A DNA stretch of 64,000 nucleotides from Aestuariibaculum sediminum. Lineage in GTDB: Bacteria > Bacteroidota > Bacteroidia > Flavobacteriales > Flavobacteriaceae. The stretch lies in assembly GCF_014596945.1 (NCBI RefSeq), contig NZ_JACVXB010000008.1, forward strand, positions 74,329 to 138,328. The letters run 5' to 3'. The first letter of the stretch is position 1. Every line of letters begins with the position of its first letter. The notes beneath the pieces are model-generated. The model worked only from the letters and a program-made list of their open reading frames with translations, had not been told where the DNA came from and made no database searches. The position numbers and the translations under genes were made by a program. This document shows, piece by piece, positions 1 through 64,000 of the stretch.

Positions 1-2
1 GG

Positions 3-896
3 AAATTTGAAGAGATTAGTACTGCCGCAAATGTTGAAGACCCTGTGGGGAGCTTTCCAACATGGTTTTGGGATTATAATAATGACGGACACGACGATTT
101 GTTTGTAGCGGGTTACGATCTAAATCGAATTAAACAGGTGTCGTTCGATGAGGTAAGTGCTTTGCTTGGGGAAAATCCCAAATACTCACTCCCCAAACTC
201 TATAAAAACAATGGTAACAACACCTTTACCGATGTTACCGAATCTATGGGCTTGGCAAGGCCATTTTATGTAATGGGGTGTAATTTTGGAGATATTGATA
301 ATGATGGCTACTTAGACTTTTATCTAGGAACTGGCGCACCAAATTTAGGGTCTATAGTGCCGAACAGAATGTTTAAAAATGACAAGGGAAATTATTTTAA
401 TGATGTAACCTATCAAGGTGGGTTTGGGCATATTCAAAAAGGGCACGCCATTGCTTTTGGCGATATCGATAACGATGGCGATCAAGATATTTACGCCGTT
501 ATGGGTGGATCGGTAGTTGGAGATAATTTTCCGAATGTACTTTATCAAAATGGAGGGAACACCAACGCTTGGCTTGTGGCTAAATTAATTGGTACAACAG
601 CTAACCGTTCGGCTATTGGTGCTAAAGTAGAACTCACTTATATTGATGCTACAGGACAAACACATAAGCTGTTTAGAACAGTCACCACTGGCGGAACCTT
701 TGGGGCTTCTAGCCTTCAATTAGAAATAGGATTAGCAAAAGCAGTAAAAGTTAAAGAACTAAAAGTACGGTGGCCAAATAAAAATAGAACGGTTGCTATT
801 TATAAAGATATAGACATTAACCAACGTATTGAAATTAAAGAAGGCGAGAGTACTGTAAAAACAATGTTAAAGCCTAATTCTAAATCGGTAAACTAA
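3..896 (+). CDS. FG-GAP/VCBS repeat protein with C-terminal ASPIC/UnbV domain (5' end outside window)
   Basis: The frame is open to the left edge, so the gene starts upstream. A GTG at 45 is internal, because a VCBS-like stretch continues in frame before it. Three calcium-loop motifs of the DxNxDGxxD kind are seen (DYNNDGHDD, DIDNDGYLD, DIDNDGDQD), typical of FG-GAP/VCBS beta-propeller blades. The last ~80 residues (from AIGAKVELTY to the IEIKEG region) match an ASPIC/UnbV domain, as in the CRTAC1 family. Such proteins are exported and thought to bind partners or glycans at the cell surface; the ligand is unknown. The next gene, of the same family, starts 22 bp after the stop, so the two are probably cotranscribed. 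Confidence 0.85.
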   Translation, partial: KFEEISTAANVEDPVGSFPTWFWDYNNDGHDDLFVAGYDLNRIKQVSFDEVSALLGENPKYSLPKLYKNNGNNTFTDVTESMGLARPFYVMGCNFGDIDNDGYLDFYLGTGAPNLGSIVPNRMFKNDKGNYFNDVTYQGGFGHIQKGHAIAFGDIDNDGDQDIYAVMGGSVVGDNFPNVLYQNGGNTNAWLVAKLIGTTANRSAIGAKVELTYIDATGQTHKLFRTVTTGGTFGASSLQLEIGLAKAVKVKELKVRWPNKNRTVAIYKDIDINQRIEIKEGESTVKTMLKPNSKSVN

Positions 897-918
897 CCAC
901 AAAATATTCTGTAATAAG

Positions 919-3900
919 ATGAATTACAACAGTAAAAATATAATGTTTGCAATGGCTCTTATGCTGGTCTTTGCTTGTAAAGAAAAAGAAGATAAAACCG
1001 TACCAGAATCAGAAATAATTCCCGAATTGCAACTGTTTAAACAAGTTAGTTTAGAACAATCTGGAATCGATTTTAACAACCGCTTGGTTGAAACCGACAG
1101 TATGAACTATTTTGTGTATCCATATATTTACATGGGCGGTGGAGTTTCTATTGGCGATATTAATAACGATGGTCTTAACGATATATATTTCACGGGGAAC
1201 ATGACCCCTAACAAATTATACTTAAATAAAGGCGGATTAAGCTTTGAAGATATTAGTGAAAAGGCAGGTGTTGCAGCTGGAAACCAATGGATAACAGGAA
1301 CTACCATGGCCGATGTAAATGGCGATGGATATTTAGATATTTATGTGTCGGTTGCTGGAAAATTTAACCCTAAACAAAATTTACTTTACATAAATAATAA
1401 AGATTTAACCTTTACCGAAAGCGCCGAAGCTTATGGTGTTGCTGGAGATGCGAATACCATACAAGCTACCTTTTTTGATTACGATTTAGATGGCGATTTA
1501 GACTTGTATGTGGCCAATTACCCTATTAGTAGGTTTAGTACACCCAATGGGGTCTATAAACAACGCATAGAAAAGGCAAATATAGTAGATAGCGACCGGT
1601 TGTACCGTAACGATGGTAATAATAAATTTATCGATGTTACCGAAGATTCGGGAATATTAAATTACGGGCTTTCGGTTGGTGTTGCGGTTAGCGATATAGA
1701 TAATAACGGTTATCCCGATATTTATGTGTCTAACGACTTTGCAACACCCGATTACTTATATATGAATAATGGTGATGGCACGTTTTCAGAGCAATCAAAA
1801 GAACTAACCAAGCATACAGCTTGGTACGGTATGGGGGTAGATATGGCCGATATTAATAACGATGCGTTGCCAGATGTTATTCAATTGGATATGACACCCG
1901 AAAATAACCGCCGTAGTAAAGCCAACATGGCGAGTATGAATCCGCGTAAGTTTTGGGATAACGTTAAGATGGGTTTTCATTATCAATACATGCAAAACTG
2001 CCTTCAACTAAACAACGGAAAGATAAACGATACGTTGCAGCCTTTTAGCGATATTTCCAGATTAGCCGGTATGGCTACAACCGATTGGAGTTGGGGAGCA
2101 CTTATGGCCGATTTTGATAACGATGGTTGGAAAGATGTTATTATTACCAACGGCGTTAGAAGGGAAATAAATAATAAAGATTATTTTAAAACCTTAAAGA
2201 CCTATACGCCTATGGCCTTTAAGAATAATATGTTGGAACTTACTAAGAAAATGCCTTCAGAAAAAGTGCCCAATTATGCTTTTAAAAACAACGGAGATTT
2301 ATCGTTTAAAGATGTTAGTAAAGATTGGCATCTCGATTTTGTAGGTTTTTCAAACGGTCTGGCTTATGGCGATTTAGATAACGACGGCGATTTAGATTTA
2401 GTGGTTTCCAACTTAGACAGTATTTCTACAATTTATGAAAATCAGGCCACTAAAATTTCAGGAAACCATTATCTACGTTTCAAGTTTAATGGCCCTGAGC
2501 AAAATAAGTTTGCTTTAGGTATAAAAGTATTGTTGGAATACGATGGTGCCAAACAATTTCAGGAGCTTACTCTAACCCGTGGGTATCAATCGTCGGTGGA
2601 GCCTTTTCTTAATTTTGGATTGGGAAAATATGCTAAAGTTGATAAAGCAACCATTATTTGGCCTGATGGTAAACAAGAAATAAAAGAGCATATAACAACC
2701 AATAGTATAGTAGAGGTTAACTATAATGATGCAGTCTATAAAACGATTACAACATCAAAAGACAATAAGTCAAATTACAAGTTTACTAATGTTACCGCAC
2801 GTTCAGGGGTTAATTTTAAGCACGAAGAAAATATATATGATGATTTTAAGGAAGAACCATTACTTCCTCATAAAACATCACAGTTCGGTCCGGGTATTGC
2901 CGTGGCAGATATCAATAAAGATGGAAGGGAAGACTTTTTTGTTGGTGGAGCCAATGGGCAATCCGGCCGAATTTTTATCCAACAATCAGATCGAACTTTT
3001 CAAGCCATTGATGTTCCCGACCTTCAAAACGATGCCGTTTACGAAGATTTGGGAGCTCTCTTTTTTGATGCCGATGCCGATGGTGATGACGATTTATATG
3101 TGGTAAGTGGCGGCAACGAATTTGGGGCGGGGTCTCAGTTTTTACAAGACCGATTATACCTAAACGATGGACAAGGGCATTTTACAAAAAACACTCAGGC
3201 ATTACCAAAAATGCTTACCAGTGGTTCCAAAGTTATTGCTGCCGATTTCGATAAAGATGGCGATTTAGACCTTTTTGTTGGGGGTAGATTGGTGCCTGGA
3301 AAATACCCCTTAGCTCCTAGAAGTTATTTGCTTAGAAATGATAGTGAAAATGGTAATGTTCGTTTTATTGATGTAACAGAGGATTTGGCTTCAGATTTAT
3401 TAAAACCAGGTTTGGTTACCGATATGAAATGGAGCGATGTTGATGGAGACGATTGGCTAGATTTGGTGCTTGTAGGAGAATGGATGCCTATCTCAATATT
3501 TAAAAATAGCAAAGGAGAGTTTAAAAACGAAACCAAAGCCTATGGTCTTGAAAACACTACGGGGTGGTGGTACAGTATCGATGTTCAGGATTATGACAAC
3601 GATGGTGATTTGGATATTGTTGCAGGAAATCTTGGGCTTAATTATAAGTATCAAGCATCGAATAATCAAACCTTCGATGTATATGCATCCGATTTTGATA
3701 AAAATGGCCACCTCGATATTGTTTTAGGGTATTATTCAGAAGGGGTTCAGTACCCGGTTCGTGGTCGCGAATGTTCGTCCCAGCAAATTCCAGGAATTAC
3801 TCGAAAATTTAAAAATTATGATGCTTTTTCTAAAGCAACGATAGAAGATGTTTATACAAAAGATAAACTTGAAGATGCCTTGCATTACAAGGCTAAAACT

Positions 3901-4269
3901 TTTGCAACTACCTATTTTCAAAATGATGGTAAACATTTTTCAGCAAAACCATTATCTTCACAAGCGCAATTATCGGCTGTTAATGGTATTGTAAGTAAAG
4001 ATGTTAATAATGACGGGGTTTTAGACCTTATATTGGGAGGAAACCTTTTTACCTCAGAGGTAGAAACGCCAAGAAATGATGCAGGTCAAGGGGTTTTGCT
4101 AATTGGCGATGGAAAAGGTAATTTTTATGCAAAAGCACCCTATGAAAGTGGCCTAAGTTTAAGTGGCGACGTAAAAGGTTTAGCAATGCTGAAATCTGAA
4201 GGATATACCTATATTATTGTTGCAAATAATAACGATAAATTGCAAATCATTGAATGCGACATTAATTAA
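919..4269 (+). CDS. Large VCBS/FG-GAP lipoprotein with internal ASPIC/UnbV domain
   Basis: 1116 aa. The N-terminus has a short hydrophobic signal ending in LVFAC (Cys20), a lipobox, so this is probably an outer-membrane lipoprotein. About thirteen Asp-rich calcium loops are visible (for example DINNDGLND, DVNGDGYLD, DYDLDGDLD, DFDKDGDLD, DVNNDGVLD). They form two propeller-like halves separated by an ASPIC/UnbV domain at roughly residues 535-620. The layout looks like a CRTAC1-like protein followed by a second VCBS array. The family is common next to SusCD loci in marine Bacteroidota, where a surface binding role is suspected but not shown. It lies 22 bp after a related gene and 23 bp before the YyaL-like gene, in one likely operon. 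Confidence 0.88.
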   Translation: MNYNSKNIMFAMALMLVFACKEKEDKTVPESEIIPELQLFKQVSLEQSGIDFNNRLVETDSMNYFVYPYIYMGGGVSIGDINNDGLNDIYFTGNMTPNKLYLNKGGLSFEDISEKAGVAAGNQWITGTTMADVNGDGYLDIYVSVAGKFNPKQNLLYINNKDLTFTESAEAYGVAGDANTIQATFFDYDLDGDLDLYVANYPISRFSTPNGVYKQRIEKANIVDSDRLYRNDGNNKFIDVTEDSGILNYGLSVGVAVSDIDNNGYPDIYVSNDFATPDYLYMNNGDGTFSEQSKELTKHTAWYGMGVDMADINNDALPDVIQLDMTPENNRRSKANMASMNPRKFWDNVKMGFHYQYMQNCLQLNNGKINDTLQPFSDISRLAGMATTDWSWGALMADFDNDGWKDVIITNGVRREINNKDYFKTLKTYTPMAFKNNMLELTKKMPSEKVPNYAFKNNGDLSFKDVSKDWHLDFVGFSNGLAYGDLDNDGDLDLVVSNLDSISTIYENQATKISGNHYLRFKFNGPEQNKFALGIKVLLEYDGAKQFQELTLTRGYQSSVEPFLNFGLGKYAKVDKATIIWPDGKQEIKEHITTNSIVEVNYNDAVYKTITTSKDNKSNYKFTNVTARSGVNFKHEENIYDDFKEEPLLPHKTSQFGPGIAVADINKDGREDFFVGGANGQSGRIFIQQSDRTFQAIDVPDLQNDAVYEDLGALFFDADADGDDDLYVVSGGNEFGAGSQFLQDRLYLNDGQGHFTKNTQALPKMLTSGSKVIAADFDKDGDLDLFVGGRLVPGKYPLAPRSYLLRNDSENGNVRFIDVTEDLASDLLKPGLVTDMKWSDVDGDDWLDLVLVGEWMPISIFKNSKGEFKNETKAYGLENTTGWWYSIDVQDYDNDGDLDIVAGNLGLNYKYQASNNQTFDVYASDFDKNGHLDIVLGYYSEGVQYPVRGRECSSQQIPGITRKFKNYDAFSKATIEDVYTKDKLEDALHYKAKTFATTYFQNDGKHFSAKPLSSQAQLSAVNGIVSKDVNNDGVLDLILGGNLFTSEVETPRNDAGQGVLLIGDGKGNFYAKAPYESGLSLSGDVKGLAMLKSEGYTYIIVANNNDKLQIIECDIN

Positions 4270-4292
4270 TAATTTAATTTCTAAATCATAGT

Positions 4293-6413
4293 ATGCCTAC
4301 ATTTTTGTACATAAAAAACATTTTATTAAGAACGGTTTTTATCCTTCTGGCTTTTATGCTTTTTTCTTGTAAAGACAATAAAAAAGGGCATGCAAAAGAA
4401 ACAGCATTTACCAATAACTTGATTTATGAAACCAGCCCTTATTTGCTGCAACATGCTCATAATCCGGTGAATTGGAATGCTTGGGGAGACGATGCGCTTG
4501 CATTAGCTAAAGCTGAAAACAAATTGCTGGTAATAAGTATAGGGTATTCAACATGTCATTGGTGCCATGTTATGGAAGAAGAAAGCTTTCAAAATGATAC
4601 TGTAGCCCAAGTAATGAACCAGGATTTTATAAATATTAAAGTTGATAGAGAAGAACGTCCCGATGTTGATCATGTGTATATGACTGCCGCACAAATGATG
4701 AATGGTGCTGCAGGTTGGCCATTAAATGTTATCGCTCTTCCTGATGGTCGGCCGGTATTCATTGCCACGTATATGGAAAAAGAGCAATGGATGGCGCTTC
4801 TGAAAAAGTTTCAGGCCTATTTTAAATCAGAGCCCGATAAGCTTTACGAATATGCCAAACAGGTTGAAGAAGGTTTACAAGCCTTGACACCAATAGTTGA
4901 TACCGAAGCAGATGTTAATTTTAGTATCGAAAATTTGAATCAAGCCTTAGCAGCCTGGAAAACGAATTGGGATACCGAGTGGGGTGGCGACAAGGCAAAC
5001 GAAAAATTTATGCTGCCAGTGCGTTTACAGTTTTTATTAAAATATGCTGTAATGTTTTCAGATGACGATACATACGCTCATGTTGTAAAAACTTTAAATA
5101 AAATGGCTCTTGGTGGGGTTTACGATCATCTTGAAGGCGGGTTTTTTCGCTATACCACAGATTCGAAATGGCAGGTGCCTCATTTTGAAAAAATGCTATA
5201 CGACAATGCACAACTCATAGCGCTTTATGCCAATGCTTACAAGGCCAGTAAAAACCCTGATTATAAAAAGATAGTTTACGAAACCTTTTCGTTTTTACAA
5301 AACAATATGTTTAGTGGGCAAGGTGGGTATTACGCTGCTATCGATGCCGATAGCCAAGGTGAAGAAGGTAAATATTACTTGTGGAAAGCCAACGAGTTAC
5401 AGGAGATTTTAGGGAACACTACCGATACGTTTAATTTGGTGTATAACCCGCAAAAGATTCAATTGGAGTATCAAGGTTTTGTTTTACAACCCATAGTTTC
5501 TGATACTACTATTGCAGAACAACTAAAGGTTTCATTAAAGACCCTTCAAACGTATAAAGAAGACTGGAAAAACGCTTTGTTGAAAGCGCGTGAAAAGCGC
5601 GTTAAGCCCTTAACAGATAAAAAGATAATTTGTTCTTGGAATGCCCTATTAGGAAGTGGTTATATTGAAGCTTATATGGCTTTTCAGGATAAAACATTTC
5701 TCGATAGAGCCTATGGAATATATGATTTTTTACAAAAACATTTGATTAAAGAAGGTCGCTTATATCATTCCTACATTTCGGATCAATCTGGAGAAAAAGG
5801 CTTTTTAGAAGACTATGCTTTTTATATCGAGTTTTTAATCCAAATTTATAAAGCAACAGCCAATGAAGCATATCTTAATGAAGCCAAGTTATGGTTAGAG
5901 CGTACCGATACGCTTTTCTATGACGAAGAAAAAGGATTGTATCAGTTTGCTTCAGGTAATGAGTTAATAACACCAGTAATAAAGCTAGATGATGGTGTTT
6001 TACCTTCCCCAAATACCATAATGGCAAAAAACCTTATGCAATTAGGGCATATTTATTTTAATAAAGATTTTAAAAAAAGAAGCAAGACGATGCTTTCAGC
6101 AGTACAACAAGATGTTTTAGAGTATTTGCCCTATTACTCAGGTTGGGCTGATGGTTTTTTAGATTTAAGTACTGTGGCTTACGAAGTTGCTATCGTAGGT
6201 CAGGAGGCTAAATTAATTTTATCCCAAATGAATCAGGCATACCTGCCAAACACTTTAATTGTGGCAAGTCGTGAAGCTAGCCCAATACCAATATTTGAAA
6301 ACAGATTTTCCGATTCCGGAACCTATATCTACATATGTCAGGAAAATATGTGTAAACTACCAACAACCAATGCCAACCAGGCAATTAACCAAATTAAACA
6401 AGATTATGAATAA
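4293..6413 (+). CDS. YyaL/DUF255 thioredoxin-fold lipoprotein (SSP411/Spata20-like)
   Basis: 706 aa. A lipobox ends at Cys26 (FMLFSC), so the protein is predicted to be membrane-anchored outside the cytoplasm, although many DUF255 proteins are cytoplasmic. The thioredoxin-like N-terminal domain begins near residue 40 ([14 protein letters not shown]) and has the family's CHWC motif at 88-91 followed by HVME. The rest is a long alpha/alpha region related to the (alpha/alpha)6-barrel of N-acylglucosamine 2-epimerase, including [13 protein letters not shown]. The biochemical activity of the family is not established. The stop codon overlaps the start of the haloperoxidase-like gene by 8 bp, which points to translational coupling. 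Confidence 0.88.
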
Positions 6414-7875
6414 AAGAGTAAACCTACTATTATTAGTAATAACTATAATTTTTTCAGTAGGATGTAAACAACAAAAAAAACAAGAAGAGGTTAGTATGGA
6501 ACCTCGAGGAGCAGATAACATTGCTTATAAATGGGGCCATATGGCCATACAAGCACAAGCTTGGGATACCGAACGTTTTAAACCTCGCCCAACAGTGACT
6601 TCGCGATATTTAGGACTTATATCGGTGGCTATGTTCGATGCCTGGTCTAGATATGATGAAACCGCTACGCCTGTTTACACTACAAATGTAGACAGAAGAC
6701 CTTCAGAAGAACATACCCTAAAAAACAAAGAAATAGCAGTGAGTTATGCAGCATACCGTGCGCTTTTAGAATATTATTATTCAGATGCTAAGGAATATGC
6801 AGGTTTAATGAAGGAGTTAGGTTTAGACCCTAACGATATGTCTATGGATCCGACCACGCCAATAGGGGTAGGAAATCTTGCTGCGAAAGCTGTTATCGAA
6901 GCTAGAAAAAATGATGGTGCCAATCAGTATGGAGAAGAAGAAGGCTCAAACGGAAAGCCTTATTTTGATTATACAGGTTATAAACCAGTAAACGACCCAG
7001 ATAATAATGTTGATATAAACAGGTGGCAACCAAAATATTTTACCGATGCTAAAATGGGGAAATTTGCCCCAGGATGTTTAACACCTTACTGGCAATTAGT
7101 AAAACCTGTTGCTATGGATTCTGCAAGTCAATTTAGACCAGGACCACCTCCAATGGTAGGGTCAGAGCAATTGGCTAAAGAAGTAAAAGAAGTGGTTGAC
7201 TTACAAGCAAATTTAACCGATGAGCAAAAAGCTTTAGTAGAATTTATGCGTGATGGCCCGCAATCGGTGCAGCAAGCAGGACACTGGTTTAAATTTGCTC
7301 AGGAAGTGTCCATTAGGGATCAGCACACTCTAGATGAAGATGTAAAAATGTACTTCTTAAATCAAGTGACAGCCATGGATGCCTTTATCGCATCGTGGGA
7401 TTCTAAAATGTATTACGACTTTGCTAGACCTTTTGCTTTGGTACATGAATACTACACAGGAAAAGAAATAAAAGCTTGGGCAGGGCCAGTAAAAGGCATG
7501 CAAAAAATGGATGGTAGCCAATGGCGACCATACTCGCCGAGTAGTTTTTTATGTCCGCCGTTTCCAAGTTACACCTCAGGACATAGTACCATAAGCGGCG
7601 GTTGTGCTGAAGCATTAAAACTTTTTACTGGCGATGACCATTTTGGTGCGTCGGTAGAACTAATTCCAGGGTCACTTACCGAAACCGATTCTACGTTTTA
7701 TGGTAAAAAGGTAACTTTAGAGTTTCCAACATTTACCAAAACTGCTGAAATGGCTGGTATTTCTAGAGTTATGGGTGGTTACCATATTCAGGCCGATAAT
7801 GTTGCTGGTCTTCAATTAGGAAGAGATGTGGCACACCAAGCCTGGAAGTTTTATAATGAGCACCTGGGTAAATAA
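6406..7875 (+). CDS. Vanadium-dependent haloperoxidase/PAP2-type lipoprotein
   Basis: 489 aa from the ATG at 6406. That start gives a clean lipoprotein signal ending FSVGC (Cys20); upstream in-frame codons lie inside the preceding gene. Vanadate/phosphate-pocket motifs of the haloperoxidase-acid phosphatase superfamily are present: PSYTSGHS at 387-394, with the His of SGHS at 393, and SRVMGGYH at 453-460 followed by AD-x3-G. An Arg-Pro at 341-342 ([12 protein letters not shown]) sits where the first arginine motif is expected. Halide versus phosphatase specificity cannot be read from the sequence. This is the last gene of the VCBS-DUF255 run; a strong hairpin follows. Confidence 0.88.
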
Positions 7876-7908
7876 GATAGTTTTCAACAATATATTATAA
7901 TTAAATGC

Positions 7909-7940
7909 AAAAAAGGATTCCGTTTCAGGAATCCTTTTTT
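7909..7940. terminator. Bidirectional intrinsic terminator between convergent genes
   Basis: A perfect 13-bp stem (7909-7921 with 7928-7940) encloses a 6-nt loop. It has an A-run on one side and a T-run on the other, so it can end transcripts from both the haloperoxidase-like gene (+) and the GH13 amylase gene (-). Confidence 0.85.
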
Positions 7941-7959
7941 AATTCAAAAGAATAGAAAC

Positions 7960-10848
7960 TTATAATTTCACCAGTTTAAATATATTTGATTGTCCAAATC
8001 CATCACTTATTTTAACCAAGTAAATATTTTTAGATAAGTCTGATATGTTGAATGTCGTTCCTTTTTCATAATCACCATCAAATTGTTTTACGAGTTTACC
8101 CGTCATATCAAAAATATCAACTTTCTCGATGGCTTGGTTTACTTTAAAAGTATTATTTGCCGGATTGGGATATAGTAGAATATGTTGTCTGTTTTCATTT
8201 TCAGAAACCGATAATGTGCTCATCTGGTTACCATAAATTTTAAATTCACCAGGTTTTAACTGAATGCTTGTTGTAGCCGCATTTATTACGGAGTTGTCTA
8301 ACAAATCGTACCAATCTCCGGAATAAGGGAAATTCGGGTTAATGGATTGAGTTACGATATCAAAATTAGCAACGATTATAACATTTTTTAAAGTTGTACC
8401 TGAGGTGTTTTCATTACCTGTATAAATTGAAATTCTTGGCGTTAAATTATTTGAAGAAATAGTATAATTACCTTCAAATACGGGCTCATTAATTTTTAAA
8501 TTATTAATGCGCGACCAGTCGTTATAAATTTGGTTTCGTTGTGAAACACTCAACCAATTATTTGTCCATTGCGGTTGCGGTTTTGTGTCTAGTTTACAAT
8601 CACCCGGAGTTGCATCTTCAGGCGTGTTTACCGAACCACTGTTACATGTAAAAATGGAATTTTCCATTCCTAAATCGCCAAAATGCCAAATCATTTTTGG
8701 CCCTGGAATCGTTAGAGAAACAGCGCCTAAGGCAGACATTCTGGATAAGGCTGTTTCCAGATTGGTGATATCATAATCAGCATTGCTATTTCCATAAAGT
8801 AGGTTTTTGTACATTAAGCGTTCTTCATCATGACTTTCGGCATATCCAACCAAACGTGGTGAAGAATACCCTCGGGAATTGTGTCCCATTTCGCTTATAT
8901 CTGAACTATACCCCATAGTTAACTCGTTATATGGGTCGGTCATTTTTCCCCAAAGCATGATGCCTTTACCTTCATCAATCCTGTAGTTAGCCCACTCGGT
9001 TTCTTCATCTCTTGATGATTTGCCATCGGAGTTAGCATCCCAATCGGTACCGAGATGTTCAAAAATGACATAGTGATCAGGATCTAAACTCCAGCTATAA
9101 TCTGCATAGTCTTTTAAAATAGCTACTCGGTCGGCATTATAATCGTTGGTACATCCTTCGTTATTTTCGCAATTTTGAGTAAATCCTTTGGTTAAGTCCC
9201 AGCGAATACCATCGATGTGAAATTCTTCTATCCAATGTTTCACCACGCGTTTTGTGTAGTAATTAGTAAATCCGTTGGAGTGATTAAAATCCGATCCCAC
9301 GTTATAGGTGTGTTTCGGCGTTTGATTAAAGTATGGATTCTCAGAACTAGGTTCGCCCCAACCATCATTATCGGCATCATTCATCCATAATCTAACCATA
9401 GGGTTTCGCCCGAAAGCATGATTTATTGCTAAATCAAGAATAACTGCAATTCCGTTTTGGTGGCAGATGTCAATCAGTTCCTTAAACTTATCTTGAGTAC
9501 CATAAAACTTATCTAAGGCCATATGGAATGAGGTGTTGTAGCCCCAACTTTCGTTACCTTCAAATTCCATAACAGGCATAAGTTCGATGGCATTAATATT
9601 TAAATTTTTAAAGTAATCGATGCGGTCGATAATGTCTTGAAAATTTCTGTCGGCATCAAAATCACGAACCAACACCTCATAAATTACTAGATCTTCTTTT
9701 TTAGGTTTAGTAAAATTGGTGACTTGCCAGTTAAAGTCGGATTGACCAGTTTGTAAAACACTAACTTCACGTTCTTGTCCAACAGGATATGCTGGTAGAA
9801 TCGGATAGCTCTCTGATGGTATATAAGGATCGTCAAAAGGAGATAAAACTAATGTCGAGTAAGGATCCGCAGTTTTAACAAGTGTAGGGGAATTTGCTAA
9901 AGGTGTTTTATCTACAGCCCAATATTGATACGTTTCAATTTGTTTAGAAGTTAAACCTGTTAAGGTAATCCAGAATTTGCCATTACGTGACGGGTCTCTT
10001 TTCATTGCGTAATTGGAGTCAGGCTGCCAGTTATTAAAACTACCAGCCACATAAACAAAATCTTTGTAAGGTGCATATAACACTAAAGTTGCTTTCGATG
10101 GGTCGCTTTCATCATAGGTGATACCGTCTTCATAATTTTCAGGCATGAACCCCGTAAGCGCCCCTGGATCAATAATCACTGAAAAAGTGATGATTTTGGT
10201 TTCTCCCGAAAAGGTGACTTCTAAACTGTAATTTTTGTTTTCTGTAATATTTGCATCGTTGAAAGTATATGATGCTATTGTATTTTGTGAATTAATAATG
10301 TTACCATTGGCTTTTAAAACATAATCAGCATTACCGCCCGTATTGGTAGCCGATATATTGAGGTTATCACCAGAGTTTAAAATAGTAGTATTGTTGGTAG
10401 GCGCAGAAAGTGTTACCAAAAACGTGCCAACAGACTCTAAATAGTCATTAGACTGTTTATCGCCAGAACCATCTTTAGCTTTTATGAGGAACCCTATTTG
10501 TCCAATGCCCGTTCTGTTATAGAATGTTGTGGGCGTAAATGTAATATTGTATTCATCGGCTGATGCATTATAAGATAACCGGTTTGCTTCGTTAGAGTCG
10601 GTCCAGCTTCCATTCGTTGGGCAATCCTGTTGATTAGCAAGATTAGTATCATAAGACCACGACCACAAGTATAAGGCGTTGTTGTTAACCCCCCATGTGG
10701 CTTCATCTATAGAGGCCCCATCAAAAGTTATGGTTATGCTATCGTCTTCATTAAAAGGGGAAGGAGATATTGAATAACTTACATCTTGTTTTTGTCCATA
10801 GCTAATTGTACAAAGCAGTAGTAAGAGGAGTAATTGTATGTTTTTCAT
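7960..10848 (-). CDS. Secreted GH13 alpha-amylase with T9SS C-terminal sorting domain
   Basis: 962 aa. A signal peptide (about residues 1-18, ending SYG) is followed by Ig/CBM-like beta regions, then a CBM48-like module near 250-330 (VYVAGSFNNW). The GH13 barrel starts near 385. The conserved regions are visible: LDLAINH (471-477), GIRWDLTKG with nucleophile Asp551, VIFEHLG with acid/base Glu597, and ESHDEER with Asp674. The last ~75 residues (from LLYPNPANNTF, ending in FKLVKL) are a typical Por/type A sorting domain. The enzyme should therefore cross the outer membrane by T9SS and act extracellularly or on the surface, the role SusG plays in Bacteroides. It is the last gene of the minus-strand susCDE arm, behind an intervening hairpin. 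Confidence 0.92.
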   Translation of the reverse strand: MKNIQLLLLLLLCTISYGQKQDVSYSISPSPFNEDDSITITFDGASIDEATWGVNNNALYLWSWSYDTNLANQQDCPTNGSWTDSNEANRLSYNASADEYNITFTPTTFYNRTGIGQIGFLIKAKDGSGDKQSNDYLESVGTFLVTLSAPTNNTTILNSGDNLNISATNTGGNADYVLKANGNIINSQNTIASYTFNDANITENKNYSLEVTFSGETKIITFSVIIDPGALTGFMPENYEDGITYDESDPSKATLVLYAPYKDFVYVAGSFNNWQPDSNYAMKRDPSRNGKFWITLTGLTSKQIETYQYWAVDKTPLANSPTLVKTADPYSTLVLSPFDDPYIPSESYPILPAYPVGQEREVSVLQTGQSDFNWQVTNFTKPKKEDLVIYEVLVRDFDADRNFQDIIDRIDYFKNLNINAIELMPVMEFEGNESWGYNTSFHMALDKFYGTQDKFKELIDICHQNGIAVILDLAINHAFGRNPMVRLWMNDADNDGWGEPSSENPYFNQTPKHTYNVGSDFNHSNGFTNYYTKRVVKHWIEEFHIDGIRWDLTKGFTQNCENNEGCTNDYNADRVAILKDYADYSWSLDPDHYVIFEHLGTDWDANSDGKSSRDEETEWANYRIDEGKGIMLWGKMTDPYNELTMGYSSDISEMGHNSRGYSSPRLVGYAESHDEERLMYKNLLYGNSNADYDITNLETALSRMSALGAVSLTIPGPKMIWHFGDLGMENSIFTCNSGSVNTPEDATPGDCKLDTKPQPQWTNNWLSVSQRNQIYNDWSRINNLKINEPVFEGNYTISSNNLTPRISIYTGNENTSGTTLKNVIIVANFDIVTQSINPNFPYSGDWYDLLDNSVINAATTSIQLKPGEFKIYGNQMSTLSVSENENRQHILLYPNPANNTFKVNQAIEKVDIFDMTGKLVKQFDGDYEKGTTFNISDLSKNIYLVKISDGFGQSNIFKLVKL

Positions 10849-10865
10849 TTTTTTTAGTCATTAAA

Positions 10866-10906
10866 ACAAAAAAGGGCTGTATTGATTAACAACACGCCCT
10901 TTTTGT
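10866..10906 (-). terminator. Hairpin between SusE-like gene and GH13 amylase gene
   Basis: A 9-bp stem (10869-10877 with 10896-10904) plus weaker inner pairs, read on the minus strand as A-run/GGGC ... GCCC/T-run. It looks like an intrinsic terminator placed inside the susCDE-amylase gene series. It could lower amylase expression relative to susCDE. Confidence 0.65.
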
Positions 10907-10942
10907 AATTACATAAGAAATTTGAGTTAGTCGTTAAAAATA

Positions 10943-12298
10943 TTATCGTTTTCCTAGGTAATATCTTGGTCCGTCAACATCATTAAAGTCTATACTTATA
11001 ACGTAGTTACCAGCTGTAACAGCGATGTTGTTTTCAGGATCCTGATCAAGTATATTATCTTCATTAGCGTCGCCATAGTCTCCGTTCCATTCGTTATTTG
11101 GTCTGAATTTAATGTCACCATCAATTAAATTTACATTTTCAGCATACCAAATACCTGGTTGGATTTCCGTTAATGCAGCATCAGGTGTTTCACCCCAGTT
11201 GTTATATCCAGAGCCAACGGCACCCCAAACAGTAGCTTCTTCAATACTGTATGATTTGTCTTTTAAATCTACAGTTACAAAATAGTGTCCTGCGGTAACA
11301 GCTATATTATTTTCAGGGTCTGCATCTAAAATGCCGTCGCCGTTGGCATCACCTAAATCACCACCCCATGCGTTATTCATTCTGAATTTAATATCTCCAT
11401 CTACGAACATTACACTAGCTTTAAACGTATCGGTTGTGTAATCGTAATATAATTTAGCATCTGGACCACCGTTGCCCCAATCGTTATAACCAGAGCCAAC
11501 AATTCCCCATGAAAATTCTTCGATTGTATATGAATTGTCATTCGTGTCAATGGTAATTTTGTAGTCACCCGCAGTAACCGCAATATTATTTTCCGGATCT
11601 GCATCTAAAATTCCATCGCCATTGGCGTCACCTAAGTCGCCACCCCATTCGTTGTTTTCACGGAATTTGATATCGCCGTCAATTAAATTAACGTAAGAAA
11701 CAATGACACCTTCAGTTGCTGTTGTATAAAATTTAGCGTCAGCAAAGGCACCCCAATTATTATAACCAGAACCAACAACACCCCAACTTGCAACTTCGAA
11801 TCCTGCACCACTTTCAACGGCTTCTGGAAGTACTACGCTTAAAGTTTGTGTTTCGGTAAAAACAGGTAATCCTCCATCTGTACCGGGTGAAGCCATTAGC
11901 CTAAAGTATAAGTTTCCGGTATTTGGGTTTTCGCTATTTGGATCGTTATCAAGTCCGGCATTGGCAGCAAATTTTAGCATATCGCCAATAGTGATAGATA
12001 ATTCGTTACCATCTGTTGAGCTTACAGTTTCAACATCAGTAAAATCGCCAATAATAGAATGCTGAAGTTCATATTCTACGTTTGTAGGAACGCCGAAGTA
12101 GGCATCTTCCCAGGTAAAACGTTCACCGATGTTTTTAGAAGCTGCTGCGGTTAATGTATATTCTTCAAGAAAAACATTGGAAAAGCTAATACCTTCTTCA
12201 GGCACTTTAGCAACAAATACTAAATCGTCTTCTTGGTCGCAAGAAGTAAAGCTTATAACAGCTATAATTAAAAGCGATAAAAATTTTATAAGTTTCAT
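10943..12298 (-). CDS. SusE/SusF-like starch-binding outer-membrane lipoprotein
   Basis: 451 aa. The lipobox ends at Cys20 (SFTSC). The N-terminal ~150 residues resemble the SusE Ig-like domain. The rest is three tandem ~93-residue modules (172-263, 264-357, 358-451), each beginning WGxVGSGYNxWG and containing IDGDIKFR or VDGDIKFR, then an Asp-rich loop such as GDANGDGILDADPENN, then NIAVTAG. Such modules in SusE/SusF bind starch helices through aromatic residues. It lies 18 bp after susD, so it is very likely part of the susCDE operon. Assignment to SusE rather than SusF is uncertain because the family is variable. Confidence 0.85.
   Translation of the reverse strand: MKLIKFLSLLIIAVISFTSCDQEDDLVFVAKVPEEGISFSNVFLEEYTLTAAASKNIGERFTWEDAYFGVPTNVEYELQHSIIGDFTDVETVSSTDGNELSITIGDMLKFAANAGLDNDPNSENPNTGNLYFRLMASPGTDGGLPVFTETQTLSVVLPEAVESGAGFEVASWGVVGSGYNNWGAFADAKFYTTATEGVIVSYVNLIDGDIKFRENNEWGGDLGDANGDGILDADPENNIAVTAGDYKITIDTNDNSYTIEEFSWGIVGSGYNDWGNGGPDAKLYYDYTTDTFKASVMFVDGDIKFRMNNAWGGDLGDANGDGILDADPENNIAVTAGHYFVTVDLKDKSYSIEEATVWGAVGSGYNNWGETPDAALTEIQPGIWYAENVNLIDGDIKFRPNNEWNGDYGDANEDNILDQDPENNIAVTAGNYVISIDFNDVDGPRYYLGKR
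10946..11785 (-). repeat. Three tandem ~280-bp coding repeats in the SusE-like gene
   Basis: Repeat units at 11510-11785, 11228-11509 and 10946-11227 encode near-identical binding modules. Between the first two, the loop and NIAVTAG segments are identical in protein but differ at many third codon positions, so the duplication is not recent. Confidence 0.85.
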
Positions 12299-12316
12299 AA
12301 TAATTAGTTTAGTTTT

Positions 12317-13864
12317 TTAATAACCTTTATTTTGAGTTAAGTTTGGGTTGGCTTGTAAGGCAGATGAAGGAATAGGGTAAACGTTGTAAGTTGAAGGAAT
12401 TGAGGTTCCATTTTTTACACCACCTTTCCAAGGCCATATATAGGTGCTTCCTGTAAACATTCCAAAGCGAATTAAATCGGTGCGTCGATGTCCTTCTAGG
12501 TTTAATTCTCTTCCTCTTTCATCTATTATAAAGTCTAGAGTTAAATCGGTCTGACCAATGGTATTGGCATGCGATCGTTTTCTAACATCATTTACATATT
12601 TTAAAGCGCTTCCCATGTCGGTATTTGCTGCACCTCTTAAAGCACATTCGGCATACATTAAATAAGCATCTGCTAATCTGAATAATGGGAAATCGGTGCT
12701 AGAAAAACTTGTAGCTACAGATGCAGAATTGAAATTGGTATTTCTGAATTTTATGGAAGGGTATCCGTCTGTCCATTCTTTATAGTCTTCCATGTCATAA
12801 TTATGACCTTCGGTCCAGAACAATTTCGCTCTGTCATCATTTGAAGTAGCTAAATCACCATATAAACCGTACCATGCTTTTGTAGCGCGGTGACCCGTCC
12901 AACCTTCTGCTGCACCAAACTCGGCAAGAGGCATGGTATCAGCACTTAAGTTGCCATTAATGATATAGGTAGTGTTTCCATAACTTTGACTTACCTGTGA
13001 ATCGGCAATTAAAGGAAAAATAATTTCTTTAGATGAATTGTTATCAGCAGAAAATAAGCTTACATAATCTGTTGCCAATTCATAAGGGCCTTCGTTGATT
13101 ACTTTATTAATATAAACTGCGGCTTCAGTATATTTTGCGTTACCTGTATAAACTTCAGCGTTTAAATATAGTTTACTAAGTAACATTTGAGCCGCACTTT
13201 TGGTTGCTCTACCGTAGGTGTTGGTATCTAGCAGGAGCGGTTCAATATCTAATAATTCCGCTTCTACATAATCGAATAATACATCACGAGAAACTTCATC
13301 TAAAGGTTCAGATTGTCCATAATTTTCTTCGGTAGCTAATACACCTTTACCAAAAACATCAATTAAATAATAGTAAGCTAATGCTCGAATAAATCTTACT
13401 TCAGAAGTGATAACCTCTTTGTTTTCAACATCTACATTTGGTAAAATGGACAACAGGTTGTTGCATTGAGGAATGGTAAAGAAAATTCTATTATATAAAT
13501 ATCTAAAGAATTTATTTTCTGGTGTCCAATTACTGGTTGTTGTAAGTTGGTCTAAACCATTATCGCCCCAACGGTTTTTCATGCCATCGGCTGCAAAATC
13601 CTGTAAGTTTACAATACCTCTTAAGAAAGGTGATTCTCCGGCATTATCACTAATGTCCGATTTGTCAGGACCTTCGGCACTTGATAAAGCAAAAGAACCA
13701 TAAAGTCTGGATAAAATCCCCTCAACAGCTTGTGGGTCGCGAGCTAAAAGCTCATCAAGCGATAGTTCAATTAGCGGATCTGGGTCTAAATCGCTTGTAC
13801 AATTAATATTTAGTGTACCGATAAAGACAAAACCGACTAGTATTTTTATTATATTATTTTTCAT
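12317..13864 (-). CDS. susD: SusD/RagB-type glycan-binding lipoprotein
   Basis: 515 aa. The lipobox ends at Cys22 (NINC). The helical SusD fold shows family landmarks: FIRALAYYYLIDVFGKG near residue 165, a TPR-like segment (AAQMLLSKLYLNAEVY), and the C-terminal FPLFRLADAYLMYAECALRG followed by VNDVRKRS, INLEGHRR-type (LNLEGHRRTDLIRFG) and the final NLTQNKGY. It forms the lid on the SusC transporter that captures maltodextrins. It lies 11 bp after susC and 18 bp before the SusE-like gene, in one operon. The starch substrate is inferred from the neighbouring GH13, GH65 and GH97 genes. Confidence 0.95.
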   Translation of the reverse strand: MKNNIIKILVGFVFIGTLNINCTSDLDPDPLIELSLDELLARDPQAVEGILSRLYGSFALSSAEGPDKSDISDNAGESPFLRGIVNLQDFAADGMKNRWGDNGLDQLTTTSNWTPENKFFRYLYNRIFFTIPQCNNLLSILPNVDVENKEVITSEVRFIRALAYYYLIDVFGKGVLATEENYGQSEPLDEVSRDVLFDYVEAELLDIEPLLLDTNTYGRATKSAAQMLLSKLYLNAEVYTGNAKYTEAAVYINKVINEGPYELATDYVSLFSADNNSSKEIIFPLIADSQVSQSYGNTTYIINGNLSADTMPLAEFGAAEGWTGHRATKAWYGLYGDLATSNDDRAKLFWTEGHNYDMEDYKEWTDGYPSIKFRNTNFNSASVATSFSSTDFPLFRLADAYLMYAECALRGAANTDMGSALKYVNDVRKRSHANTIGQTDLTLDFIIDERGRELNLEGHRRTDLIRFGMFTGSTYIWPWKGGVKNGTSIPSTYNVYPIPSSALQANPNLTQNKGY

Positions 13865-13875
13865 TGTTTTAAATT

Positions 13876-16800
13876 TTAAAAGTCAATATTCACACCTAAG
13901 TTGTACACGGTTGGTCTCGGGTAAAAATTGTCGTCAATTCCTTTAAAGTTTTCAGGATCTTGTCCGGAATAATTTGTAATCAGGAATGGATTATTTACAG
14001 CGCCATAAATTTTAAGTGAAGCATTTTTTATAACATTATTTAGGGTGTGGCCAAGCACAATGTTTTCACATCTTAAGAATGATGAGCCTTCAAGAAAGTA
14101 ATCGGAATACTGGATAGGATCCTGAATATCTGTAAACACTGGGTTAGCCGAGCCATTGAAGAAATTTAATGCGTTATTAAAGAATGTGTCATCTTGAGAT
14201 TTTACATTTTGAATTTCGCCATGTGTTAAGCGTCTTGAGTTATACACATAACCATCTAATTGACCTCTAAAGCTGGCTGTTAAATTCCAGTTATTGTAAT
14301 CGAAATTAAATCCAAAACCAAATGTCCAGTTAGGTTGAATGGCTTTGTAGTAGCGATCATCCTCGGTAATTTTTCCGTCGTCGTTAAGGTCTACAAACGA
14401 ACCTAAAATAGGGTTTCCGCTTTGGTCATATACTTGTTTAAATACCCATGCCGAACCAGCTTGTTGCCCAACAGCATGTCTTAACAATTCGTTTCCTGTA
14501 CCAAAAGCTAAACCACCGTCTGGAGCATTTATTTGCTCTACACCTTTTAAATCGGTTACTTCGGTATAATTGTATGATAAGTTACCGTTAAAAGATAAGT
14601 TACCGTGGTCGTTTTGTATAGGACTTAAATTAAGATTTAGTTCGAAACCTTTGCTTTCGGTAGAACCTACGTTTTGAATAACACGGTCGCTAAGGGCTTG
14701 TCCCGGAGGCACGTTAGTAAGTACCAATAAGTCGGTTGTTTCACGTTGGTAAATATCGAAAGAACCTGAAAGTACCCCTCGGTTAAAGAAATCGAAATCG
14801 ATTCCAGCATTGTAAGTTGTTGTTTTTTCCCAGGTTAAATCTGGATTAAATTCTTTTGCATTGTATACGTTTACACCAGAAATGTACTGACTTTCAGGTG
14901 ACCCCACTTCGAAAAGTGGAATTGCTGGATAAAAACCTACCTGTCCAGAAATATCTTGCTGTCCGGTTTCACCCCAACCTAAGCGAATTTTAATGTCGTT
15001 AATGAAATTAACATCTTTAAGAAAGTTTTCTTCTTTTAGTTTCCATGCCAGTGCAGCTGATGGAAAGTAACCCCAACGATTTTCAGGAGTAAAGAAAGAA
15101 GAACCATCCGCTCTAAACGATGCTGTTAATAAGTATTTATTCGCAAGATTGACATTGGCTCTTGCGAAATAAGATTGTAGGTTTAACCTATTGTAAAATC
15201 GATTATTTATGTTGTTAGCATCGATGTTTGGAACACGATCTCCGGTAATACCATCGCTGTCTAAGTCGAAAGGCTTATCATCTTCATTATAAGCAGGGTC
15301 TGCATAAAATTCATCTTTATTACCATCGTTTTTAAAATTCTGATAGGAGTAACCCGCCTGGATATCGAAATTATTTATAAACTTTTCGTCAAATTCTTTG
15401 CGATAAGCAAGGTAAGATTCCATAGTAGTGTTAGTAATATGTTGTCTTTCGGCATAGCTCAACCCTGGTTGGAATATATAGGTTCCTGCTGGTATAGGGT
15501 TATTGTTAGGATCGGCACTGGCTACCAAAGCGTAGCTATTAATTGCGTTTTCTTTATAACGTTCTTCAATTTTGGCTCTCGATGCTTCTAAGCCCAAATT
15601 TACTACGGCTCGCAGCTCAGGTAAGAAATGAAACTTATAGTCTAACTCCACATTACCAAGTAATCGCTTTACATTTTCAGGTCGTGTGCGTTGTTCTAAA
15701 ACCGCTAACGGATTACTGGCTCCAGCCTTTGCATTAGGATTATTTGAATCTGGAGCAAATAGTTGTTGGTAATATCCGCCAAAAATAGAGTTGTCGTCAT
15801 AAATTGGTTTTGTAGGATCCATAGAAACAGCACCACCTATGGCTCCACCATCATCAACCGAATTTTTTTCAACCGAAGTTCCTTTGGCGTTAATATCTAC
15901 TTTAAGATGATCATCAAAAAATTTAGGTGATAAACGTAATGAAGCTGTAATTCTTTCGTAATCGTTAGTTCGAACAACTCCTTCGGTATTATTGTAACCA
16001 ACAGAAGCTCTAAAAGGAATAGACTGAAATAAGTTGGCTCTTACACCAAAGTTATAATCTTTAGTTACAGCCGTTCTGTAAATAGCGTCCTGCCAGTTTG
16101 AATTATAAATTTCCCTGTCGCCTTGTGGAGTACTTATTACTTGAGCTACTGGTTGCGTAGTTGAAACGCTTCCTGCAGGTACGCCTAATAAATCCAGATT
16201 GTCTGGATAATACATTTTAACAAATCGAACAAAAGTGTTACCATCCATAACATCGATTTCTTGTTTAGAAGTCACGTTACTTAAAGATGTTCTTGCCGAA
16301 AAGTTAAATTTAGCATCACCAGAAGTCCCTTTTTTAGTGGTTATAATAATAACCCCGTTAGAAGCTCTCGATCCATAGATAGCTGTAGCCGATGCATCTT
16401 TTAAAACACTGAAACTTTCAATATCATTTGGGTTAACCAAGCTTAAAGGATTGCCAACTCCTGCTATACCACCATTGTCAAGGGGTACGCCATCGATAAC
16501 AATTAAAGGAGAGTTGTTACCAGAAAGTGATGAGCCACCACGTATTCTAATATTGGGAGCAGCATCGGGCTGTCCGCCAGCGCTTGTAATTCTAACTCCT
16601 GCGGCTTTTCCTTGCAATAATTGATCGGGAGATACTACCGCCCCTTGATTAAAATCATCCGAAGAGATAACTTCAACCGAACCTGTTAGGTCTTCTTTTT
16701 TTACGCTCCCGTATCCTATTATAACCACTTCATCTAAACTTGCAGCATCTTCTGCCATAATTATGTTTAGCACCGTTTGACCATTGTAGATGATTTCCTG

Positions 16801-17037
16801 CGATTGATAACCAATGAATGTAAATGTGAGTACATCGCCTTTATTCGCCTGAATTTGAAATTCTCCGTCAAAATCGGTAGCTGTTCCATTGGTGGTTCCC
16901 TTAACGAGAATATTTACACCGGGCAATGGCAAAGATGTAGATTGTTCTGTTACTGTTCCTTTAACTATGGTTTGGGCCAAAAAAGTTGAGGGCACAAGAA
17001 ATAGTAAAAACAGTACGCCATTAATAATTGTCTTCAT
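13876..17037 (-). CDS. susC: SusC/RagA-type TonB-dependent outer-membrane transporter
   Basis: 1053 aa with signal peptide (about 1-21). A carboxypeptidase-D-like regulatory domain covers about 25-100 (VKGTVTEQ ... LPGVNILVKG ... TDFDGEF). The plug follows at about 110-230 with the hallmark VIDGVPLDNGG and SVLKDASATAIYGSRASNG. A long beta-barrel ends in a C-terminal aromatic residue (NLGVNIDF). There is no STN domain, so FecR control is not expected. It should import maltooligosaccharides with the SusD next to it. It is the first gene of the minus-strand arm; its upstream region holds two LacI-type operators shared with the divergent regulator. Confidence 0.95.
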   Translation of the reverse strand: MKTIINGVLFLLFLVPSTFLAQTIVKGTVTEQSTSLPLPGVNILVKGTTNGTATDFDGEFQIQANKGDVLTFTFIGYQSQEIIYNGQTVLNIIMAEDAASLDEVVIIGYGSVKKEDLTGSVEVISSDDFNQGAVVSPDQLLQGKAAGVRITSAGGQPDAAPNIRIRGGSSLSGNNSPLIVIDGVPLDNGGIAGVGNPLSLVNPNDIESFSVLKDASATAIYGSRASNGVIIITTKKGTSGDAKFNFSARTSLSNVTSKQEIDVMDGNTFVRFVKMYYPDNLDLLGVPAGSVSTTQPVAQVISTPQGDREIYNSNWQDAIYRTAVTKDYNFGVRANLFQSIPFRASVGYNNTEGVVRTNDYERITASLRLSPKFFDDHLKVDINAKGTSVEKNSVDDGGAIGGAVSMDPTKPIYDDNSIFGGYYQQLFAPDSNNPNAKAGASNPLAVLEQRTRPENVKRLLGNVELDYKFHFLPELRAVVNLGLEASRAKIEERYKENAINSYALVASADPNNNPIPAGTYIFQPGLSYAERQHITNTTMESYLAYRKEFDEKFINNFDIQAGYSYQNFKNDGNKDEFYADPAYNEDDKPFDLDSDGITGDRVPNIDANNINNRFYNRLNLQSYFARANVNLANKYLLTASFRADGSSFFTPENRWGYFPSAALAWKLKEENFLKDVNFINDIKIRLGWGETGQQDISGQVGFYPAIPLFEVGSPESQYISGVNVYNAKEFNPDLTWEKTTTYNAGIDFDFFNRGVLSGSFDIYQRETTDLLVLTNVPPGQALSDRVIQNVGSTESKGFELNLNLSPIQNDHGNLSFNGNLSYNYTEVTDLKGVEQINAPDGGLAFGTGNELLRHAVGQQAGSAWVFKQVYDQSGNPILGSFVDLNDDGKITEDDRYYKAIQPNWTFGFGFNFDYNNWNLTASFRGQLDGYVYNSRRLTHGEIQNVKSQDDTFFNNALNFFNGSANPVFTDIQDPIQYSDYFLEGSSFLRCENIVLGHTLNNVIKNASLKIYGAVNNPFLITNYSGQDPENFKGIDDNFYPRPTVYNLGVNIDF

Positions 17038-17146
17038 ACAGTTCTTTTGTTAATGTCTTAGTTTTAGTTTAGTATATCTTCACTTCTCACCATGAATTAT
17101 TGCTAATGTAGTAATTGTAACTATGGTATTATTATGAAATTCGTAA

Positions 17147-17161
17147 CGCAAACGTTTCCGT
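17147..17161. promoter_or_regulatory. LacI-family operator 1 (susC-proximal)
   Basis: CGCAAACGTTTCCGT, centred on AAACGTTT with a central CG, is a classic LacI/PurR-type half-palindrome. It is repeated in inverted orientation at 17187-17201; the 15 bases match exactly as reverse complement. It lies about 110 bp upstream of the susC start. Confidence 0.75.
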
Positions 17162-17186
17162 GTTAATAACTTTTACAAAAATTTTA

Positions 17187-17201
17187 ACGGAAACGTTTGC
17201 G
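17187..17201. promoter_or_regulatory. LacI-family operator 2 (regulator-proximal)
   Basis: ACGGAAACGTTTGCG is the exact reverse complement of operator 1. The centres of the two AAACGTTT cores are 41 bp apart, close to four helical turns, so two dimers or a tetramer could bind the same DNA face. It lies about 150 bp upstream of the LacI-type gene. Confidence 0.75.
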
Positions 17202-17303
17202 CTCAATTAAATAATAAGAAAAAACTTACAGTAAATATTATTCTTACAATTTAAAAGTTAGTTTATGTTGAAGAAACATACTAAATTAGCTATATTGGGT
17301 TTG

Positions 17304-17318
17304 TCGTTAGCATAACGA
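17304..17318. promoter_or_regulatory. Hexamer inverted repeat upstream of the LacI-type gene
   Basis: TCGTTA-GCA-TAACGA, a perfect 6-bp inverted repeat with a 3-nt spacer, lies 35 bp before the regulator's ATG. It could be a protein site or a small hairpin in the leader. No function can be assigned. Confidence 0.35.
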
Positions 17319-17353
17319 TTTGTTTTCGCGATTAGTCAGTAGTATCCTTAAAA

Positions 17354-18427
17354 ATGAAGAAAAAAGTAACTTTAAAACAAATAGCAAGAGAATTAGATGT
17401 ATCTGTATCTACGGTTTCAAGAGCTTTGGCCGATAGTAAAGAAATTGGTGAAGATACGCGACGTCGAATTCAGGCTTATGCTAAATTTTTAAACTACAAG
17501 CCCAACAATATTGCACTTAGTTTGAAAAATAAGAAGACGAAAACCATTGGGGTGCTTATTCCCGAAATTGTACATCACTTCTTCTCGACAATTATTAGGG
17601 GTATTGAGATTGTCGCAAATCAACGCGGCTATAATGTTATTGTAGGGTTGTCTAACGAGTCATTTAGTAAAGAAGTATTAAATATGGAAATGCTTGCTAA
17701 TGGTAGTATCGATGGGTTTGTATTATCTATTTCAAAAGAAACACTGCTTCAACAGGATTATCATCATTTTAATGAAACCATAAATCAAGGCATCCCAATA
17801 GTTATGTTTGATCGTGTCGTAAATGAAGTAGAGTGCGATAAAGTAATTGTTGACGATTTTTCTGGATCTGTTAAAGCGGTAAAAAAATTAATAGCTAATG
17901 GCTGTAAACACATTGGACTTATCACTACTATGGATTACGTAAGTGTTGGGCGCCTGCGTACCCAAGGTTATTTACGAGCACTTGAAGAATCGCAAATGTA
18001 TGCAGAACCTAATTTGATTTTGAAACTTGATGACATGGGGGCTTTAGAAGATAACTTGGATATTCTTGAAACAGAGATAGAACAATTTTTTAAAAAGAAC
18101 CCTGAAATAGACAGTATTTTTGCTGTTAATGAGCTTTATGCGGTAACAGCCATGAAGGTTGCCAAGAAGTTAGGATATGATATACCATGTGATATTCAGG
18201 TTATCGGTTTTACCGATGGCGTTTTGTCAAAACATGCTTCGCCAAGTTTAACTATTGTTAGTCAACATGGTCAAAAAATAGGTGAAAAGGCAGCCGATTT
18301 ACTAATTGATCGGTTAGAATTAAACGACGATGAAACGGAATCGAATCATAACGAAAAGCCTAAGAAACAGACCTTTGAAACCGTGGTTATTGAAACCGAA
18401 ATTATTGAGAGAGAATCCACTAAATAA
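17354..18427 (+). CDS. LacI-family transcriptional regulator of the starch/maltose locus
   Basis: 357 aa. The N-terminal LacI helix-turn-helix (VTLKQIARELDVSVSTVSRAL, residues 5-25) is followed by a hinge with NYKPNNIALSL and a periplasmic-binding-protein-like sensor domain (TIGVLIPEIVHHFFSTIIRGIE, with the end of the core near VIGFTDG and PSLTIVSQHG). It sits divergent from susC with two perfect LacI-type operators between them, so it probably controls both arms and itself. The effector is unknown; a maltooligosaccharide is likely from context. In Bacteroides thetaiotaomicron the analogous locus uses SusR, which is a different protein type. Confidence 0.93.
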   Translation: MKKKVTLKQIARELDVSVSTVSRALADSKEIGEDTRRRIQAYAKFLNYKPNNIALSLKNKKTKTIGVLIPEIVHHFFSTIIRGIEIVANQRGYNVIVGLSNESFSKEVLNMEMLANGSIDGFVLSISKETLLQQDYHHFNETINQGIPIVMFDRVVNEVECDKVIVDDFSGSVKAVKKLIANGCKHIGLITTMDYVSVGRLRTQGYLRALEESQMYAEPNLILKLDDMGALEDNLDILETEIEQFFKKNPEIDSIFAVNELYAVTAMKVAKKLGYDIPCDIQVIGFTDGVLSKHASPSLTIVSQHGQKIGEKAADLLIDRLELNDDETESNHNEKPKKQTFETVVIETEIIERESTK

Positions 18428-18459
18428 AAATTTATTAGGAATTTTAAAATTCTTTTCTA

Positions 18460-18467
18460 TATCTTTG
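18460..18467 (+). promoter_or_regulatory. Candidate -7 box for the permease-pgmB-GH65-GH13-GH97 operon
   Basis: TATCTTTG fits the Bacteroidota TAnnTTTG -7 consensus and lies 90 bp before the permease ATG. No good -33 TTTG is seen at the usual distance. The implied leader contains a 7-bp hairpin (TGATAAG 18513-18519 with CTTATCA 18527-18533). Confidence 0.4.
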
Positions 18468-18557
18468 AAGCAGAATCAAAACTTATATTTTCACTTCTCA
18501 CTTAATAAGTTTTGATAAGTTTTATGCTTATCAGTAGTATCAATTAATACTATTTCG

Positions 18558-19916
18558 ATGGAAAAGCGTAAGTTAAGTTTTCTTCAAATCTGGAACATGA
18601 GTTTCGGTTTTTTAGGAATTCAAATGGGGTTCGCCCTTCAAAATGCCAATGCAAGTAGAATACTTCAGATTTTTGGAGCCGATGTACATCAGCTATCCTG
18701 GTTTTGGATTATAGCACCAATCATGGGGCTTATTGTTCAGCCAATTGTTGGATATTACAGCGATAAAACCTGGGGGCGATTCGGTAGACGGAAACCATTC
18801 TTTTTAGCCGGTGCTATATTGGCTTCGGTGGGACTTGTGTTAATGCCTCAAGCCGATATTTTTATTGCCTTTTTGCCTGCCATCTGGGTAGGTGCTGGAT
18901 TTTTAATGTTAATGGATGCTTCTTTTAATATTGCCATGGAGCCCTTTCGTGCTTTGGTTGGTGATAATTTAAGAACAGACCAACGTACTTTAGGATTCAG
19001 TGTGCAAACGGCTTTAATTGGTTTCGGTGCCGTAATAGGGTCATGGTTACCTTATACTTTAACCAACTGGTTTGGAGTATCGAATGCAACGGTAGCGGGA
19101 GAAGTTCCGTTAAACTTAATTTTATCTTTTATAATTGGAGCGATTGTTTTAGTACTCTCAATTCTGGTAACTGTAATTACGACAAAAGAATACACTCCAG
19201 AAGAGTTATTGCAATTTCAAGAAGAGCAATCAAATTTCGAATTAGAAGAACAAGAAGCTTCTGAAACAACAGGATTAAAAACAATTCTGGAAGATTTTAA
19301 AAAAATGCCTACAACAATGCGCCAGCTAAGCTGGGTGCAGTTTTTTTCATGGTTCGGCTTATTTGGCATGTGGGTATTTGCTGTACCAGCCATAGCGCAA
19401 CACATATATAATCTACCTGTAAGTGATAGTAGTAGTGTTTCCTATCAGGATGCAGGAGATTGGGTTGGTATTTTGTTTGGAGTTTATAATCTTGTTTCGG
19501 CATTATATGCATTTGCACTACCGATTATCGCAAATAAGTTAGGGAGAAAACGAACTCATGCCTTGTCTTTAATTATTGGAGGTTTAGGCTTGTTATCGAT
19601 TTACATTATGCCAGATAAAAATTGGCTGATTCTTTCTATGATAGGAGTAGGTATTGCATGGGCTAGTATTTTGGCTATGCCATATGCTATATTGGCTGGA
19701 TCCATTTCACCCAAAAAAATGGGTGTGTATATGGGAATCTTCAACTTTTTCATTGTCATTCCACAAATTATTAATGCACTAATTGGTGGGCCGTTAGTAA
19801 AATATCTTTACAACGACCAGGCTGTTATCGCACTTATGGTAAGTGGTTTTAGTTTCTTAATTGCCGCTACACTAGTATTTAAAGTAAAAGACGTCGACGA
19901 CGTTGTAAAATCTTAA
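18558..19916 (+). CDS. MFS sugar permease (SLC45/GPH-like, probable maltose transporter)
   Basis: 452 aa, about 12 transmembrane segments. The N-terminus (SFLQIWNMSFGFLGIQMGFA) and the loop 2-3 motif GYYSDKTWGRFGRRKPF are characteristic of sucrose/maltose-type SLC45-like permeases. A charged central loop (TPEELLQFQEEQ) separates the two halves. It should move maltose or short maltodextrins across the inner membrane, probably with protons. It lies 16 bp upstream of pgmB in a six-gene run with GH65, which fits delivery of maltose to the cytoplasmic phosphorylase. Substrate is inferred from context. Confidence 0.9.
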   Translation: MEKRKLSFLQIWNMSFGFLGIQMGFALQNANASRILQIFGADVHQLSWFWIIAPIMGLIVQPIVGYYSDKTWGRFGRRKPFFLAGAILASVGLVLMPQADIFIAFLPAIWVGAGFLMLMDASFNIAMEPFRALVGDNLRTDQRTLGFSVQTALIGFGAVIGSWLPYTLTNWFGVSNATVAGEVPLNLILSFIIGAIVLVLSILVTVITTKEYTPEELLQFQEEQSNFELEEQEASETTGLKTILEDFKKMPTTMRQLSWVQFFSWFGLFGMWVFAVPAIAQHIYNLPVSDSSSVSYQDAGDWVGILFGVYNLVSALYAFALPIIANKLGRKRTHALSLIIGGLGLLSIYIMPDKNWLILSMIGVGIAWASILAMPYAILAGSISPKKMGVYMGIFNFFIVIPQIINALIGGPLVKYLYNDQAVIALMVSGFSFLIAATLVFKVKDVDDVVKS

Positions 19917-19932
19917 AAAAACAAACATCATA

Positions 19933-20589
19933 ATGAGTGGGTTTATTTTTGACCTCGATGGGGTCATAGTTGATACTGCAAAGTATCATTATCAGGCATG
20001 GAAACAATTAGCCGACAAAATAGGGATTGAGTTTTCGTTGGAACAAAACGAACAACTTAAAGGCGTGAGTAGAGCAGATTCTTTAAATAAGATTCTTGAA
20101 TGGGGGCAAAAAACAATTTCAAATGAGACGTTTACTGCTTTGATGAAAGAAAAAAATGAACAGTATTTGGATTTTATTGCGACTATGGATGACAATGAAA
20201 TTCTGCCCGATGTCTCTAAAGTTTTAAACTATTTAAAGACTAAAAAACAGAAAATAGCTTTAGGATCAGCGAGTAAAAATGCGGTGCAAATACTTGAAAA
20301 GGTAAAACTGACACATTATTTCGATGCCATTGTTGATGGTAATCAAGTAACAAATGCTAAACCCAATCCAGAGGTGTTTTTAAATGCTGCTAAGCAAATT
20401 AATGTTCAACCTGAACATTGTATTGTATTTGAAGATTCGCTGGCTGGAATACAAGCCGCTAATATAGCGAATATGGTAAGCATTGGAATTGGAGACGCCA
20501 GTATTTTAGCTGAAGCCGATTACGTGTTTAAAGATTTTTCAGAGATGTCTTTAGAATTTATAGACAAACTAATTAACCTTAAAAATTAG
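19933..20589 (+). CDS. pgmB: Beta-phosphoglucomutase
   Basis: 218 aa, HAD superfamily. The nucleophile motif FDLDGVIVDT gives Asp7 and acid/base Asp9. The cap-domain segment HYQAWKQLAD is typical of beta-PGM. Later motifs are LGSASKNA (motif II Ser), the Lys of NAKPNPEVF, and VFEDSLAGIQAA. It converts beta-glucose-1-phosphate, the product of GH65 maltose phosphorolysis, to glucose-6-phosphate in the cytoplasm. The placement between the sugar permease and GH65 supports this directly. Confidence 0.93.
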   Translation: MSGFIFDLDGVIVDTAKYHYQAWKQLADKIGIEFSLEQNEQLKGVSRADSLNKILEWGQKTISNETFTALMKEKNEQYLDFIATMDDNEILPDVSKVLNYLKTKKQKIALGSASKNAVQILEKVKLTHYFDAIVDGNQVTNAKPNPEVFLNAAKQINVQPEHCIVFEDSLAGIQAANIANMVSIGIGDASILAEADYVFKDFSEMSLEFIDKLINLKN

Positions 20590-20639
20590 ACTGTTATCAA
20601 CCTTTTAATTTCAGTTAGATAGTAGTTGCACAACGAAAA

Positions 20640-22952
20640 ATGAATCAAGATTATATAAAACCAGATAATTGGTCGATTATAGAAGAAGGCTTTGATACCA
20701 GTCGAGTAAAGTCTTCAGAGAGCCTTTTTAGTATTGGTAACGGTGCTATGGGGCAACGTGCTAATTTTGAAGAAACCTATTCTGGTCCAACTTTTCAAGG
20801 GAGTTATATTGCTGGGGTTTATTACCCCGATAAAACCCGTGTTGGTTGGTGGAAAAACGGGTATCCCGAATATTTTGCTAAGGTTTTAAACGCACCCAAT
20901 TGGATTGGTATAAACGTATCCATTAATAACGAAACTCTAGATTTGTTTACCTGCAAAGCTGTTAAAGATTTTCGTAGAGAACTCAATATGAAAGAGGGGT
21001 GGTTATCCAGAAGCTTTAAAGCAACCCTGCAAAATAATATAGAGATACAGGTGAAAGCCAAGCGTTTTTTATGTTTGGAATTAGACGAAGTTGGTGCTAT
21101 TCATTATGAAGTAACACCAATTAACAGCGATGCTTCCATAACGTTTAAGCCGTATTTAGATGCTGGAATTACTAACGAAGATACCAATTGGGACGATAAA
21201 TTCTGGGATGTTCTAAAGGTTTCCAATGAAGGTAATCAAGCCTTTATTGAAGCTAAAACCATGAAAACCGAATTTCATACTTGTACGTTTATGCAATCTC
21301 AGGTTTTTGTAAATGGTAATGCAATTAATATAAGTCCAGACATTCTTAAAAAGGACAATTTTATAGCTTACAGCTATTCAAAAAACTTAAAAGCTGGAGA
21401 ACGGTTTGCCATTGAAAAGTTTGGAGGATACATTGTTGATCGTAATTACGACAAAACAAAACTTGTGGAAGCTTCAAAATCGGTTTTGGGTAAAGCCGAA
21501 ACTCTTGGGTTTTCAGGGTTATTAAAAATGCAAGTTCAAGCCTGGGCTAATATTTGGGATATGGCCGATATTACAATCCATGGCGATGTAAAGGCGCAGC
21601 AAGGTATTCGTTTTAATATTTTTCAGTTAAATCAAACCTATTTAGGTAAGGACTCCAGATTAAATATTGGGCCTAAGGGGTTTACCGGTGAAAAGTACGG
21701 CGGAAGTACCTACTGGGATACAGAGGCATATTGCATTCCGTTTTACATGGCTACTAAAAATCAAAATGTTGCCAGAAGTTTATTAGAATACCGTTACAAT
21801 CATTTAGAGCGAGCTATTGAAAATGCCAATAAATTAGGCTTTACAAATGGAGCAGCTTTATACCCTATGGTAACTATGAATGGCGAAGAATGTCATAATG
21901 AATGGGAAATTACTTTTGAAGAAATTCACCGTAACGGAGCCATTGCCTTTGCTATTTACAATTATTACCGTTACACCAACGACTATAGTTATATTCCTGA
22001 AAAAGGATTGGAAGTGCTTATTGGTATTGCTCGTTTCTGGCAACAACGCGCCACATTTTCAACTGATAAAAATAAATATGTTATTCTCGGCGTTACTGGA
22101 CCAAACGAATATGAAAATAATGTAAACAATAATTGGTACACCAATTATTTAGCGAAATGGTGTATTAAGTATGCTATTGAAAATATTAAAAAAGTTGAAG
22201 CTGAATATTATACTGATTTTATTAGAATCATGACAAAAACAAGTCTTTCTGAATCAGAGTTGAATTCGTGGAAAGAGGTAGCTGATAACATGTATTTTCC
22301 ATATTCTGAAAAGCATGATGTTTATCTTCAACAAGATGGGTTTTTAGACAAAGAACTGGTTACTGTGGCCGATTTAGACCAAGCGCAGCGGCCTATAAAT
22401 CAAAAATGGAGCTGGGACCGTATTTTGCGATCGCCATACATTAAACAAGCCGATGTTCTACAGGGGTTTTACTTTTTTGAAGATGACTTCTCGAAAGAAC
22501 AATTAGAGAAACATTTCGACTTTTACGAACCGTTTACCGTACACGAAAGTTCTTTGTCGCCTTGTGTGCATAGCATTCAGGCTGCAAAATTAGACCGTAT
22601 GGAACAGGCATATACCTTTTATCTAAGAACCTCGCGTTTAGATTTGGACGACTACAACAAAGAAGTACACGAAGGGTTACACATAACCTCTATGGCAGGT
22701 ACCTGGATGAGTATTGTAGAAGGCTTTGGTGGTATGCGTATTAAAAATAGTATGTTATCATTTACACCTAAAATCCCGAAACAGTGGGAGGGGTATTCAT
22801 TTAAAATAAACTTCAGAAATCAAATTTTAAAAGTTAATGTGAGTCACGACGAAACGAAGTTTGAGTTAGAGGGAAATGAATCAATGGAATTATTGGTTGA
22901 TGATAACTTGCAGGTTATAGAACCTAATAACATTGAGAATGTATCAGGATAA
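20640..22952 (+). CDS. GH65 maltose phosphorylase family enzyme
   Basis: 770 aa, the usual GH65 phosphorylase length, without a signal peptide, so cytoplasmic. The N-terminal beta-sandwich starts with the family pattern ESLFSIGNGAMGQRANFEE. The (alpha/alpha)6 barrel carries YGGSTYWDTEAYCIPFYM (352-370) and the catalytic-acid segment GEECHNEWEITFEE (415-428), in which a Glu near 421 is the likely general acid. ITSMAGTWMSIVEGFGG forms part of the phosphate-binding region. It should split maltose with phosphate into glucose and beta-glucose-1-phosphate, feeding PgmB. Specificity for maltose rather than trehalose, kojibiose or nigerose is inferred from the alpha-glucan context. The next gene overlaps its end. 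Confidence 0.92.
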   Translation: MNQDYIKPDNWSIIEEGFDTSRVKSSESLFSIGNGAMGQRANFEETYSGPTFQGSYIAGVYYPDKTRVGWWKNGYPEYFAKVLNAPNWIGINVSINNETLDLFTCKAVKDFRRELNMKEGWLSRSFKATLQNNIEIQVKAKRFLCLELDEVGAIHYEVTPINSDASITFKPYLDAGITNEDTNWDDKFWDVLKVSNEGNQAFIEAKTMKTEFHTCTFMQSQVFVNGNAINISPDILKKDNFIAYSYSKNLKAGERFAIEKFGGYIVDRNYDKTKLVEASKSVLGKAETLGFSGLLKMQVQAWANIWDMADITIHGDVKAQQGIRFNIFQLNQTYLGKDSRLNIGPKGFTGEKYGGSTYWDTEAYCIPFYMATKNQNVARSLLEYRYNHLERAIENANKLGFTNGAALYPMVTMNGEECHNEWEITFEEIHRNGAIAFAIYNYYRYTNDYSYIPEKGLEVLIGIARFWQQRATFSTDKNKYVILGVTGPNEYENNVNNNWYTNYLAKWCIKYAIENIKKVEAEYYTDFIRIMTKTSLSESELNSWKEVADNMYFPYSEKHDVYLQQDGFLDKELVTVADLDQAQRPINQKWSWDRILRSPYIKQADVLQGFYFFEDDFSKEQLEKHFDFYEPFTVHESSLSPCVHSIQAAKLDRMEQAYTFYLRTSRLDLDDYNKEVHEGLHITSMAGTWMSIVEGFGGMRIKNSMLSFTPKIPKQWEGYSFKINFRNQILKVNVSHDETKFELEGNESMELLVDDNLQVIEPNNIENVSG

Positions 22953-24891
22953 TATTAAAATACAGGGCTTTATTCAAAAGGTATTTATGCTTTTTACGAT
23001 TCTGTTAATTGTGGCATGCCGGGATTTTAAAACGCAAAAAGAAGTGGTATCTTACAATAAGGATGTTAAATATTATAACGATTTGGAACGCATTGAACCT
23101 TTAAACTGGTGGGTAGGTTTTAAAAATCAGGAATTACAATTATTAGTTAAAAACCCTGATATAGCCATGGCTACGCCCGAAATTAATTATGAAGGCGTTA
23201 GTATTAAGGCAGTTCATAAAGCCGATAGTCCTAATTATTTATTTATTGATTTACATATTGATAGAACAGCTAAGCCCGGAACATTTAATATCGTTTTTAA
23301 GTTTGACAATAACGAAACTATTATTCAGACTTATCAATTAAAGCCGCGACTTAAACCATCGGAAGATTATATTGGTTTTGATAGCTCTGATGCTATTTAT
23401 CTTATAACCCCCGATCGTTTTTCCAATGGAAATCCTTCAAACGATATTCATCCAAACTTATTAGAGAAAGGGATTAACAGGAAAGATAATTATGCGCGAC
23501 ATGGTGGCGATATTAAGGGAATAACCAATCATTTAGATTATATCGAGCATATGGGGTTTACCGCCATTTGGCCTTGTCCTTTGCTAACTAACGATATGCC
23601 AAGCAGTTCGTATCATGGTTATGCGATGACCAATTTTTATGAAATCGATCCACGTTTTGGAACTATGGAGGATTATCTGGAGTTGAGTGAAGAAGCTCGT
23701 AAAAAAGGTATTAAGTTAATTATGGATATGGTGGCGAATCATTGTGGGTCTGAGCATTGGTGGATGAAAGATTTACCGTTTAAAGATTGGGTAAACCAGC
23801 AGGAAACTTTTGTTAATCATGAAAATCTTCAAAATTCTAATCATAGAAGAAGTAGCAATCAGGATCCGTATGCTTCTGCCAGCGACAAAAAAGCCATGAG
23901 CGATGGTTGGTTTGTGCCGTCTATGCCCGACTTAAACCAAAAAAATCCGTTTATGGCTAAATATATTATTCAGAATAGCATTTGGTGGGTTGAAACAGCT
24001 GGTTTAGGTGGTATTCGTCAAGATACCTATCCGTATTCCGATAAGGATTTTATGAGTCATTGGGCAGGAAGTATTATGGATGAGTACCCAAATTTTTCAA
24101 TTGTTGGTGAAGAGTGGAGTTACAATCCCTTAATTATAGGGTATTGGCAGGAGGGCGCTAATAACCGCGACGGTTACGATTCCAATTTAAAATCGCCCAT
24201 GGATTTCCCTATGCAAGGGAAAATAATTTCAGCATTAAATGAAGACGAAGGTTGGGATACAGGCCTCATAAAAATATATGAAGGTCTCGCAAACGATTTT
24301 TATTACGCATCTCCGAAAGATCTTTTGGCATTCACCGACAATCATGATATGAGTCGCGTAACGACACAGTTAAATCTCGATGCCGAAAAGGTTAAGATGG
24401 CGTTGGGTTATGTGTTTACCATGCCTCGTATACCGCAATTTTATTATGGCACCGAAATTTTAATGAACGACACCAAGAAACCTGGCGATCATGGTTTAAT
24501 ACGCAGCGATTTCCCTGGCGGTTGGGATGGCGATAAAATAAATGCCTTTACAGGGAAAGGCTTGTCCGATAAACAGTTGGATATGCAGAACTTTGTTAAA
24601 AACCTAGTAAATTATAGAAAAACAAGTGAAGCTATTCATAACGGAAAGACCATTCATTTTGCACCAGAAGCTGGCATTTATGTATTGTTTAGAGTTTTAA
24701 ACGATGAAATTGTTATTACTGTTTTAAATAAATCGGATAAGGAAATTTTTTCTGTTTCCCGATTTGAAGAACTGAACTTAAACGGAAAAACAGCTCAGAA
24801 TATAATAACCAAAACGCAGCAAATCTGGAAAGATAACTTAAAAATAAACCCTAACGGAATAACTTTATTAACCACGAAACTAAATAATTAA
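22939..24891 (+). CDS. GH13 neopullulanase/cyclomaltodextrinase-like lipoprotein (SusA-like)
   Basis: 650 aa from the ATG at 22939, chosen over an in-frame TTG at 22933; it overlaps the GH65 gene by 14 bp. The signal ends at LLIVAC (Cys27), so it is a lipoprotein, probably facing the periplasm. An N-terminal cyclomaltodextrinase-type domain (LNWWVGFKNQELQLLV) precedes the GH13 barrel: MDMVANHCG, GGIRQDTYPY (nucleophile Asp), IVGEEWS (acid/base Glu) and FTDNHDMSR (third Asp). A short beta C-terminal domain follows. It should cleave maltodextrins, pullulan-like oligosaccharides or cyclodextrins to maltose for the permease and GH65. Confidence 0.9.
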   Translation: MYQDNIKIQGFIQKVFMLFTILLIVACRDFKTQKEVVSYNKDVKYYNDLERIEPLNWWVGFKNQELQLLVKNPDIAMATPEINYEGVSIKAVHKADSPNYLFIDLHIDRTAKPGTFNIVFKFDNNETIIQTYQLKPRLKPSEDYIGFDSSDAIYLITPDRFSNGNPSNDIHPNLLEKGINRKDNYARHGGDIKGITNHLDYIEHMGFTAIWPCPLLTNDMPSSSYHGYAMTNFYEIDPRFGTMEDYLELSEEARKKGIKLIMDMVANHCGSEHWWMKDLPFKDWVNQQETFVNHENLQNSNHRRSSNQDPYASASDKKAMSDGWFVPSMPDLNQKNPFMAKYIIQNSIWWVETAGLGGIRQDTYPYSDKDFMSHWAGSIMDEYPNFSIVGEEWSYNPLIIGYWQEGANNRDGYDSNLKSPMDFPMQGKIISALNEDEGWDTGLIKIYEGLANDFYYASPKDLLAFTDNHDMSRVTTQLNLDAEKVKMALGYVFTMPRIPQFYYGTEILMNDTKKPGDHGLIRSDFPGGWDGDKINAFTGKGLSDKQLDMQNFVKNLVNYRKTSEAIHNGKTIHFAPEAGIYVLFRVLNDEIVITVLNKSDKEIFSVSRFEELNLNGKTAQNIITKTQQIWKDNLKINPNGITLLTTKLNN

Positions 24892-24895
24892 AGTA

Positions 24896-26350
24896 ATGAA
24901 AAGAATAAAATATATCATTTGGGTTTTACCAGTTCTGGCACTTTTTATTTCATGTAAAAAAGAAAAGAAAGAACCAATTACACCAGAGATTGTCGAAAAG
25001 ATTGTACATAAACTTCCTGAAATTAACAATGCCGTTTTAGAATCATCGGTTATTTACGAAGCAAATATTCGTCAATACTCAAAAGAAGGAACATTTAATG
25101 CCTTTACAAAAGATATTCCGCAAATTAAACAATTGGGCGTTAAGATAATTTGGCTTATGCCTATATTTCCAATTTCTGAAACCAACAGAAAAGCTACCGG
25201 AGGCGATTTTGCTTATAAAATTGAAGATGAAGCCGAACGCGCCAAAATGCTTGGGAGTTATTATGCAGTTTCGGACTACACAAAAATAAATCCAGAGTTC
25301 GGAACAATTGAAGACTTTAGAAAACTGGTTAAAACAGCTCACGATAATGGTATTTATGTTATTTTAGACTGGGTTCCAAATCATACTGGTTGGGATCATG
25401 TATGGATTACAGATCACCCAGATTATTATACGCAAAATGAAAAAGGTGAGATTGTAGATCCAACCAATCCAGAAACTGGAGAATCCTGGGGTTGGGGCGA
25501 TGTGGCCGACTTAAATTATGACAATCCTGAAATGCGTAGGGAAATGATTGAAGACATGAGCTATTGGGTTGCTGATGAAGGTGTAGATGGATTTAGATGT
25601 GATGTGGCCAGTAACGTGCCAACCGATTTTTGGGAACAGGCCATTCCGCAACTACGTGTTCAAAAAGATATTTTTATGTTAGCCGAAGCGTGGCAACCTG
25701 AACTTTTAGAAGGCGATTTATTCGATATGGCCTATACTTGGGAGGGACACCACATTATGAATGAAATAGCTCAGGGAAAGAAAAACGTTAGCGATTTAAA
25801 GCACTACCTGGAAGCAAATAAAACCAAATATGCTTCAGACGATATTTTAATGAATTTTGTTACCAACCACGACGAAAATTCATGGAACGGAACCGTTAAA
25901 GAGCGTATGGGCGATGCTTCCGAAATAATGACAGCTTTAAGTTATATGTTACCAGGAATGCCTTTAATTTATTCGGGACAAGAATATGGTTTAGATTACC
26001 GTTTAAAGTTTTTCGAAAAAGATTCCATTCCAAAAACCAAAGGAGACACATGGACATTATTAGAGCAATTGGGACAATTAAAGAATACGCATCCGGCATT
26101 AAATGGAGGTAAGGAAGCTGCTAATTTAACTATGGTAGATGTTGAAAATCCTAATATTTTAATCTTTGAACGTGAGAAAGGAGAGGATAAAATTTTATTT
26201 ATAGGAAATCTTTCAAAAGAAAAACAAGAGGTGAAACTAACCATTTCTGGCGGTTTTTCAGATTACCAATCGAATGAAAATGTAAATCTAGAAGAAGGGG
26301 AAGGACTAACTTTAGCGCCTTGGGAATTTAAAATTTTAATAAAAAAATAA
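24896..26350 (+). CDS. GH13 alpha-amylase family lipoprotein
   Basis: 484 aa. The lipobox ends at Cys20 (ALFISC), followed by a Lys/Glu-rich tether. The GH13 motifs are ILDWVPNHTG (region I), GFRCDVASNVP (nucleophile Asp), FMLAEAWQPE (acid/base Glu) and FVTNHDENSW (third Asp). The C-terminal all-beta domain is compact and there is no CBM. It starts 4 bp after the SusA-like gene and precedes the GH97 gene. It is probably a periplasmic oligosaccharide hydrolase acting on imported maltodextrins; exact product size is unknown. Confidence 0.9.
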   Translation: MKRIKYIIWVLPVLALFISCKKEKKEPITPEIVEKIVHKLPEINNAVLESSVIYEANIRQYSKEGTFNAFTKDIPQIKQLGVKIIWLMPIFPISETNRKATGGDFAYKIEDEAERAKMLGSYYAVSDYTKINPEFGTIEDFRKLVKTAHDNGIYVILDWVPNHTGWDHVWITDHPDYYTQNEKGEIVDPTNPETGESWGWGDVADLNYDNPEMRREMIEDMSYWVADEGVDGFRCDVASNVPTDFWEQAIPQLRVQKDIFMLAEAWQPELLEGDLFDMAYTWEGHHIMNEIAQGKKNVSDLKHYLEANKTKYASDDILMNFVTNHDENSWNGTVKERMGDASEIMTALSYMLPGMPLIYSGQEYGLDYRLKFFEKDSIPKTKGDTWTLLEQLGQLKNTHPALNGGKEAANLTMVDVENPNILIFEREKGEDKILFIGNLSKEKQEVKLTISGGFSDYQSNENVNLEEGEGLTLAPWEFKILIKK

Positions 26351-26385
26351 TTGAAGGCTTGTTTCATTTCAACCTTAATTAATAA

Positions 26386-28521
<2,136 letters not shown>

Positions 28522-28572
28522 TTTCTGTTGAGGTTCTTCAGTATGAATATTTAATAGTGTTTCATTTAAGAT

Positions 28573-28603
28573 AAAGGATTCTGTTTTTCAGGATCCTTTT
28601 TTT
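28573..28603 (+). terminator. Intrinsic terminator after the GH97 gene
   Basis: An 11-bp stem with one wobble (28573-28583 with 28589-28599) is closed by a short T loop and followed by a run of Ts. It ends the permease-to-GH97 operon. Confidence 0.8.
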
Positions 28604-28703
28604 GTTTATGGTGTTTTTTTAGATTTTTTAAATACCTGATAATTATCATTTTATTAGGTAGGTGTATTTCGTAAATTTAGTAGATTAAACTTATGTCAAA
28701 GTC

Positions 28704-29543
28704 ATGAAAGCTGATGTTGATGTTATAAAATACTCCGGAGAAAAAGTAAAGTTTTCTTTAGACAAATTGAAGAAATCTTTAATTCGTAGTGGTGCAGCAC
28801 AAAATACCGTTGAAGAAATTGTTTCAAAGGTTGTTGATGAGCTTTACGACAATATATCAACAAAAGAAATTTACAACAGAGCCTATGCTTTGCTAAAAAA
28901 AGAGAAAAGTTATTTGGCATCAAAATATAAACTGAAAAAAGCAATTTATGAACTAGGACCTACCGGTTTTCCTTTTGAACGTTTTATAAGTGCTGTCTTA
29001 AAGTATTCAGGTTATCAAACCGAAGTAGATAGAATACTTCAGGGTACATGTATTTCTCATGAAGTGGATGTTGTCGCAATAAAGGAAAATAAGGTTACTA
29101 TAGTGGAATGTAAATTTCATAGTGAGAAAACACTAAAATGCAATGTTAAAGTGCCTCTTTATATCAATTCACGCTATAATGATATAAGGTCGAATTGGAA
29201 ATTTAGCCAGTATCAGGATAAATTTTTAACAGAAGGCTGGGTAGTAACAAATACACGTTTTTCTGAGGATGCTCTAACGTTTGGAAATTGTGTGAATCTG
29301 TATTTATTAAGTTGGGATTATCCGAAAAATGATGGTTTAAAAGATTGCATTGACCGATTGAGATTGTATCCAATTACGGTTTCTACATTACTCTCTAACA
29401 GAGAAAAACAGTTTTTATTAAGTAGAGATGTTGTATTGTGTCGAGAATTAATAGATGATGCGTTTTATTTAGATCATTTAGGTGTTTCAGAAAACCGAAA
29501 AAAGAAAATTCTACACGAGGTAGGCATGTTGTGTAAATCGTAA
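28704..29543 (+). CDS. ATP-cone domain fused to a restriction-endonuclease-like (PD-(D/E)XK) domain
   Basis: 279 aa. Residues ~5-90 fit an ATP-cone, the nucleotide-binding module of ribonucleotide reductases and NrdR: VIKYSGEKVKFSLDKLKKSL, then a Tyr-rich helix ending YELGPTGFPFERF. From ~91 the protein matches an Mrr-like nuclease fold. HEVDVVA (Asp122) and VTIVECKFH (Glu135, Lys137) give the D-x(n)-E-x-K catalytic set, so the site looks intact. The C-terminal third is helical with no recognised domain. It lies 4 bp upstream of the beta-CASP gene, so the two are cotranscribed. Role unknown; ATP- or dATP-gated nuclease activity is an inference from the domains. Confidence 0.8.
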   Translation: MKADVDVIKYSGEKVKFSLDKLKKSLIRSGAAQNTVEEIVSKVVDELYDNISTKEIYNRAYALLKKEKSYLASKYKLKKAIYELGPTGFPFERFISAVLKYSGYQTEVDRILQGTCISHEVDVVAIKENKVTIVECKFHSEKTLKCNVKVPLYINSRYNDIRSNWKFSQYQDKFLTEGWVVTNTRFSEDALTFGNCVNLYLLSWDYPKNDGLKDCIDRLRLYPITVSTLLSNREKQFLLSRDVVLCRELIDDAFYLDHLGVSENRKKKILHEVGMLCKS

Positions 29544-29547
29544 GGTT

Positions 29548-30921
29548 ATGATTAATGCTGTTAAAATAACATTTTTAGGTGCAGCTGGTACCGTAACAGG
29601 TTCGAAAATTCTTATTGAAACTTCCGAGAAAAATATACTTGTAGATTGTGGTATGTTTCAGGGAGTAAAGGCGTTGAGGTTACAAAACTGGAATAATTTA
29701 CCAATCGACGTAAGTCAGATAGATGTTGTTTTATTAACGCACGGACATCTAGATCATGTTGGCTATTTACCACGATTGTTAAGGCAAGGTTTTAATGGAA
29801 GTATATTGGGTACAGCGCCAACTTTGTCTATTGCCGAAATAATTTTACTCGAAAGTGCCAAGATTCAGGAAGAGGAAGCTGAGAGGGCAAATACCGAAAA
29901 TTATTCCAAACACAAGCCCGCATTACCTCTTTATGATAAATTAGATGTAGAACGAACTCTAAACAAATTTCAAGTAGAAGTCCCAGATAAATGGATACGC
30001 CTTTCAGAATATATTTCCTATCGCTTTCAAACAAACGGACATATATTAGGCTCGACATTTGTCGAGATAGATATCCATGGAAAACGGTTTGTGTTTTCAG
30101 GAGACGTTGGGCGTATTAATGATTATTTACTGGCAAGTCCGAAAAAGCCTGAATGGGCCGATGTTTTATTTGTTGAAAGCACCTATGGAGATGGCTTGCA
30201 CCCAAATGAAAATTTAGAAGAAACGCTTACCGAACTTATTCATGAAACTGTTAGAAACCAAGGAAATTTAATTATTCCAAGTTTTGCCGTAGAGCGCTTA
30301 CAAACACTTGTTTTTTTACTTTGGAAGCTTTACAAGAAGGGTAAGATTCCTAATATCCCGATTTTTATCGATAGCCCCATGGGGAATAATGTTTTAAAGG
30401 TATTTAAACATTATAGTTCTTGGCACAAATTATCAGATGCCGAATATGATGCCATGTGCAATCATGTTAACATTGTACAAACTTTTAGGGAAACCTGGGA
30501 AACTATAGATGATCGTCGATCTAAAATTATTATTGCAGGTAGTGGCATGGTTACAGGAGGGCGGGTTTTAACTTATTTACAGCAACTTGTAGGTGATCCG
30601 ACCACAACTGTTTTGTTAACTGGGTTTCAGGCCGAAGGTACACGAGGACGATTGCTTAAAGAAGGCACTCACGAAATTCGTTTTTACGGAAAATATTACC
30701 CTGTTAAAGCAAAAATAAAGAGTATTCAAAGTCTATCGGCACATGCAGACCAATTGGAGTTAATAGATTGGATGAGTAATATTAAAAATATCCCGGAAAG
30801 GGTTTATTTAGTTCATGGAGAGCCTACAGCTCTGGATACATTAAGATTAAAAATAAATACTACTTATGGTTGGAATGTTATCATTCCTGAACTGTATGAT
30901 AATGAGTATTATAATATTTAA
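29548..30921 (+). CDS. Metallo-beta-lactamase/beta-CASP family RNA-metabolising hydrolase
   Basis: 457 aa, without a signal peptide. The MBL core shows FLGAAGTVTGSKI, then HGHLDH at residues 65-70 (motif 2, two zinc sites), HILGSTFVEI and FSGDVGR. The beta-CASP insert follows with FVESTYGD, NLIIPSFAVERLQ, IFIDSPMG and the GSGMVTGGRVL segment. The C-terminal RMMBL part contains FQAEGTRGRLL, SLSAHADQ and VYLVHGEP. This is the CPSF73/YsgG-like group, generally RNA endo/exonucleases. Pairing with an ATP-cone nuclease-like gene 4 bp upstream suggests a joint nucleic-acid task; the substrate is unknown. Confidence 0.9.
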   Translation: MINAVKITFLGAAGTVTGSKILIETSEKNILVDCGMFQGVKALRLQNWNNLPIDVSQIDVVLLTHGHLDHVGYLPRLLRQGFNGSILGTAPTLSIAEIILLESAKIQEEEAERANTENYSKHKPALPLYDKLDVERTLNKFQVEVPDKWIRLSEYISYRFQTNGHILGSTFVEIDIHGKRFVFSGDVGRINDYLLASPKKPEWADVLFVESTYGDGLHPNENLEETLTELIHETVRNQGNLIIPSFAVERLQTLVFLLWKLYKKGKIPNIPIFIDSPMGNNVLKVFKHYSSWHKLSDAEYDAMCNHVNIVQTFRETWETIDDRRSKIIIAGSGMVTGGRVLTYLQQLVGDPTTTVLLTGFQAEGTRGRLLKEGTHEIRFYGKYYPVKAKIKSIQSLSAHADQLELIDWMSNIKNIPERVYLVHGEPTALDTLRLKINTTYGWNVIIPELYDNEYYNI

Positions 30922-31012
30922 CCTTTGTTGATTTTATTACAACAGATAAGAACCTTAAAACCATGATAATGAGTTTTTGAAAATCGATTGAATATAATAA
31001 AACCAGATTAAA

Positions 31013-31453
31013 ATGAAAACACAAGAAATTAAAGAGTATCGTATGTGGTTAAGCTCAGAAAACATGCATCGGGATACTCAAAAGTGGTTATCTGAATTGG
31101 AATTTATTAAAGATGAACAAATGTTTTTTAATGATTTAATTAAATCATACACCCTTCAGCTTATAGATTCTGAACACTTTCAGGAAAGTAAAAAAGTAAC
31201 CAATGAAATGACTGAAATCCAACAAGCCACTTCAAATTTATTAAACGAAGTTAAAAACCATGATAATGGTTTAGAAGTTATGGTAGATGGTCTTGATGAA
31301 TATGAAAAGGAAGAAGCCTATAGAGGTGAACATCGTGAACTAATCGCTAAAGTGGAAACCTTTTTAAACGCATATAACGTTTTAAAAACACAGTTGTTCA
31401 CATTAGTAAAAGGCGTTATAAAGTCTAACAAACAAAAGCGTTTGCTTGAGTAG
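31013..31453 (+). CDS. Small helical hypothetical protein
   Basis: 146 aa, not recognised. It is highly charged and helical throughout, with heptad-like stretches around 15-80 and 95-140, no signal peptide and no cysteine. A clear ATG follows a purine-rich region, and codon use is like the neighbours. It is 91 bp after the beta-CASP gene on the same strand, so it may be a third member of that unit or have its own promoter. A terminator follows. Confidence 0.7.
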   Translation: MKTQEIKEYRMWLSSENMHRDTQKWLSELEFIKDEQMFFNDLIKSYTLQLIDSEHFQESKKVTNEMTEIQQATSNLLNEVKNHDNGLEVMVDGLDEYEKEEAYRGEHRELIAKVETFLNAYNVLKTQLFTLVKGVIKSNKQKRLLE

Positions 31454-31469
31454 CAAATTAAAAATTAGA

Positions 31470-31504
31470 AATCAGGCATTTTACAAAGTAAGATGCCTGA
31501 TTTT
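31470..31504. terminator. Bidirectional intrinsic terminator
   Basis: A perfect 10-bp stem (31470-31479 with 31493-31502) with A-rich left and T-rich right flanks sits between the helical protein gene (+) and the convergent dinB-like gene (-). Confidence 0.8.
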
Positions 31505-31513
31505 CTGATTGTG

Positions 31514-32020
31514 TTACATTATGGCTTGCGACTCTTCATAATTTGGTCCGTAAAGCGAAGGTACCTGGTTTCCGGTAGCTCTTAAATGCGCAATAAGTTC
31601 GCCACGATGATGGTATAAATGGTTAAATAAAAACCCTCTAATAACTTGTGCTTTTGGCATAGGCGGGAAGCTGTTTACGCCGTTTATAGTCATGGACCAA
31701 TCGTTCATGTATTCAGATTCATTAAAATTTTCAATTGCTTGTTGTGCTATTTTGATGTTATTCTCTAATTTTTTTAAAATGTTGGTTGTTTTACTTATAT
31801 CTCCTTTATCATAAGTGTAAGTACTCATTTCAAAACTATCTTTATTAAAGGTAACCTGGTACCAATTGTATATTTCAGCAATATGAGCCGCAAATTCACC
31901 AACAGACCAAAGATGAGGTTGCGGTCGATAACTGAGCGCATCGTTGGGAATCATGGATAATAATTTTTTAGTGTTTTCAGCTTCGTGCTGAAATTCCGCC
32001 AGGAGTGCTTTCTTAATCAT
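31514..32020 (-). CDS. DinB-like (DUF664-type) four-helix protein
   Basis: 168 aa, cytoplasmic. It has a DinB-like helical bundle with metal-ligand histidines spaced as in the family: an early His in the helix containing LWSVGEFAAHIAEIYNW (near residues 38-54) and the later pair in FLFNHLYHHRGELIAHLRA (near 131-149), followed by the typical VPSLYGPNYEE tail. Members bind a metal and some are thiol-dependent S-transferases. The substrate here is unknown. It stands alone on the minus strand. Confidence 0.88.
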   Translation of the reverse strand: MIKKALLAEFQHEAENTKKLLSMIPNDALSYRPQPHLWSVGEFAAHIAEIYNWYQVTFNKDSFEMSTYTYDKGDISKTTNILKKLENNIKIAQQAIENFNESEYMNDWSMTINGVNSFPPMPKAQVIRGFLFNHLYHHRGELIAHLRATGNQVPSLYGPNYEESQAIM

Positions 32021-32288
32021 ATCTATAGAATTTACTGAATAATAATGCTTAACTCTAAATATAGTTGATTTTAATTAAGTAAACTGTTAAAATACAGTGT
32101 TGTAGGTTTGATTTAGCATTGAGATTTATTGTTTACCATGGAGATCCAGTTTTAAGAAATATAAAATTGAATTTTTAATGCGTTTGCAGACACCAAATAG
32201 TTGCTTTGCTGTATTTGAAAATTAATCAAACTGTTAGTCCGATTAAACTAAATTTATGTTAAACAAAATGCGCATAATTAAAAAATTG

Positions 32289-32296
32289 TAACTTTG
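32289..32296 (+). promoter_or_regulatory. Candidate -7 box of the copper island
   Basis: TAACTTTG is a perfect match to the Bacteroidota -7 consensus TAnnTTTG, only 8 bp before the ATG of the first copper gene. No clear -33 box is visible 17-20 bp upstream, as expected if an activator is needed. Transcription would begin almost at the ATG, giving a near-leaderless mRNA. Confidence 0.45.
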
Positions 32297-32304
32297 TAAT
32301 CAAG

Positions 32305-32718
32305 ATGAACAAAGTATTTCACAAAATAATAGCAATTTCTATGGCATTTGTAGTGTTATTTACTACAATGTCGTTTACGGTTGATATGCATTTTTGTGGA
32401 GATACTTTAGTTGAAATGGCGGTATTTCATAAAGCAGAAGGATGCGGCATGGCAATGGAAATGCCAGCTACAAATACTTGCTCGTTAACAAAAAAGGGAT
32501 GTTGCGATGATAAGCAACTTGTAATTGAAGGACAAGATGAACTTCAACAGTCTTTTCAAAAATTATCATTTAATCAACAGCTGTTTATCTCATCTTTTGT
32601 TTACACATTAGTTCATCTGTTTGAAAGTTCAGAAAGTAATGTGGTTACTGCCGAAGCTTATAAACCACCACTGGTCACAAGGCAAATCTTCAAGCTAGAC
32701 GAGACCTACTTAATTTGA
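32305..32718 (+). CDS. HYC_CC_PP-type small Cys-rich exported protein
   Basis: 137 aa with a hydrophobic N-terminal segment (about 5-25) that looks like a signal or anchor. Cys residues at 31, 47, 59, 66 and 67 (MHFCGDTL, GCGM, TCSL, GCCDDK) and several Met residues (GMAMEMP) form probable Cu(I)/Ag(I) ligands. The family is found ahead of CusA-type pumps in Bacteroidota; a periplasmic metal-binding role is inferred, not shown. It is the first gene of the copper island, 117 bp before the pump gene. Confidence 0.75.
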   Translation: MNKVFHKIIAISMAFVVLFTTMSFTVDMHFCGDTLVEMAVFHKAEGCGMAMEMPATNTCSLTKKGCCDDKQLVIEGQDELQQSFQKLSFNQQLFISSFVYTLVHLFESSESNVVTAEAYKPPLVTRQIFKLDETYLI

Positions 32719-32835
32719 TTTTAGTAATATGTTGACATGCAGTGTTTATTGCGTGCCGACCTTATTGTTTTTGGAACTATCTAAAAAGTTCTAAAGTGTT
32801 GTATTCAATATTTTAATTACTAAAATTTTAAAAAT

Positions 32836-35800
32836 ATGCTCAATAAAGGCATCAAATTTTTAATAGAAAACAAGCTGGTGGCTATTCTTTTACTGGTTCT
32901 ATTTATAGGCTGGGGAACTGTTAATGCACCTTTTAACTGGAATACGGGGATCTTGCCAAGCAATCCTGTAGCCGTTGATGCAATTCCTGATATTGGTGAA
33001 AATCAACAAATTGTTTTTACCAAATGGGACGGCCGATCGCCACAGGATATCGAAGATCAGATCACTTATCCTTTAACAACATCTTTATTAGGTATTCCAG
33101 GTGTTAAAACCATACGAAGCTCCTCGATGTTTGGTTTTTCTAGTATTTATATCATTTTTGAAGAAGATATTGAGTTTTATTGGAGCAGAAGTCGAATACT
33201 TGAAAAATTAAACGCACTGCCCGGAGGTTTGTTGCCCGAGGGGGTAAGTCCTGCACTGGGACCTGATGCTACGGGGCTTGGGCAAATTTTTTGGTATACC
33301 CTCGAAGGTCGTGATCAGGAAGGTAATGTAACTGGAGGATGGGATTTACAGGAATTACGAAGCATTCAAGACTATTATGTAAAGTATGCTTTGTCTTCAG
33401 CTAATGGTGTTTCAGAAGTGTCTTCAATCGGGGGATATGTTCAGGAATATCAGGTGGATGTTAATCCAGAACTAATGCGCCAGTATGGGATAGGATTGCA
33501 GCAAGTTGTAAAGGCAGTAAAAGAAAGTAATACCGATATTGGTGCACAGACCTTGGAAATTAATCAGGCGGAATATTTGGTGCGTGGTTTGGGGTATATA
33601 AAATCCATTGCGGATATTGAGGAAGCAGTAGTTACTTCAAAAGATTTTACAGCAATAAAAATTAAGGATATAGCTAAGGTTAATTTAGGACCAGCAGCCA
33701 GGCGTGGTATTTTAGATAAAGAAGGTGCTGAGGTTGTGGGGGGTGTTGTGGTAGCTCGATATGGTGCCAATCCTATGGAAGTAATAAACCATGTAAAGGA
33801 TAAAATTAATGAGTTAAGCTCCGGGTTGCCATCAAAAGAATTGAGCGATGGTCGTTTATCACAGGTAACTATTGTTCCGTTTTATGATCGCTCTGAACTT
33901 ATTCAAGAAACTTTAGGAACACTTAATGAGGCTTTAACACTGGAAATACTCATTACCGTTTTAGTAATTGTGGTTATGGTGTTTAACCTCAGGGCGTCTG
34001 TGCTTATTTCTGGATTATTACCAGTAGCTGTGCTTATGGTGTTTATAGCCATGAAATTTTTTGATGTCGATGCTAATATCGTTGCGCTTTCGGGAATTGC
34101 GATTGCTATTGGTACCATGGTGGATGTGGGCGTTATTCTTTCAGAAAATATTATTCGGCATCTAGACGAAAATGATGGAAGTTTAGCTATAAATACTGTG
34201 GTTTATAATGCAACAGCCGAAGTTTCAGGAGCTATTGTTACAGCCGTTATGACCACCATAATCAGTTTTATTCCGGTGTTTACTATGATAGGTGCTGAAG
34301 GCAAACTGTTTAGACCACTGGCGTTTACTAAAACTTTTGCACTTACGGCTTCTATTATTGTAGCATTGTTTTTAATTCCGCCATTTGCGGCATTTATCTT
34401 TAAAAAGAAGGATTTTAAAACAAAGTTTAATTATGCTCTTAATGTTTGCCTAATAATAATAGGTGGTATTGCTATTGTTGAAGGTTTTTGGTTAGGATTT
34501 GTATTAATTGGTTTTGCTGGAGTTAATATCTCGCATTTATGGTTTAAAAAGGAAGCCATACAATTTACAATTTTCAACACTAAATTTAGACTTACCATAA
34601 ATGTTATTAAAATTATTATTACCGCCGTAGTTATTGTTTTTCTATTGGCTGAATACTGGCGTCCATTAGGTGTTGATAAGAGTATATTTTGGAATCTTAT
34701 TTTTGTAGGGGTTATTTGTTTTGGATTATTGGGCGTTTTTGCGCTATTTCGAATGTATTATACCAGAATATTAAGATGGTGTTTAAATCATAAGATACTT
34801 TTCCTATCACTTCCAACAGCTATTGTTATAGCAGGTTTTTTCATCATGACAAATACAGGAAAGGAGTTTATGCCGTCTTTAAATGAAGGCTCTTTTCTGC
34901 TCATGCCAACCTCAATGCCACACTCTGGAGTTGAAGAAAACAAACGCGTGCTTCAGCAATTAGATATGGCTGTGGCCAACATTCCTGAAATTGAAACCGT
35001 TGTTGGTAAGGCGGGACGAACCGAATCGGCTTTAGACCCAGCACCGTTATCTATGTACGAAAATATCATTCAGTATAAGCCAGAGTATATGCTGAATGCA
35101 CAAGGTATGCGCCAACGTTTTAAAGTAGATGAAGCTGGAAATTATGTTTTAAAAAGCGGAGCAGTTTTAAGTTTAGATCAACGAGATAATTGGCCAAATA
35201 TTAACTTTAAAACACAGCTTATCCCAGATGACGACGGTGAATTCTTCCGTAATTGGCGTTCTGAAATTCAATCGCCTGATGATATTTGGAATGAAATCGT
35301 AAAAGCAACCAAATTGCCAGGGGTAACGTCAGCTCCAAAACTACAACCCATTGAAACCCGATTGGTTATGCTGCAAACCGGTATGCGAGCACCGATGGGG
35401 ATTAAAGTTAAAGGGCAGGATTTGAAACAAATTGAAGCTTTCGGGGTTCAATTGGAGGAGGTTTTAAAACAAGCCGAAGGCGTGAAACAAGAAGCTGTAT
35501 TTGCCGATAGAATTGTAGGTAAACCTTATTTGTTAATAGATATTAATCGTGATAATCTGGCGCGTTACGGGGTTACGATAGAACAGGTGCAGAATGTATT
35601 GAAAGTAGCCGTTGGCGGAATGGTGTTAACTCAAACCATTGAAGGGCGTGAGCGTTATGGCGTTCGGGTGCGTTACCCACGCGAATTACGCGCCAATCCT
35701 ACCGACTTGGAACAGGTGTATATTCCAGTTGAAAATGTAAGCCCCATACCGCTAAGTCAATTGGCAACTATTCGTTACGAACAAGGGCCTCAGGTCATCA

Positions 35801-36582
35801 AAAGTGAGGACACCTTTTTGGTAGGTTACGTATTGTTCGACAAACTGGATGGTTTTGCAGAGGTTAATGTGGTGGAAAATGCTCAAAAAATAATTCAGGA
35901 TAAAATCGACGCTGGTGAAATAACAGTACCTAAGGGCATTAGTTATCAGTTTACTGGAAGCTACGAAAATCAGTTGAGAGCGGAGAAAACATTATCTGTG
36001 GTAGTGCCTTTGGCGTTAATGATAATATTTTTAATTCTCTATTTTCAATTCCGATCGGTAGGCACTTCGTTAATGGTGTTCTCGGGTATCGCCGTTGCCT
36101 TTGCAGGAGGATTTATTATGATTTGGCTGTACGGTCAAGGATGGTTTTTAAACATTTCCTTATTTGGAGAAAATCTTCGCGATTTATTTCAAATGCATCC
36201 TATTAATTTAAGTGTAGCGGTTTGGGTTGGGTTTATTGCCCTTTTCGGTATTGCCACCGATGATGGCGTTGTAATGGCTACGTATTTAACACAAACCTTC
36301 GAAAGAAATTCACCAGATAATAAAAAAGACATCCGAGCCTCGGTAGTTGAAGCTGGTGAAAAACGCATCAGACCCTGTTTAATGACCACAGCAACAACCA
36401 TACTTGCACTTTTACCTGTGTTAACATCTACAGGACGTGGTAGTGATATTATGATTCCTATGGCAATTCCAAGTTTTGGAGGTATGTTAATTGCTTTAAT
36501 TACGTTGTTTGTAGTGCCGGTGTTATACAGTTGGAAAGCTGAAATGAGACTTAAAAGTGAACAACTAAAAATTAAAAATTAA
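32836..36582 (+). CDS. cusA: CusA/CzcA-type heavy-metal RND efflux pump
   Basis: 1248 aa, about 200 longer than E. coli CusA. The N-terminal TM helix is followed by porter motifs SSSMFGFSSIYIIF, TGLGQIFWYTLEG and IGGYVQEYQVD. TM4 carries IAIAIGTMVDVGVIL with the proton-relay Asp, and the second half shows KAGRTESALDPAPLSMYE and IATDDGVVMATYL. The extra length lies near residues 515-680, where several added hydrophobic helices sit in the middle of the protein, before the second-half TM7 region (FLSLPTAIVIAGFFIM). It exports Cu(I)/Ag(I) from periplasm or cytoplasm through the TolC-type channel encoded 2 bp downstream. Metal specificity rests on the copper-type neighbours. Confidence 0.93.
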   Translation: MLNKGIKFLIENKLVAILLLVLFIGWGTVNAPFNWNTGILPSNPVAVDAIPDIGENQQIVFTKWDGRSPQDIEDQITYPLTTSLLGIPGVKTIRSSSMFGFSSIYIIFEEDIEFYWSRSRILEKLNALPGGLLPEGVSPALGPDATGLGQIFWYTLEGRDQEGNVTGGWDLQELRSIQDYYVKYALSSANGVSEVSSIGGYVQEYQVDVNPELMRQYGIGLQQVVKAVKESNTDIGAQTLEINQAEYLVRGLGYIKSIADIEEAVVTSKDFTAIKIKDIAKVNLGPAARRGILDKEGAEVVGGVVVARYGANPMEVINHVKDKINELSSGLPSKELSDGRLSQVTIVPFYDRSELIQETLGTLNEALTLEILITVLVIVVMVFNLRASVLISGLLPVAVLMVFIAMKFFDVDANIVALSGIAIAIGTMVDVGVILSENIIRHLDENDGSLAINTVVYNATAEVSGAIVTAVMTTIISFIPVFTMIGAEGKLFRPLAFTKTFALTASIIVALFLIPPFAAFIFKKKDFKTKFNYALNVCLIIIGGIAIVEGFWLGFVLIGFAGVNISHLWFKKEAIQFTIFNTKFRLTINVIKIIITAVVIVFLLAEYWRPLGVDKSIFWNLIFVGVICFGLLGVFALFRMYYTRILRWCLNHKILFLSLPTAIVIAGFFIMTNTGKEFMPSLNEGSFLLMPTSMPHSGVEENKRVLQQLDMAVANIPEIETVVGKAGRTESALDPAPLSMYENIIQYKPEYMLNAQGMRQRFKVDEAGNYVLKSGAVLSLDQRDNWPNINFKTQLIPDDDGEFFRNWRSEIQSPDDIWNEIVKATKLPGVTSAPKLQPIETRLVMLQTGMRAPMGIKVKGQDLKQIEAFGVQLEEVLKQAEGVKQEAVFADRIVGKPYLLIDINRDNLARYGVTIEQVQNVLKVAVGGMVLTQTIEGRERYGVRVRYPRELRANPTDLEQVYIPVENVSPIPLSQLATIRYEQGPQVIKSEDTFLVGYVLFDKLDGFAEVNVVENAQKIIQDKIDAGEITVPKGISYQFTGSYENQLRAEKTLSVVVPLALMIIFLILYFQFRSVGTSLMVFSGIAVAFAGGFIMIWLYGQGWFLNISLFGENLRDLFQMHPINLSVAVWVGFIALFGIATDDGVVMATYLTQTFERNSPDNKKDIRASVVEAGEKRIRPCLMTTATTILALLPVLTSTGRGSDIMIPMAIPSFGGMLIALITLFVVPVLYSWKAEMRLKSEQLKIKN

Positions 36583-36584
36583 GA

Positions 36585-37817
36585 ATGAAAAATATCATAT
36601 ACAATATAAAAACAGTCTTTATTCTTGGTTCTTTATTCTTGGTTTGTACAGTAGAAGCGCAAGAATTAAATGTTCTAATAGAAGAAGCTTTACAACACAG
36701 TCCGGAATTGCAAAAGTTTGATGTGCAATATCAAATTGCTTCAGAAAAGACTAATGAAGTTAATACCATCCCGAATACCGAATTTGGTGTTGGGTATTTT
36801 GTTAGTGAACCTGAAACCCGCACCGGACCTCAGAAATTTAAAGTTTCTGCGAAACAAATGTTGCCATGGTTTGGTAATATTTCGGCGCGTGAAAATTATA
36901 CTGCCGCCATGGCCGATGCCAAATATCAGGATTTGGTAATCGCCAAACGTAAGCTTATAGCATCGGTATCGCAATCTTACTACGATTTGTATGCTATTCA
37001 GGCGAAACAGAAAGTTTTAACTGAGCAAATCAATCTGTTAAAAACGTATGAAACAATGGCTTTAACCTCGGTTGAGGTCGGTAAAGCGTCTGCGGTAAGT
37101 GTTTTGCGATTACAAATGCGACAAAATGATTTGCAGCAACTTAAAGCGATATTGTTTCAGCAATATCAGGCAGAACAAACCAAATTGAATAAGCTCTTAA
37201 ATAGAGATAAAGAAACCGAAGTTGCGGTCAGTATTTTAGAAATGCCTTCAGAGGATTTTGAGGTGTCATCAACAAGTTTAGCCTTACACCCCGAATTGGT
37301 AAAGTACGATAAGTTGTTTCAATCTGTAGAACAATCGGAGTTATTAAATCAAAAAGAAAGCAGTCCGATGATTGGTTTTGGTTTAGATTATATCAATGTT
37401 GAAAAACGTCCGGATATGAGTTTTTCAGATAACGGAAAAGATATCATAATGCCAATGATTTCGGTTAGCATTCCTATTTTTAATAACAAGTTTAAATCCC
37501 AAACCAAGCAGAATCAACTGCAGCAAAAGGAGATTGAATATCAAAAACAAGAACGTATAAATACTTTAGAAACAACATTAGATAAAGCGATAAATGAGCG
37601 AGCTTCGGCCAGAATAAGTTATAATACGCAAACTAAAAACTTAAAACAGGCGAAGGATGCAGAGAATATTTTAATTAAAAGTTATGAAACAGGAACTATA
37701 AATTTTAACGATGTTCTGGATATTCAGGAGTTACAGCTTAAATTTCATATGAATCAAATTGAAGCAGTAAGAGGCTATTATATGCAGTCAGCGATTATTA
37801 ATTATTTAATTAAGTAG
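36585..37817 (+). CDS. TolC-family outer-membrane channel (CusC-like)
   Basis: 410 aa with signal peptide (about 1-21, ending TVEAQ). Two repeats of the long-helix OEP fold are visible, with heptad-rich stretches at 45-190 and 240-400 and PMISVSIPIFNNKFK marking a beta-strand/loop turn. There is no lipobox, unlike E. coli CusC. It lies 2 bp after the RND pump gene and is the outer channel of the same efflux complex. The adaptor is encoded later in the island. Confidence 0.88.
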   Translation: MKNIIYNIKTVFILGSLFLVCTVEAQELNVLIEEALQHSPELQKFDVQYQIASEKTNEVNTIPNTEFGVGYFVSEPETRTGPQKFKVSAKQMLPWFGNISARENYTAAMADAKYQDLVIAKRKLIASVSQSYYDLYAIQAKQKVLTEQINLLKTYETMALTSVEVGKASAVSVLRLQMRQNDLQQLKAILFQQYQAEQTKLNKLLNRDKETEVAVSILEMPSEDFEVSSTSLALHPELVKYDKLFQSVEQSELLNQKESSPMIGFGLDYINVEKRPDMSFSDNGKDIIMPMISVSIPIFNNKFKSQTKQNQLQQKEIEYQKQERINTLETTLDKAINERASARISYNTQTKNLKQAKDAENILIKSYETGTINFNDVLDIQELQLKFHMNQIEAVRGYYMQSAIINYLIK

Positions 37818-37819
37818 TT

Positions 37820-38377
37820 ATGTTACGAACTTTATTAATTAAAAATATGGTTTGTAATCGCTGTAATTTAACCGTTTCACAATTGTTAAAAACTGAAGGC
37901 ATTGAAATCCATTCGATAGAGTTGGGAAAAGTTGTTGTTGTTGAAAATGAAAATAATGATTACAACAAATTAGAGAAGGCATTAAATGAATTGGGTTTTG
38001 AACTCATACAAGATTCTGAAGACGCTATTGTAGAACAAATAAAGATTGAGTTAATCAAGGAGGTTGAAAAAGGGGAAACCGATGTTATTCTTTCTGAAGT
38101 CGCTAAAAAAATGGGTAAAAATTATGCGTATTTAAGTAAAATGTTCAGTAAGTCGGAAGGGATTACACTCGAAAAGTATCTCATTCACTTAAAGATAGAA
38201 AAAGTTAAAGAGTATATTCAATTACAGCAACTTAATTTTTCGCAAATAGCGTATAGTCTGAATTATAAAAATAGTAGTCATTTAGCGAAACAGTTTAAAA
38301 GTGTTACCGGGATGTCAATGTCCGATTATAAGAATCTGCATGAAGCAGAAAGAAAATCGATAGACCAAATTGTATAA
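37820..38377 (+). CDS. AraC-type regulator with N-terminal HMA-like metal site
   Basis: 185 aa. Residues 1-65 look like a truncated heavy-metal-associated fold with the CxxC site MVCNRC (Cys12, Cys15). From ~75 to 185 there is an AraC-type double helix-turn-helix (MGKNYAYLSKMFSKSEGITL, then SQIAYSLNYKNSSHLAKQFKSVTGMSMSDYK). A metal ligand and a DNA-binding domain in one small protein suggest direct Cu/Ag sensing. It is 2 bp after the TolC-type gene, and a candidate -7 box lies between it and copA. It is presumably the local activator. Confidence 0.85.
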   Translation: MLRTLLIKNMVCNRCNLTVSQLLKTEGIEIHSIELGKVVVVENENNDYNKLEKALNELGFELIQDSEDAIVEQIKIELIKEVEKGETDVILSEVAKKMGKNYAYLSKMFSKSEGITLEKYLIHLKIEKVKEYIQLQQLNFSQIAYSLNYKNSSHLAKQFKSVTGMSMSDYKNLHEAERKSIDQIV

Positions 38378-38419
38378 AAATTAACCATAATTAGAAAAAA
38401 CCAACTTTTTAAAGTAAGG

Positions 38420-38427
38420 TAATTTTG
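38420..38427 (+). promoter_or_regulatory. Candidate -7 box upstream of copA
   Basis: TAATTTTG matches TAnnTTTG and lies 29 bp before the copA ATG. No -33 TTTG is present at the expected distance, as at the start of the island, which fits activator-dependent promoters. It suggests that copA and the genes after it can be transcribed separately from the pump genes. Confidence 0.45.
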
Positions 38428-38455
38428 CAATGGTAAATTTTAACAACTAAAAATT

Positions 38456-40957
38456 ATGAAACATACATATCACATACACGGCATGAGTTGCAACGGTTGT
38501 AAAAATCACGTTGAGGACACACTTTCTAAGGTGGACAATGTAACGAACGTGACTGTTGATTTAACAGCGGCACAGGCCACTATAGAAATGGCTTCGCATA
38601 TTCCATTGGAAACGTTTCAGGATGCATTAAGCTCACATGGCGATAGGTACAGTATACATAATTTAAACGATAAAGAACATCACCACAAGTCAAAAAAAGA
38701 GACCAAAACTTCAGGTCATGGAACCGGAGTTTATTATTGCCCCATGCATTGTGAAGGCGATAAAACTTATGATAAGCCCGGTGATTGTCCCGTATGTGGA
38801 ATGGATTTAGTAGAAGAACAAAATTTATCAACTTCTGCATCAGAGCAATGGACGTGCCCAATGCATCCCGAAATTATTAAGGACGAATCGGGTGCTTGTC
38901 CAATTTGTGGAATGGATTTAGTACCTGTGAATGTTGAAATTTCTGCAGAAGAGAAAACTTACAAAAACCTTTTAAAGAAATTTTGGATAGCGGTGGTGTT
39001 TACGTTACCGATATTTTTAATTGCCATGAGTGAGATGATTTCCCATAATCCGTTGTATATAATCATGGAACAAAAATACTGGAATATAGTTCAGTTTGGG
39101 TTGTCGATTCCTGTGGTATTTTATACAGCCTGGATGTTTTTTGAACGTGCATATAAAAGTATAAAAACAAGGAACCTTAACATGTTCACTCTTATTGGTA
39201 TTGGTGCTGGAGTAGCTTGGTGTTTTAGTGTTTTTGGGATGGTATTTCCAGATTTGTTTCCCGAACAATTTAAAACAGAATCAGGTGCCGTTCACGTGTA
39301 TTTTGAAGCGGCTACAGTTATTTTAACGCTCGTACTTTTAGGACAACTTCTGGAAGCAAGGGCGCATAGAAAAACAAATTCCGCTGTGAAAGCCCTTTTA
39401 AAGTTAGCGCCTAATAAAGCAATAAGAATAGAAAATGGTGAAGAGGTTGAAGTGGGCATTGATGCTATTAAGGTTGGGGATATTATAAAGGTAAAACCAG
39501 GAGAGAAAATACCTGTAGATGGTGTTTTAACAGAGGGATATTCCAGTATTGATGAATCCATGATAACAGGCGAACCCGTTCCAGTAGATAAAAAAGAAGG
39601 CGATAATGTAAGCAGCGGGACCATTAATGGTAATCAGTCGTTTTTAATGAAAGCTCAAAAAGTTGGAAGCGAAACCTTGTTGTCTCAAATTATAAACATG
39701 GTTAATAATGCTAGTAGAAGTCGTGCGCCAATTCAAAAATTAGCAGATAGAGTATCTGCTTATTTCGTGCCTATTGTGGTCCTAGTATCGGTTGTCACGT
39801 TTATTATTTGGGCCATATGGGGCCCCGAGCCAGCTTATGTGTATGCTTTGGTTAATGCCATTGCGGTACTAATTATTGCCTGTCCTTGTGCATTAGGTTT
39901 GGCAACTCCAATGTCGGTTATGGTTGGTGTAGGTCGTGGTGCCCAAAATGGTGTTCTTATAAAAAATGCTGAGGCTTTAGAAAAAATGAATAAAGTCAAT
40001 ACCCTAATTATTGATAAAACGGGAACCATTACCGAAGGTAAACCCAGTGTTGAATCCGTTGGTGTTTTTGGTGAGCAAATAAGTGAACATAAACTGTTGC
40101 AATATATGTTGTCAACTAATACAAATAGTGAACATCCGTTAGCAAAGGCTATTGTGAATTATGGCAAAGAGAAAAATATAGAATTATTAAAAACTCAGGG
40201 ATTTAATGCCATAACAGGAAAGGGTGTAGAAGCCAAAGTTGAAGCTATAAACGTGGCTATTGGAAATGCGAAAATGATGGCACATGCCCATGCGAATTTA
40301 ACAAATGACATAAAGGAGGAAGTTAAAGTATATCAGAAGAAGGGAAAAACAGTATCCTTTATCGCTATCGATAATACTGTAGCAGGATATGTAGTGATAG
40401 GCGACCAGATTAAAAGCACGAGTAAAAATGCTATTTCAGAATTGCAAAGTAAAGGAATTGACGTTTTTATGTTAACCGGAGATAATCATGATACAGCTAA
40501 GGCTGTGGCAGATGAATTACAACTGTCCAAATTTAAAGCTGGTATGTTGCCTCAGGATAAGTTAAAAGAAGTAGAAAAATTGCAGGCCGAAGGACGCATT
40601 GTAGCGGTGGCTGGCGACGGTATTAATGATGCCCCGGCTTTAGCAAAAAGCGATGTTGGTATTGCTATGGGAACCGGAACCGATGTAGCCATCGAAAGTG
40701 CCATGATTACATTGGTAAAAGGGGATTTACAGGGTATTGTAAAAGCACGACACTTAAGTTATGCTGTTATGAAAAATATTAAGCAAAATTTGTTTTTTGC
40801 TATGATTTATAACACGATTGGTGTGCCCATTGCTGCAGGCGTTTTATTTCCGTTTTTTGGAATTTTATTATCGCCTATGATTGCGGCTTTAGCAATGAGC
40901 TTTAGTTCGGTTTCTGTGATAACTAACGCATTACGTTTAAAGAACATTAAAATTTAA
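38456..40957 (+). CDS. copA: Copper-exporting P1B-type ATPase with HMA and two HMBD modules
   Basis: 833 aa. The N-terminal HMA domain has GMSCNGC (Cys12, Cys15). Two heavy-metal-binding (YHS-like) modules follow at 93-119 (YYCPMHC ... CPVCGMDL) and 132-157 (WTCPMHPE ... CPICGMDL). The membrane metal site is [12 protein letters not shown]. Catalytic motifs are [37 protein letters not shown] and [12 protein letters not shown]. This is a Cu(I)-type ATPase that exports from cytoplasm to periplasm, where the RND pump can take over. It has a candidate -7 box of its own and ends 2 bp before the PepSY gene. Confidence 0.95.
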
Positions 40958-40959
40958 AA

Positions 40960-41670
40960 ATGGTAAAAAGACAGACAGCTCTTAAAATTAGAAAAACGCA
41001 TCGGTATCTTGGTTTGTTTATAGGGATTCAGTTCTTATTCTGGACACTGAGTGGTTTGTATTTTAGTTGGACCAATATTGATGATATTCACGGTGACCAG
41101 TTTAAAAACCTGGATTTTAAAAGTAAATCCTTTGATGGATTAATGAGTCCTACCGATATCGAAGGTGTATCTGAAATTCATGCTGTTGAATTAAGAGAGA
41201 TTAATAATGAGCCTTACTATTGGGTAAATCATAATACATTATTTAATGCTGTAAACGGACATTTAAAAAAGAAGATTACGGAAGAAGAAGCGAGGATTAT
41301 TGCTAATAAGCATTTAAAGTCTGGGTTGAAAATTACGACTATTGAGGAAATTACCGAGACCAGTAAACATCATGAATATAGAGACAGGTTGTTGCCTGCT
41401 TATGTCATTTCTTTTGAGTCAGATGAGGCTTTAAAAGCATATGTGTCTACCAAAGATGGTAGATTTCAAACCGTTAGGCATAGAGCTTGGAGGTGGTTTG
41501 ACTTTTTATGGATGACCCATACTATGGATTACGAAGGTCGGGATAATTTCAACACAGTAGTGTTACGTGTTTTTTCTCTAATGGGGTTGTTAACTGTTTT
41601 GAGTGGATTTTTATTGTGGTTCACATCCTCTATGACTGTTAGAAAATTAATTAAAAAGAAAAATAAATAA
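40960..41670 (+). CDS. PepSY-domain membrane protein
   Basis: 236 aa. The N-terminal TM segment (HRYLGLFIGIQFLFWTLSG) and C-terminal TM segment (VLRVFSLMGLLTVLSGFLLW) flank a periplasmic PepSY region near 95-165 (ITEEEARIIANKHL ... RHRAWRWFDFLWMTH). Conserved His residues in HRYLG and in WMTHTMDY are typical of PepSY_TM proteins linked to metal reduction or electron transfer. Function here is unknown. It sits 2 bp from both copA and the adaptor gene, so it belongs to the copper operon. Confidence 0.85.
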   Translation: MVKRQTALKIRKTHRYLGLFIGIQFLFWTLSGLYFSWTNIDDIHGDQFKNLDFKSKSFDGLMSPTDIEGVSEIHAVELREINNEPYYWVNHNTLFNAVNGHLKKKITEEEARIIANKHLKSGLKITTIEEITETSKHHEYRDRLLPAYVISFESDEALKAYVSTKDGRFQTVRHRAWRWFDFLWMTHTMDYEGRDNFNTVVLRVFSLMGLLTVLSGFLLWFTSSMTVRKLIKKKNK

Positions 41671-41672
41671 TA

Positions 41673-43394
41673 ATGAAAAAATATATCATTTACAGTGTTT
41701 TATTACTGGCTGGACTATTTTTGGGTTGGTTAATATTTGGTGGTTCATCTACAACTGATGCAGAACATAATCATAACGAAGCTTCACAAAGCAGTCAAAT
41801 ATGGACCTGTTCTATGCATCCGCAAATCATGCAACCCGAACCAGGCGATTGTCCCATATGTGGTATGGATTTAATTCCAGCCGAGGCAGGAGCTGATGGG
41901 TTAACTGCCGATCAGTTTAAATTAACTGAAAATGCCATGGCATTGGCTAATATTCAAACAACTGTTCTCAATAAAGGAGAAAATGACAATCATAGTATTA
42001 AGTTGTCAGGTAAAATCGTTGAAAACGAAAGCGCAAATGCGGTGCAAGTCAGTTATTTTTCCGGGCGTTTAGAAGCGTTGAAAATTAGTTATACAGGAGA
42101 AGCAGTTCACAAAGGGCAGTTATTAGCTACAGTGTATTCGCCAGAATTATATGCGGCACAGCAAGAGTTATTAACAGCTGCATCTTTAAAAGCATCTCAA
42201 CCTGATTTATATAATGCCGTTCGAAATAAATTGAAACTATGGAAGCTGAGTGATAAACAAATTAATCAAATAGAAACTACGGGTAAGATTAAAGAAAACT
42301 TTCCGGTATTTGCTACTGTGTCTGGAACAGTTGCCGAAAAATTAGTTGAACAAGGTGATTATATTAAGCAAGGACAACCGCTTTTAAAAATAGCAAATTT
42401 AGGGACGGTATGGGCAAATTTTGATGTTTATGAAAATCAGATACCTCAGTTTAAGAAAGGTCAGGAAATCAGTGTAACTGCCAAAGCGTATCCGGGAAAG
42501 GAATTTAAAGGTAAAGTCGATTTTATCGATCCTGTTTTGAGTGCTAAAACCAGAACGGTTTCTTTAAGGGTTGTTTTAAATAATGCTTCGGGTGAATTTA
42601 AACCGGGTATGTTTGTAGAAGCTGAGGTACATGATTTAGGTCATAAATCTAGTGAGTTGTTAACGGTTCCATCAAGTGCAGTTTTATGGACAGGTAAACG
42701 TTCTGTAGTTTATGTTAAAGCAAGTTCTGATCAGCCTGTATTCCAAATGAAAGAAATTCGTTTAGGGAATCGATTAGGGGAGTTTTATGAAGTATTGGAC
42801 GGATTGAGTTATGGCGATGAAATTGTAACTAACGGCACATTTACTGTAGATGCAGCTGCACAGTTGCAAGGTAAAAAATCGATGATGAATAAACCGGTAG
42901 AAGAACAAACCTTGGATACTGAAAATGAAACCACAAGGTTAAAGGTGTCTGCCGAGTTTCAAAAGCAATTAAAGGAACTTTATGACCAGTATATTATATT
43001 AAAAGATGCATTTGTAAATGATAATGCAAAGGCAGCAGCTAACAATGCCTTGGATTTAGGGAATGTTTTAGGTAAAGTTGATATGAAACTTTTAGAAGAC
43101 GATGTGGCACACGAACGCTGGATGACTTATTTAGAGTTAATTAAATCGAATGCGACACTAATTCATAAAGCTTCGGATATAGAAGTACAAAGAAAACATT
43201 TTGAAATCGTTTCCAATGCATTTATTAGTGCGGTACAGACTTTTGGGATTAATGAAAAAGTGTATTTAGAATATTGTCCAATGGCAAATAATAATAAAGG
43301 AGCTTATTGGTTGAGTAATGAAGATAAGGTGCTGAATCCCTATTTCGGTGCATCAATGCTAACCTGTGGAGAAGTAAAACAAATAATAGAGTAA
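41673..43394 (+). CDS. cusB: CusB-type RND adaptor with N-terminal HMBD and C-terminal DUF3347
   Basis: 573 aa. The N-terminal anchor (about 5-23) is followed by a heavy-metal-binding module at 44-68 (WTCSMHPQ ... CPICGMDL), the same kind as the two in CopA. The adaptor body shows the barrel-sandwich strands (YFSGRLEALKISYTGE, ATVYSPELYAAQQELL), a short alpha-hairpin and a beta-barrel (GTVWANFDVYENQIP). The C-terminal ~140 residues form a DUF3347 domain ending YCPMANNNKGAYWLS ... MLTCGEVKQ, another likely metal site. It bridges the RND pump and TolC-type channel in the periplasm. It is placed after copA rather than next to cusA. Confidence 0.92.
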   Translation: MKKYIIYSVLLLAGLFLGWLIFGGSSTTDAEHNHNEASQSSQIWTCSMHPQIMQPEPGDCPICGMDLIPAEAGADGLTADQFKLTENAMALANIQTTVLNKGENDNHSIKLSGKIVENESANAVQVSYFSGRLEALKISYTGEAVHKGQLLATVYSPELYAAQQELLTAASLKASQPDLYNAVRNKLKLWKLSDKQINQIETTGKIKENFPVFATVSGTVAEKLVEQGDYIKQGQPLLKIANLGTVWANFDVYENQIPQFKKGQEISVTAKAYPGKEFKGKVDFIDPVLSAKTRTVSLRVVLNNASGEFKPGMFVEAEVHDLGHKSSELLTVPSSAVLWTGKRSVVYVKASSDQPVFQMKEIRLGNRLGEFYEVLDGLSYGDEIVTNGTFTVDAAAQLQGKKSMMNKPVEEQTLDTENETTRLKVSAEFQKQLKELYDQYIILKDAFVNDNAKAAANNALDLGNVLGKVDMKLLEDDVAHERWMTYLELIKSNATLIHKASDIEVQRKHFEIVSNAFISAVQTFGINEKVYLEYCPMANNNKGAYWLSNEDKVLNPYFGASMLTCGEVKQIIE

Positions 43395-43411
43395 ATAATT
43401 TAAATTAAAAA

Positions 43412-43858
43412 ATGATGAAAAAAGTAATTTTAAGTGTAGCTGTTATTGCAGCAATCGGATTGTTTAGCTGTAAAAATGAAGCTAAAAAAGCTGAAGATGC
43501 AACGCAAACAGAAATATCTAATGAAGTTGGTATGATTGAAACGTCTTTTGGTGTACGTGGCAACTGCAGTATGTGTAAAAAAACTATTGAAACTGCAGCA
43601 AATAGTGTTGACGGTGTAACTCAAGCAGTTTGGGATGTTAATAAAAAGACAATTGACGTTACTTTAGATAAAGCAAAAACTAGCGCTTTAAAAGTAGAGC
43701 AGGCTATTGCTAATTCTGGGTATGATACGGAAAATGTTGCAGGTAATTTAGATGCTTATAACAAGTTGCCAGGATGTTGCCAGTACGATCACGACATGCA
43801 AATGAATCAATCTGGTGAGCACAAAGCAAATGACCACCATGGTGAGCATCATATGTAA
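43412..43858 (+). CDS. HMA-domain lipoprotein, periplasmic copper-binding protein
   Basis: 148 aa. The lipobox ends at Cys20 (GLFSC). An HMA fold covers ~43-110 with the CxxC site GNCSMC (Cys52, Cys55) and SVDGVTQAVWDV. The tail has LPGCCQYDHDM and a His-rich end (DHHGEHHM), further potential copper ligands. It would act as a periplasm-side chaperone or buffer for the efflux complex. It lies 17 bp after the adaptor gene and closes the copper island. Confidence 0.87.
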   Translation: MMKKVILSVAVIAAIGLFSCKNEAKKAEDATQTEISNEVGMIETSFGVRGNCSMCKKTIETAANSVDGVTQAVWDVNKKTIDVTLDKAKTSALKVEQAIANSGYDTENVAGNLDAYNKLPGCCQYDHDMQMNQSGEHKANDHHGEHHM

Positions 43859-43925
43859 TTCGATAAAGATTTATTAATGATTTCTTATTTTTATCTTAAT
43901 CTGTTGTTAATTACTGATTTTATTC

Positions 43926-43954
43926 TTTGTTTTTTTGTTAAATGATTAATTTTG
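43926..43954 (+). promoter_or_regulatory. Bacteroidota-type promoter of the MDR dehydrogenase gene
   Basis: TTTG at 43926-43929 and TAATTTTG at 43947-43954 are 17 bp apart, a full match to the -33/-7 consensus of Bacteroidota. It predicts a leader of about 60 nt before the ATG at 44019. Confidence 0.6.
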
Positions 43955-44018
43955 TGAATATTAGAATAGGCGTTTTTTAAGGAAAATTCCTAGTTAGAAA
44001 TTTAATATTATAAAGATT

Positions 44019-45035
44019 ATGAAAGGAAAAAATACATCAGGAGTATTTCAGGGTATCCATGATATACGAGTAGAAGAAAGAGAGCAACCAACAATAACAA
44101 ATGATAGTGTTATACTAAATGTTGAGGCCACTGGTATTTGTGGAACAGATTTACATATTTACCACGAAGGTTTAGTGCCTTCTGGTTCAGTTTTAGGACA
44201 TGAGTTTTGTGGTGAATTGGTGGAAGTAGGGGCAGAGGTTAAAGACTTGAAAGTTGGCGACCGCGTAGTGGTTAATCCTATGTATAATGGGGTTGGTTTA
44301 GGATTGAGTCCTGGAGGCTTTGCTAATCAGGTTAGAATAGTTAATGCTCAGTTGGGAAAAAACATACTTAAAATTCCTGAAAGTATAACAACCGATAAAG
44401 GTGCTTTATTGGAGCCTTTAACGGTTGGTTTAGCCGCCATTAATAAAACGGATATGTCGGCAGCAGACAATGTATTGGTTTCTGGTTGTGGAACCATTGG
44501 TTTGGTAACCATTGCAGCTTTAAAAAGTAAAGGTATTGAAAATATTATAGCGACTGATATTAGTGAAAAACGCTTAGAGTTGGCAAAGACATTAGGCGCA
44601 AAATATACCTTTAATCCATCTACTGATGGCGATTTAAAAGATTTTATTGTTAAACAATACGGCGAGGTAAATGCACTCGATTATTCAGGAATGTTACCAA
44701 ATTTAACTACGGTGTTTGAGTGTACAGGAGTTAGTGCCTTATTTACGCAATGTTTAGATTTATTAGCGCCAGATGGGAAAATGACGGTTCTAGCCATTTA
44801 TAGCAAAGAAACAACTATGAATCCTAATTCGGTTGTATATAAACGATTAAATGTACAAGGGTCATTATTTTATACTGATGAAGATTTCTTAGAAGCTATT
44901 TCGTTGGTAGAAACAGGAAAAGTAGATGTAACTCCAATTATTACACATCATTTTCCATTGGATGAGTTACCTAAAGCTTTTGAAGTGCAGGCCGATAGCG
45001 GTCAGTCTGTAAAAGTCGTGGTTACATGTAATTAA
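44019..45035 (+). CDS. Zinc-type medium-chain dehydrogenase (butanediol/sorbitol dehydrogenase-like)
   Basis: 338 aa, cytoplasmic MDR fold. Catalytic zinc ligands are seen in GICGTDLHIY (Cys) and LGHEFCGELVEVG (His-Glu). The Rossmann motif is VLVSGCGTIGLVTIAALKSKG, and the coenzyme-preference Asp in ATDISEKRL favours NAD(H). The usual four-Cys structural zinc loop near residues 85-110 is missing; that place reads NPMYNGVGLGLSPGGF. Such shorter-loop members are annotated as 2,3-butanediol dehydrogenases or sorbitol-type enzymes. Substrate unknown. It has a consensus promoter and stands alone, convergent with GH27. Confidence 0.82.
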   Translation: MKGKNTSGVFQGIHDIRVEEREQPTITNDSVILNVEATGICGTDLHIYHEGLVPSGSVLGHEFCGELVEVGAEVKDLKVGDRVVVNPMYNGVGLGLSPGGFANQVRIVNAQLGKNILKIPESITTDKGALLEPLTVGLAAINKTDMSAADNVLVSGCGTIGLVTIAALKSKGIENIIATDISEKRLELAKTLGAKYTFNPSTDGDLKDFIVKQYGEVNALDYSGMLPNLTTVFECTGVSALFTQCLDLLAPDGKMTVLAIYSKETTMNPNSVVYKRLNVQGSLFYTDEDFLEAISLVETGKVDVTPIITHHFPLDELPKAFEVQADSGQSVKVVVTCN

Positions 45036-45050
45036 TTTTAAGATATTGTA

Positions 45051-45088
45051 AATAGAAAAGGCTTGGATTATACCAAGCCTTTTCTATT
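45051..45088. terminator. Perfect bidirectional terminator
   Basis: A 16-bp perfect stem (45051-45066 with 45073-45088) with a 6-nt loop and A/T runs at either end lies between the convergent dehydrogenase (+) and GH27 (-) genes. Confidence 0.88.
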
Positions 45089-45106
45089 TATTGAATGTTT
45101 AAAGCT

Positions 45107-46357
45107 CTATTTCTTGTCTTTGTATTGAAATACGTTGTAAGGGATTGAGGTTCCTGTAATTTTTAAAACAACAACGCCATGTGCAGGAACAGATTTAGTT
45201 ATTTCGCTACTATTTGATGTTGGTGTTGTTTCTTTACTCCATAAATCTTTGGTTTCATAGCCTTTTGAAGCATCTATTCCAACAGATTTTAAATCGAATT
45301 TAATGTTTTGAGTTTCTTCAGTTCGATTTAATAGAGCCACGGCAACAATGCCACTTATTGATGAATTAACAGGTTTACCCCAAACTTCCAATTCACCGTA
45401 GTCTACAAGTCTTCTGGCTTGGTAAACATATTTACTTTGGTTAAGAGCAATTAATTCTTCATTAGTAATGATCTCTTTGGTCTCCTTCGTTAATGTTGTT
45501 AAGTCGTTTCCTAACAGCAGGGGCGAGTGCATTAAGCACCACATAGAGAATTGCGTTTTATCTTCTTCGTACGTCATACCACGCCCAACTTGTAGCATAT
45601 CCATATCATTATAATGTCCGTAAGAACTGTATGGCCACAAATCGGCATTTGCATCAATGGTTTTTAAGGCCGATTCAAAAGTATCTGCTAGATCACCGTT
45701 TATCCGCCATGAATTAGCAATTTGAGTAACCCATTTCCCAGGGAATTGCCAACGACAAACATTGTATATAACCGAAGGCTTTAATTGACGCGCTAGTTTT
45801 CCAATTTCGGTGTATCTAGTTTCTTCATCTAAACCAAGCCATTCGCCACCGCACCAATCAACCTTAATAAAATCGAAATCCCATTCTTTTAAGAACAAGG
45901 TTAAATCTTGTTTATCATGTCCATATAGGCCCATGCCTACACCAATGGTGTCTTTGTCCCAATACGAGGCGCAAGTATTTATGCCGGCATCTGAATAAAT
46001 GCCCGCTTTTAATCCTTTGGCATGGATGTAATCAGCCATATGTTTCATGCCTTTCGGAAAACGGGTTTCGTGTGATATTATTTTTCCATTTTCATCTCTA
46101 CCACCAAAATAACCGTCATCAATATTTAGGTAAGTATATCCATACTCATTTAATTTTTGGTTTACTAAAGCATCAGCCTGACCTTTAATGATATCTTCAT
46201 TAATGTTTACTCTGTAATTATTCCAGGATGCCCAACCCATTAGTGGTGGATGTAATGTGTTAGTATGGCTATCAGATTTTGATGTTTGTGGTGTTTTGCA
46301 TGATACTGCTAAAAAACCAGACAGGAGGGCATAAGCCCCTAAATGTTTTAATTTCAT
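45107..46357 (-). CDS. GH27 alpha-galactosidase family lipoprotein
   Basis: 416 aa. The lipobox ends at Cys20 (LAVSC). The clan GH-D barrel starts with PPLMGWASWNNYR and continues with YLNIDDGYFGGRDENG. The nucleophile is in DFIKVDWCGG (Asp167) and the acid/base in SWRINGDLAD (Asp222). A C-terminal beta-domain follows. It should remove terminal alpha-galactose (or beta-arabinopyranose in some members) at the cell envelope. No SusCD pair or other galactoside gene lies beside it, and the DNA just upstream is a decayed operon, so it may be an isolated remnant of a larger locus. Confidence 0.9.
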   Translation of the reverse strand: MKLKHLGAYALLSGFLAVSCKTPQTSKSDSHTNTLHPPLMGWASWNNYRVNINEDIIKGQADALVNQKLNEYGYTYLNIDDGYFGGRDENGKIISHETRFPKGMKHMADYIHAKGLKAGIYSDAGINTCASYWDKDTIGVGMGLYGHDKQDLTLFLKEWDFDFIKVDWCGGEWLGLDEETRYTEIGKLARQLKPSVIYNVCRWQFPGKWVTQIANSWRINGDLADTFESALKTIDANADLWPYSSYGHYNDMDMLQVGRGMTYEEDKTQFSMWCLMHSPLLLGNDLTTLTKETKEIITNEELIALNQSKYVYQARRLVDYGELEVWGKPVNSSISGIVAVALLNRTEETQNIKFDLKSVGIDASKGYETKDLWSKETTPTSNSSEITKSVPAHGVVVLKITGTSIPYNVFQYKDKK

Positions 46358-46516
46358 GTTTTAATCGGAAAACTTTAATTAATTGGGTTAATAATTGATT
46401 TGGTTACGTTGAGTTGTTTGATTTTTTAGAGTGCTCAAATCTACTAAAACCGCCAAGATTATTAAAGAAAAAAGCCATAAAGATACTTTTACGAAACACC
46501 CTTAGTATTTCTATTA

Positions 46517-46816
46517 CTAGCAATACCAAAAACCCAGAACGCGCTAATTGGTCCAAAAAGCTGCAACCGAGCCAATGGCATAGGTAGGAACTTTTTTAGC
46601 GGTAATAGACCAGTTGTTTTTTAATGCCAACAGATGAAGGGTGGCTGATACTGCAACGACAAGTATGATTTGGCCAAGTTCAATACCTATCTTGAAAAAA
46701 GCTAAGGCTAATGGAATTTCCTTTTGTGGAAGCCCTACCTCGGTTAAGGCTCCAGCGAAACCAAATCCATGCAAAAGACCAAATGAAAAGGCAACGAGCC
46801 AGGGTTTTAGCTCTCT
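46517..46816 (-). pseudogene. HupE/UreJ-type membrane protein, 3' remnant
   Basis: Only the last ~90 codons survive: LKPWLVAFSFGLLHGFGFAG, then LTEVGLPQKEIPLALAFF and a final hydrophobic helix. A TAG at 46544-46546 cuts the end, after which the expected RVLGFW continues in frame to double stops at 46517. The 5' part is lost; it is joined directly to a fragment of the peptidyl-prolyl isomerase gene in another frame near 46815. Confidence 0.8.
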
Positions 46817-47272
46817 CGGTAAGATTGGTGTGATTATCTGGCGTGAAAATAATTTGATACAAGCTATATTTATAAGGGGTAACATACGTATCTTTATTTT
46901 TATCAAAATACGCCATAAGATTTTCTTCGGTAGCAGGAGCCAAAAGACCAGTTAAATCCTGACCGAGAAATTCCTTTTTTTGCGCCAATCTGCGATTTAC
47001 TATTTCGTGGTTATGATCCAGATTCATTCTTAACGCCTCACAGTATAGAACTTCCTGATTAATGTATTTGTTAATGAGTCCATCTAGTTCTTCTTTGGTT
47101 GGAGCTCTTTCTCACTGCATACACCAAAGTTCAGCCATATGTTCTATGTCGGTATTATCAACAATAATTTCTTCATCATCAGTATTTTTATTTACCGAAT
47201 TATGTATAACAAAAATGAGAGCCCCCAATACAAAAAAATGTAATAAAGGCTCTGTAAGTAATTTTTTTTCAT
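46817..47272 (-). pseudogene. Parvulin-like peptidyl-prolyl isomerase, 5' remnant
   Basis: The ATG at 47272 is followed by a run of eight As that puts the start out of frame with the body. In the next frame the gene reads KLLTEPLLHFFVLGALIF, then the membrane anchor, PTKEELDGLINKYINQEV, LRMNLDHNHEIVNRRLAQKK and PYKYSLYQIIF. A TGA at 47112-47114 interrupts it where a Trp is expected (MQ*ERAPT). The 3' half, with the isomerase domain, is missing, and the sequence runs into the HupE fragment. It is 5 bp after the DUF3604 pseudogene, so the three were one operon. Confidence 0.78.
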
Positions 47273-47277
47273 TTATT

Positions 47278-48458
47278 TTAATTTAAATTATACCAGATAG
47301 GTGATGTGTAAGCACGTTCTTGTAAGGTTCTTGGTGCATCGTCGGTCATTTTTAAATTGTATTTCATAGCATCGAATGTTGTCCATCTGGGGGTAGGGAT
47401 TTCTAAAACTCGAACATAGTAAAATGCTTCAAGATTTGGATCGAATTCCAGGTCGCTCCAAAAGGTTTTTTAATTCAGTGTCTCCAATGGTGTTTGTTCA
47501 AGTTGCTGTTGCAACATCAACAGTATTGCCAACTGGAGGTAATTTACCGCAGATATCTAAATTTCGTTTTTCAGCGTCGCCCCCAAACCACATTAAATAT
47601 TTTTTCATGAGTGTTTCCTTCGGCATCTAATCAGCCTTTAACCACTTGAATACGATCTAAATTGCCACTAGTAGGATCTTTAAGCGCGCTAATTAAAAAG
47701 GTAGGCGCTTTACCTTCTGGATCATTACTAATATCGCCTCTCATAGGTACGCCTTTATTATAACCTTTTACAATATAATTAGGATCGTTAAAATCGCAGG
47801 CTGCATAATTGAACCCACCAAAAAAAAGAACGGTCATTCTTGAACCTGTAGTAGCGTAGGTTTCTTTACGTTTCATAGCATCCCAAAGCGCTGCTCTGGT
47901 ATTGGATTCAGCGCAAACACCAATGTAACCTGATGCTTCCATTTGCCATCAGTGTACAAATCCTAATGGGAAATCTAATGCTTTTTCGTCCCAACGCTCA
48001 GGGCTAGGTTCAGATGAAGCATATTTACCCAGTAATTGTCTTCTTCGGCTGTAGATAGCGACGTATGTGAATCTGTACCACTGGCAAATCCGTATTTAAA
48101 TGGATTAATTCCAAGATCAGCTTCATGTTTTAACCATTTTTGAGCGCTTTTCTGGTATATTCCCTTTCCAGCATTTCTTTTGTTATGTGGCGCTAATAAC
48201 CTCTTCGCCTCGTGCAAAACGCAAAACTCCTTCAGGATCTAAGGGTTTACCTACGGCTCCTGCATCGGCAGACTAGGCTGTATGCAAGTGCTGGTCGCCC
48301 CAGTATACATTTTTTTAATGGTTTACTAGTACTTCTACTTCTTTAGATGCAGCCATTGGTGTTGTTTCTTAATTGGGTTGTTGCTGTTCTTTTTTAGCGT
48401 TGTTACCATTAAAAATGAATATTAGTGCTGTTAGGGTAAATAACTTTGTTGTTTTCAC
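47278..48458 (-). pseudogene. DUF3604 protein, heavily degraded
   Basis: Pieces of one protein in changing frames are found in order. They are a signal-like N-terminus (KTTKLFTLTALIFIF), KNVYWGDQHLHTA, SADAGAVGKP, then a jump of roughly 200 codons to [62 protein letters not shown] and the C-terminal FYYVRVLEIPTPRWTTFDAM ... SPIWYN. In-frame stops are at 48369, 48315, 48273 (TAG), 48183, 47949, 47631 and 47498 (lower coordinate of each stop codon), with frameshifts near 48130, 48030 and 47465. DUF3604 proteins are exported and of unknown function. The gene cannot make a product. Confidence 0.85.
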
Positions 48459-48491
48459 ATTGACTCTATTATTTATGTGGTTGGTGTATTT

Positions 48492-49562
48492 TTATTCGTC
48501 TTCAAGAACATCTACAATTTCATACATGTCTTTACCATCTACCTGAATAGGTTGGTAATACGTTTCTCCAAATTGAACAAAAGTCTGGTCTCCAATTTTT
48601 ACTTCTTCGCCACCTTCAGGAAGGTTAGGTACAATAGTGCCAGCTGTAGCGGGTACCACGATGTAACCATCGGCATTTTGTTCGTAAAAAGCACCGCCGT
48701 AATAATAGTTATTGGTTTCATTAACCGTTACTTTTTCCGCTTCCGAAGGTATGGATGGTACTTGTGCACCAATAGGGGCTTGTACAGCCTCAAAGCCATC
48801 TTCTGTTTTTAAATAATAGGTGCCGTTATCGTAATGGTATTCTTCTTTATTATTACTATCGTCTACAATGGCAACTATAATGGCTGTGGTTGCAAGTGTT
48901 CTAACAAAATAACCCCAAGGATGCCAGTATGGGCCCCAATAGTATGGACGATAAGGGTGGTAGTAATAGGGTCGGTGGCAATAAAATCGAAATCCTCCGA
49001 AAATGTATGGGGGTCTCACATAATGCCTATGGCTATGCCTTACATAGGTGTGTCTATGGTTGTGGTTTCTGTTATTAACATTAATATTTATGTTGTTATG
49101 ACTGTTGTTAATGTTAATGGTGTTGTGGCCACCCCCTGTGTTTCCTGGTCTGCGATTAATGGTTTTAACGTTCGATGTATTTTTGCTACGGTTTATAACT
49201 TGTTTGCCTTTATTGTTATTTATAGTTGGCTTGTTTCTGTTAATAACCTGTTTGTTATTGTTGTTAATGTTAGGTCTGTTACGGTTAACAGTTGCTTTAT
49301 TATTTGGTAAATTATTTCTTGAAATCACTTTTTTATGTCCCCCATTAATAGAGCCTCCTCTGTTTATAGTGTTGTTGCCTGGCCTGCTGGCAGGTCTGCT
49401 TGTAGGTCTGTTTATGGGTTTATGTGCCATGCTGGAGTTGCCGCCACGAGAAACAGGATGTTTAAGTCGCTGTGCCTCCAGATTTTCTGTAACTCCTAAA
49501 CTGAAAATTAATAGTAATACGGTAACTGATATATATTTAATATTTGAAAATATGAGGTTCAT
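48492..49562 (-). CDS. DUF6515-like exported protein with Asn/Arg-rich linker
   Basis: 356 aa. Signal peptide about 1-31 (ending NLEAQ). Residues ~35-175 are low complexity, rich in Asn, Arg, Ser and Gly (NRPNINNNNKQ, ININNSHNNININ). A Tyr/His/Pro/Trp-rich strip (about 185-215, YYYHPYRPYYWGP) comes next, then a short hydrophobic segment (TLATTAIIVAIV). The C-terminus has three similar units: YYLKTEDGFEAVQAPIGAQV, FYEQNADGYIVVPATAGTIV and YYQPIQVDGKDMYEIV. The last two parts match DUF6515. Function unknown; envelope location is likely. It begins 12 bp after the DUF2092-like gene. Confidence 0.75.
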   Translation of the reverse strand: MNLIFSNIKYISVTVLLLIFSLGVTENLEAQRLKHPVSRGGNSSMAHKPINRPTSRPASRPGNNTINRGGSINGGHKKVISRNNLPNNKATVNRNRPNINNNNKQVINRNKPTINNNKGKQVINRSKNTSNVKTINRRPGNTGGGHNTININNSHNNININVNNRNHNHRHTYVRHSHRHYVRPPYIFGGFRFYCHRPYYYHPYRPYYWGPYWHPWGYFVRTLATTAIIVAIVDDSNNKEEYHYDNGTYYLKTEDGFEAVQAPIGAQVPSIPSEAEKVTVNETNNYYYGGAFYEQNADGYIVVPATAGTIVPNLPEGGEEVKIGDQTFVQFGETYYQPIQVDGKDMYEIVDVLEDE

Positions 49563-49574
49563 AGTTGTTAGGAA

Positions 49575-50297
49575 TTAAGATTTAGAAAGAATACTAATCA
49601 GTGAAGCATGTGGTGGTGGGGTAAAGTCGTAAATAGCATCAGGGATAATCGGGTTCAAAACCCAGTTGCTAAATGTTGTTTCAAACTGCAAGTTGTTTTC
49701 GTTTTTGTAAACTATAACAATACGTTTGGGTAACATAACCGCATTGGCAGTAATCCACAGTTGGACATGTTTTTCTGTATTCGAGGCTGTTATGTAAAAG
49801 CACTTATCGTCGTTTACATCGCGTTGTCCTTTGTAGCTTATTGTGTCGAAACTTTCTATGAGGTCGTCTGTGAAGGAAGGATAAAAAAAGTCGGCAGCAG
49901 GAAACTTGAAATCGAAGGCCATGTGCATAGAGTCAATCATGGTTAGAATGGTTTCCGGAGCTTCCAGAGTAACATAATTGTTTTCGTCCAAGGAATAATA
50001 GGAAACATAATCCCCGTCATACCAATAACCAAAATTACCGCCATCACCTTTAGTTGTGGAGGTAAACTTGTTAGGGCCTGTCATAGCAATGCTGCTTTTT
50101 GCATAAAAAGTACTGAGATTTCCTTGGTCGTCAAGTTTGTCTGTAGCGGTGTTTATGTTGAATTCAACCGATTCTAAGCTTCCAAGGATATCGGCCATTT
50201 TGTCTATAATATATATAGCTGTAGAATCTATGTTTTTAGTTTGTGCATTTGAAAATAATACCAAAAGTAGCGTAACAAAGCAAAAGTGTTTTTTCAT
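49575..50297 (-). CDS. DUF2092-like exported protein
   Basis: 240 aa with signal peptide (about 1-19, ending SNAQT). The body is a LolA/LppX-like half-barrel of beta-strands, with VEFNINTATDKLDDQGNL, the GYWYDGDYVSYYSLDENNY stretch and PKRIVIVYKNENNLQFETTF, ending in the typical FDFTPPPHA-like (YDFTPPPHASLI). DUF2092 proteins may bind lipids or act in the envelope; this is not proven. It is cotranscribed with the DUF6515-like gene 12 bp downstream. Confidence 0.78.
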   Translation of the reverse strand: MKKHFCFVTLLLVLFSNAQTKNIDSTAIYIIDKMADILGSLESVEFNINTATDKLDDQGNLSTFYAKSSIAMTGPNKFTSTTKGDGGNFGYWYDGDYVSYYSLDENNYVTLEAPETILTMIDSMHMAFDFKFPAADFFYPSFTDDLIESFDTISYKGQRDVNDDKCFYITASNTEKHVQLWITANAVMLPKRIVIVYKNENNLQFETTFSNWVLNPIIPDAIYDFTPPPHASLISILSKS

Positions 50298-50399
50298 ATG
50301 ATTAGTGTTAATTGAACGATAAGGAAGCAGGCGATTTATTTTGAAGAAGTGCTTTTTTTTTGTGATCTTTAAAAAAAAAGCTTAAACTGAAACCATAAT

Positions 50400-50435
50400 A
50401 AAAGAGCGGCTATTATTAGTAATCGCCGCTCTTTT
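50400..50435 (-). terminator. Intrinsic terminator of the DUF2541-like gene
   Basis: A perfect 11-bp GC-containing stem (50400-50410 with 50425-50435) is A-rich on the distal side when read on the minus strand. It separates this gene from the DUF2092-like gene. Confidence 0.8.
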
Positions 50436-50437
50436 AT

Positions 50438-50839
50438 TTATTTTTTATCTTTTTTACCCCAAACTTCTACCTTAGCTTTTTTGGTTACAAGCATGGCGCC
50501 TTTAGAATCGTATTCTAATTCCAGATGCTTTACTTTATCACCTTTCGAAGGGACATTATACGGTACCGAAGACATGCCTTTTGTTAATACACCAAGGCCT
50601 TTGGCATCGTATTCTTTTTTCTCTCCATTATCCATAACGATGGTAATGCTTTTTAATTCTAATGTGCCTTGGGTGCATTTTACTTTAACTTTATTAATGT
50701 CTCGTTCAGAGCCCACTAAGGTAACTTTGTCTTTTTCATTTTTAAAAGCAACAGTTTTTTCAGCTAATTTTTTCCATGAATCGTTTTGAGCGTAAGTGCT
50801 TAGGGAAGCACAAAGGAGTAGCAAGAATAAATATTTCAT
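50438..50839 (-). CDS. Small exported beta-rich protein, DUF2541-like
   Basis: 133 aa. A signal peptide (about 1-17, ending TYAQ) is followed by a mostly beta domain: DKVTLVGSERDINKVKVK, ITIVMDNGEKKEYDA, then KHLELEYDSKGA and KAKVEVWGKKDKK. The pattern of a residual surface sheet with a final VEVWGKK strand recalls DUF2541 (YaaI-like) proteins, but the match is by eye only. Function unknown. It is followed by its own terminator and so is probably monocistronic. Confidence 0.7.
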   Translation of the reverse strand: MKYLFLLLLCASLSTYAQNDSWKKLAEKTVAFKNEKDKVTLVGSERDINKVKVKCTQGTLELKSITIVMDNGEKKEYDAKGLGVLTKGMSSVPYNVPSKGDKVKHLELEYDSKGAMLVTKKAKVEVWGKKDKK

Positions 50840-50955
50840 AGTGAAAGGTTTATGTTAAAAAATAATAGACTTAAATTTAGTGAATTTTCTTCACTTTTTA
50901 AATCTATTTTAATATTTAATAATTACGTAACCTTGTTCTAAAAATGAATTTAATA

Positions 50956-51549
50956 TTATGAATGCCTTTTGTTTAAATCGAATAGAAGAAATAAAACTTC
51001 ATTAAGTTGATTGCCTATCAACCTTCTTAATATGCGGTATGCTTTAGTAATCTGCCCTTCTACCGTTTTTATAGAAATATTTAAATATTCGGCGATTTCA
51101 TTGTTGGTTAAGCCTTCTTTTTTACTAAGTAAAAATATTTCTTTGCATTTCGCAGGCAATTGTTCAATACCTTTCGTAACTAATGCTATTTTTTTTGATA
51201 GAATTTCGGCATTATCGTCCTCAATCGTTTCATTTACAGCTTCAATATAAGTGTCGTCTAAGGATTGTAATGATTTTTCTTTGTGATAATGACTAATAAA
51301 ATTATTGAAAGTACTTTTGTAAAGAAGATTTTTAATCTGTAATTCTGGATTTAATTTTTTTCTGTATTTCCAGGTTTTTAAAAATGTATTTTGAACAATG
51401 TCTTCGGCGGTTGCTTCATCTTTGCTTAAGTTTAAAGCGTAAATAAAAAGGGGCTTGTGGTAAGTGTTTATAAGATAAGTGAATGCGCCTTCATCTCCAA
51501 TTTGGAGTTGATGTATTAGTGATTCGTTATTTTCATATGAAGAAGCCAT
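50956..51549 (-). CDS. ECF sigma factor, FecI type
   Basis: 197 aa from the ATG at 51549 (MASSYENNES). An in-frame TTG 45 bp upstream is less likely because the added residues do not fit the family. Region 2 is FTYLINTYHKPLFIYALNL with DEATAEDIVQNTFLKTW. Region 4 is LPAKCKEIFLLSKKEGLTNN ending in EIAEYLNISIKTVEGQITKA. It should direct RNA polymerase to the downstream STN-SusC operon when released by the FecR protein. It is divergent from fecR instead of upstream of it on the same strand, with 133 bp between the start codons. Confidence 0.9.
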   Translation of the reverse strand: MASSYENNESLIHQLQIGDEGAFTYLINTYHKPLFIYALNLSKDEATAEDIVQNTFLKTWKYRKKLNPELQIKNLLYKSTFNNFISHYHKEKSLQSLDDTYIEAVNETIEDDNAEILSKKIALVTKGIEQLPAKCKEIFLLSKKEGLTNNEIAEYLNISIKTVEGQITKAYRILRRLIGNQLNEVLFLLFDLNKRHS

Positions 51550-51682
51550 CAAAAAAGGTATCGCGAAAAATGGGAAATGTTTCGCAAATGTCAAAAAAAA
51601 ATTAATATAAAGTAAAAAAAGTAGAAATAAAGTAAGGGTAGTAGAAAATTATCAAGTAATAAGTAAAAATGAATTAGAGTTA

Positions 51683-52870
51683 ATGGCTCCAGAAATAGAA
51701 AACATATTAATAAAGTATTTATCTCGCTCGGCAAATGCAGAGGAGTTAAGCCAACTGTCTGACTGGTTGAAAATTGAATCGAATAGAAAGGTGTTTAAGG
51801 ACTACGTGCAAACACATTATGCTATTAGTTACAGTGTAAAAACACCTAATACAACTGAAACGGTTAAGGTGCTTTTACATAATATTCGAGAAAATGAGCC
51901 GAAGGTACGTAAGCTAAATGTTGTGTCTGTTTTAAAATATGCGGCTGTTCTTGTGTTATTTGTTGCTGTGGGTACAGGTGTTTATAATCAATTTTATAAC
52001 AATGCCATTGATCCAGAAGAAGCCATTAAGGATATTGTGATTGGGCATGAAAGAGCAACACTTGTGTTATCTGATGGAAGCACGGTCGATTTAGAAATGA
52101 ATAAGAACACATTAATCGCTCAGGATGACATGGCTAAAATTGAAACTACCAACGAGGGCTTAGTATATAATGTTTCTGAATCTACAGAAGTTTTAAACAC
52201 GTCTCCTAAAATAAATACATTACATGTTCCTGTTGGTGGAGTGTATCAAATTCAGTTGCCCGACGGAACGAAAGTATGGTTAAATTCGGCGACCTCTTTG
52301 GAGTTTCCTGAACGATTTGTTGGAGACCAACGTGCAGTGAAGTTACAAGGTGAGGCGTATTTTAAAGTCACTAAAAGTACGAAACCTTTTATTGTGGAAA
52401 CCGAATCGGCCAACATTACTGTATTAGGAACACAGTTTAATGTTTCAGCATATAAAGGCGATAGTTATTTCTCATCCACTTTAGTAGAGGGAAGCATTGC
52501 GTTGCAATCTGACTTAAAAGCAAGTAAAAGTAATATATTAGAACCTGGGCAACGTGCTGTTATTCAAAAATTCGATGCTAGCATCGATATCTCTAAAGTT
52601 GATACAGAAGTTTACACAGCCTGGAAAGAAGGTAAGTTTTATTTCGAACGTGAAAGCTTAGAACAGATTTTAATTAAAATGAGCCGCTGGTACAATGTTG
52701 ATGTGTTTTTTGAAACCGAAACCTTGAAACACGAATATTTTACTGGTGTAGTGTATAAAAACAAATCGGTAGACTATCTACTGAATATGATAAGTCAAAC
52801 AACCAAAGTAAATTATAAAATAACTAAAAATAAAAAAAATGGGAAATATGAAATAACAATAACCAAGTAA
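51683..52870 (+). CDS. FecR-family anti-sigma factor
   Basis: 395 aa. The cytoplasmic N-terminal segment (ILIKYLSRSANAEELSQLSD) would bind the sigma factor. A single TM helix lies at about 85-105 (YAAVLVLFVAVGTGVY). The periplasmic FecR domain is around 175-270 (VPVGGVYQIQLPDGTKVWLN, LQGEAYFKV, VLGTQFNVSAY), and a DUF4974-type C-terminal domain (LEQILIKMSRWYNVDVFFE) contacts the transporter's STN domain. It lies 107 bp before the STN-SusC gene, so it is the signalling partner of that transporter. Confidence 0.92.
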   Translation: MAPEIENILIKYLSRSANAEELSQLSDWLKIESNRKVFKDYVQTHYAISYSVKTPNTTETVKVLLHNIRENEPKVRKLNVVSVLKYAAVLVLFVAVGTGVYNQFYNNAIDPEEAIKDIVIGHERATLVLSDGSTVDLEMNKNTLIAQDDMAKIETTNEGLVYNVSESTEVLNTSPKINTLHVPVGGVYQIQLPDGTKVWLNSATSLEFPERFVGDQRAVKLQGEAYFKVTKSTKPFIVETESANITVLGTQFNVSAYKGDSYFSSTLVEGSIALQSDLKASKSNILEPGQRAVIQKFDASIDISKVDTEVYTAWKEGKFYFERESLEQILIKMSRWYNVDVFFETETLKHEYFTGVVYKNKSVDYLLNMISQTTKVNYKITKNKKNGKYEITITK

Positions 52871-52888
52871 AAGCTAGCGGTAATAAAA

Positions 52889-52916
52889 AATGGGACATGC
52901 TGCAACATCTCCCATT
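52889..52916 (+). promoter_or_regulatory. Hairpin in the fecR-susC intergenic region
   Basis: A 7-bp perfect stem (AATGGGA 52889-52895 with TCCCATT 52910-52916) encloses 14 nt, with weaker outer pairing between AGCTA at 52872 and the TTAGCT near 52928. It has no following T-run, so it is not a standard terminator. It may shape the SusC leader. Confidence 0.35.
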
Positions 52917-52977
52917 AGAATGATTGTTAGCTAAAAAAAATATTAATACTCAATTATTTAACTAATCACACAAATTT

Positions 52978-55900
52978 ATGGAAAAAAAGTTAACCACAGT
53001 TAATTGTAGGTTACTCAGTAAACTCAAACCTTTAATTATTCGATTCATGAAACGTTCTCTCATTTTATGTATCTCATTTTTAAGTATTTCTGCCTTTTCG
53101 TTCTCTCAAAAAGTTTCCTTGAAGATGGGAAAAGTTACGCTTTATGAGGCTCTGAAAGAAATAAAAAATCAAACCGAAGTAGATTTCTTCTATAGTGACA
53201 AGGAAGTAAATATAGATCGTGTTGTTTCGGCAAACTTTAAAAATGCAGAACTTATTGATGTACTTTATACTTTACTAGGAAATACTTACAATGTTCAAAA
53301 AACTACCGAAGGTATCATCCTAATAAGTCCAAAAAACCCAGCGGTTTTTCAAAACGAAATTCAAGTTAAAGGTGTTGTTACTGATAACTCAGGTATGCCT
53401 CTTCCAGGCGTAACGGTTTTAGTAAAAGGTACTAAGTATGGTACAACAACCGATTTTGATGGAAATTATGTGCTACGGGTAGACGAAACTTCAACTTTAG
53501 TTTTTAGTTACATAGGTTATAAAACAACCGAAGTTCCTGTAGAAGGTAGAACAGAGGTAAATGTACAATTGGAAGCCGATGTTAGTGAGCTAGAGGAGAT
53601 TGTAATTACCGGTATCGTTGAAAGGAAAAAAGAAAGCTTTACAGGGGCAACAACTACCGTGAAGGGCGAGGAGTTAAAAGCTATCGGAAATTTAAATATT
53701 ATAGAAAGTTTAAAAACTTTGGATCCTTCGTTTGTTATTGTTGAAGATAATTTGTTAGGATCTAACCCTAACCGATTACCAAATATTGAGGTTCGTGGAA
53801 AAACGAGTATCTCAACCGATGACTTAAGAGATGAATTTGGAGGAAACCCAAATCAACCTTTATTTGTATTAGATGGATTTGAAACTACATTAAGAACCAT
53901 TATCGATTTAGATATGAATCGCGTGGCTTCCATTACCATTTTAAAGGATGCAGCTTCTACGGCTTTGTATGGAGCAAGAGCTGCAAATGGTGTAATTGTT
54001 GTAGAAACAAAAAAACCAGAAGAAGGAAAACTTCAAATTAATTATACTTCCGATTTTAGAGTGGATATGCCTGATTTAAGTGATTATAACTTAATGAACG
54101 CCTCTCAAAAATTAGAATACGAACGCCTATCTGGATTATGGACAGCGAGTAGTGAAGTTCAAAATTTACAGCAATTTGAGTTAGATGCACAATACAACGA
54201 AATATTAAAAGAAATTAACCGTGGTGTAGATACGTATTGGCTAAACGAGCCTGTACGCGTGGGAACAACACTTGGTCATTCGGTTTATGCTGGCGGTGGC
54301 GCCGAGAATGTTACTTATGGTATTGGTTTAAATTATAGATCGCAAGATGGAGTAATGAAAGGTTCTGGTCGTAACACCTGGGGGACCAATTTAGATTTAA
54401 CTTACCGTAAAGGAAGCTTAAATATTAGCAACCGTTTACGTATTAATGGTTATGATGCCGATGAGTCTCCTTATGGTTCGTTCTCAAATTTTGCGCAAGC
54501 TAACCCATATTTTAGAAAATATGATGAGGATGGTGAAATATCAAGATTCTTAAATATTCAGGATTACTGGGATGGTGCTGCAGGACGAGCGCGAATAGGG
54601 AACCCCTTGTATAACGCTATGTTAAACTCAAGAGATAATACTGAAAATATTCAAATTACAAATAACCTTCAGGCAATTTGGAGAGTAACCGATAAATTAA
54701 GGTTAACTTCAGGCTTTCAAATTAGTAAAATTAGCACAACAAGCGAAGTATTTGTAGCTCCTGAGGATACAAGATTTGAAAACAAATCTTATTTAGAAAG
54801 CGGAACTTATAATAATAATCACGCCGAAAACTTTGGTTACACATTTAATACGATGGCTACTTACGCAACAGTGTTAAATGAAAAACATGCCATTACAGGA
54901 AACTTACGTGGTTCTGTTGAAGAGAATAGTACTTCAAGTTTAGGTGTTAGAGCTGTAGGTTTCCCATTAGGAACTAATGGAAATCCAGCGTATTCTTTTA
55001 GCTATGCACCAAATTCGAAACCTTCTACAGGAGAGAATACATACAGAAGGGTAAACTTGGTAGCAAGTGCCAACTACGCTTACGATAAAACTTATTTTTT
55101 CGATTTAAACTATCGTATTGATGGTTCTACCGTATTTGGTTCAAACGAAAAATACTCACCGTTCTGGTCTGTAGGTGCTGGTTGGAACTTAGTAAACGAG
55201 TTCGATTTAGATAAAGCTGTATTTTCTATTTTACGTTTAAGAGGTAGTATTGGTCGCACCGGTAACCAAGGATTTGGTAACTTGTCTGATGTGTCCGTGT
55301 ATACCTTTAACACTTACATAAATAGTTTTGGTCAGTCTGTAGATTTAACAACTTTGGCGAATCCAGATTTAAGATGGCAAAATACTATGGATTATAGTTT
55401 TGGTATTGAAACATCATTCTTTAAAAACAGAATAACAGCACAGATTAATACCTATAAAAAAATTACCGATCCATTAGTGGTTAGTATTGATTTACCTTCG
55501 TCTACAGGAGTGGCAGCTTATCCTTTAAACGCAGGTTTAATGGATACGAAGGGGTTAGAAGTTATTTTTAGAGGGTCTCCAATTTATAATCTTAAAGAAG
55601 GAACTGTTTGGACTGTTGGTTTAAATTTGGCTGCCGTAAAAAGTAAATACGACAACTTTAGGAATGTGTTACAATCTTTAAATGATGAGGCTCTTGAAAA
55701 TCAGTCATTATTGCGTTTTAGAGATGGATATAGTCCCGACGATTTATGGGCAGTAGAATCTTTAGGTATCGACCCAGCCACTGGTGAAGAGGTATATTTA
55801 ACTGCCAATGGAGAACCTACGTTTGAATATAATGCCGATGATATTAAAAAAGTTGGTAATAGTCGCCCAACAGTAGAAGGAGTGTTTACCAATAATGTAA

Positions 55901-56328
55901 GGTATAAAAACTTTAGCCTTGGTATTAATCTAAGATACCGTTTTGGTGGCGATGTATTTAACAGAGCATTATTTAATAAAGTAGAGAATATAACAAGAAG
56001 TGGACGTATTAATAACCAAGATGTAAGAGCCTTAACCGACCGATGGCAAAACCCTGGCGATGTAACGCAATTTAAATCTATTTCTAATTTCGATAATGTA
56101 GGTTTATCATCACGTTTCATTCAAGAGGAAAATGTAATTATAGGAGAATCTATTAATATAGGTTACCAGTTTGAAAATCAGTCATGGATGGATACAATAG
56201 GGTTAAAGCGTTTAAAATTGAATGCTTACATGAACGATATTTTCCGTATTTCTTCAATTACAGCAGAAAGAGGAATTGATTATCCGTTTGCACGTACAGT
56301 GTCATTTAGTTTAAATGCAAACTTCTAA
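52978..56328 (+). CDS. SusC/RagA-type TonB-dependent transporter with STN domain
   Basis: 1116 aa. A long N-terminus with signal helix (about 24-45, RSLILCISFLSISAFSFS) is usual for FecR-linked SusCs; an alternative ATG at 53047 would shorten it by 23 residues. The STN (secretin/TonB short N-terminal) domain covers ~47-115 (VTLYEALKEIKNQTEVDFFY). Then come the carboxypeptidase-like domain (VKGVVTDNSGMPLPGVTVLV), the plug (FVLDGFETTLRTIIDLDMN, ILKDAASTALYGARAANG) and a barrel ending FSLNANF. It probably imports a peptide or protein-derived ligand, since its neighbours encode thiol and protease functions and no glycoside hydrolase. It signals through FecR to the divergent sigma factor. Confidence 0.93.
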   Translation: MEKKLTTVNCRLLSKLKPLIIRFMKRSLILCISFLSISAFSFSQKVSLKMGKVTLYEALKEIKNQTEVDFFYSDKEVNIDRVVSANFKNAELIDVLYTLLGNTYNVQKTTEGIILISPKNPAVFQNEIQVKGVVTDNSGMPLPGVTVLVKGTKYGTTTDFDGNYVLRVDETSTLVFSYIGYKTTEVPVEGRTEVNVQLEADVSELEEIVITGIVERKKESFTGATTTVKGEELKAIGNLNIIESLKTLDPSFVIVEDNLLGSNPNRLPNIEVRGKTSISTDDLRDEFGGNPNQPLFVLDGFETTLRTIIDLDMNRVASITILKDAASTALYGARAANGVIVVETKKPEEGKLQINYTSDFRVDMPDLSDYNLMNASQKLEYERLSGLWTASSEVQNLQQFELDAQYNEILKEINRGVDTYWLNEPVRVGTTLGHSVYAGGGAENVTYGIGLNYRSQDGVMKGSGRNTWGTNLDLTYRKGSLNISNRLRINGYDADESPYGSFSNFAQANPYFRKYDEDGEISRFLNIQDYWDGAAGRARIGNPLYNAMLNSRDNTENIQITNNLQAIWRVTDKLRLTSGFQISKISTTSEVFVAPEDTRFENKSYLESGTYNNNHAENFGYTFNTMATYATVLNEKHAITGNLRGSVEENSTSSLGVRAVGFPLGTNGNPAYSFSYAPNSKPSTGENTYRRVNLVASANYAYDKTYFFDLNYRIDGSTVFGSNEKYSPFWSVGAGWNLVNEFDLDKAVFSILRLRGSIGRTGNQGFGNLSDVSVYTFNTYINSFGQSVDLTTLANPDLRWQNTMDYSFGIETSFFKNRITAQINTYKKITDPLVVSIDLPSSTGVAAYPLNAGLMDTKGLEVIFRGSPIYNLKEGTVWTVGLNLAAVKSKYDNFRNVLQSLNDEALENQSLLRFRDGYSPDDLWAVESLGIDPATGEEVYLTANGEPTFEYNADDIKKVGNSRPTVEGVFTNNVRYKNFSLGINLRYRFGGDVFNRALFNKVENITRSGRINNQDVRALTDRWQNPGDVTQFKSISNFDNVGLSSRFIQEENVIIGESINIGYQFENQSWMDTIGLKRLKLNAYMNDIFRISSITAERGIDYPFARTVSFSLNANF

Positions 56329-56335
56329 TTAAAAC

Positions 56336-57814
56336 ATGAGAAAAATGAAAAAATATATAAAGTTTTTATTTGCATTAATGGGTTGCATAATTGTGGCATC
56401 TTGCGATAATTATCTGGATGTTAAGCCCGAAAATAAGTTCTTAGAGGAACAAGTGTTTAGCACAAAGCAAGGAATTTCCGATGCTTTGAATGGAATTTAT
56501 GGCGATATGATTAGCAATAACGGTTACGGCGGAAATCTAACTCTGACCGCTGTAGAGCTTTTAGGACAGCGTTATAAACCATTAGATTTTTCAGGATCGT
56601 CGCCTTTTTATAATATGGCGAGTTTCGAATACGAAGATCCAGGTGTACAAGGTTATTTTAGTGCCATTTGGGGGCAGTTGTATACCAATATACTTACTAT
56701 GAATAATTTCTTAGAAGCTATTGAAGAATATCCAAATGTATTGTCAGAAGAACAGAAGGACTTAGTAAAAGGAGAAGTATATGGTTTACGCGCTATGCAT
56801 CACTTAGATTTATTAAGGTTATTTGGTCCAATATATAGTACAAATGCTACCGATGAAGCGATACCTTATTATACGAAACCTTTAGCTGAGGCAACTCCTT
56901 TTCTGTCGGCTGAAAAGGTTATGGAACTGATCTTAGATGATTTAAATATGGCAGAAATGTTATTAACCAATGATCCTGTGAGAACTGCTGGGCCACAAAG
57001 TTTAGATAATGAATTAATCATAGAGTTGGATGATAAGTTTATTTTATCCAGAAACAATAGAATGAATTATTATGCCGTTAAGGCTTTACAAGCCAGAGCG
57101 AATTTATATGCCGGTGATAGCGAATCGGCTCTAGTAGCAGCGAAAGCAGTTATCGACGAAGCGTCGCAATGGTTTCCATGGACACAACGCGCGGAAGTGT
57201 TCGGAGCAGGTAACTCTCCAGATCGCATTATGTCTAAAGAAGTGTTGTTTTCTACAATTAATACAGCTTTGTATAGCCGTCATAACAGTTACTTTGCTGC
57301 AAATTTATCCGACGCTGCAATTTTAACTTCAGATCAAGATCGTTTGGATCAAGTGTTTGAAGGCGATTTTAACGACTATCGTTATACCACAACATGGTTT
57401 TTACCAAGTAATGGGGCTAAGGATTTTCCAACCTTTTTTAAGTATGCTGAAATTACAGATACTGATACCGATGATTTGCATATTAAATTTATGCAACCTT
57501 TAATTAGAATTACTGAAATGTATTATATCGCTGCTGAAACGGAACCTAATTTAGATATTGCTCTAGGTTATTTGAATACAGTGAGGAATAATAGAGGATT
57601 AATAAGTCTCGATTCACAAAATGTGACAGATATTCAAATCGAAATAATGAAGGAATATCAAAAAGAATTTTATGGTGAAGGACAACTGTTTTTTTATTAC
57701 AAGCGTTTAAATATAGCTGAAATTCCTAATGGACTGCAACCTGCAGGTACCATTGATATGGGAGTAAATCAATATGTTGTGCCAATTCCAAGGTCAGAAA
57801 CCGATTATCGTTAA
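56336..57814 (+). CDS. SusD/RagB-type substrate-binding lipoprotein
   Basis: 492 aa. The lipobox ends at Cys23 (IIVASC) and is followed by DNYLDVKPENKFLEEQVF, the classic SusD N-terminus. Family landmarks are GEVYGLRAMHHLDLLRLFG, an SusD TPR helix (YAVKALQARANLYAGDSE) and the C-terminal QPLIRITEMYYIAAETEP with YLNTVRNNRGL. It starts 7 bp after the STN-SusC gene; ATG 56345 is an alternative start. It forms the outer lid of that transporter. The ligand is unknown. Confidence 0.93.
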   Translation: MRKMKKYIKFLFALMGCIIVASCDNYLDVKPENKFLEEQVFSTKQGISDALNGIYGDMISNNGYGGNLTLTAVELLGQRYKPLDFSGSSPFYNMASFEYEDPGVQGYFSAIWGQLYTNILTMNNFLEAIEEYPNVLSEEQKDLVKGEVYGLRAMHHLDLLRLFGPIYSTNATDEAIPYYTKPLAEATPFLSAEKVMELILDDLNMAEMLLTNDPVRTAGPQSLDNELIIELDDKFILSRNNRMNYYAVKALQARANLYAGDSESALVAAKAVIDEASQWFPWTQRAEVFGAGNSPDRIMSKEVLFSTINTALYSRHNSYFAANLSDAAILTSDQDRLDQVFEGDFNDYRYTTTWFLPSNGAKDFPTFFKYAEITDTDTDDLHIKFMQPLIRITEMYYIAAETEPNLDIALGYLNTVRNNRGLISLDSQNVTDIQIEIMKEYQKEFYGEGQLFFYYKRLNIAEIPNGLQPAGTIDMGVNQYVVPIPRSETDYR

Positions 57815-57831
57815 ACTATAAATCAATACTG

Positions 57832-58620
57832 ATGAAAAAGATTTTATACACCCTAATTATATTTTGCAGTTTAGCACTTACCATAGTGTCTTGTGCAAAA
57901 GAAGAGCTTCCTTTTTTTGAAGGAAAAAATGTTGTTTATTTCGAATGGGCTAAAGAAGGTACGCCAGGTAATAGATTTCAAACTATAGACAGCATGTCTG
58001 TGTCTTTTGCTTTCGATTTACCCGAAATAACAGAAACAGTCGTGCAATTACCCGTTAAATTACAAGGGTATCCTGTAAGTAATGATCGTATTGTGAATTT
58101 AGAAATAGTAGGCGCTAGTACCAGCATTGAAGGCACACATTATAGTATGCCAACAACTGTTGTTATTCCTGCCGATTCTATTCGTGGCTATTTACCAATA
58201 ACTTTTTACCGTACACCAGATTTAAAAGAGGATGCTGTATCATTAAAAATCAAGTTAATTTCTAATGAAGATTTTGATGCGAATCTTTTAAGTACTAATG
58301 ACGCTGCGAATGCCGATAGATTAGCAAGTTATAATGAGTTTGAAATAACCTTGTCTGATATTTTAACTGAACCTGCTATTTGGTCTAGTTTTATGGGGTA
58401 TTATTTAGGGGATTTTTCGCCTAAAAAACTGTATTTGTTTGCCGAAGTAAATGGCATACCAGTACCAAACTACGATGAGGAGCAGGCAGACCTTAATAGT
58501 TTTTTCGCTTATGGGAAAGTGTTTAAAAATTATTTAGCTGACCAAAAAGCAGCAGGGACTCCTGTATTGGAAGAAGACGGATCAGAAATGATTTTAGGCC
58601 CTTATGCCTTTTTCTTATAA
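57832..58620 (+). CDS. DUF4843 lipoprotein
   Basis: 262 aa. The lipobox ends at Cys21 (TIVSC), followed by AKEELPFFEGKNVVYFEW and the SMSVSFAFDLPEITETVVQL segment, both typical of DUF4843. The middle is a Calx-beta-like sheet (GTHYSMPTTVVIPADSIRGY). DUF4843 lipoproteins are recurrent third genes after SusCD in FecR-controlled loci. They are probably surface-exposed accessory binding proteins; the function is not known. It begins 17 bp after the SusD gene. Confidence 0.85.
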   Translation: MKKILYTLIIFCSLALTIVSCAKEELPFFEGKNVVYFEWAKEGTPGNRFQTIDSMSVSFAFDLPEITETVVQLPVKLQGYPVSNDRIVNLEIVGASTSIEGTHYSMPTTVVIPADSIRGYLPITFYRTPDLKEDAVSLKIKLISNEDFDANLLSTNDAANADRLASYNEFEITLSDILTEPAIWSSFMGYYLGDFSPKKLYLFAEVNGIPVPNYDEEQADLNSFFAYGKVFKNYLADQKAAGTPVLEEDGSEMILGPYAFFL

Positions 58621-58637
58621 TTAAAAAGTAAAGAAAC

Positions 58638-60128
58638 ATGATTAAAAATATAAAATATAAATATTTAATTGCTTCACTTGTCGCTGTGTTAGGCGTGTCT
58701 TGTATGGACGATAAAGGGAATTACGATTATTCCGATATTAACGAAGTGCAGTTTGTTGGGGAAACCGATGATTTTAAAGTAACAAGATTTGAAAACCTTG
58801 TTATTACACCTGAATTAAATTTCACAAAAGATGAGTCGGCTTCTGGAAATTATGCCTACCGTTGGGAAGTTTTCGAAAATAGGTTGTCTGGAGGTACCGA
58901 ATTGGAATTGCTGTCTACTGAGAGAGATTTAGACGCTACTATTGCCTTAAAACCTGGAGGTTACTTTTTGTATTTAACGGTTACCGATTTGGAAACAGGA
59001 ATTGAATTTCAAAGGCAGTTTGACCTAGATGTTATTAACAGTACTTTTGAAGGCTGGTTAGTATTAAGTGAGGTCAATGGCGGGTCTCGCTTAGATATGG
59101 TGTCTAATTTAGAAACAGGATATACCGTACTAAACAATGTACTCGGGGGGTCCGGTTTAAATTTAGAAGGGGCTCCAGATTTTCTTTACACTTACGCTTA
59201 CAATAGTACGATGTATGGTGTTTATGTATCTACTGAAGGAAACGGAACAACAAAAATTGATCCAGATACCTTCGATTGGGTAGAGCCTTATGGTATAGGT
59301 TACGAGTTTATACCTCAAAAAGCTTCTAATTTTAAGGTGGACAACTTATTATCAAATTCAGGGTGGTCTAGTTATGCAGTGGCTAACGGTGATGCGTATT
59401 TTTATTATTCTGTGCAACGAATTAGTTACGGCGCTCCAATTAATAGGATAAGTAACGAAACATTTAGCGTGTCACCTATGGTGGCCAGAGGGACGCCTGG
59501 TAGCTATATGATTTTTTACGATACTACAAATAAGCGTTTTGTAAGAAGTAGAAGAGGGGTGTTTTCTGTAATGCCTGAGGCAGCTTCAACATTATTCGAT
59601 TATAATAATGTAGGCATGGATTTAGTATATATGGAAGGTAATGAATACAACAGTAGTAATGGTGCTGCAACCTTTGCTGTTTTACAAGACCCGACTAATT
59701 CTAAATACTATTTTACCTATTTTAATTCTTCTAATAATGCTCAGTTACATTATGGTGAAATGGTTGGTGCTACCGATATCAATTTGGCAACACAATTCGC
59801 TGTGAGTCCTGAATATGGCTATTTGTTTTATGTGGTAGGAAATAAAGTGTATCAATACGATTTTTCAATTGGTAAAACAACTCTTGTTTTAGATAATGGT
59901 AATAAAGAGATATCTTTTATTAAATTCCATGACTTTTGGGCTAACACCAAGTATGAAGCATTTAGTAAGCTACTTATTGTGGGAAGCTATGATTCTGCAG
60001 GAGCCGAAGGCGAAAATGGAACTTTAGATTTTTATTCTATTTTACCCTTAAATGCTGGGCTTGATTTGCAAACTTCGTATTCTGGATTTGGAAAAATAAA
60101 GAGCGTCACATATAGAGAACGGTCTTAA
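58638..60128 (+). CDS. PKD-like family lipoprotein
   Basis: 496 aa. The lipobox ends at Cys22 (VLGVSC), followed by MDDKGNYDYSDINEV, the typical opening of the family. An Ig/PKD-like domain lies around 50-135 (YAYRWEVFENRLSGG, GYFLYLTVTDLETGIEFQRQ). The C-terminal ~330 residues look like a beta-propeller of kelch/WD type (GWLVLSEVNGGSRLDMVSNL and later YYFTYFNSSNNAQLHYGEM). It is usual next to DUF4843 proteins in the same kind of SusCD locus and is probably a surface accessory protein. A hairpin follows it. Confidence 0.82.
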   Translation: MIKNIKYKYLIASLVAVLGVSCMDDKGNYDYSDINEVQFVGETDDFKVTRFENLVITPELNFTKDESASGNYAYRWEVFENRLSGGTELELLSTERDLDATIALKPGGYFLYLTVTDLETGIEFQRQFDLDVINSTFEGWLVLSEVNGGSRLDMVSNLETGYTVLNNVLGGSGLNLEGAPDFLYTYAYNSTMYGVYVSTEGNGTTKIDPDTFDWVEPYGIGYEFIPQKASNFKVDNLLSNSGWSSYAVANGDAYFYYSVQRISYGAPINRISNETFSVSPMVARGTPGSYMIFYDTTNKRFVRSRRGVFSVMPEAASTLFDYNNVGMDLVYMEGNEYNSSNGAATFAVLQDPTNSKYYFTYFNSSNNAQLHYGEMVGATDINLATQFAVSPEYGYLFYVVGNKVYQYDFSIGKTTLVLDNGNKEISFIKFHDFWANTKYEAFSKLLIVGSYDSAGAEGENGTLDFYSILPLNAGLDLQTSYSGFGKIKSVTYRERS

Positions 60129-60151
60129 ATTAATTCCTTTTAAGGATTAGA

Positions 60152-60191
60152 AATTTTAAAGGGTTGGTTTTATAATCAGCCCTTTAAAATT
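60152..60191 (+). terminator. Hairpin between the PKD-like and thioredoxin genes
   Basis: A 14-bp stem with one G-U pair (about 60152-60165 with 60177-60190) and a 10-nt loop. The right side ends in AAAATT, not a clean T-run, so it may attenuate or mark RNA processing rather than stop all transcription into the thioredoxin genes. Confidence 0.5.
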
Positions 60192-60242
60192 AATAGTACG
60201 AATATTAGTTGCTATAGATTATATAATAACATAAACATAATA

Positions 60243-61085
60243 ATGAAACATATTTTAACAAGTTTTCTATTGTTTGCTGGTGTACTTACATCTTTATCAG
60301 GTGTTGCTCAAACAAAATTTCTAAATACTTCTTGGGACGAGGTTAAAAAAACGGCACAAAAAGAAAACAAATTAATTTTTGTCGATTTGTATTTTACGGG
60401 TTGTTTTCCTTGCGCGCAAATGGATAAAATGGTATTCCCTGACCCAAAAGTTTCTAAAATATTAAACGATTCTTATGTGTCCTTTAAATCCGATATTTTT
60501 AAAGAAGAAATAGGGAAAAAACTCGCTCGAAAATACGGGGTAACTGGTTTTCCTTCATTTATAATTTTAGATCAAAAAGGAAGAACTATAGAGGTGGTTT
60601 CTGGCTTTCATGCAATAGATGAATTTGTTGAACTGTTAGAGTTAACCAAAACAAAAGCTGCCAAGCGGGAGTTTAAATCGTATTCAAAGGATTTAGAGGG
60701 TGATTATCCTGAGTTTTACAATGATGCGTACCTTAATAATAATCGCAAGATGAGTTTCGAAATTGTTGATAGCTACTTGAAAACTCAAAAAGATCTGAGT
60801 GACGAAATACCTTTTGTAGTAATAAAAGGTTTAAGAGTAGGAGGAGTTTATGCCGATTATGTTATTAAAAACGCTAAAGAGTTATCAGGTAAATATGGTA
60901 AAATGCCTGTCCGTAATTATTTGGCTTCAATAGTAAATATACGAGCGAAACAATTTTCTGCAGAGGATAATAGAACAGCTTTCAATAAACTTTTAGAGCA
61001 GGTAAAACAAATGTTTAACCATGAAGAATGGAGTCGATTTATGCCGGGCTTTGAAAAGACCTATAAAAAATATGCAGAGCAATAA
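60243..61085 (+). CDS. Exported thioredoxin-fold protein
   Basis: 280 aa with signal peptide (about 1-22, ending GVAQT). The thioredoxin-like domain (about 25-130) has the CxxC site FTGCFPCAQM (Cys54, Cys57), and the cis-Pro region GVTGFPSFIILDQKGR. The C-terminal ~150 residues are helical and not recognised. The short active-site loop CFPC is unlike thioredoxin's CGPC and suggests a reductase or isomerase in the periplasm. It starts 114 bp after the PKD-like gene, after a hairpin, and 17 bp before the TlpA-like gene. Confidence 0.87.
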   Translation: MKHILTSFLLFAGVLTSLSGVAQTKFLNTSWDEVKKTAQKENKLIFVDLYFTGCFPCAQMDKMVFPDPKVSKILNDSYVSFKSDIFKEEIGKKLARKYGVTGFPSFIILDQKGRTIEVVSGFHAIDEFVELLELTKTKAAKREFKSYSKDLEGDYPEFYNDAYLNNNRKMSFEIVDSYLKTQKDLSDEIPFVVIKGLRVGGVYADYVIKNAKELSGKYGKMPVRNYLASIVNIRAKQFSAEDNRTAFNKLLEQVKQMFNHEEWSRFMPGFEKTYKKYAEQ

Positions 61086-61102
61086 AAGCTCATTTTTTAA
61101 TA

Positions 61103-62167
61103 ATGATTAAAATTTTGGAAATGAATATAGTTAGAACCTTTTTCTTAACCTTAGTTACCGGTTTACTGTGGGCTTGTAATACTAAGGAACCGCATCCTGG
61201 ATATGTTGAGATATCTGGACAAATATTAAATTCAAAATCTAAATCTTTTAAGGTGTGTTCTATGGGTGGAGACGCTAAAGATATTTCGATTTTGGACGAT
61301 GGAACATTTATAGATAGTTTTAAAGTTTCGCCGCAGCGCTATAAACTTCAGTTGTTTTTTGAAGATGGTAAATTCATGACTGGTTTGTATGCTCAAAATG
61401 GGTCTGATATCAAACTTAATGTCAATGTAAACAAGTTTTCAGAAACTATAAGGTTTAGTGATGATTTTGCTGATTATAATAACTATTTGAGTGACAAAGC
61501 CAATATTATGCAGAGTGATATTGGGTTTAATAAAAAAATATGGTACCGCTACAATCTTGAAGATTTTAATGGACAAGTGAATACTTTGGAGACGGCATTA
61601 AAAAATGCGTTACATTCATATAAGAATATTTCTGAAGAACATATTGAATCGGAGGAAAAGTATATTAATCGTATACTGGAAAATATAACATCTAAATACG
61701 ATGAGGAACATAGTTACGCGGCCAAGTTAAGTAAGGGAAGTAAGTCTCCAGAATTCAATAGCTACGAGAATTTTGATGGAACTAAAACCTCTTTGTCTGA
61801 TTTTAAAGGTAAATATGTCTTTATTGATGTTTGGGCAACTTGGTGCTCACCATGTAAAGCACAGATTCCCTATTTAGAAGAGCTTGAAAAGGAATATAAA
61901 AATGAAAATATAGTCTTTGTAAGCATGTCGGTTGATAAACCATCTGATCGAGATAAATGGAAAAAGATGGTTGCCGATAAGAACCTGTCTGGTGTTCAAA
62001 TTTTAGCGCCAAGTGCTTTCGAATCAGAGTTTGCTCAGGCTTACAATATTAATTCAATACCAAGGTTTATATTAATTAATCCTGATGGCGTGATTGTTGA
62101 TTTCGATGCACCTCGACCATCAAATAACGAAGCAATCCATAAATTATTATCGAATGTAAAGTCCTAA
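61103..62167 (+). CDS. TlpA-like thioredoxin-family lipoprotein
   Basis: 354 aa. The lipobox ends at Cys25 (GLLWAC). An N-terminal beta-domain of the DUF4369 kind (about 30-115, PGYVEISGQILNSKSKSFKV) and a helical middle precede the TlpA/ResA-like thioredoxin domain from ~210. That domain carries KGSKSPEF, the CxxC site WATWCSPCKA (Cys248, Cys251) and the cis-Pro loop INSIPRFILINPDG. An in-frame ATG at 61121 is an alternative start that still keeps the lipobox. It would reduce disulfides at the periplasmic side. It lies just after the thioredoxin gene and ends in a strong terminator. Confidence 0.9.
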   Translation: MIKILEMNIVRTFFLTLVTGLLWACNTKEPHPGYVEISGQILNSKSKSFKVCSMGGDAKDISILDDGTFIDSFKVSPQRYKLQLFFEDGKFMTGLYAQNGSDIKLNVNVNKFSETIRFSDDFADYNNYLSDKANIMQSDIGFNKKIWYRYNLEDFNGQVNTLETALKNALHSYKNISEEHIESEEKYINRILENITSKYDEEHSYAAKLSKGSKSPEFNSYENFDGTKTSLSDFKGKYVFIDVWATWCSPCKAQIPYLEELEKEYKNENIVFVSMSVDKPSDRDKWKKMVADKNLSGVQILAPSAFESEFAQAYNINSIPRFILINPDGVIVDFDAPRPSNNEAIHKLLSNVKS

Positions 62168-62189
62168 AACGTGTTAATCAATTGTAAAA

Positions 62190-62223
62190 AAAAAGGGTGT
62201 TTCAATTTTGAAATGCCCTTTTT
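62190..62223 (+). terminator. Intrinsic terminator after the TlpA-like gene
   Basis: A 15-bp stem with two wobble pairs (62190-62204 with 62209-62223), a 4-nt loop and a T-run within the right arm. It ends the SusCD-thioredoxin operon. Confidence 0.85.
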
Positions 62224-62592
62224 GCTTTCTCAAATTTGTTTTTTTCATTTTAATAATCGGATTTGTCGCTACTAATTTGTCAACAAAACAGGTGTTAAAT
62301 TCAATATTTTTAAATTTTAACATATTCTTAATAGGGGTAAAGTACAAAAAAAGAGTCCTATAAGTGTTAGTGATTTATTTGCTAACTGAAAATTAGGAGT
62401 TAAAGTAAGTAAAACATTGATTTTATATGCAAAATTAAGGTAAAGTGCTGGTAATTATAAAATTAACAAAATATTAACAGCGCGCTTTTCAGTTTTTGCG
62501 TCTTTAATCAAGTAGATGTCAATAAAAAGGACATTTATTATTTCATATTTTAAGTTTGTTTGAGTTAGTCATTAAACAAGTTACTTGAGATG
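62224..62592. other. Non-coding stretch with possible small-RNA transcription unit
   Basis: No reading frame of note is seen in this 370-bp AT-rich stretch. A TAAGTTTG at 62551-62558 matches the Bacteroidota -7 consensus, without a good -33 box, and it is followed about 40 bp later by a strong terminator. A short RNA of roughly 50-60 nt could be made. Nothing else was recognised. Confidence 0.3.
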
Positions 62593-62620
62593 AAGAGGAC
62601 TGGTTCATCAGTCCTCTTTT
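62593..62620 (+). terminator. Strong terminator with no gene in front of it
   Basis: A 9-bp perfect stem (62593-62601 with 62610-62618), extended by one G-C pair at the loop, is followed by TTTT. The nearest upstream gene already has its own terminator at 62190-62223. Confidence 0.75.
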
Positions 62621-62825
62621 ATTAAAACTATCTTAAAATTAATATGAGATAATAATCAAAGTTTTAGTTTTGGCTAGTTTAAAATTATAAGGTAAAATAC
62701 TGAAGTTACTTTCAATATCCTTCTAAATTGTTTTGATTTTGTCTTATTTAAAGTTAAAAAGTGGCTTTATTAAGATAGAATGTTATTAATAAATAAGAAT
62801 TAACTAATTATAAACACAAAATTTA

Positions 62826-64000
62826 ATGAAAACAGTTTTATCGTACGTTCTATTAGTAGCTTCTGTTTTTTGTGTGTCTGCACAAGATTTAACTCAGCCC
62901 TTACCAGTAGATCAGAGTTTTAAAAAAGGGGTGTTACCAAATGGGATGACCTATTACATTAAAAGTACCGACGTAGTAAAAGATGCTGCGAGTTATTACA
63001 TTATTCAAAATGTAGGTTCAATTTTAGAGCATGAAAATCAACGTGGTTTAGCTCACTTTTTAGAGCATATGGCTTTTAATGGAACAGAAAACTTTCCTGG
63101 AAAAGGTATTTTAAATACGCTTCAAGAGCATGGAGCTGTTTTTGGAAAAGATATTAATGCGTACACATCGTTTGATGAGACTGTATATAATTTAAGTAAT
63201 ATACCTACTAAAGATGGTTTGGTAGATACGTGTCTTACTGTTCTTCAAGATTGGTCTAATTACCTTTTACTTACCGAGGAGGAAATCGATGCAGAGCGCG
63301 GAGTAATTAAAGAAGAGTGGCGTACACGTCAAAATGGTAGAGCTAGGTTGTATGAAATTTCTATGCCAATTACCTACAATAAATCGAAATATGCAGAAAG
63401 AATGCCAATCGGACTTATGTCGGTGGTAGAAGGTTTTGATTATAAAGCATTACGCGATTTTTATCATGATTGGTACAGAACCGATTTACAGGCTATTGCT
63501 GTAATTGGTGATGTTAATGTAGAAGAAGTTGAGAAAAAAATAATTGAAAGATTCTCAAAAATTCCAGCTGTCGAAAATCCAAAGGAGCGTTACACAGTGA
63601 ATATCCCTGATAATAAAGGAATGTTATATAGCTTAGGTATGGATCCGGAAGTGTCTTCGGCTAGTATCAGCTTTGGAATTCGTCATAAAAAATCGTTAGA
63701 AGATGAAACGGTAGCTGATTTGAAAAAATCACTTTTAGAAGGAATTGCTATGAGTGCGCTATCGTCTAGAATTAGAGAAAAGTCGCAACAACCCGAAGCT
63801 TCGTTTTTAGGAGCTAGTGCTGGTTACTACAGTTTATCTCGTACTTCAAAAGTATTTAATGTAGAGGTTACTCCTAAACCCAATCAGCAGCAAGAGGCCT
63901 TTAAAGAAGTATTAACAGAGGTTATTCGTGCCGTTAAGTTTGGGTATACACCTTCTGAGGTTAACAGAATCATTACAAATTTTAATAGCTCTTATCAAAA
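62826..64000 (+). CDS. M16 family zinc protease (insulinase/pitrilysin type), 3' end outside window
   Basis: The frame opens at ATG 62826 and runs to the window edge (391 codons seen; family members of this type exceed 900 aa). Signal peptide about 1-20 (ending CVSAQD). The inverted zinc motif HFLEH lies at residues 77-81 in GLAHFLEHMAFNGTENFPG, with the downstream Glu in ERGVIKEEW. The second domain begins near KALRDFYHDWYRTDLQ. It should degrade peptides in the periplasm. It lies 660 bp after the TlpA-like gene, beyond two terminators, so it has its own promoter; its placement still suits a peptide-uptake locus. Confidence 0.92.
   Translation, partial: MKTVLSYVLLVASVFCVSAQDLTQPLPVDQSFKKGVLPNGMTYYIKSTDVVKDAASYYIIQNVGSILEHENQRGLAHFLEHMAFNGTENFPGKGILNTLQEHGAVFGKDINAYTSFDETVYNLSNIPTKDGLVDTCLTVLQDWSNYLLLTEEEIDAERGVIKEEWRTRQNGRARLYEISMPITYNKSKYAERMPIGLMSVVEGFDYKALRDFYHDWYRTDLQAIAVIGDVNVEEVEKKIIERFSKIPAVENPKERYTVNIPDNKGMLYSLGMDPEVSSASISFGIRHKKSLEDETVADLKKSLLEGIAMSALSSRIREKSQQPEASFLGASAGYYSLSRTSKVFNVEVTPKPNQQQEAFKEVLTEVIRAVKFGYTPSEVNRIITNFNSSYQ

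Follow-up and report, generated by a model that had tools for sequence, protein, structure and literature searches.

What does a SusC/SusD importer under sigma/FecR control carry inward when the genes that follow it encode thioredoxin-fold proteins and an M16 peptidase? Such a locus lies at the end of the 64,000-nt stretch of DNA analyzed here (the window), whose source is probably a marine member of the Bacteroidetes. An original prediction proposed that it takes up folded or disulfide-bonded peptides, which are reduced in the periplasm and cleaved by M16, with the substrate sensed through FecR.

Gene content and transcription units

Every gene named in that prediction was recovered in place as an open reading frame (ORF) with matches to Pfam or NCBI families. 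The end of the window cuts the gene block, with the M16 reading frame continuing past it, and features beyond that point are given as positions in L001 (window position minus 50000). Scores for the Pfam families listed, STN excepted, lie over the Pfam cut-offs.

50956..51594, minus strand: ECF sigma-70 factor, divergent to FecR (Sigma70_r4_2, 42.2 bits; Sigma70_r2, 31.3 bits)
51683..52870, plus strand: FecR anti-sigma-like regulator, 395 aa (FecR, 73.6 bits; FecR_C, 68.5 bits)
52978..56328, plus strand: SusC/RagA TonB-dependent transporter with plug and weak STN (ORF and profile matches)
56336..57814, plus strand: SusD-like surface lipoprotein, directly downstream of SusC (ORF and Pfam)
57832..58620, plus strand: DUF4843 lipoprotein (Pfam, 83.5 bits)
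58638..60128, plus strand: PKD_2 (PF16407) lipoprotein (Pfam, 100.3 bits)
60243..61085, plus strand: CFPC thioredoxin-fold protein, N terminus resembling a signal peptide (Thioredoxin_2, 47.6 bits)
61103..62167, plus strand: CSPC protein of TlpA/redoxin-like type, N terminus resembling that of a lipoprotein (Redoxin, 75.5 bits)
62190..62226, plus strand: hairpin flanked by A and T runs (folding, -17.3 kcal/mol; z, -6.3)
62455..62825, plus strand: region upstream of M16 with a hairpin at 62594-62617 (~74% identity to a same-genus genome)
62826..64000, plus strand, ending at L001:15633: M16 peptidase, 935 aa (Peptidase_M16, 92.1 bits)
L001:15653-16099, plus strand: DsbD_N-only (DsbD-alpha) protein (Pfam)
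L001:16117-18096, plus strand: full DsbD (Pfam)
L001:18226-19272, plus strand: second TlpA-like lipoprotein (Pfam)

The sigma factor and FecR, both recognized by Pfam, put a sigma/FecR signaling pair in place. The transporter had been described as an STN-SusC; its SusC identity is firm (590 bits to NCBI SusC/RagA model TIGR04056, against a cut-off of 368.25), and the STN domain, at 25.0 bits under a Pfam cut-off of 28.4, is probable. SusD matches both SusD-like_3 (PF14322; 54.8 bits, cut-off 27) and SusD_RagB (PF07980; 28.9 bits, cut-off 23.1). In the mature SusC, SusD, DUF4843, and PKD_2 proteins there are no cysteines, those present being confined to the signal peptide or lipobox, and a count on the translation found none in FecR. 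Pfam scans of the genes from 50956 to L001:19272 found no glycoside hydrolase, lyase, or sulfatase, in agreement with the absence noted earlier. Elsewhere in the window, carbohydrate-active genes do occur, as a starch-type cluster at ~7960-28521 and an alpha-galactosidase at 45107-46357.

Past the window end, the DsbD_N, DsbD_TM, and C-terminal thioredoxin domains are all found with the expected paired cysteines. The matches of DsbD to the NCBI DsbD model and of the CSPC protein to the NCBI ResA/TlpA models fall under the cut-offs. As judged from these domains, every part of a reducing relay adjoins the importer, and DsbD would make an electron source available for the proposed periplasmic reduction. 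Also beyond M16 in this block is an ORF similar to class V aminotransferases; its relative in L021 matches Aminotran_5.

The catalytic motifs of the M16 peptidase are intact (HFLEH at residue 77, E157). In a profile search of solved structures its best relative is 9ldy, an M16 entry (1.6e-158), for which literature searches found no paper on the structure among those listed; the closest named ones are PqqL (3.5e-69) and 6b03 ("putative zinc protease"; 3.9e-48), which we take to be FusC. On these profile matches the peptidase is classed as of the PqqL/FusC type.

Between the SusCD/thioredoxin unit and M16 lies a gap of ~660 bp with two stable hairpins. The upstream hairpin (62190..62226) is the probable terminator of the SusCD-thioredoxin unit, and related same-genus sequence also forms the downstream one. 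A simple terminator scan of 60000-63000 found no terminator, though the two hairpins there fold well, and an Rfam scan of 50000-64000 at gathering thresholds found nothing. The prediction had counted M16 as part of the FecR-controlled SusCD locus; the hairpin-bearing gap sets it in a separate apparent transcription unit.

Thioredoxin-fold genes and proteases in related loci

A phylum-wide draw on PF16407 (8 of 395 genomes) seemed dominated by near groups, and family-centered draws were therefore added (8/149, 38/121, and 27/101 genomes). Left out of the counts were L012, which duplicates a locus in L016, and anchors at contig ends (three PKD_2 and four control SusD). Across the three family samples, a thioredoxin-fold gene lies downstream in 51 of 60 PKD_2 loci, compared with 9 of 20 FecR-SusCD loci lacking PKD_2 (10 of 21 anchors, since the second SusCD of L115 equals that of L119) and none of 24 high-scoring SusD anchors. 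The control SusDs were taken from the higher-scoring matches listed and so lean to the glycan type, which makes the FecR set the fairer control. With loci treated as independent though related, Fisher tests gave p values of 6e-14 for 51/60 versus 0/24, 0.0008 for 51/60 versus 9/20, and 0.0002 for 9/20 versus 0/24. Retention at PKD_2 loci thus exceeds chance as gauged by the control SusD anchors, and the FecR set shows that the thioredoxin link is common to other FecR-controlled SusCDs and not unique to the PKD_2 type. The CxxC motif is kept in all 86 thioredoxin-fold ORFs of PKD_2 contexts, and six of the 60 loci hold a full DsbD or DsbD-alpha. Three of the nine loci lacking a thioredoxin-fold gene have M16 with a GldG-like ABC set. 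The PKD_2-linked SusCs form a single branch of the SusC tree, and the window SusC falls inside it.

M16 behaves differently. It is present in 9 of 17 PKD_2 loci of the window's family and in none of 43 elsewhere, so that, of the genes expected to stay with this SusCD, the thioredoxins do so in relatives and the peptidase does not in distant ones. The nearest noncongeneric relatives of the window M16 (L034-L037) have DsbD in their context and no SusC. On an M16 tree of 31 rows, placement beside PKD_2 SusCs requires five changes, indicating that it was gained or lost more than once, a point in favor of the importer reading. The hairpins, the M16 relatives with DsbD and no SusCD, and the thioredoxin link shared with other FecR-SusCDs argue against tight coupling.

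At least 24 of the 60 PKD_2 runs contain one or more proteases, and these belong to unrelated families: M16 in 9 runs and a retropepsin type in 11, with Met-zincin in 9 of 43 extra ORFs scanned and also M60-like, S46, and S9. The Pfam scan covered those 43 of the 84 unassigned ORFs. GH115 and GH2-type families have one member each among the Pfam families listed (25 of 108), so a few PKD_2 runs do hold carbohydrate genes at their far ends. The frequency of unrelated proteases beside such loci favors a peptide or protein cargo. The peptide-import claim thus gains from the recurring proteases and from thioredoxin retention, and loses the M16 link in the form first proposed.

Proposed import mechanism and its alternatives

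Several known systems share parts with this locus. In Fus, a TonB transporter and an M16 protease release iron from ferredoxin (PMC6793856; PMC6071955). Protease-associated import, in Fus and elsewhere (FusA/FusC, YddB/PqqL), likewise pairs a TonB-dependent transporter with a neighboring two-half M16 of the periplasm, a polypeptide being imported and then cut; the window locus differs in having SusC/SusD with DUF4843 and PKD_2 in place of FusA, and in its thioredoxins, DsbD, and FecR control. The survey in PMC6793856 deals with FusA homologues in Proteobacteria, and its main text makes no mention of Bacteroidetes, thioredoxin, disulfide, or DsbD. SusCD machines with oligopeptides bound are described from Porphyromonas gingivalis (RagAB) and Bacteroides thetaiotaomicron (BT2261-64) (PMC7782687). 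With polysaccharide utilization loci, the window locus has in common SusC, SusD, accessory surface lipoproteins, and sigma/FecR control, but thioredoxins and proteases stand where a carbohydrate-active enzyme would be expected among the genes scanned. We know of no thioredoxin or DsbD part in the RagAB and BT2261-64 loci. DsbD-TlpA/CcmG reduction shares the DsbD-alpha, DsbD-TM, and C-terminal thioredoxin domains and adjacent CxxC partners; unlike it, the window set adjoins an outer membrane importer and scores below the cut-offs of the corresponding NCBI models.

The reading that we favor, tentatively and at a little under even chances, is that SusCD, under sigma/FecR control, imports peptides or fragments of proteins, with reduction and proteolysis in the periplasm; the cargo peptides are perhaps disulfide bonded. 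Its working mode would best be read as ferredoxin import by Fus combined with RagAB. Cargo would be bound at the surface by the SusD, DUF4843, and PKD_2 lipoproteins and carried inward by TonB-energized SusC. DsbD, via DsbD-alpha, would recharge the CFPC and CSPC proteins, which would reduce cargo disulfides and so unfold the cargo. M16, as a closed chamber accepting unfolded chains only, would then cut it, and expression would be induced through FecR.

The thioredoxin-fold proteins of a peptide importer might instead act on envelope proteins, for example keeping cysteine-bearing PKD_2 or SusD relatives, or M16, reduced or repaired. TlpA and DsbD proteins have general roles in the envelope, and more than two cysteines, signal peptides counted, occur in some relatives of PKD_2 (10 of 22), SusD (3 of 25), DUF4843 (6 of 23), and SusC (7 of 27). 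Yet the window retains its thioredoxins beside surface proteins and a FecR whose mature forms offer no cysteines, and we regard this explanation as unlikely. Uptake of a metal or metalloprotein after the manner of Fus, in which the relay and M16 would strip the protein or chelate, once imported, of its iron, copper, or heme, would suit FecR/sigma control, which is classic for iron, and a PqqL/FusC-like M16. We hold it to be improbable: there is no metal transporter or heme gene among the genes of the unit, and an iron-stimulon study names, in the text concerned, TlpA, thioredoxin, and FecR genes singly and not as the full set (PMC10434189).

Least probable of the three is that the genes are incidental neighbors, with SusCD-PKD_2 serving to import a nutrient, be it a glycan or not, and with M16-DsbD acting as an independent operon for envelope maintenance. 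Separate apparent transcription, the abundance of glycan genes in the upstream part of the window, and the occurrence of M16-DsbD without SusCD in L034, L035, L037, and L044 (also in the contig-limited L036 and L042) all fit this account. However, PKD_2 is followed immediately, within one run, by the thioredoxin-fold genes, which recur with it in relatives, and M16, DsbD, and PKD_2 share one same-strand run, in differing orders, in L021 and L029-L031.

In the favored peptide importer, action of the relay on cargo, if real, would account for the opening of cysteine-rich peptides once they have crossed the outer membrane, a step that to our knowledge is absent from the Fus and RagAB models. A broader proposal, which we hold to be doubtful, is that the DUF4843-PKD_2 SusC branch marks a class of loci in Bacteroidetes for the utilization of disulfide proteins, each with its own cargo-reducing line from DsbD to TlpA/thioredoxin and with interchangeable proteases (M16, retropepsin-type, Met-zincin, M60-like, S46, S9). 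Were it true, these loci would be a nutrient route for cysteine-rich peptides or even small folded proteins. Most SusCD importers have been assigned glycans as cargo; with DUF4843 and PKD_2 as markers of a recognizable branch predicted to take peptide or protein cargo, many "polysaccharide" loci could be reannotated.

Solved relatives of the importer proteins

Literature searches for the combined gene set found no paper on such a set among those listed, and the two open-licence full texts matching DUF4843, PF16132, PF16407, or PKD-like family lipoprotein were on other subjects, as judged from title and abstract. The 11 solved relatives of SusC at E values up to 0.001 carry SusC, RagA, or TonB-receptor names, and none is FusA. 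The best is 8aa4, a "SusC homolog," slightly above RagA (5.4e-61, second); peptide-bound BT_2264 ranks far lower (8.6e-20). BT2261 and BT2262 were considered as relatives of DUF4843 and PKD_2 and are unsupported, as neither profile found the 5fq6 series at E values up to 10; at that threshold the PKD_2 profile found no solved relative. Structure models of SusD and PKD_2, for which three sequences were used, were of poor quality, with mean pLDDT values of 47.5 and 46.3, respectively. The DUF4843 profile shows a weak link to the DUF1735 structure 3nqk (E value, 0.0025).

Gene content of the locus

ORFs and Pfam matches in the window (G000:C20:74329-138328) agree with the gene identities of the original prediction, which had read a FecR-controlled SusCD set with CFPC and CSPC thioredoxin-fold proteins and an M16 protease as a possible importer of peptides or disulfide-bonded proteins.

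Genes of the locus (window coordinates), from ORFs and Pfam matches
50956-51594, minus strand, ECF sigma factor
51683-52870, FecR
52978-56328, SusC
56336-57814, SusD
57832-58620, DUF4843 protein
58638-60128, PKD_2 protein
60243-61085, CFPC thioredoxin-fold protein
61103-62167, CSPC TlpA/redoxin-like protein (TlpA1)
From 62826, continuing past the window end, M16 peptidase, 935 aa

The locus is a SusCD importer under sigma/FecR control and, by gene content, not a polysaccharide locus. In the DNA beyond the window end (L001), 3' of M16, Pfam matches identify a protein with DsbD_N alone, then a full DsbD and another TlpA-like protein, with an aminotransferase-like ORF after the TlpA-like gene. 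Given the two cysteines of the DsbD-alpha protein and the membrane part and C-terminal CVNC of DsbD, the block holds every component that electrons would need to pass from the inner membrane to thioredoxin-fold proteins of the periplasm.

Aestuariibaculum is a genus of marine origin. PKD_2 coordinates in the same-genus genome G115 coincide with those in the genome of locus L012, Aestuariibaculum suncheonense. Elsewhere in the window lies a starch or maltodextrin type PUL (7960-28521), with a Por-tailed alpha-amylase family protein, GH65 and GH97 matched by Pfam and SusCD, LacI and MFS recognised by eye in translations. A heavy-metal efflux set (32836-43394) has an AcrB-type RND pump and, by eye, TolC-like, copper ATPase-like and adaptor-like ORFs, and apparently decayed genes on the minus strand (46544-48217) comprise a HupE/UreJ piece and two DUF3604 protein pieces.

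Thioredoxin-fold genes and proteases beside related importers

The distribution of PKD_2 (PF16407) is patchy: it occurs in 8/149 genomes of the window's family, 8/395 of a phylum draw, 38/121 of the family of genome G372 (where a single genome can have as many as 17 matches) and 27/101 of the family of Pedobacter genome G653, with three matches in the window's genome. In a 98-row tree, the 60 SusCs followed by DUF4843 or PKD_2 fall on one side of a branch (local support 99), a grouping regained when FecR-controlled SusCs were added (117 rows); these 60 rows are a different set from the 60 PKD_2 anchors counted below.

PKD_2 neighbourhoods were 20-kb contexts from the genome draws, plus the window's own and the named loci L012 and L013, with genes mapped by profiles made from the window's proteins. 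One counting rule was applied to these anchors, to FecR-controlled SusCDs without PKD_2, and to SusD controls (n = 24) drawn from the high-scoring PF07980 matches listed. A thioredoxin-fold gene lies 3' of PKD_2 at 51/60 anchors (14/17 in the window's family, 17/20 in family sample f11, 20/23 in the Pedobacter family), compared with 10/21 anchors, or 9/20 loci, of FecR-controlled SusCDs without PKD_2 and 0/24 controls among the matches listed. The thioredoxin link is therefore strongest for the PKD_2 type, yet is a property of the wider FecR-controlled SusCD class, and the predicted gene set, whose thioredoxin-fold genes do mostly stay with such SusCDs but not exclusively, is one member of that class. 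Further members in the window's genome are L014, L015, L115/L119, L132 and L133 (G000:C11:132400-152399), the last a FecR-SusCD locus without PKD_2 that carries two M16 and four thioredoxin-fold genes. CxxC is retained in all 86 thioredoxin-fold ORFs of PKD_2 contexts, most often as CGPC (50). Beside another PKD_2 gene, two TlpA-like genes flank the gene for a protein of 625 aa whose C-terminal domain is DsbD_N (L092:8451-10328, minus strand).

The nine anchors without a thioredoxin-fold gene are L024-L026, which have a GldG-like ABC-2/ATPase/ABC-2 trio and M16; L060 and L068, with Met-zincin peptidases in its place; and L056, L076, L083 and L085. Proteases follow PKD_2 in at least 24 of 60 runs, a lower bound with 43 of 84 unassigned ORFs scanned. 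These include retropepsin-type aspartyl proteases in 11 runs, Met-zincins (L060, L068, L077, L079, L087), an M60-like N-terminal domain (L020), an S46 peptidase (L063) and a DPPIV-type S9 peptidase (L074). Retropepsin-type proteases occur at 11/60 PKD_2 anchors, 0/21 anchors of FecR-SusCDs without PKD_2 and 1/24 SusD controls among the matches listed, and M16 at 9/60, 2/21 and 0/24. The expected association of M16 with PKD_2-type SusCDs holds only within the window's family sample (9/17 loci versus 0/43 elsewhere). Varied proteases in one slot are what a polypeptide substrate would lead one to expect, and are not proof of one.

The M16-DsbD block

The window's M16 groups with that of the same-genus genome G115, and next with M16s of contexts L034-L037, in which DsbD is present and SusC absent (L036 ends at a contig end). 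Across 20 M16 contexts, DsbD or DsbD-alpha is found in 10 and a SusC-labelled gene in 10. Five changes of the label "near PKD_2" on the 31-row M16 tree, together with the DsbD-only contexts, make M16-DsbD look like an older unit recruited to SusCD loci more than once.

M16-DsbD is probably a transcription unit of its own, because of hairpins in the ~660-bp TlpA1-M16 gap, a conserved M16 upstream region and the gene order in G115. The first hairpin spans 62190-62226, with a folding energy of -17.3 kcal/mol (z -6.3), and the second lies around 62594-62617 (-17.0 kcal/mol, z -5.5); neither was reported by a terminator scan. The 400 bp upstream of and at the M16 start are 74% identical between the window and G115, where the second hairpin also folds (L017), its stem made of different letters. 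G115 (L016/L017) has two tandem sigma-FecR-SusC-SusD-DUF4843-PKD_2 units ahead of M16-DsbD, the second sitting between the first and M16, where the window has one.

Proposed mechanism and known systems

Cargo would be bound by SusD, DUF4843 and PKD_2, imported via SusC, reduced by the CFPC and CSPC proteins supplied by DsbD, and cleaved by M16. This whole chain is the best-supported mechanism, to which we give slightly less than an even chance. The cargo is likely a peptide or protein, and that its disulfides are the thioredoxins' target is a tentative proposal, falling just short of probable. The window's FecR has zero cysteines, and those of SusC, SusD, DUF4843 and PKD_2 are confined to the signal peptide or lipobox; the thioredoxins would thus be dispensable for disulfides of these proteins, which favours action on cargo. 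The argument is weaker in relatives, where more than two cysteines (signal peptides counted) occur in PKD_2 (10/22), SusD (3/25), DUF4843 (6/23) and SusC (7/27).

In the Fus system, an M16 protease of PqqL/FusC type acts on imported protein (PMC6793856; PMC6071955). By gene content our locus would work alike, but it lacks a FusA-type transporter by sequence and is therefore not classed with protease-associated import systems. Among SusCDs, BT2261-64 and RagAB have been observed with oligopeptide bound (PMC7782687), and collagen peptide import has been proposed for a Flavobacterium SusCD (PMC9723704).
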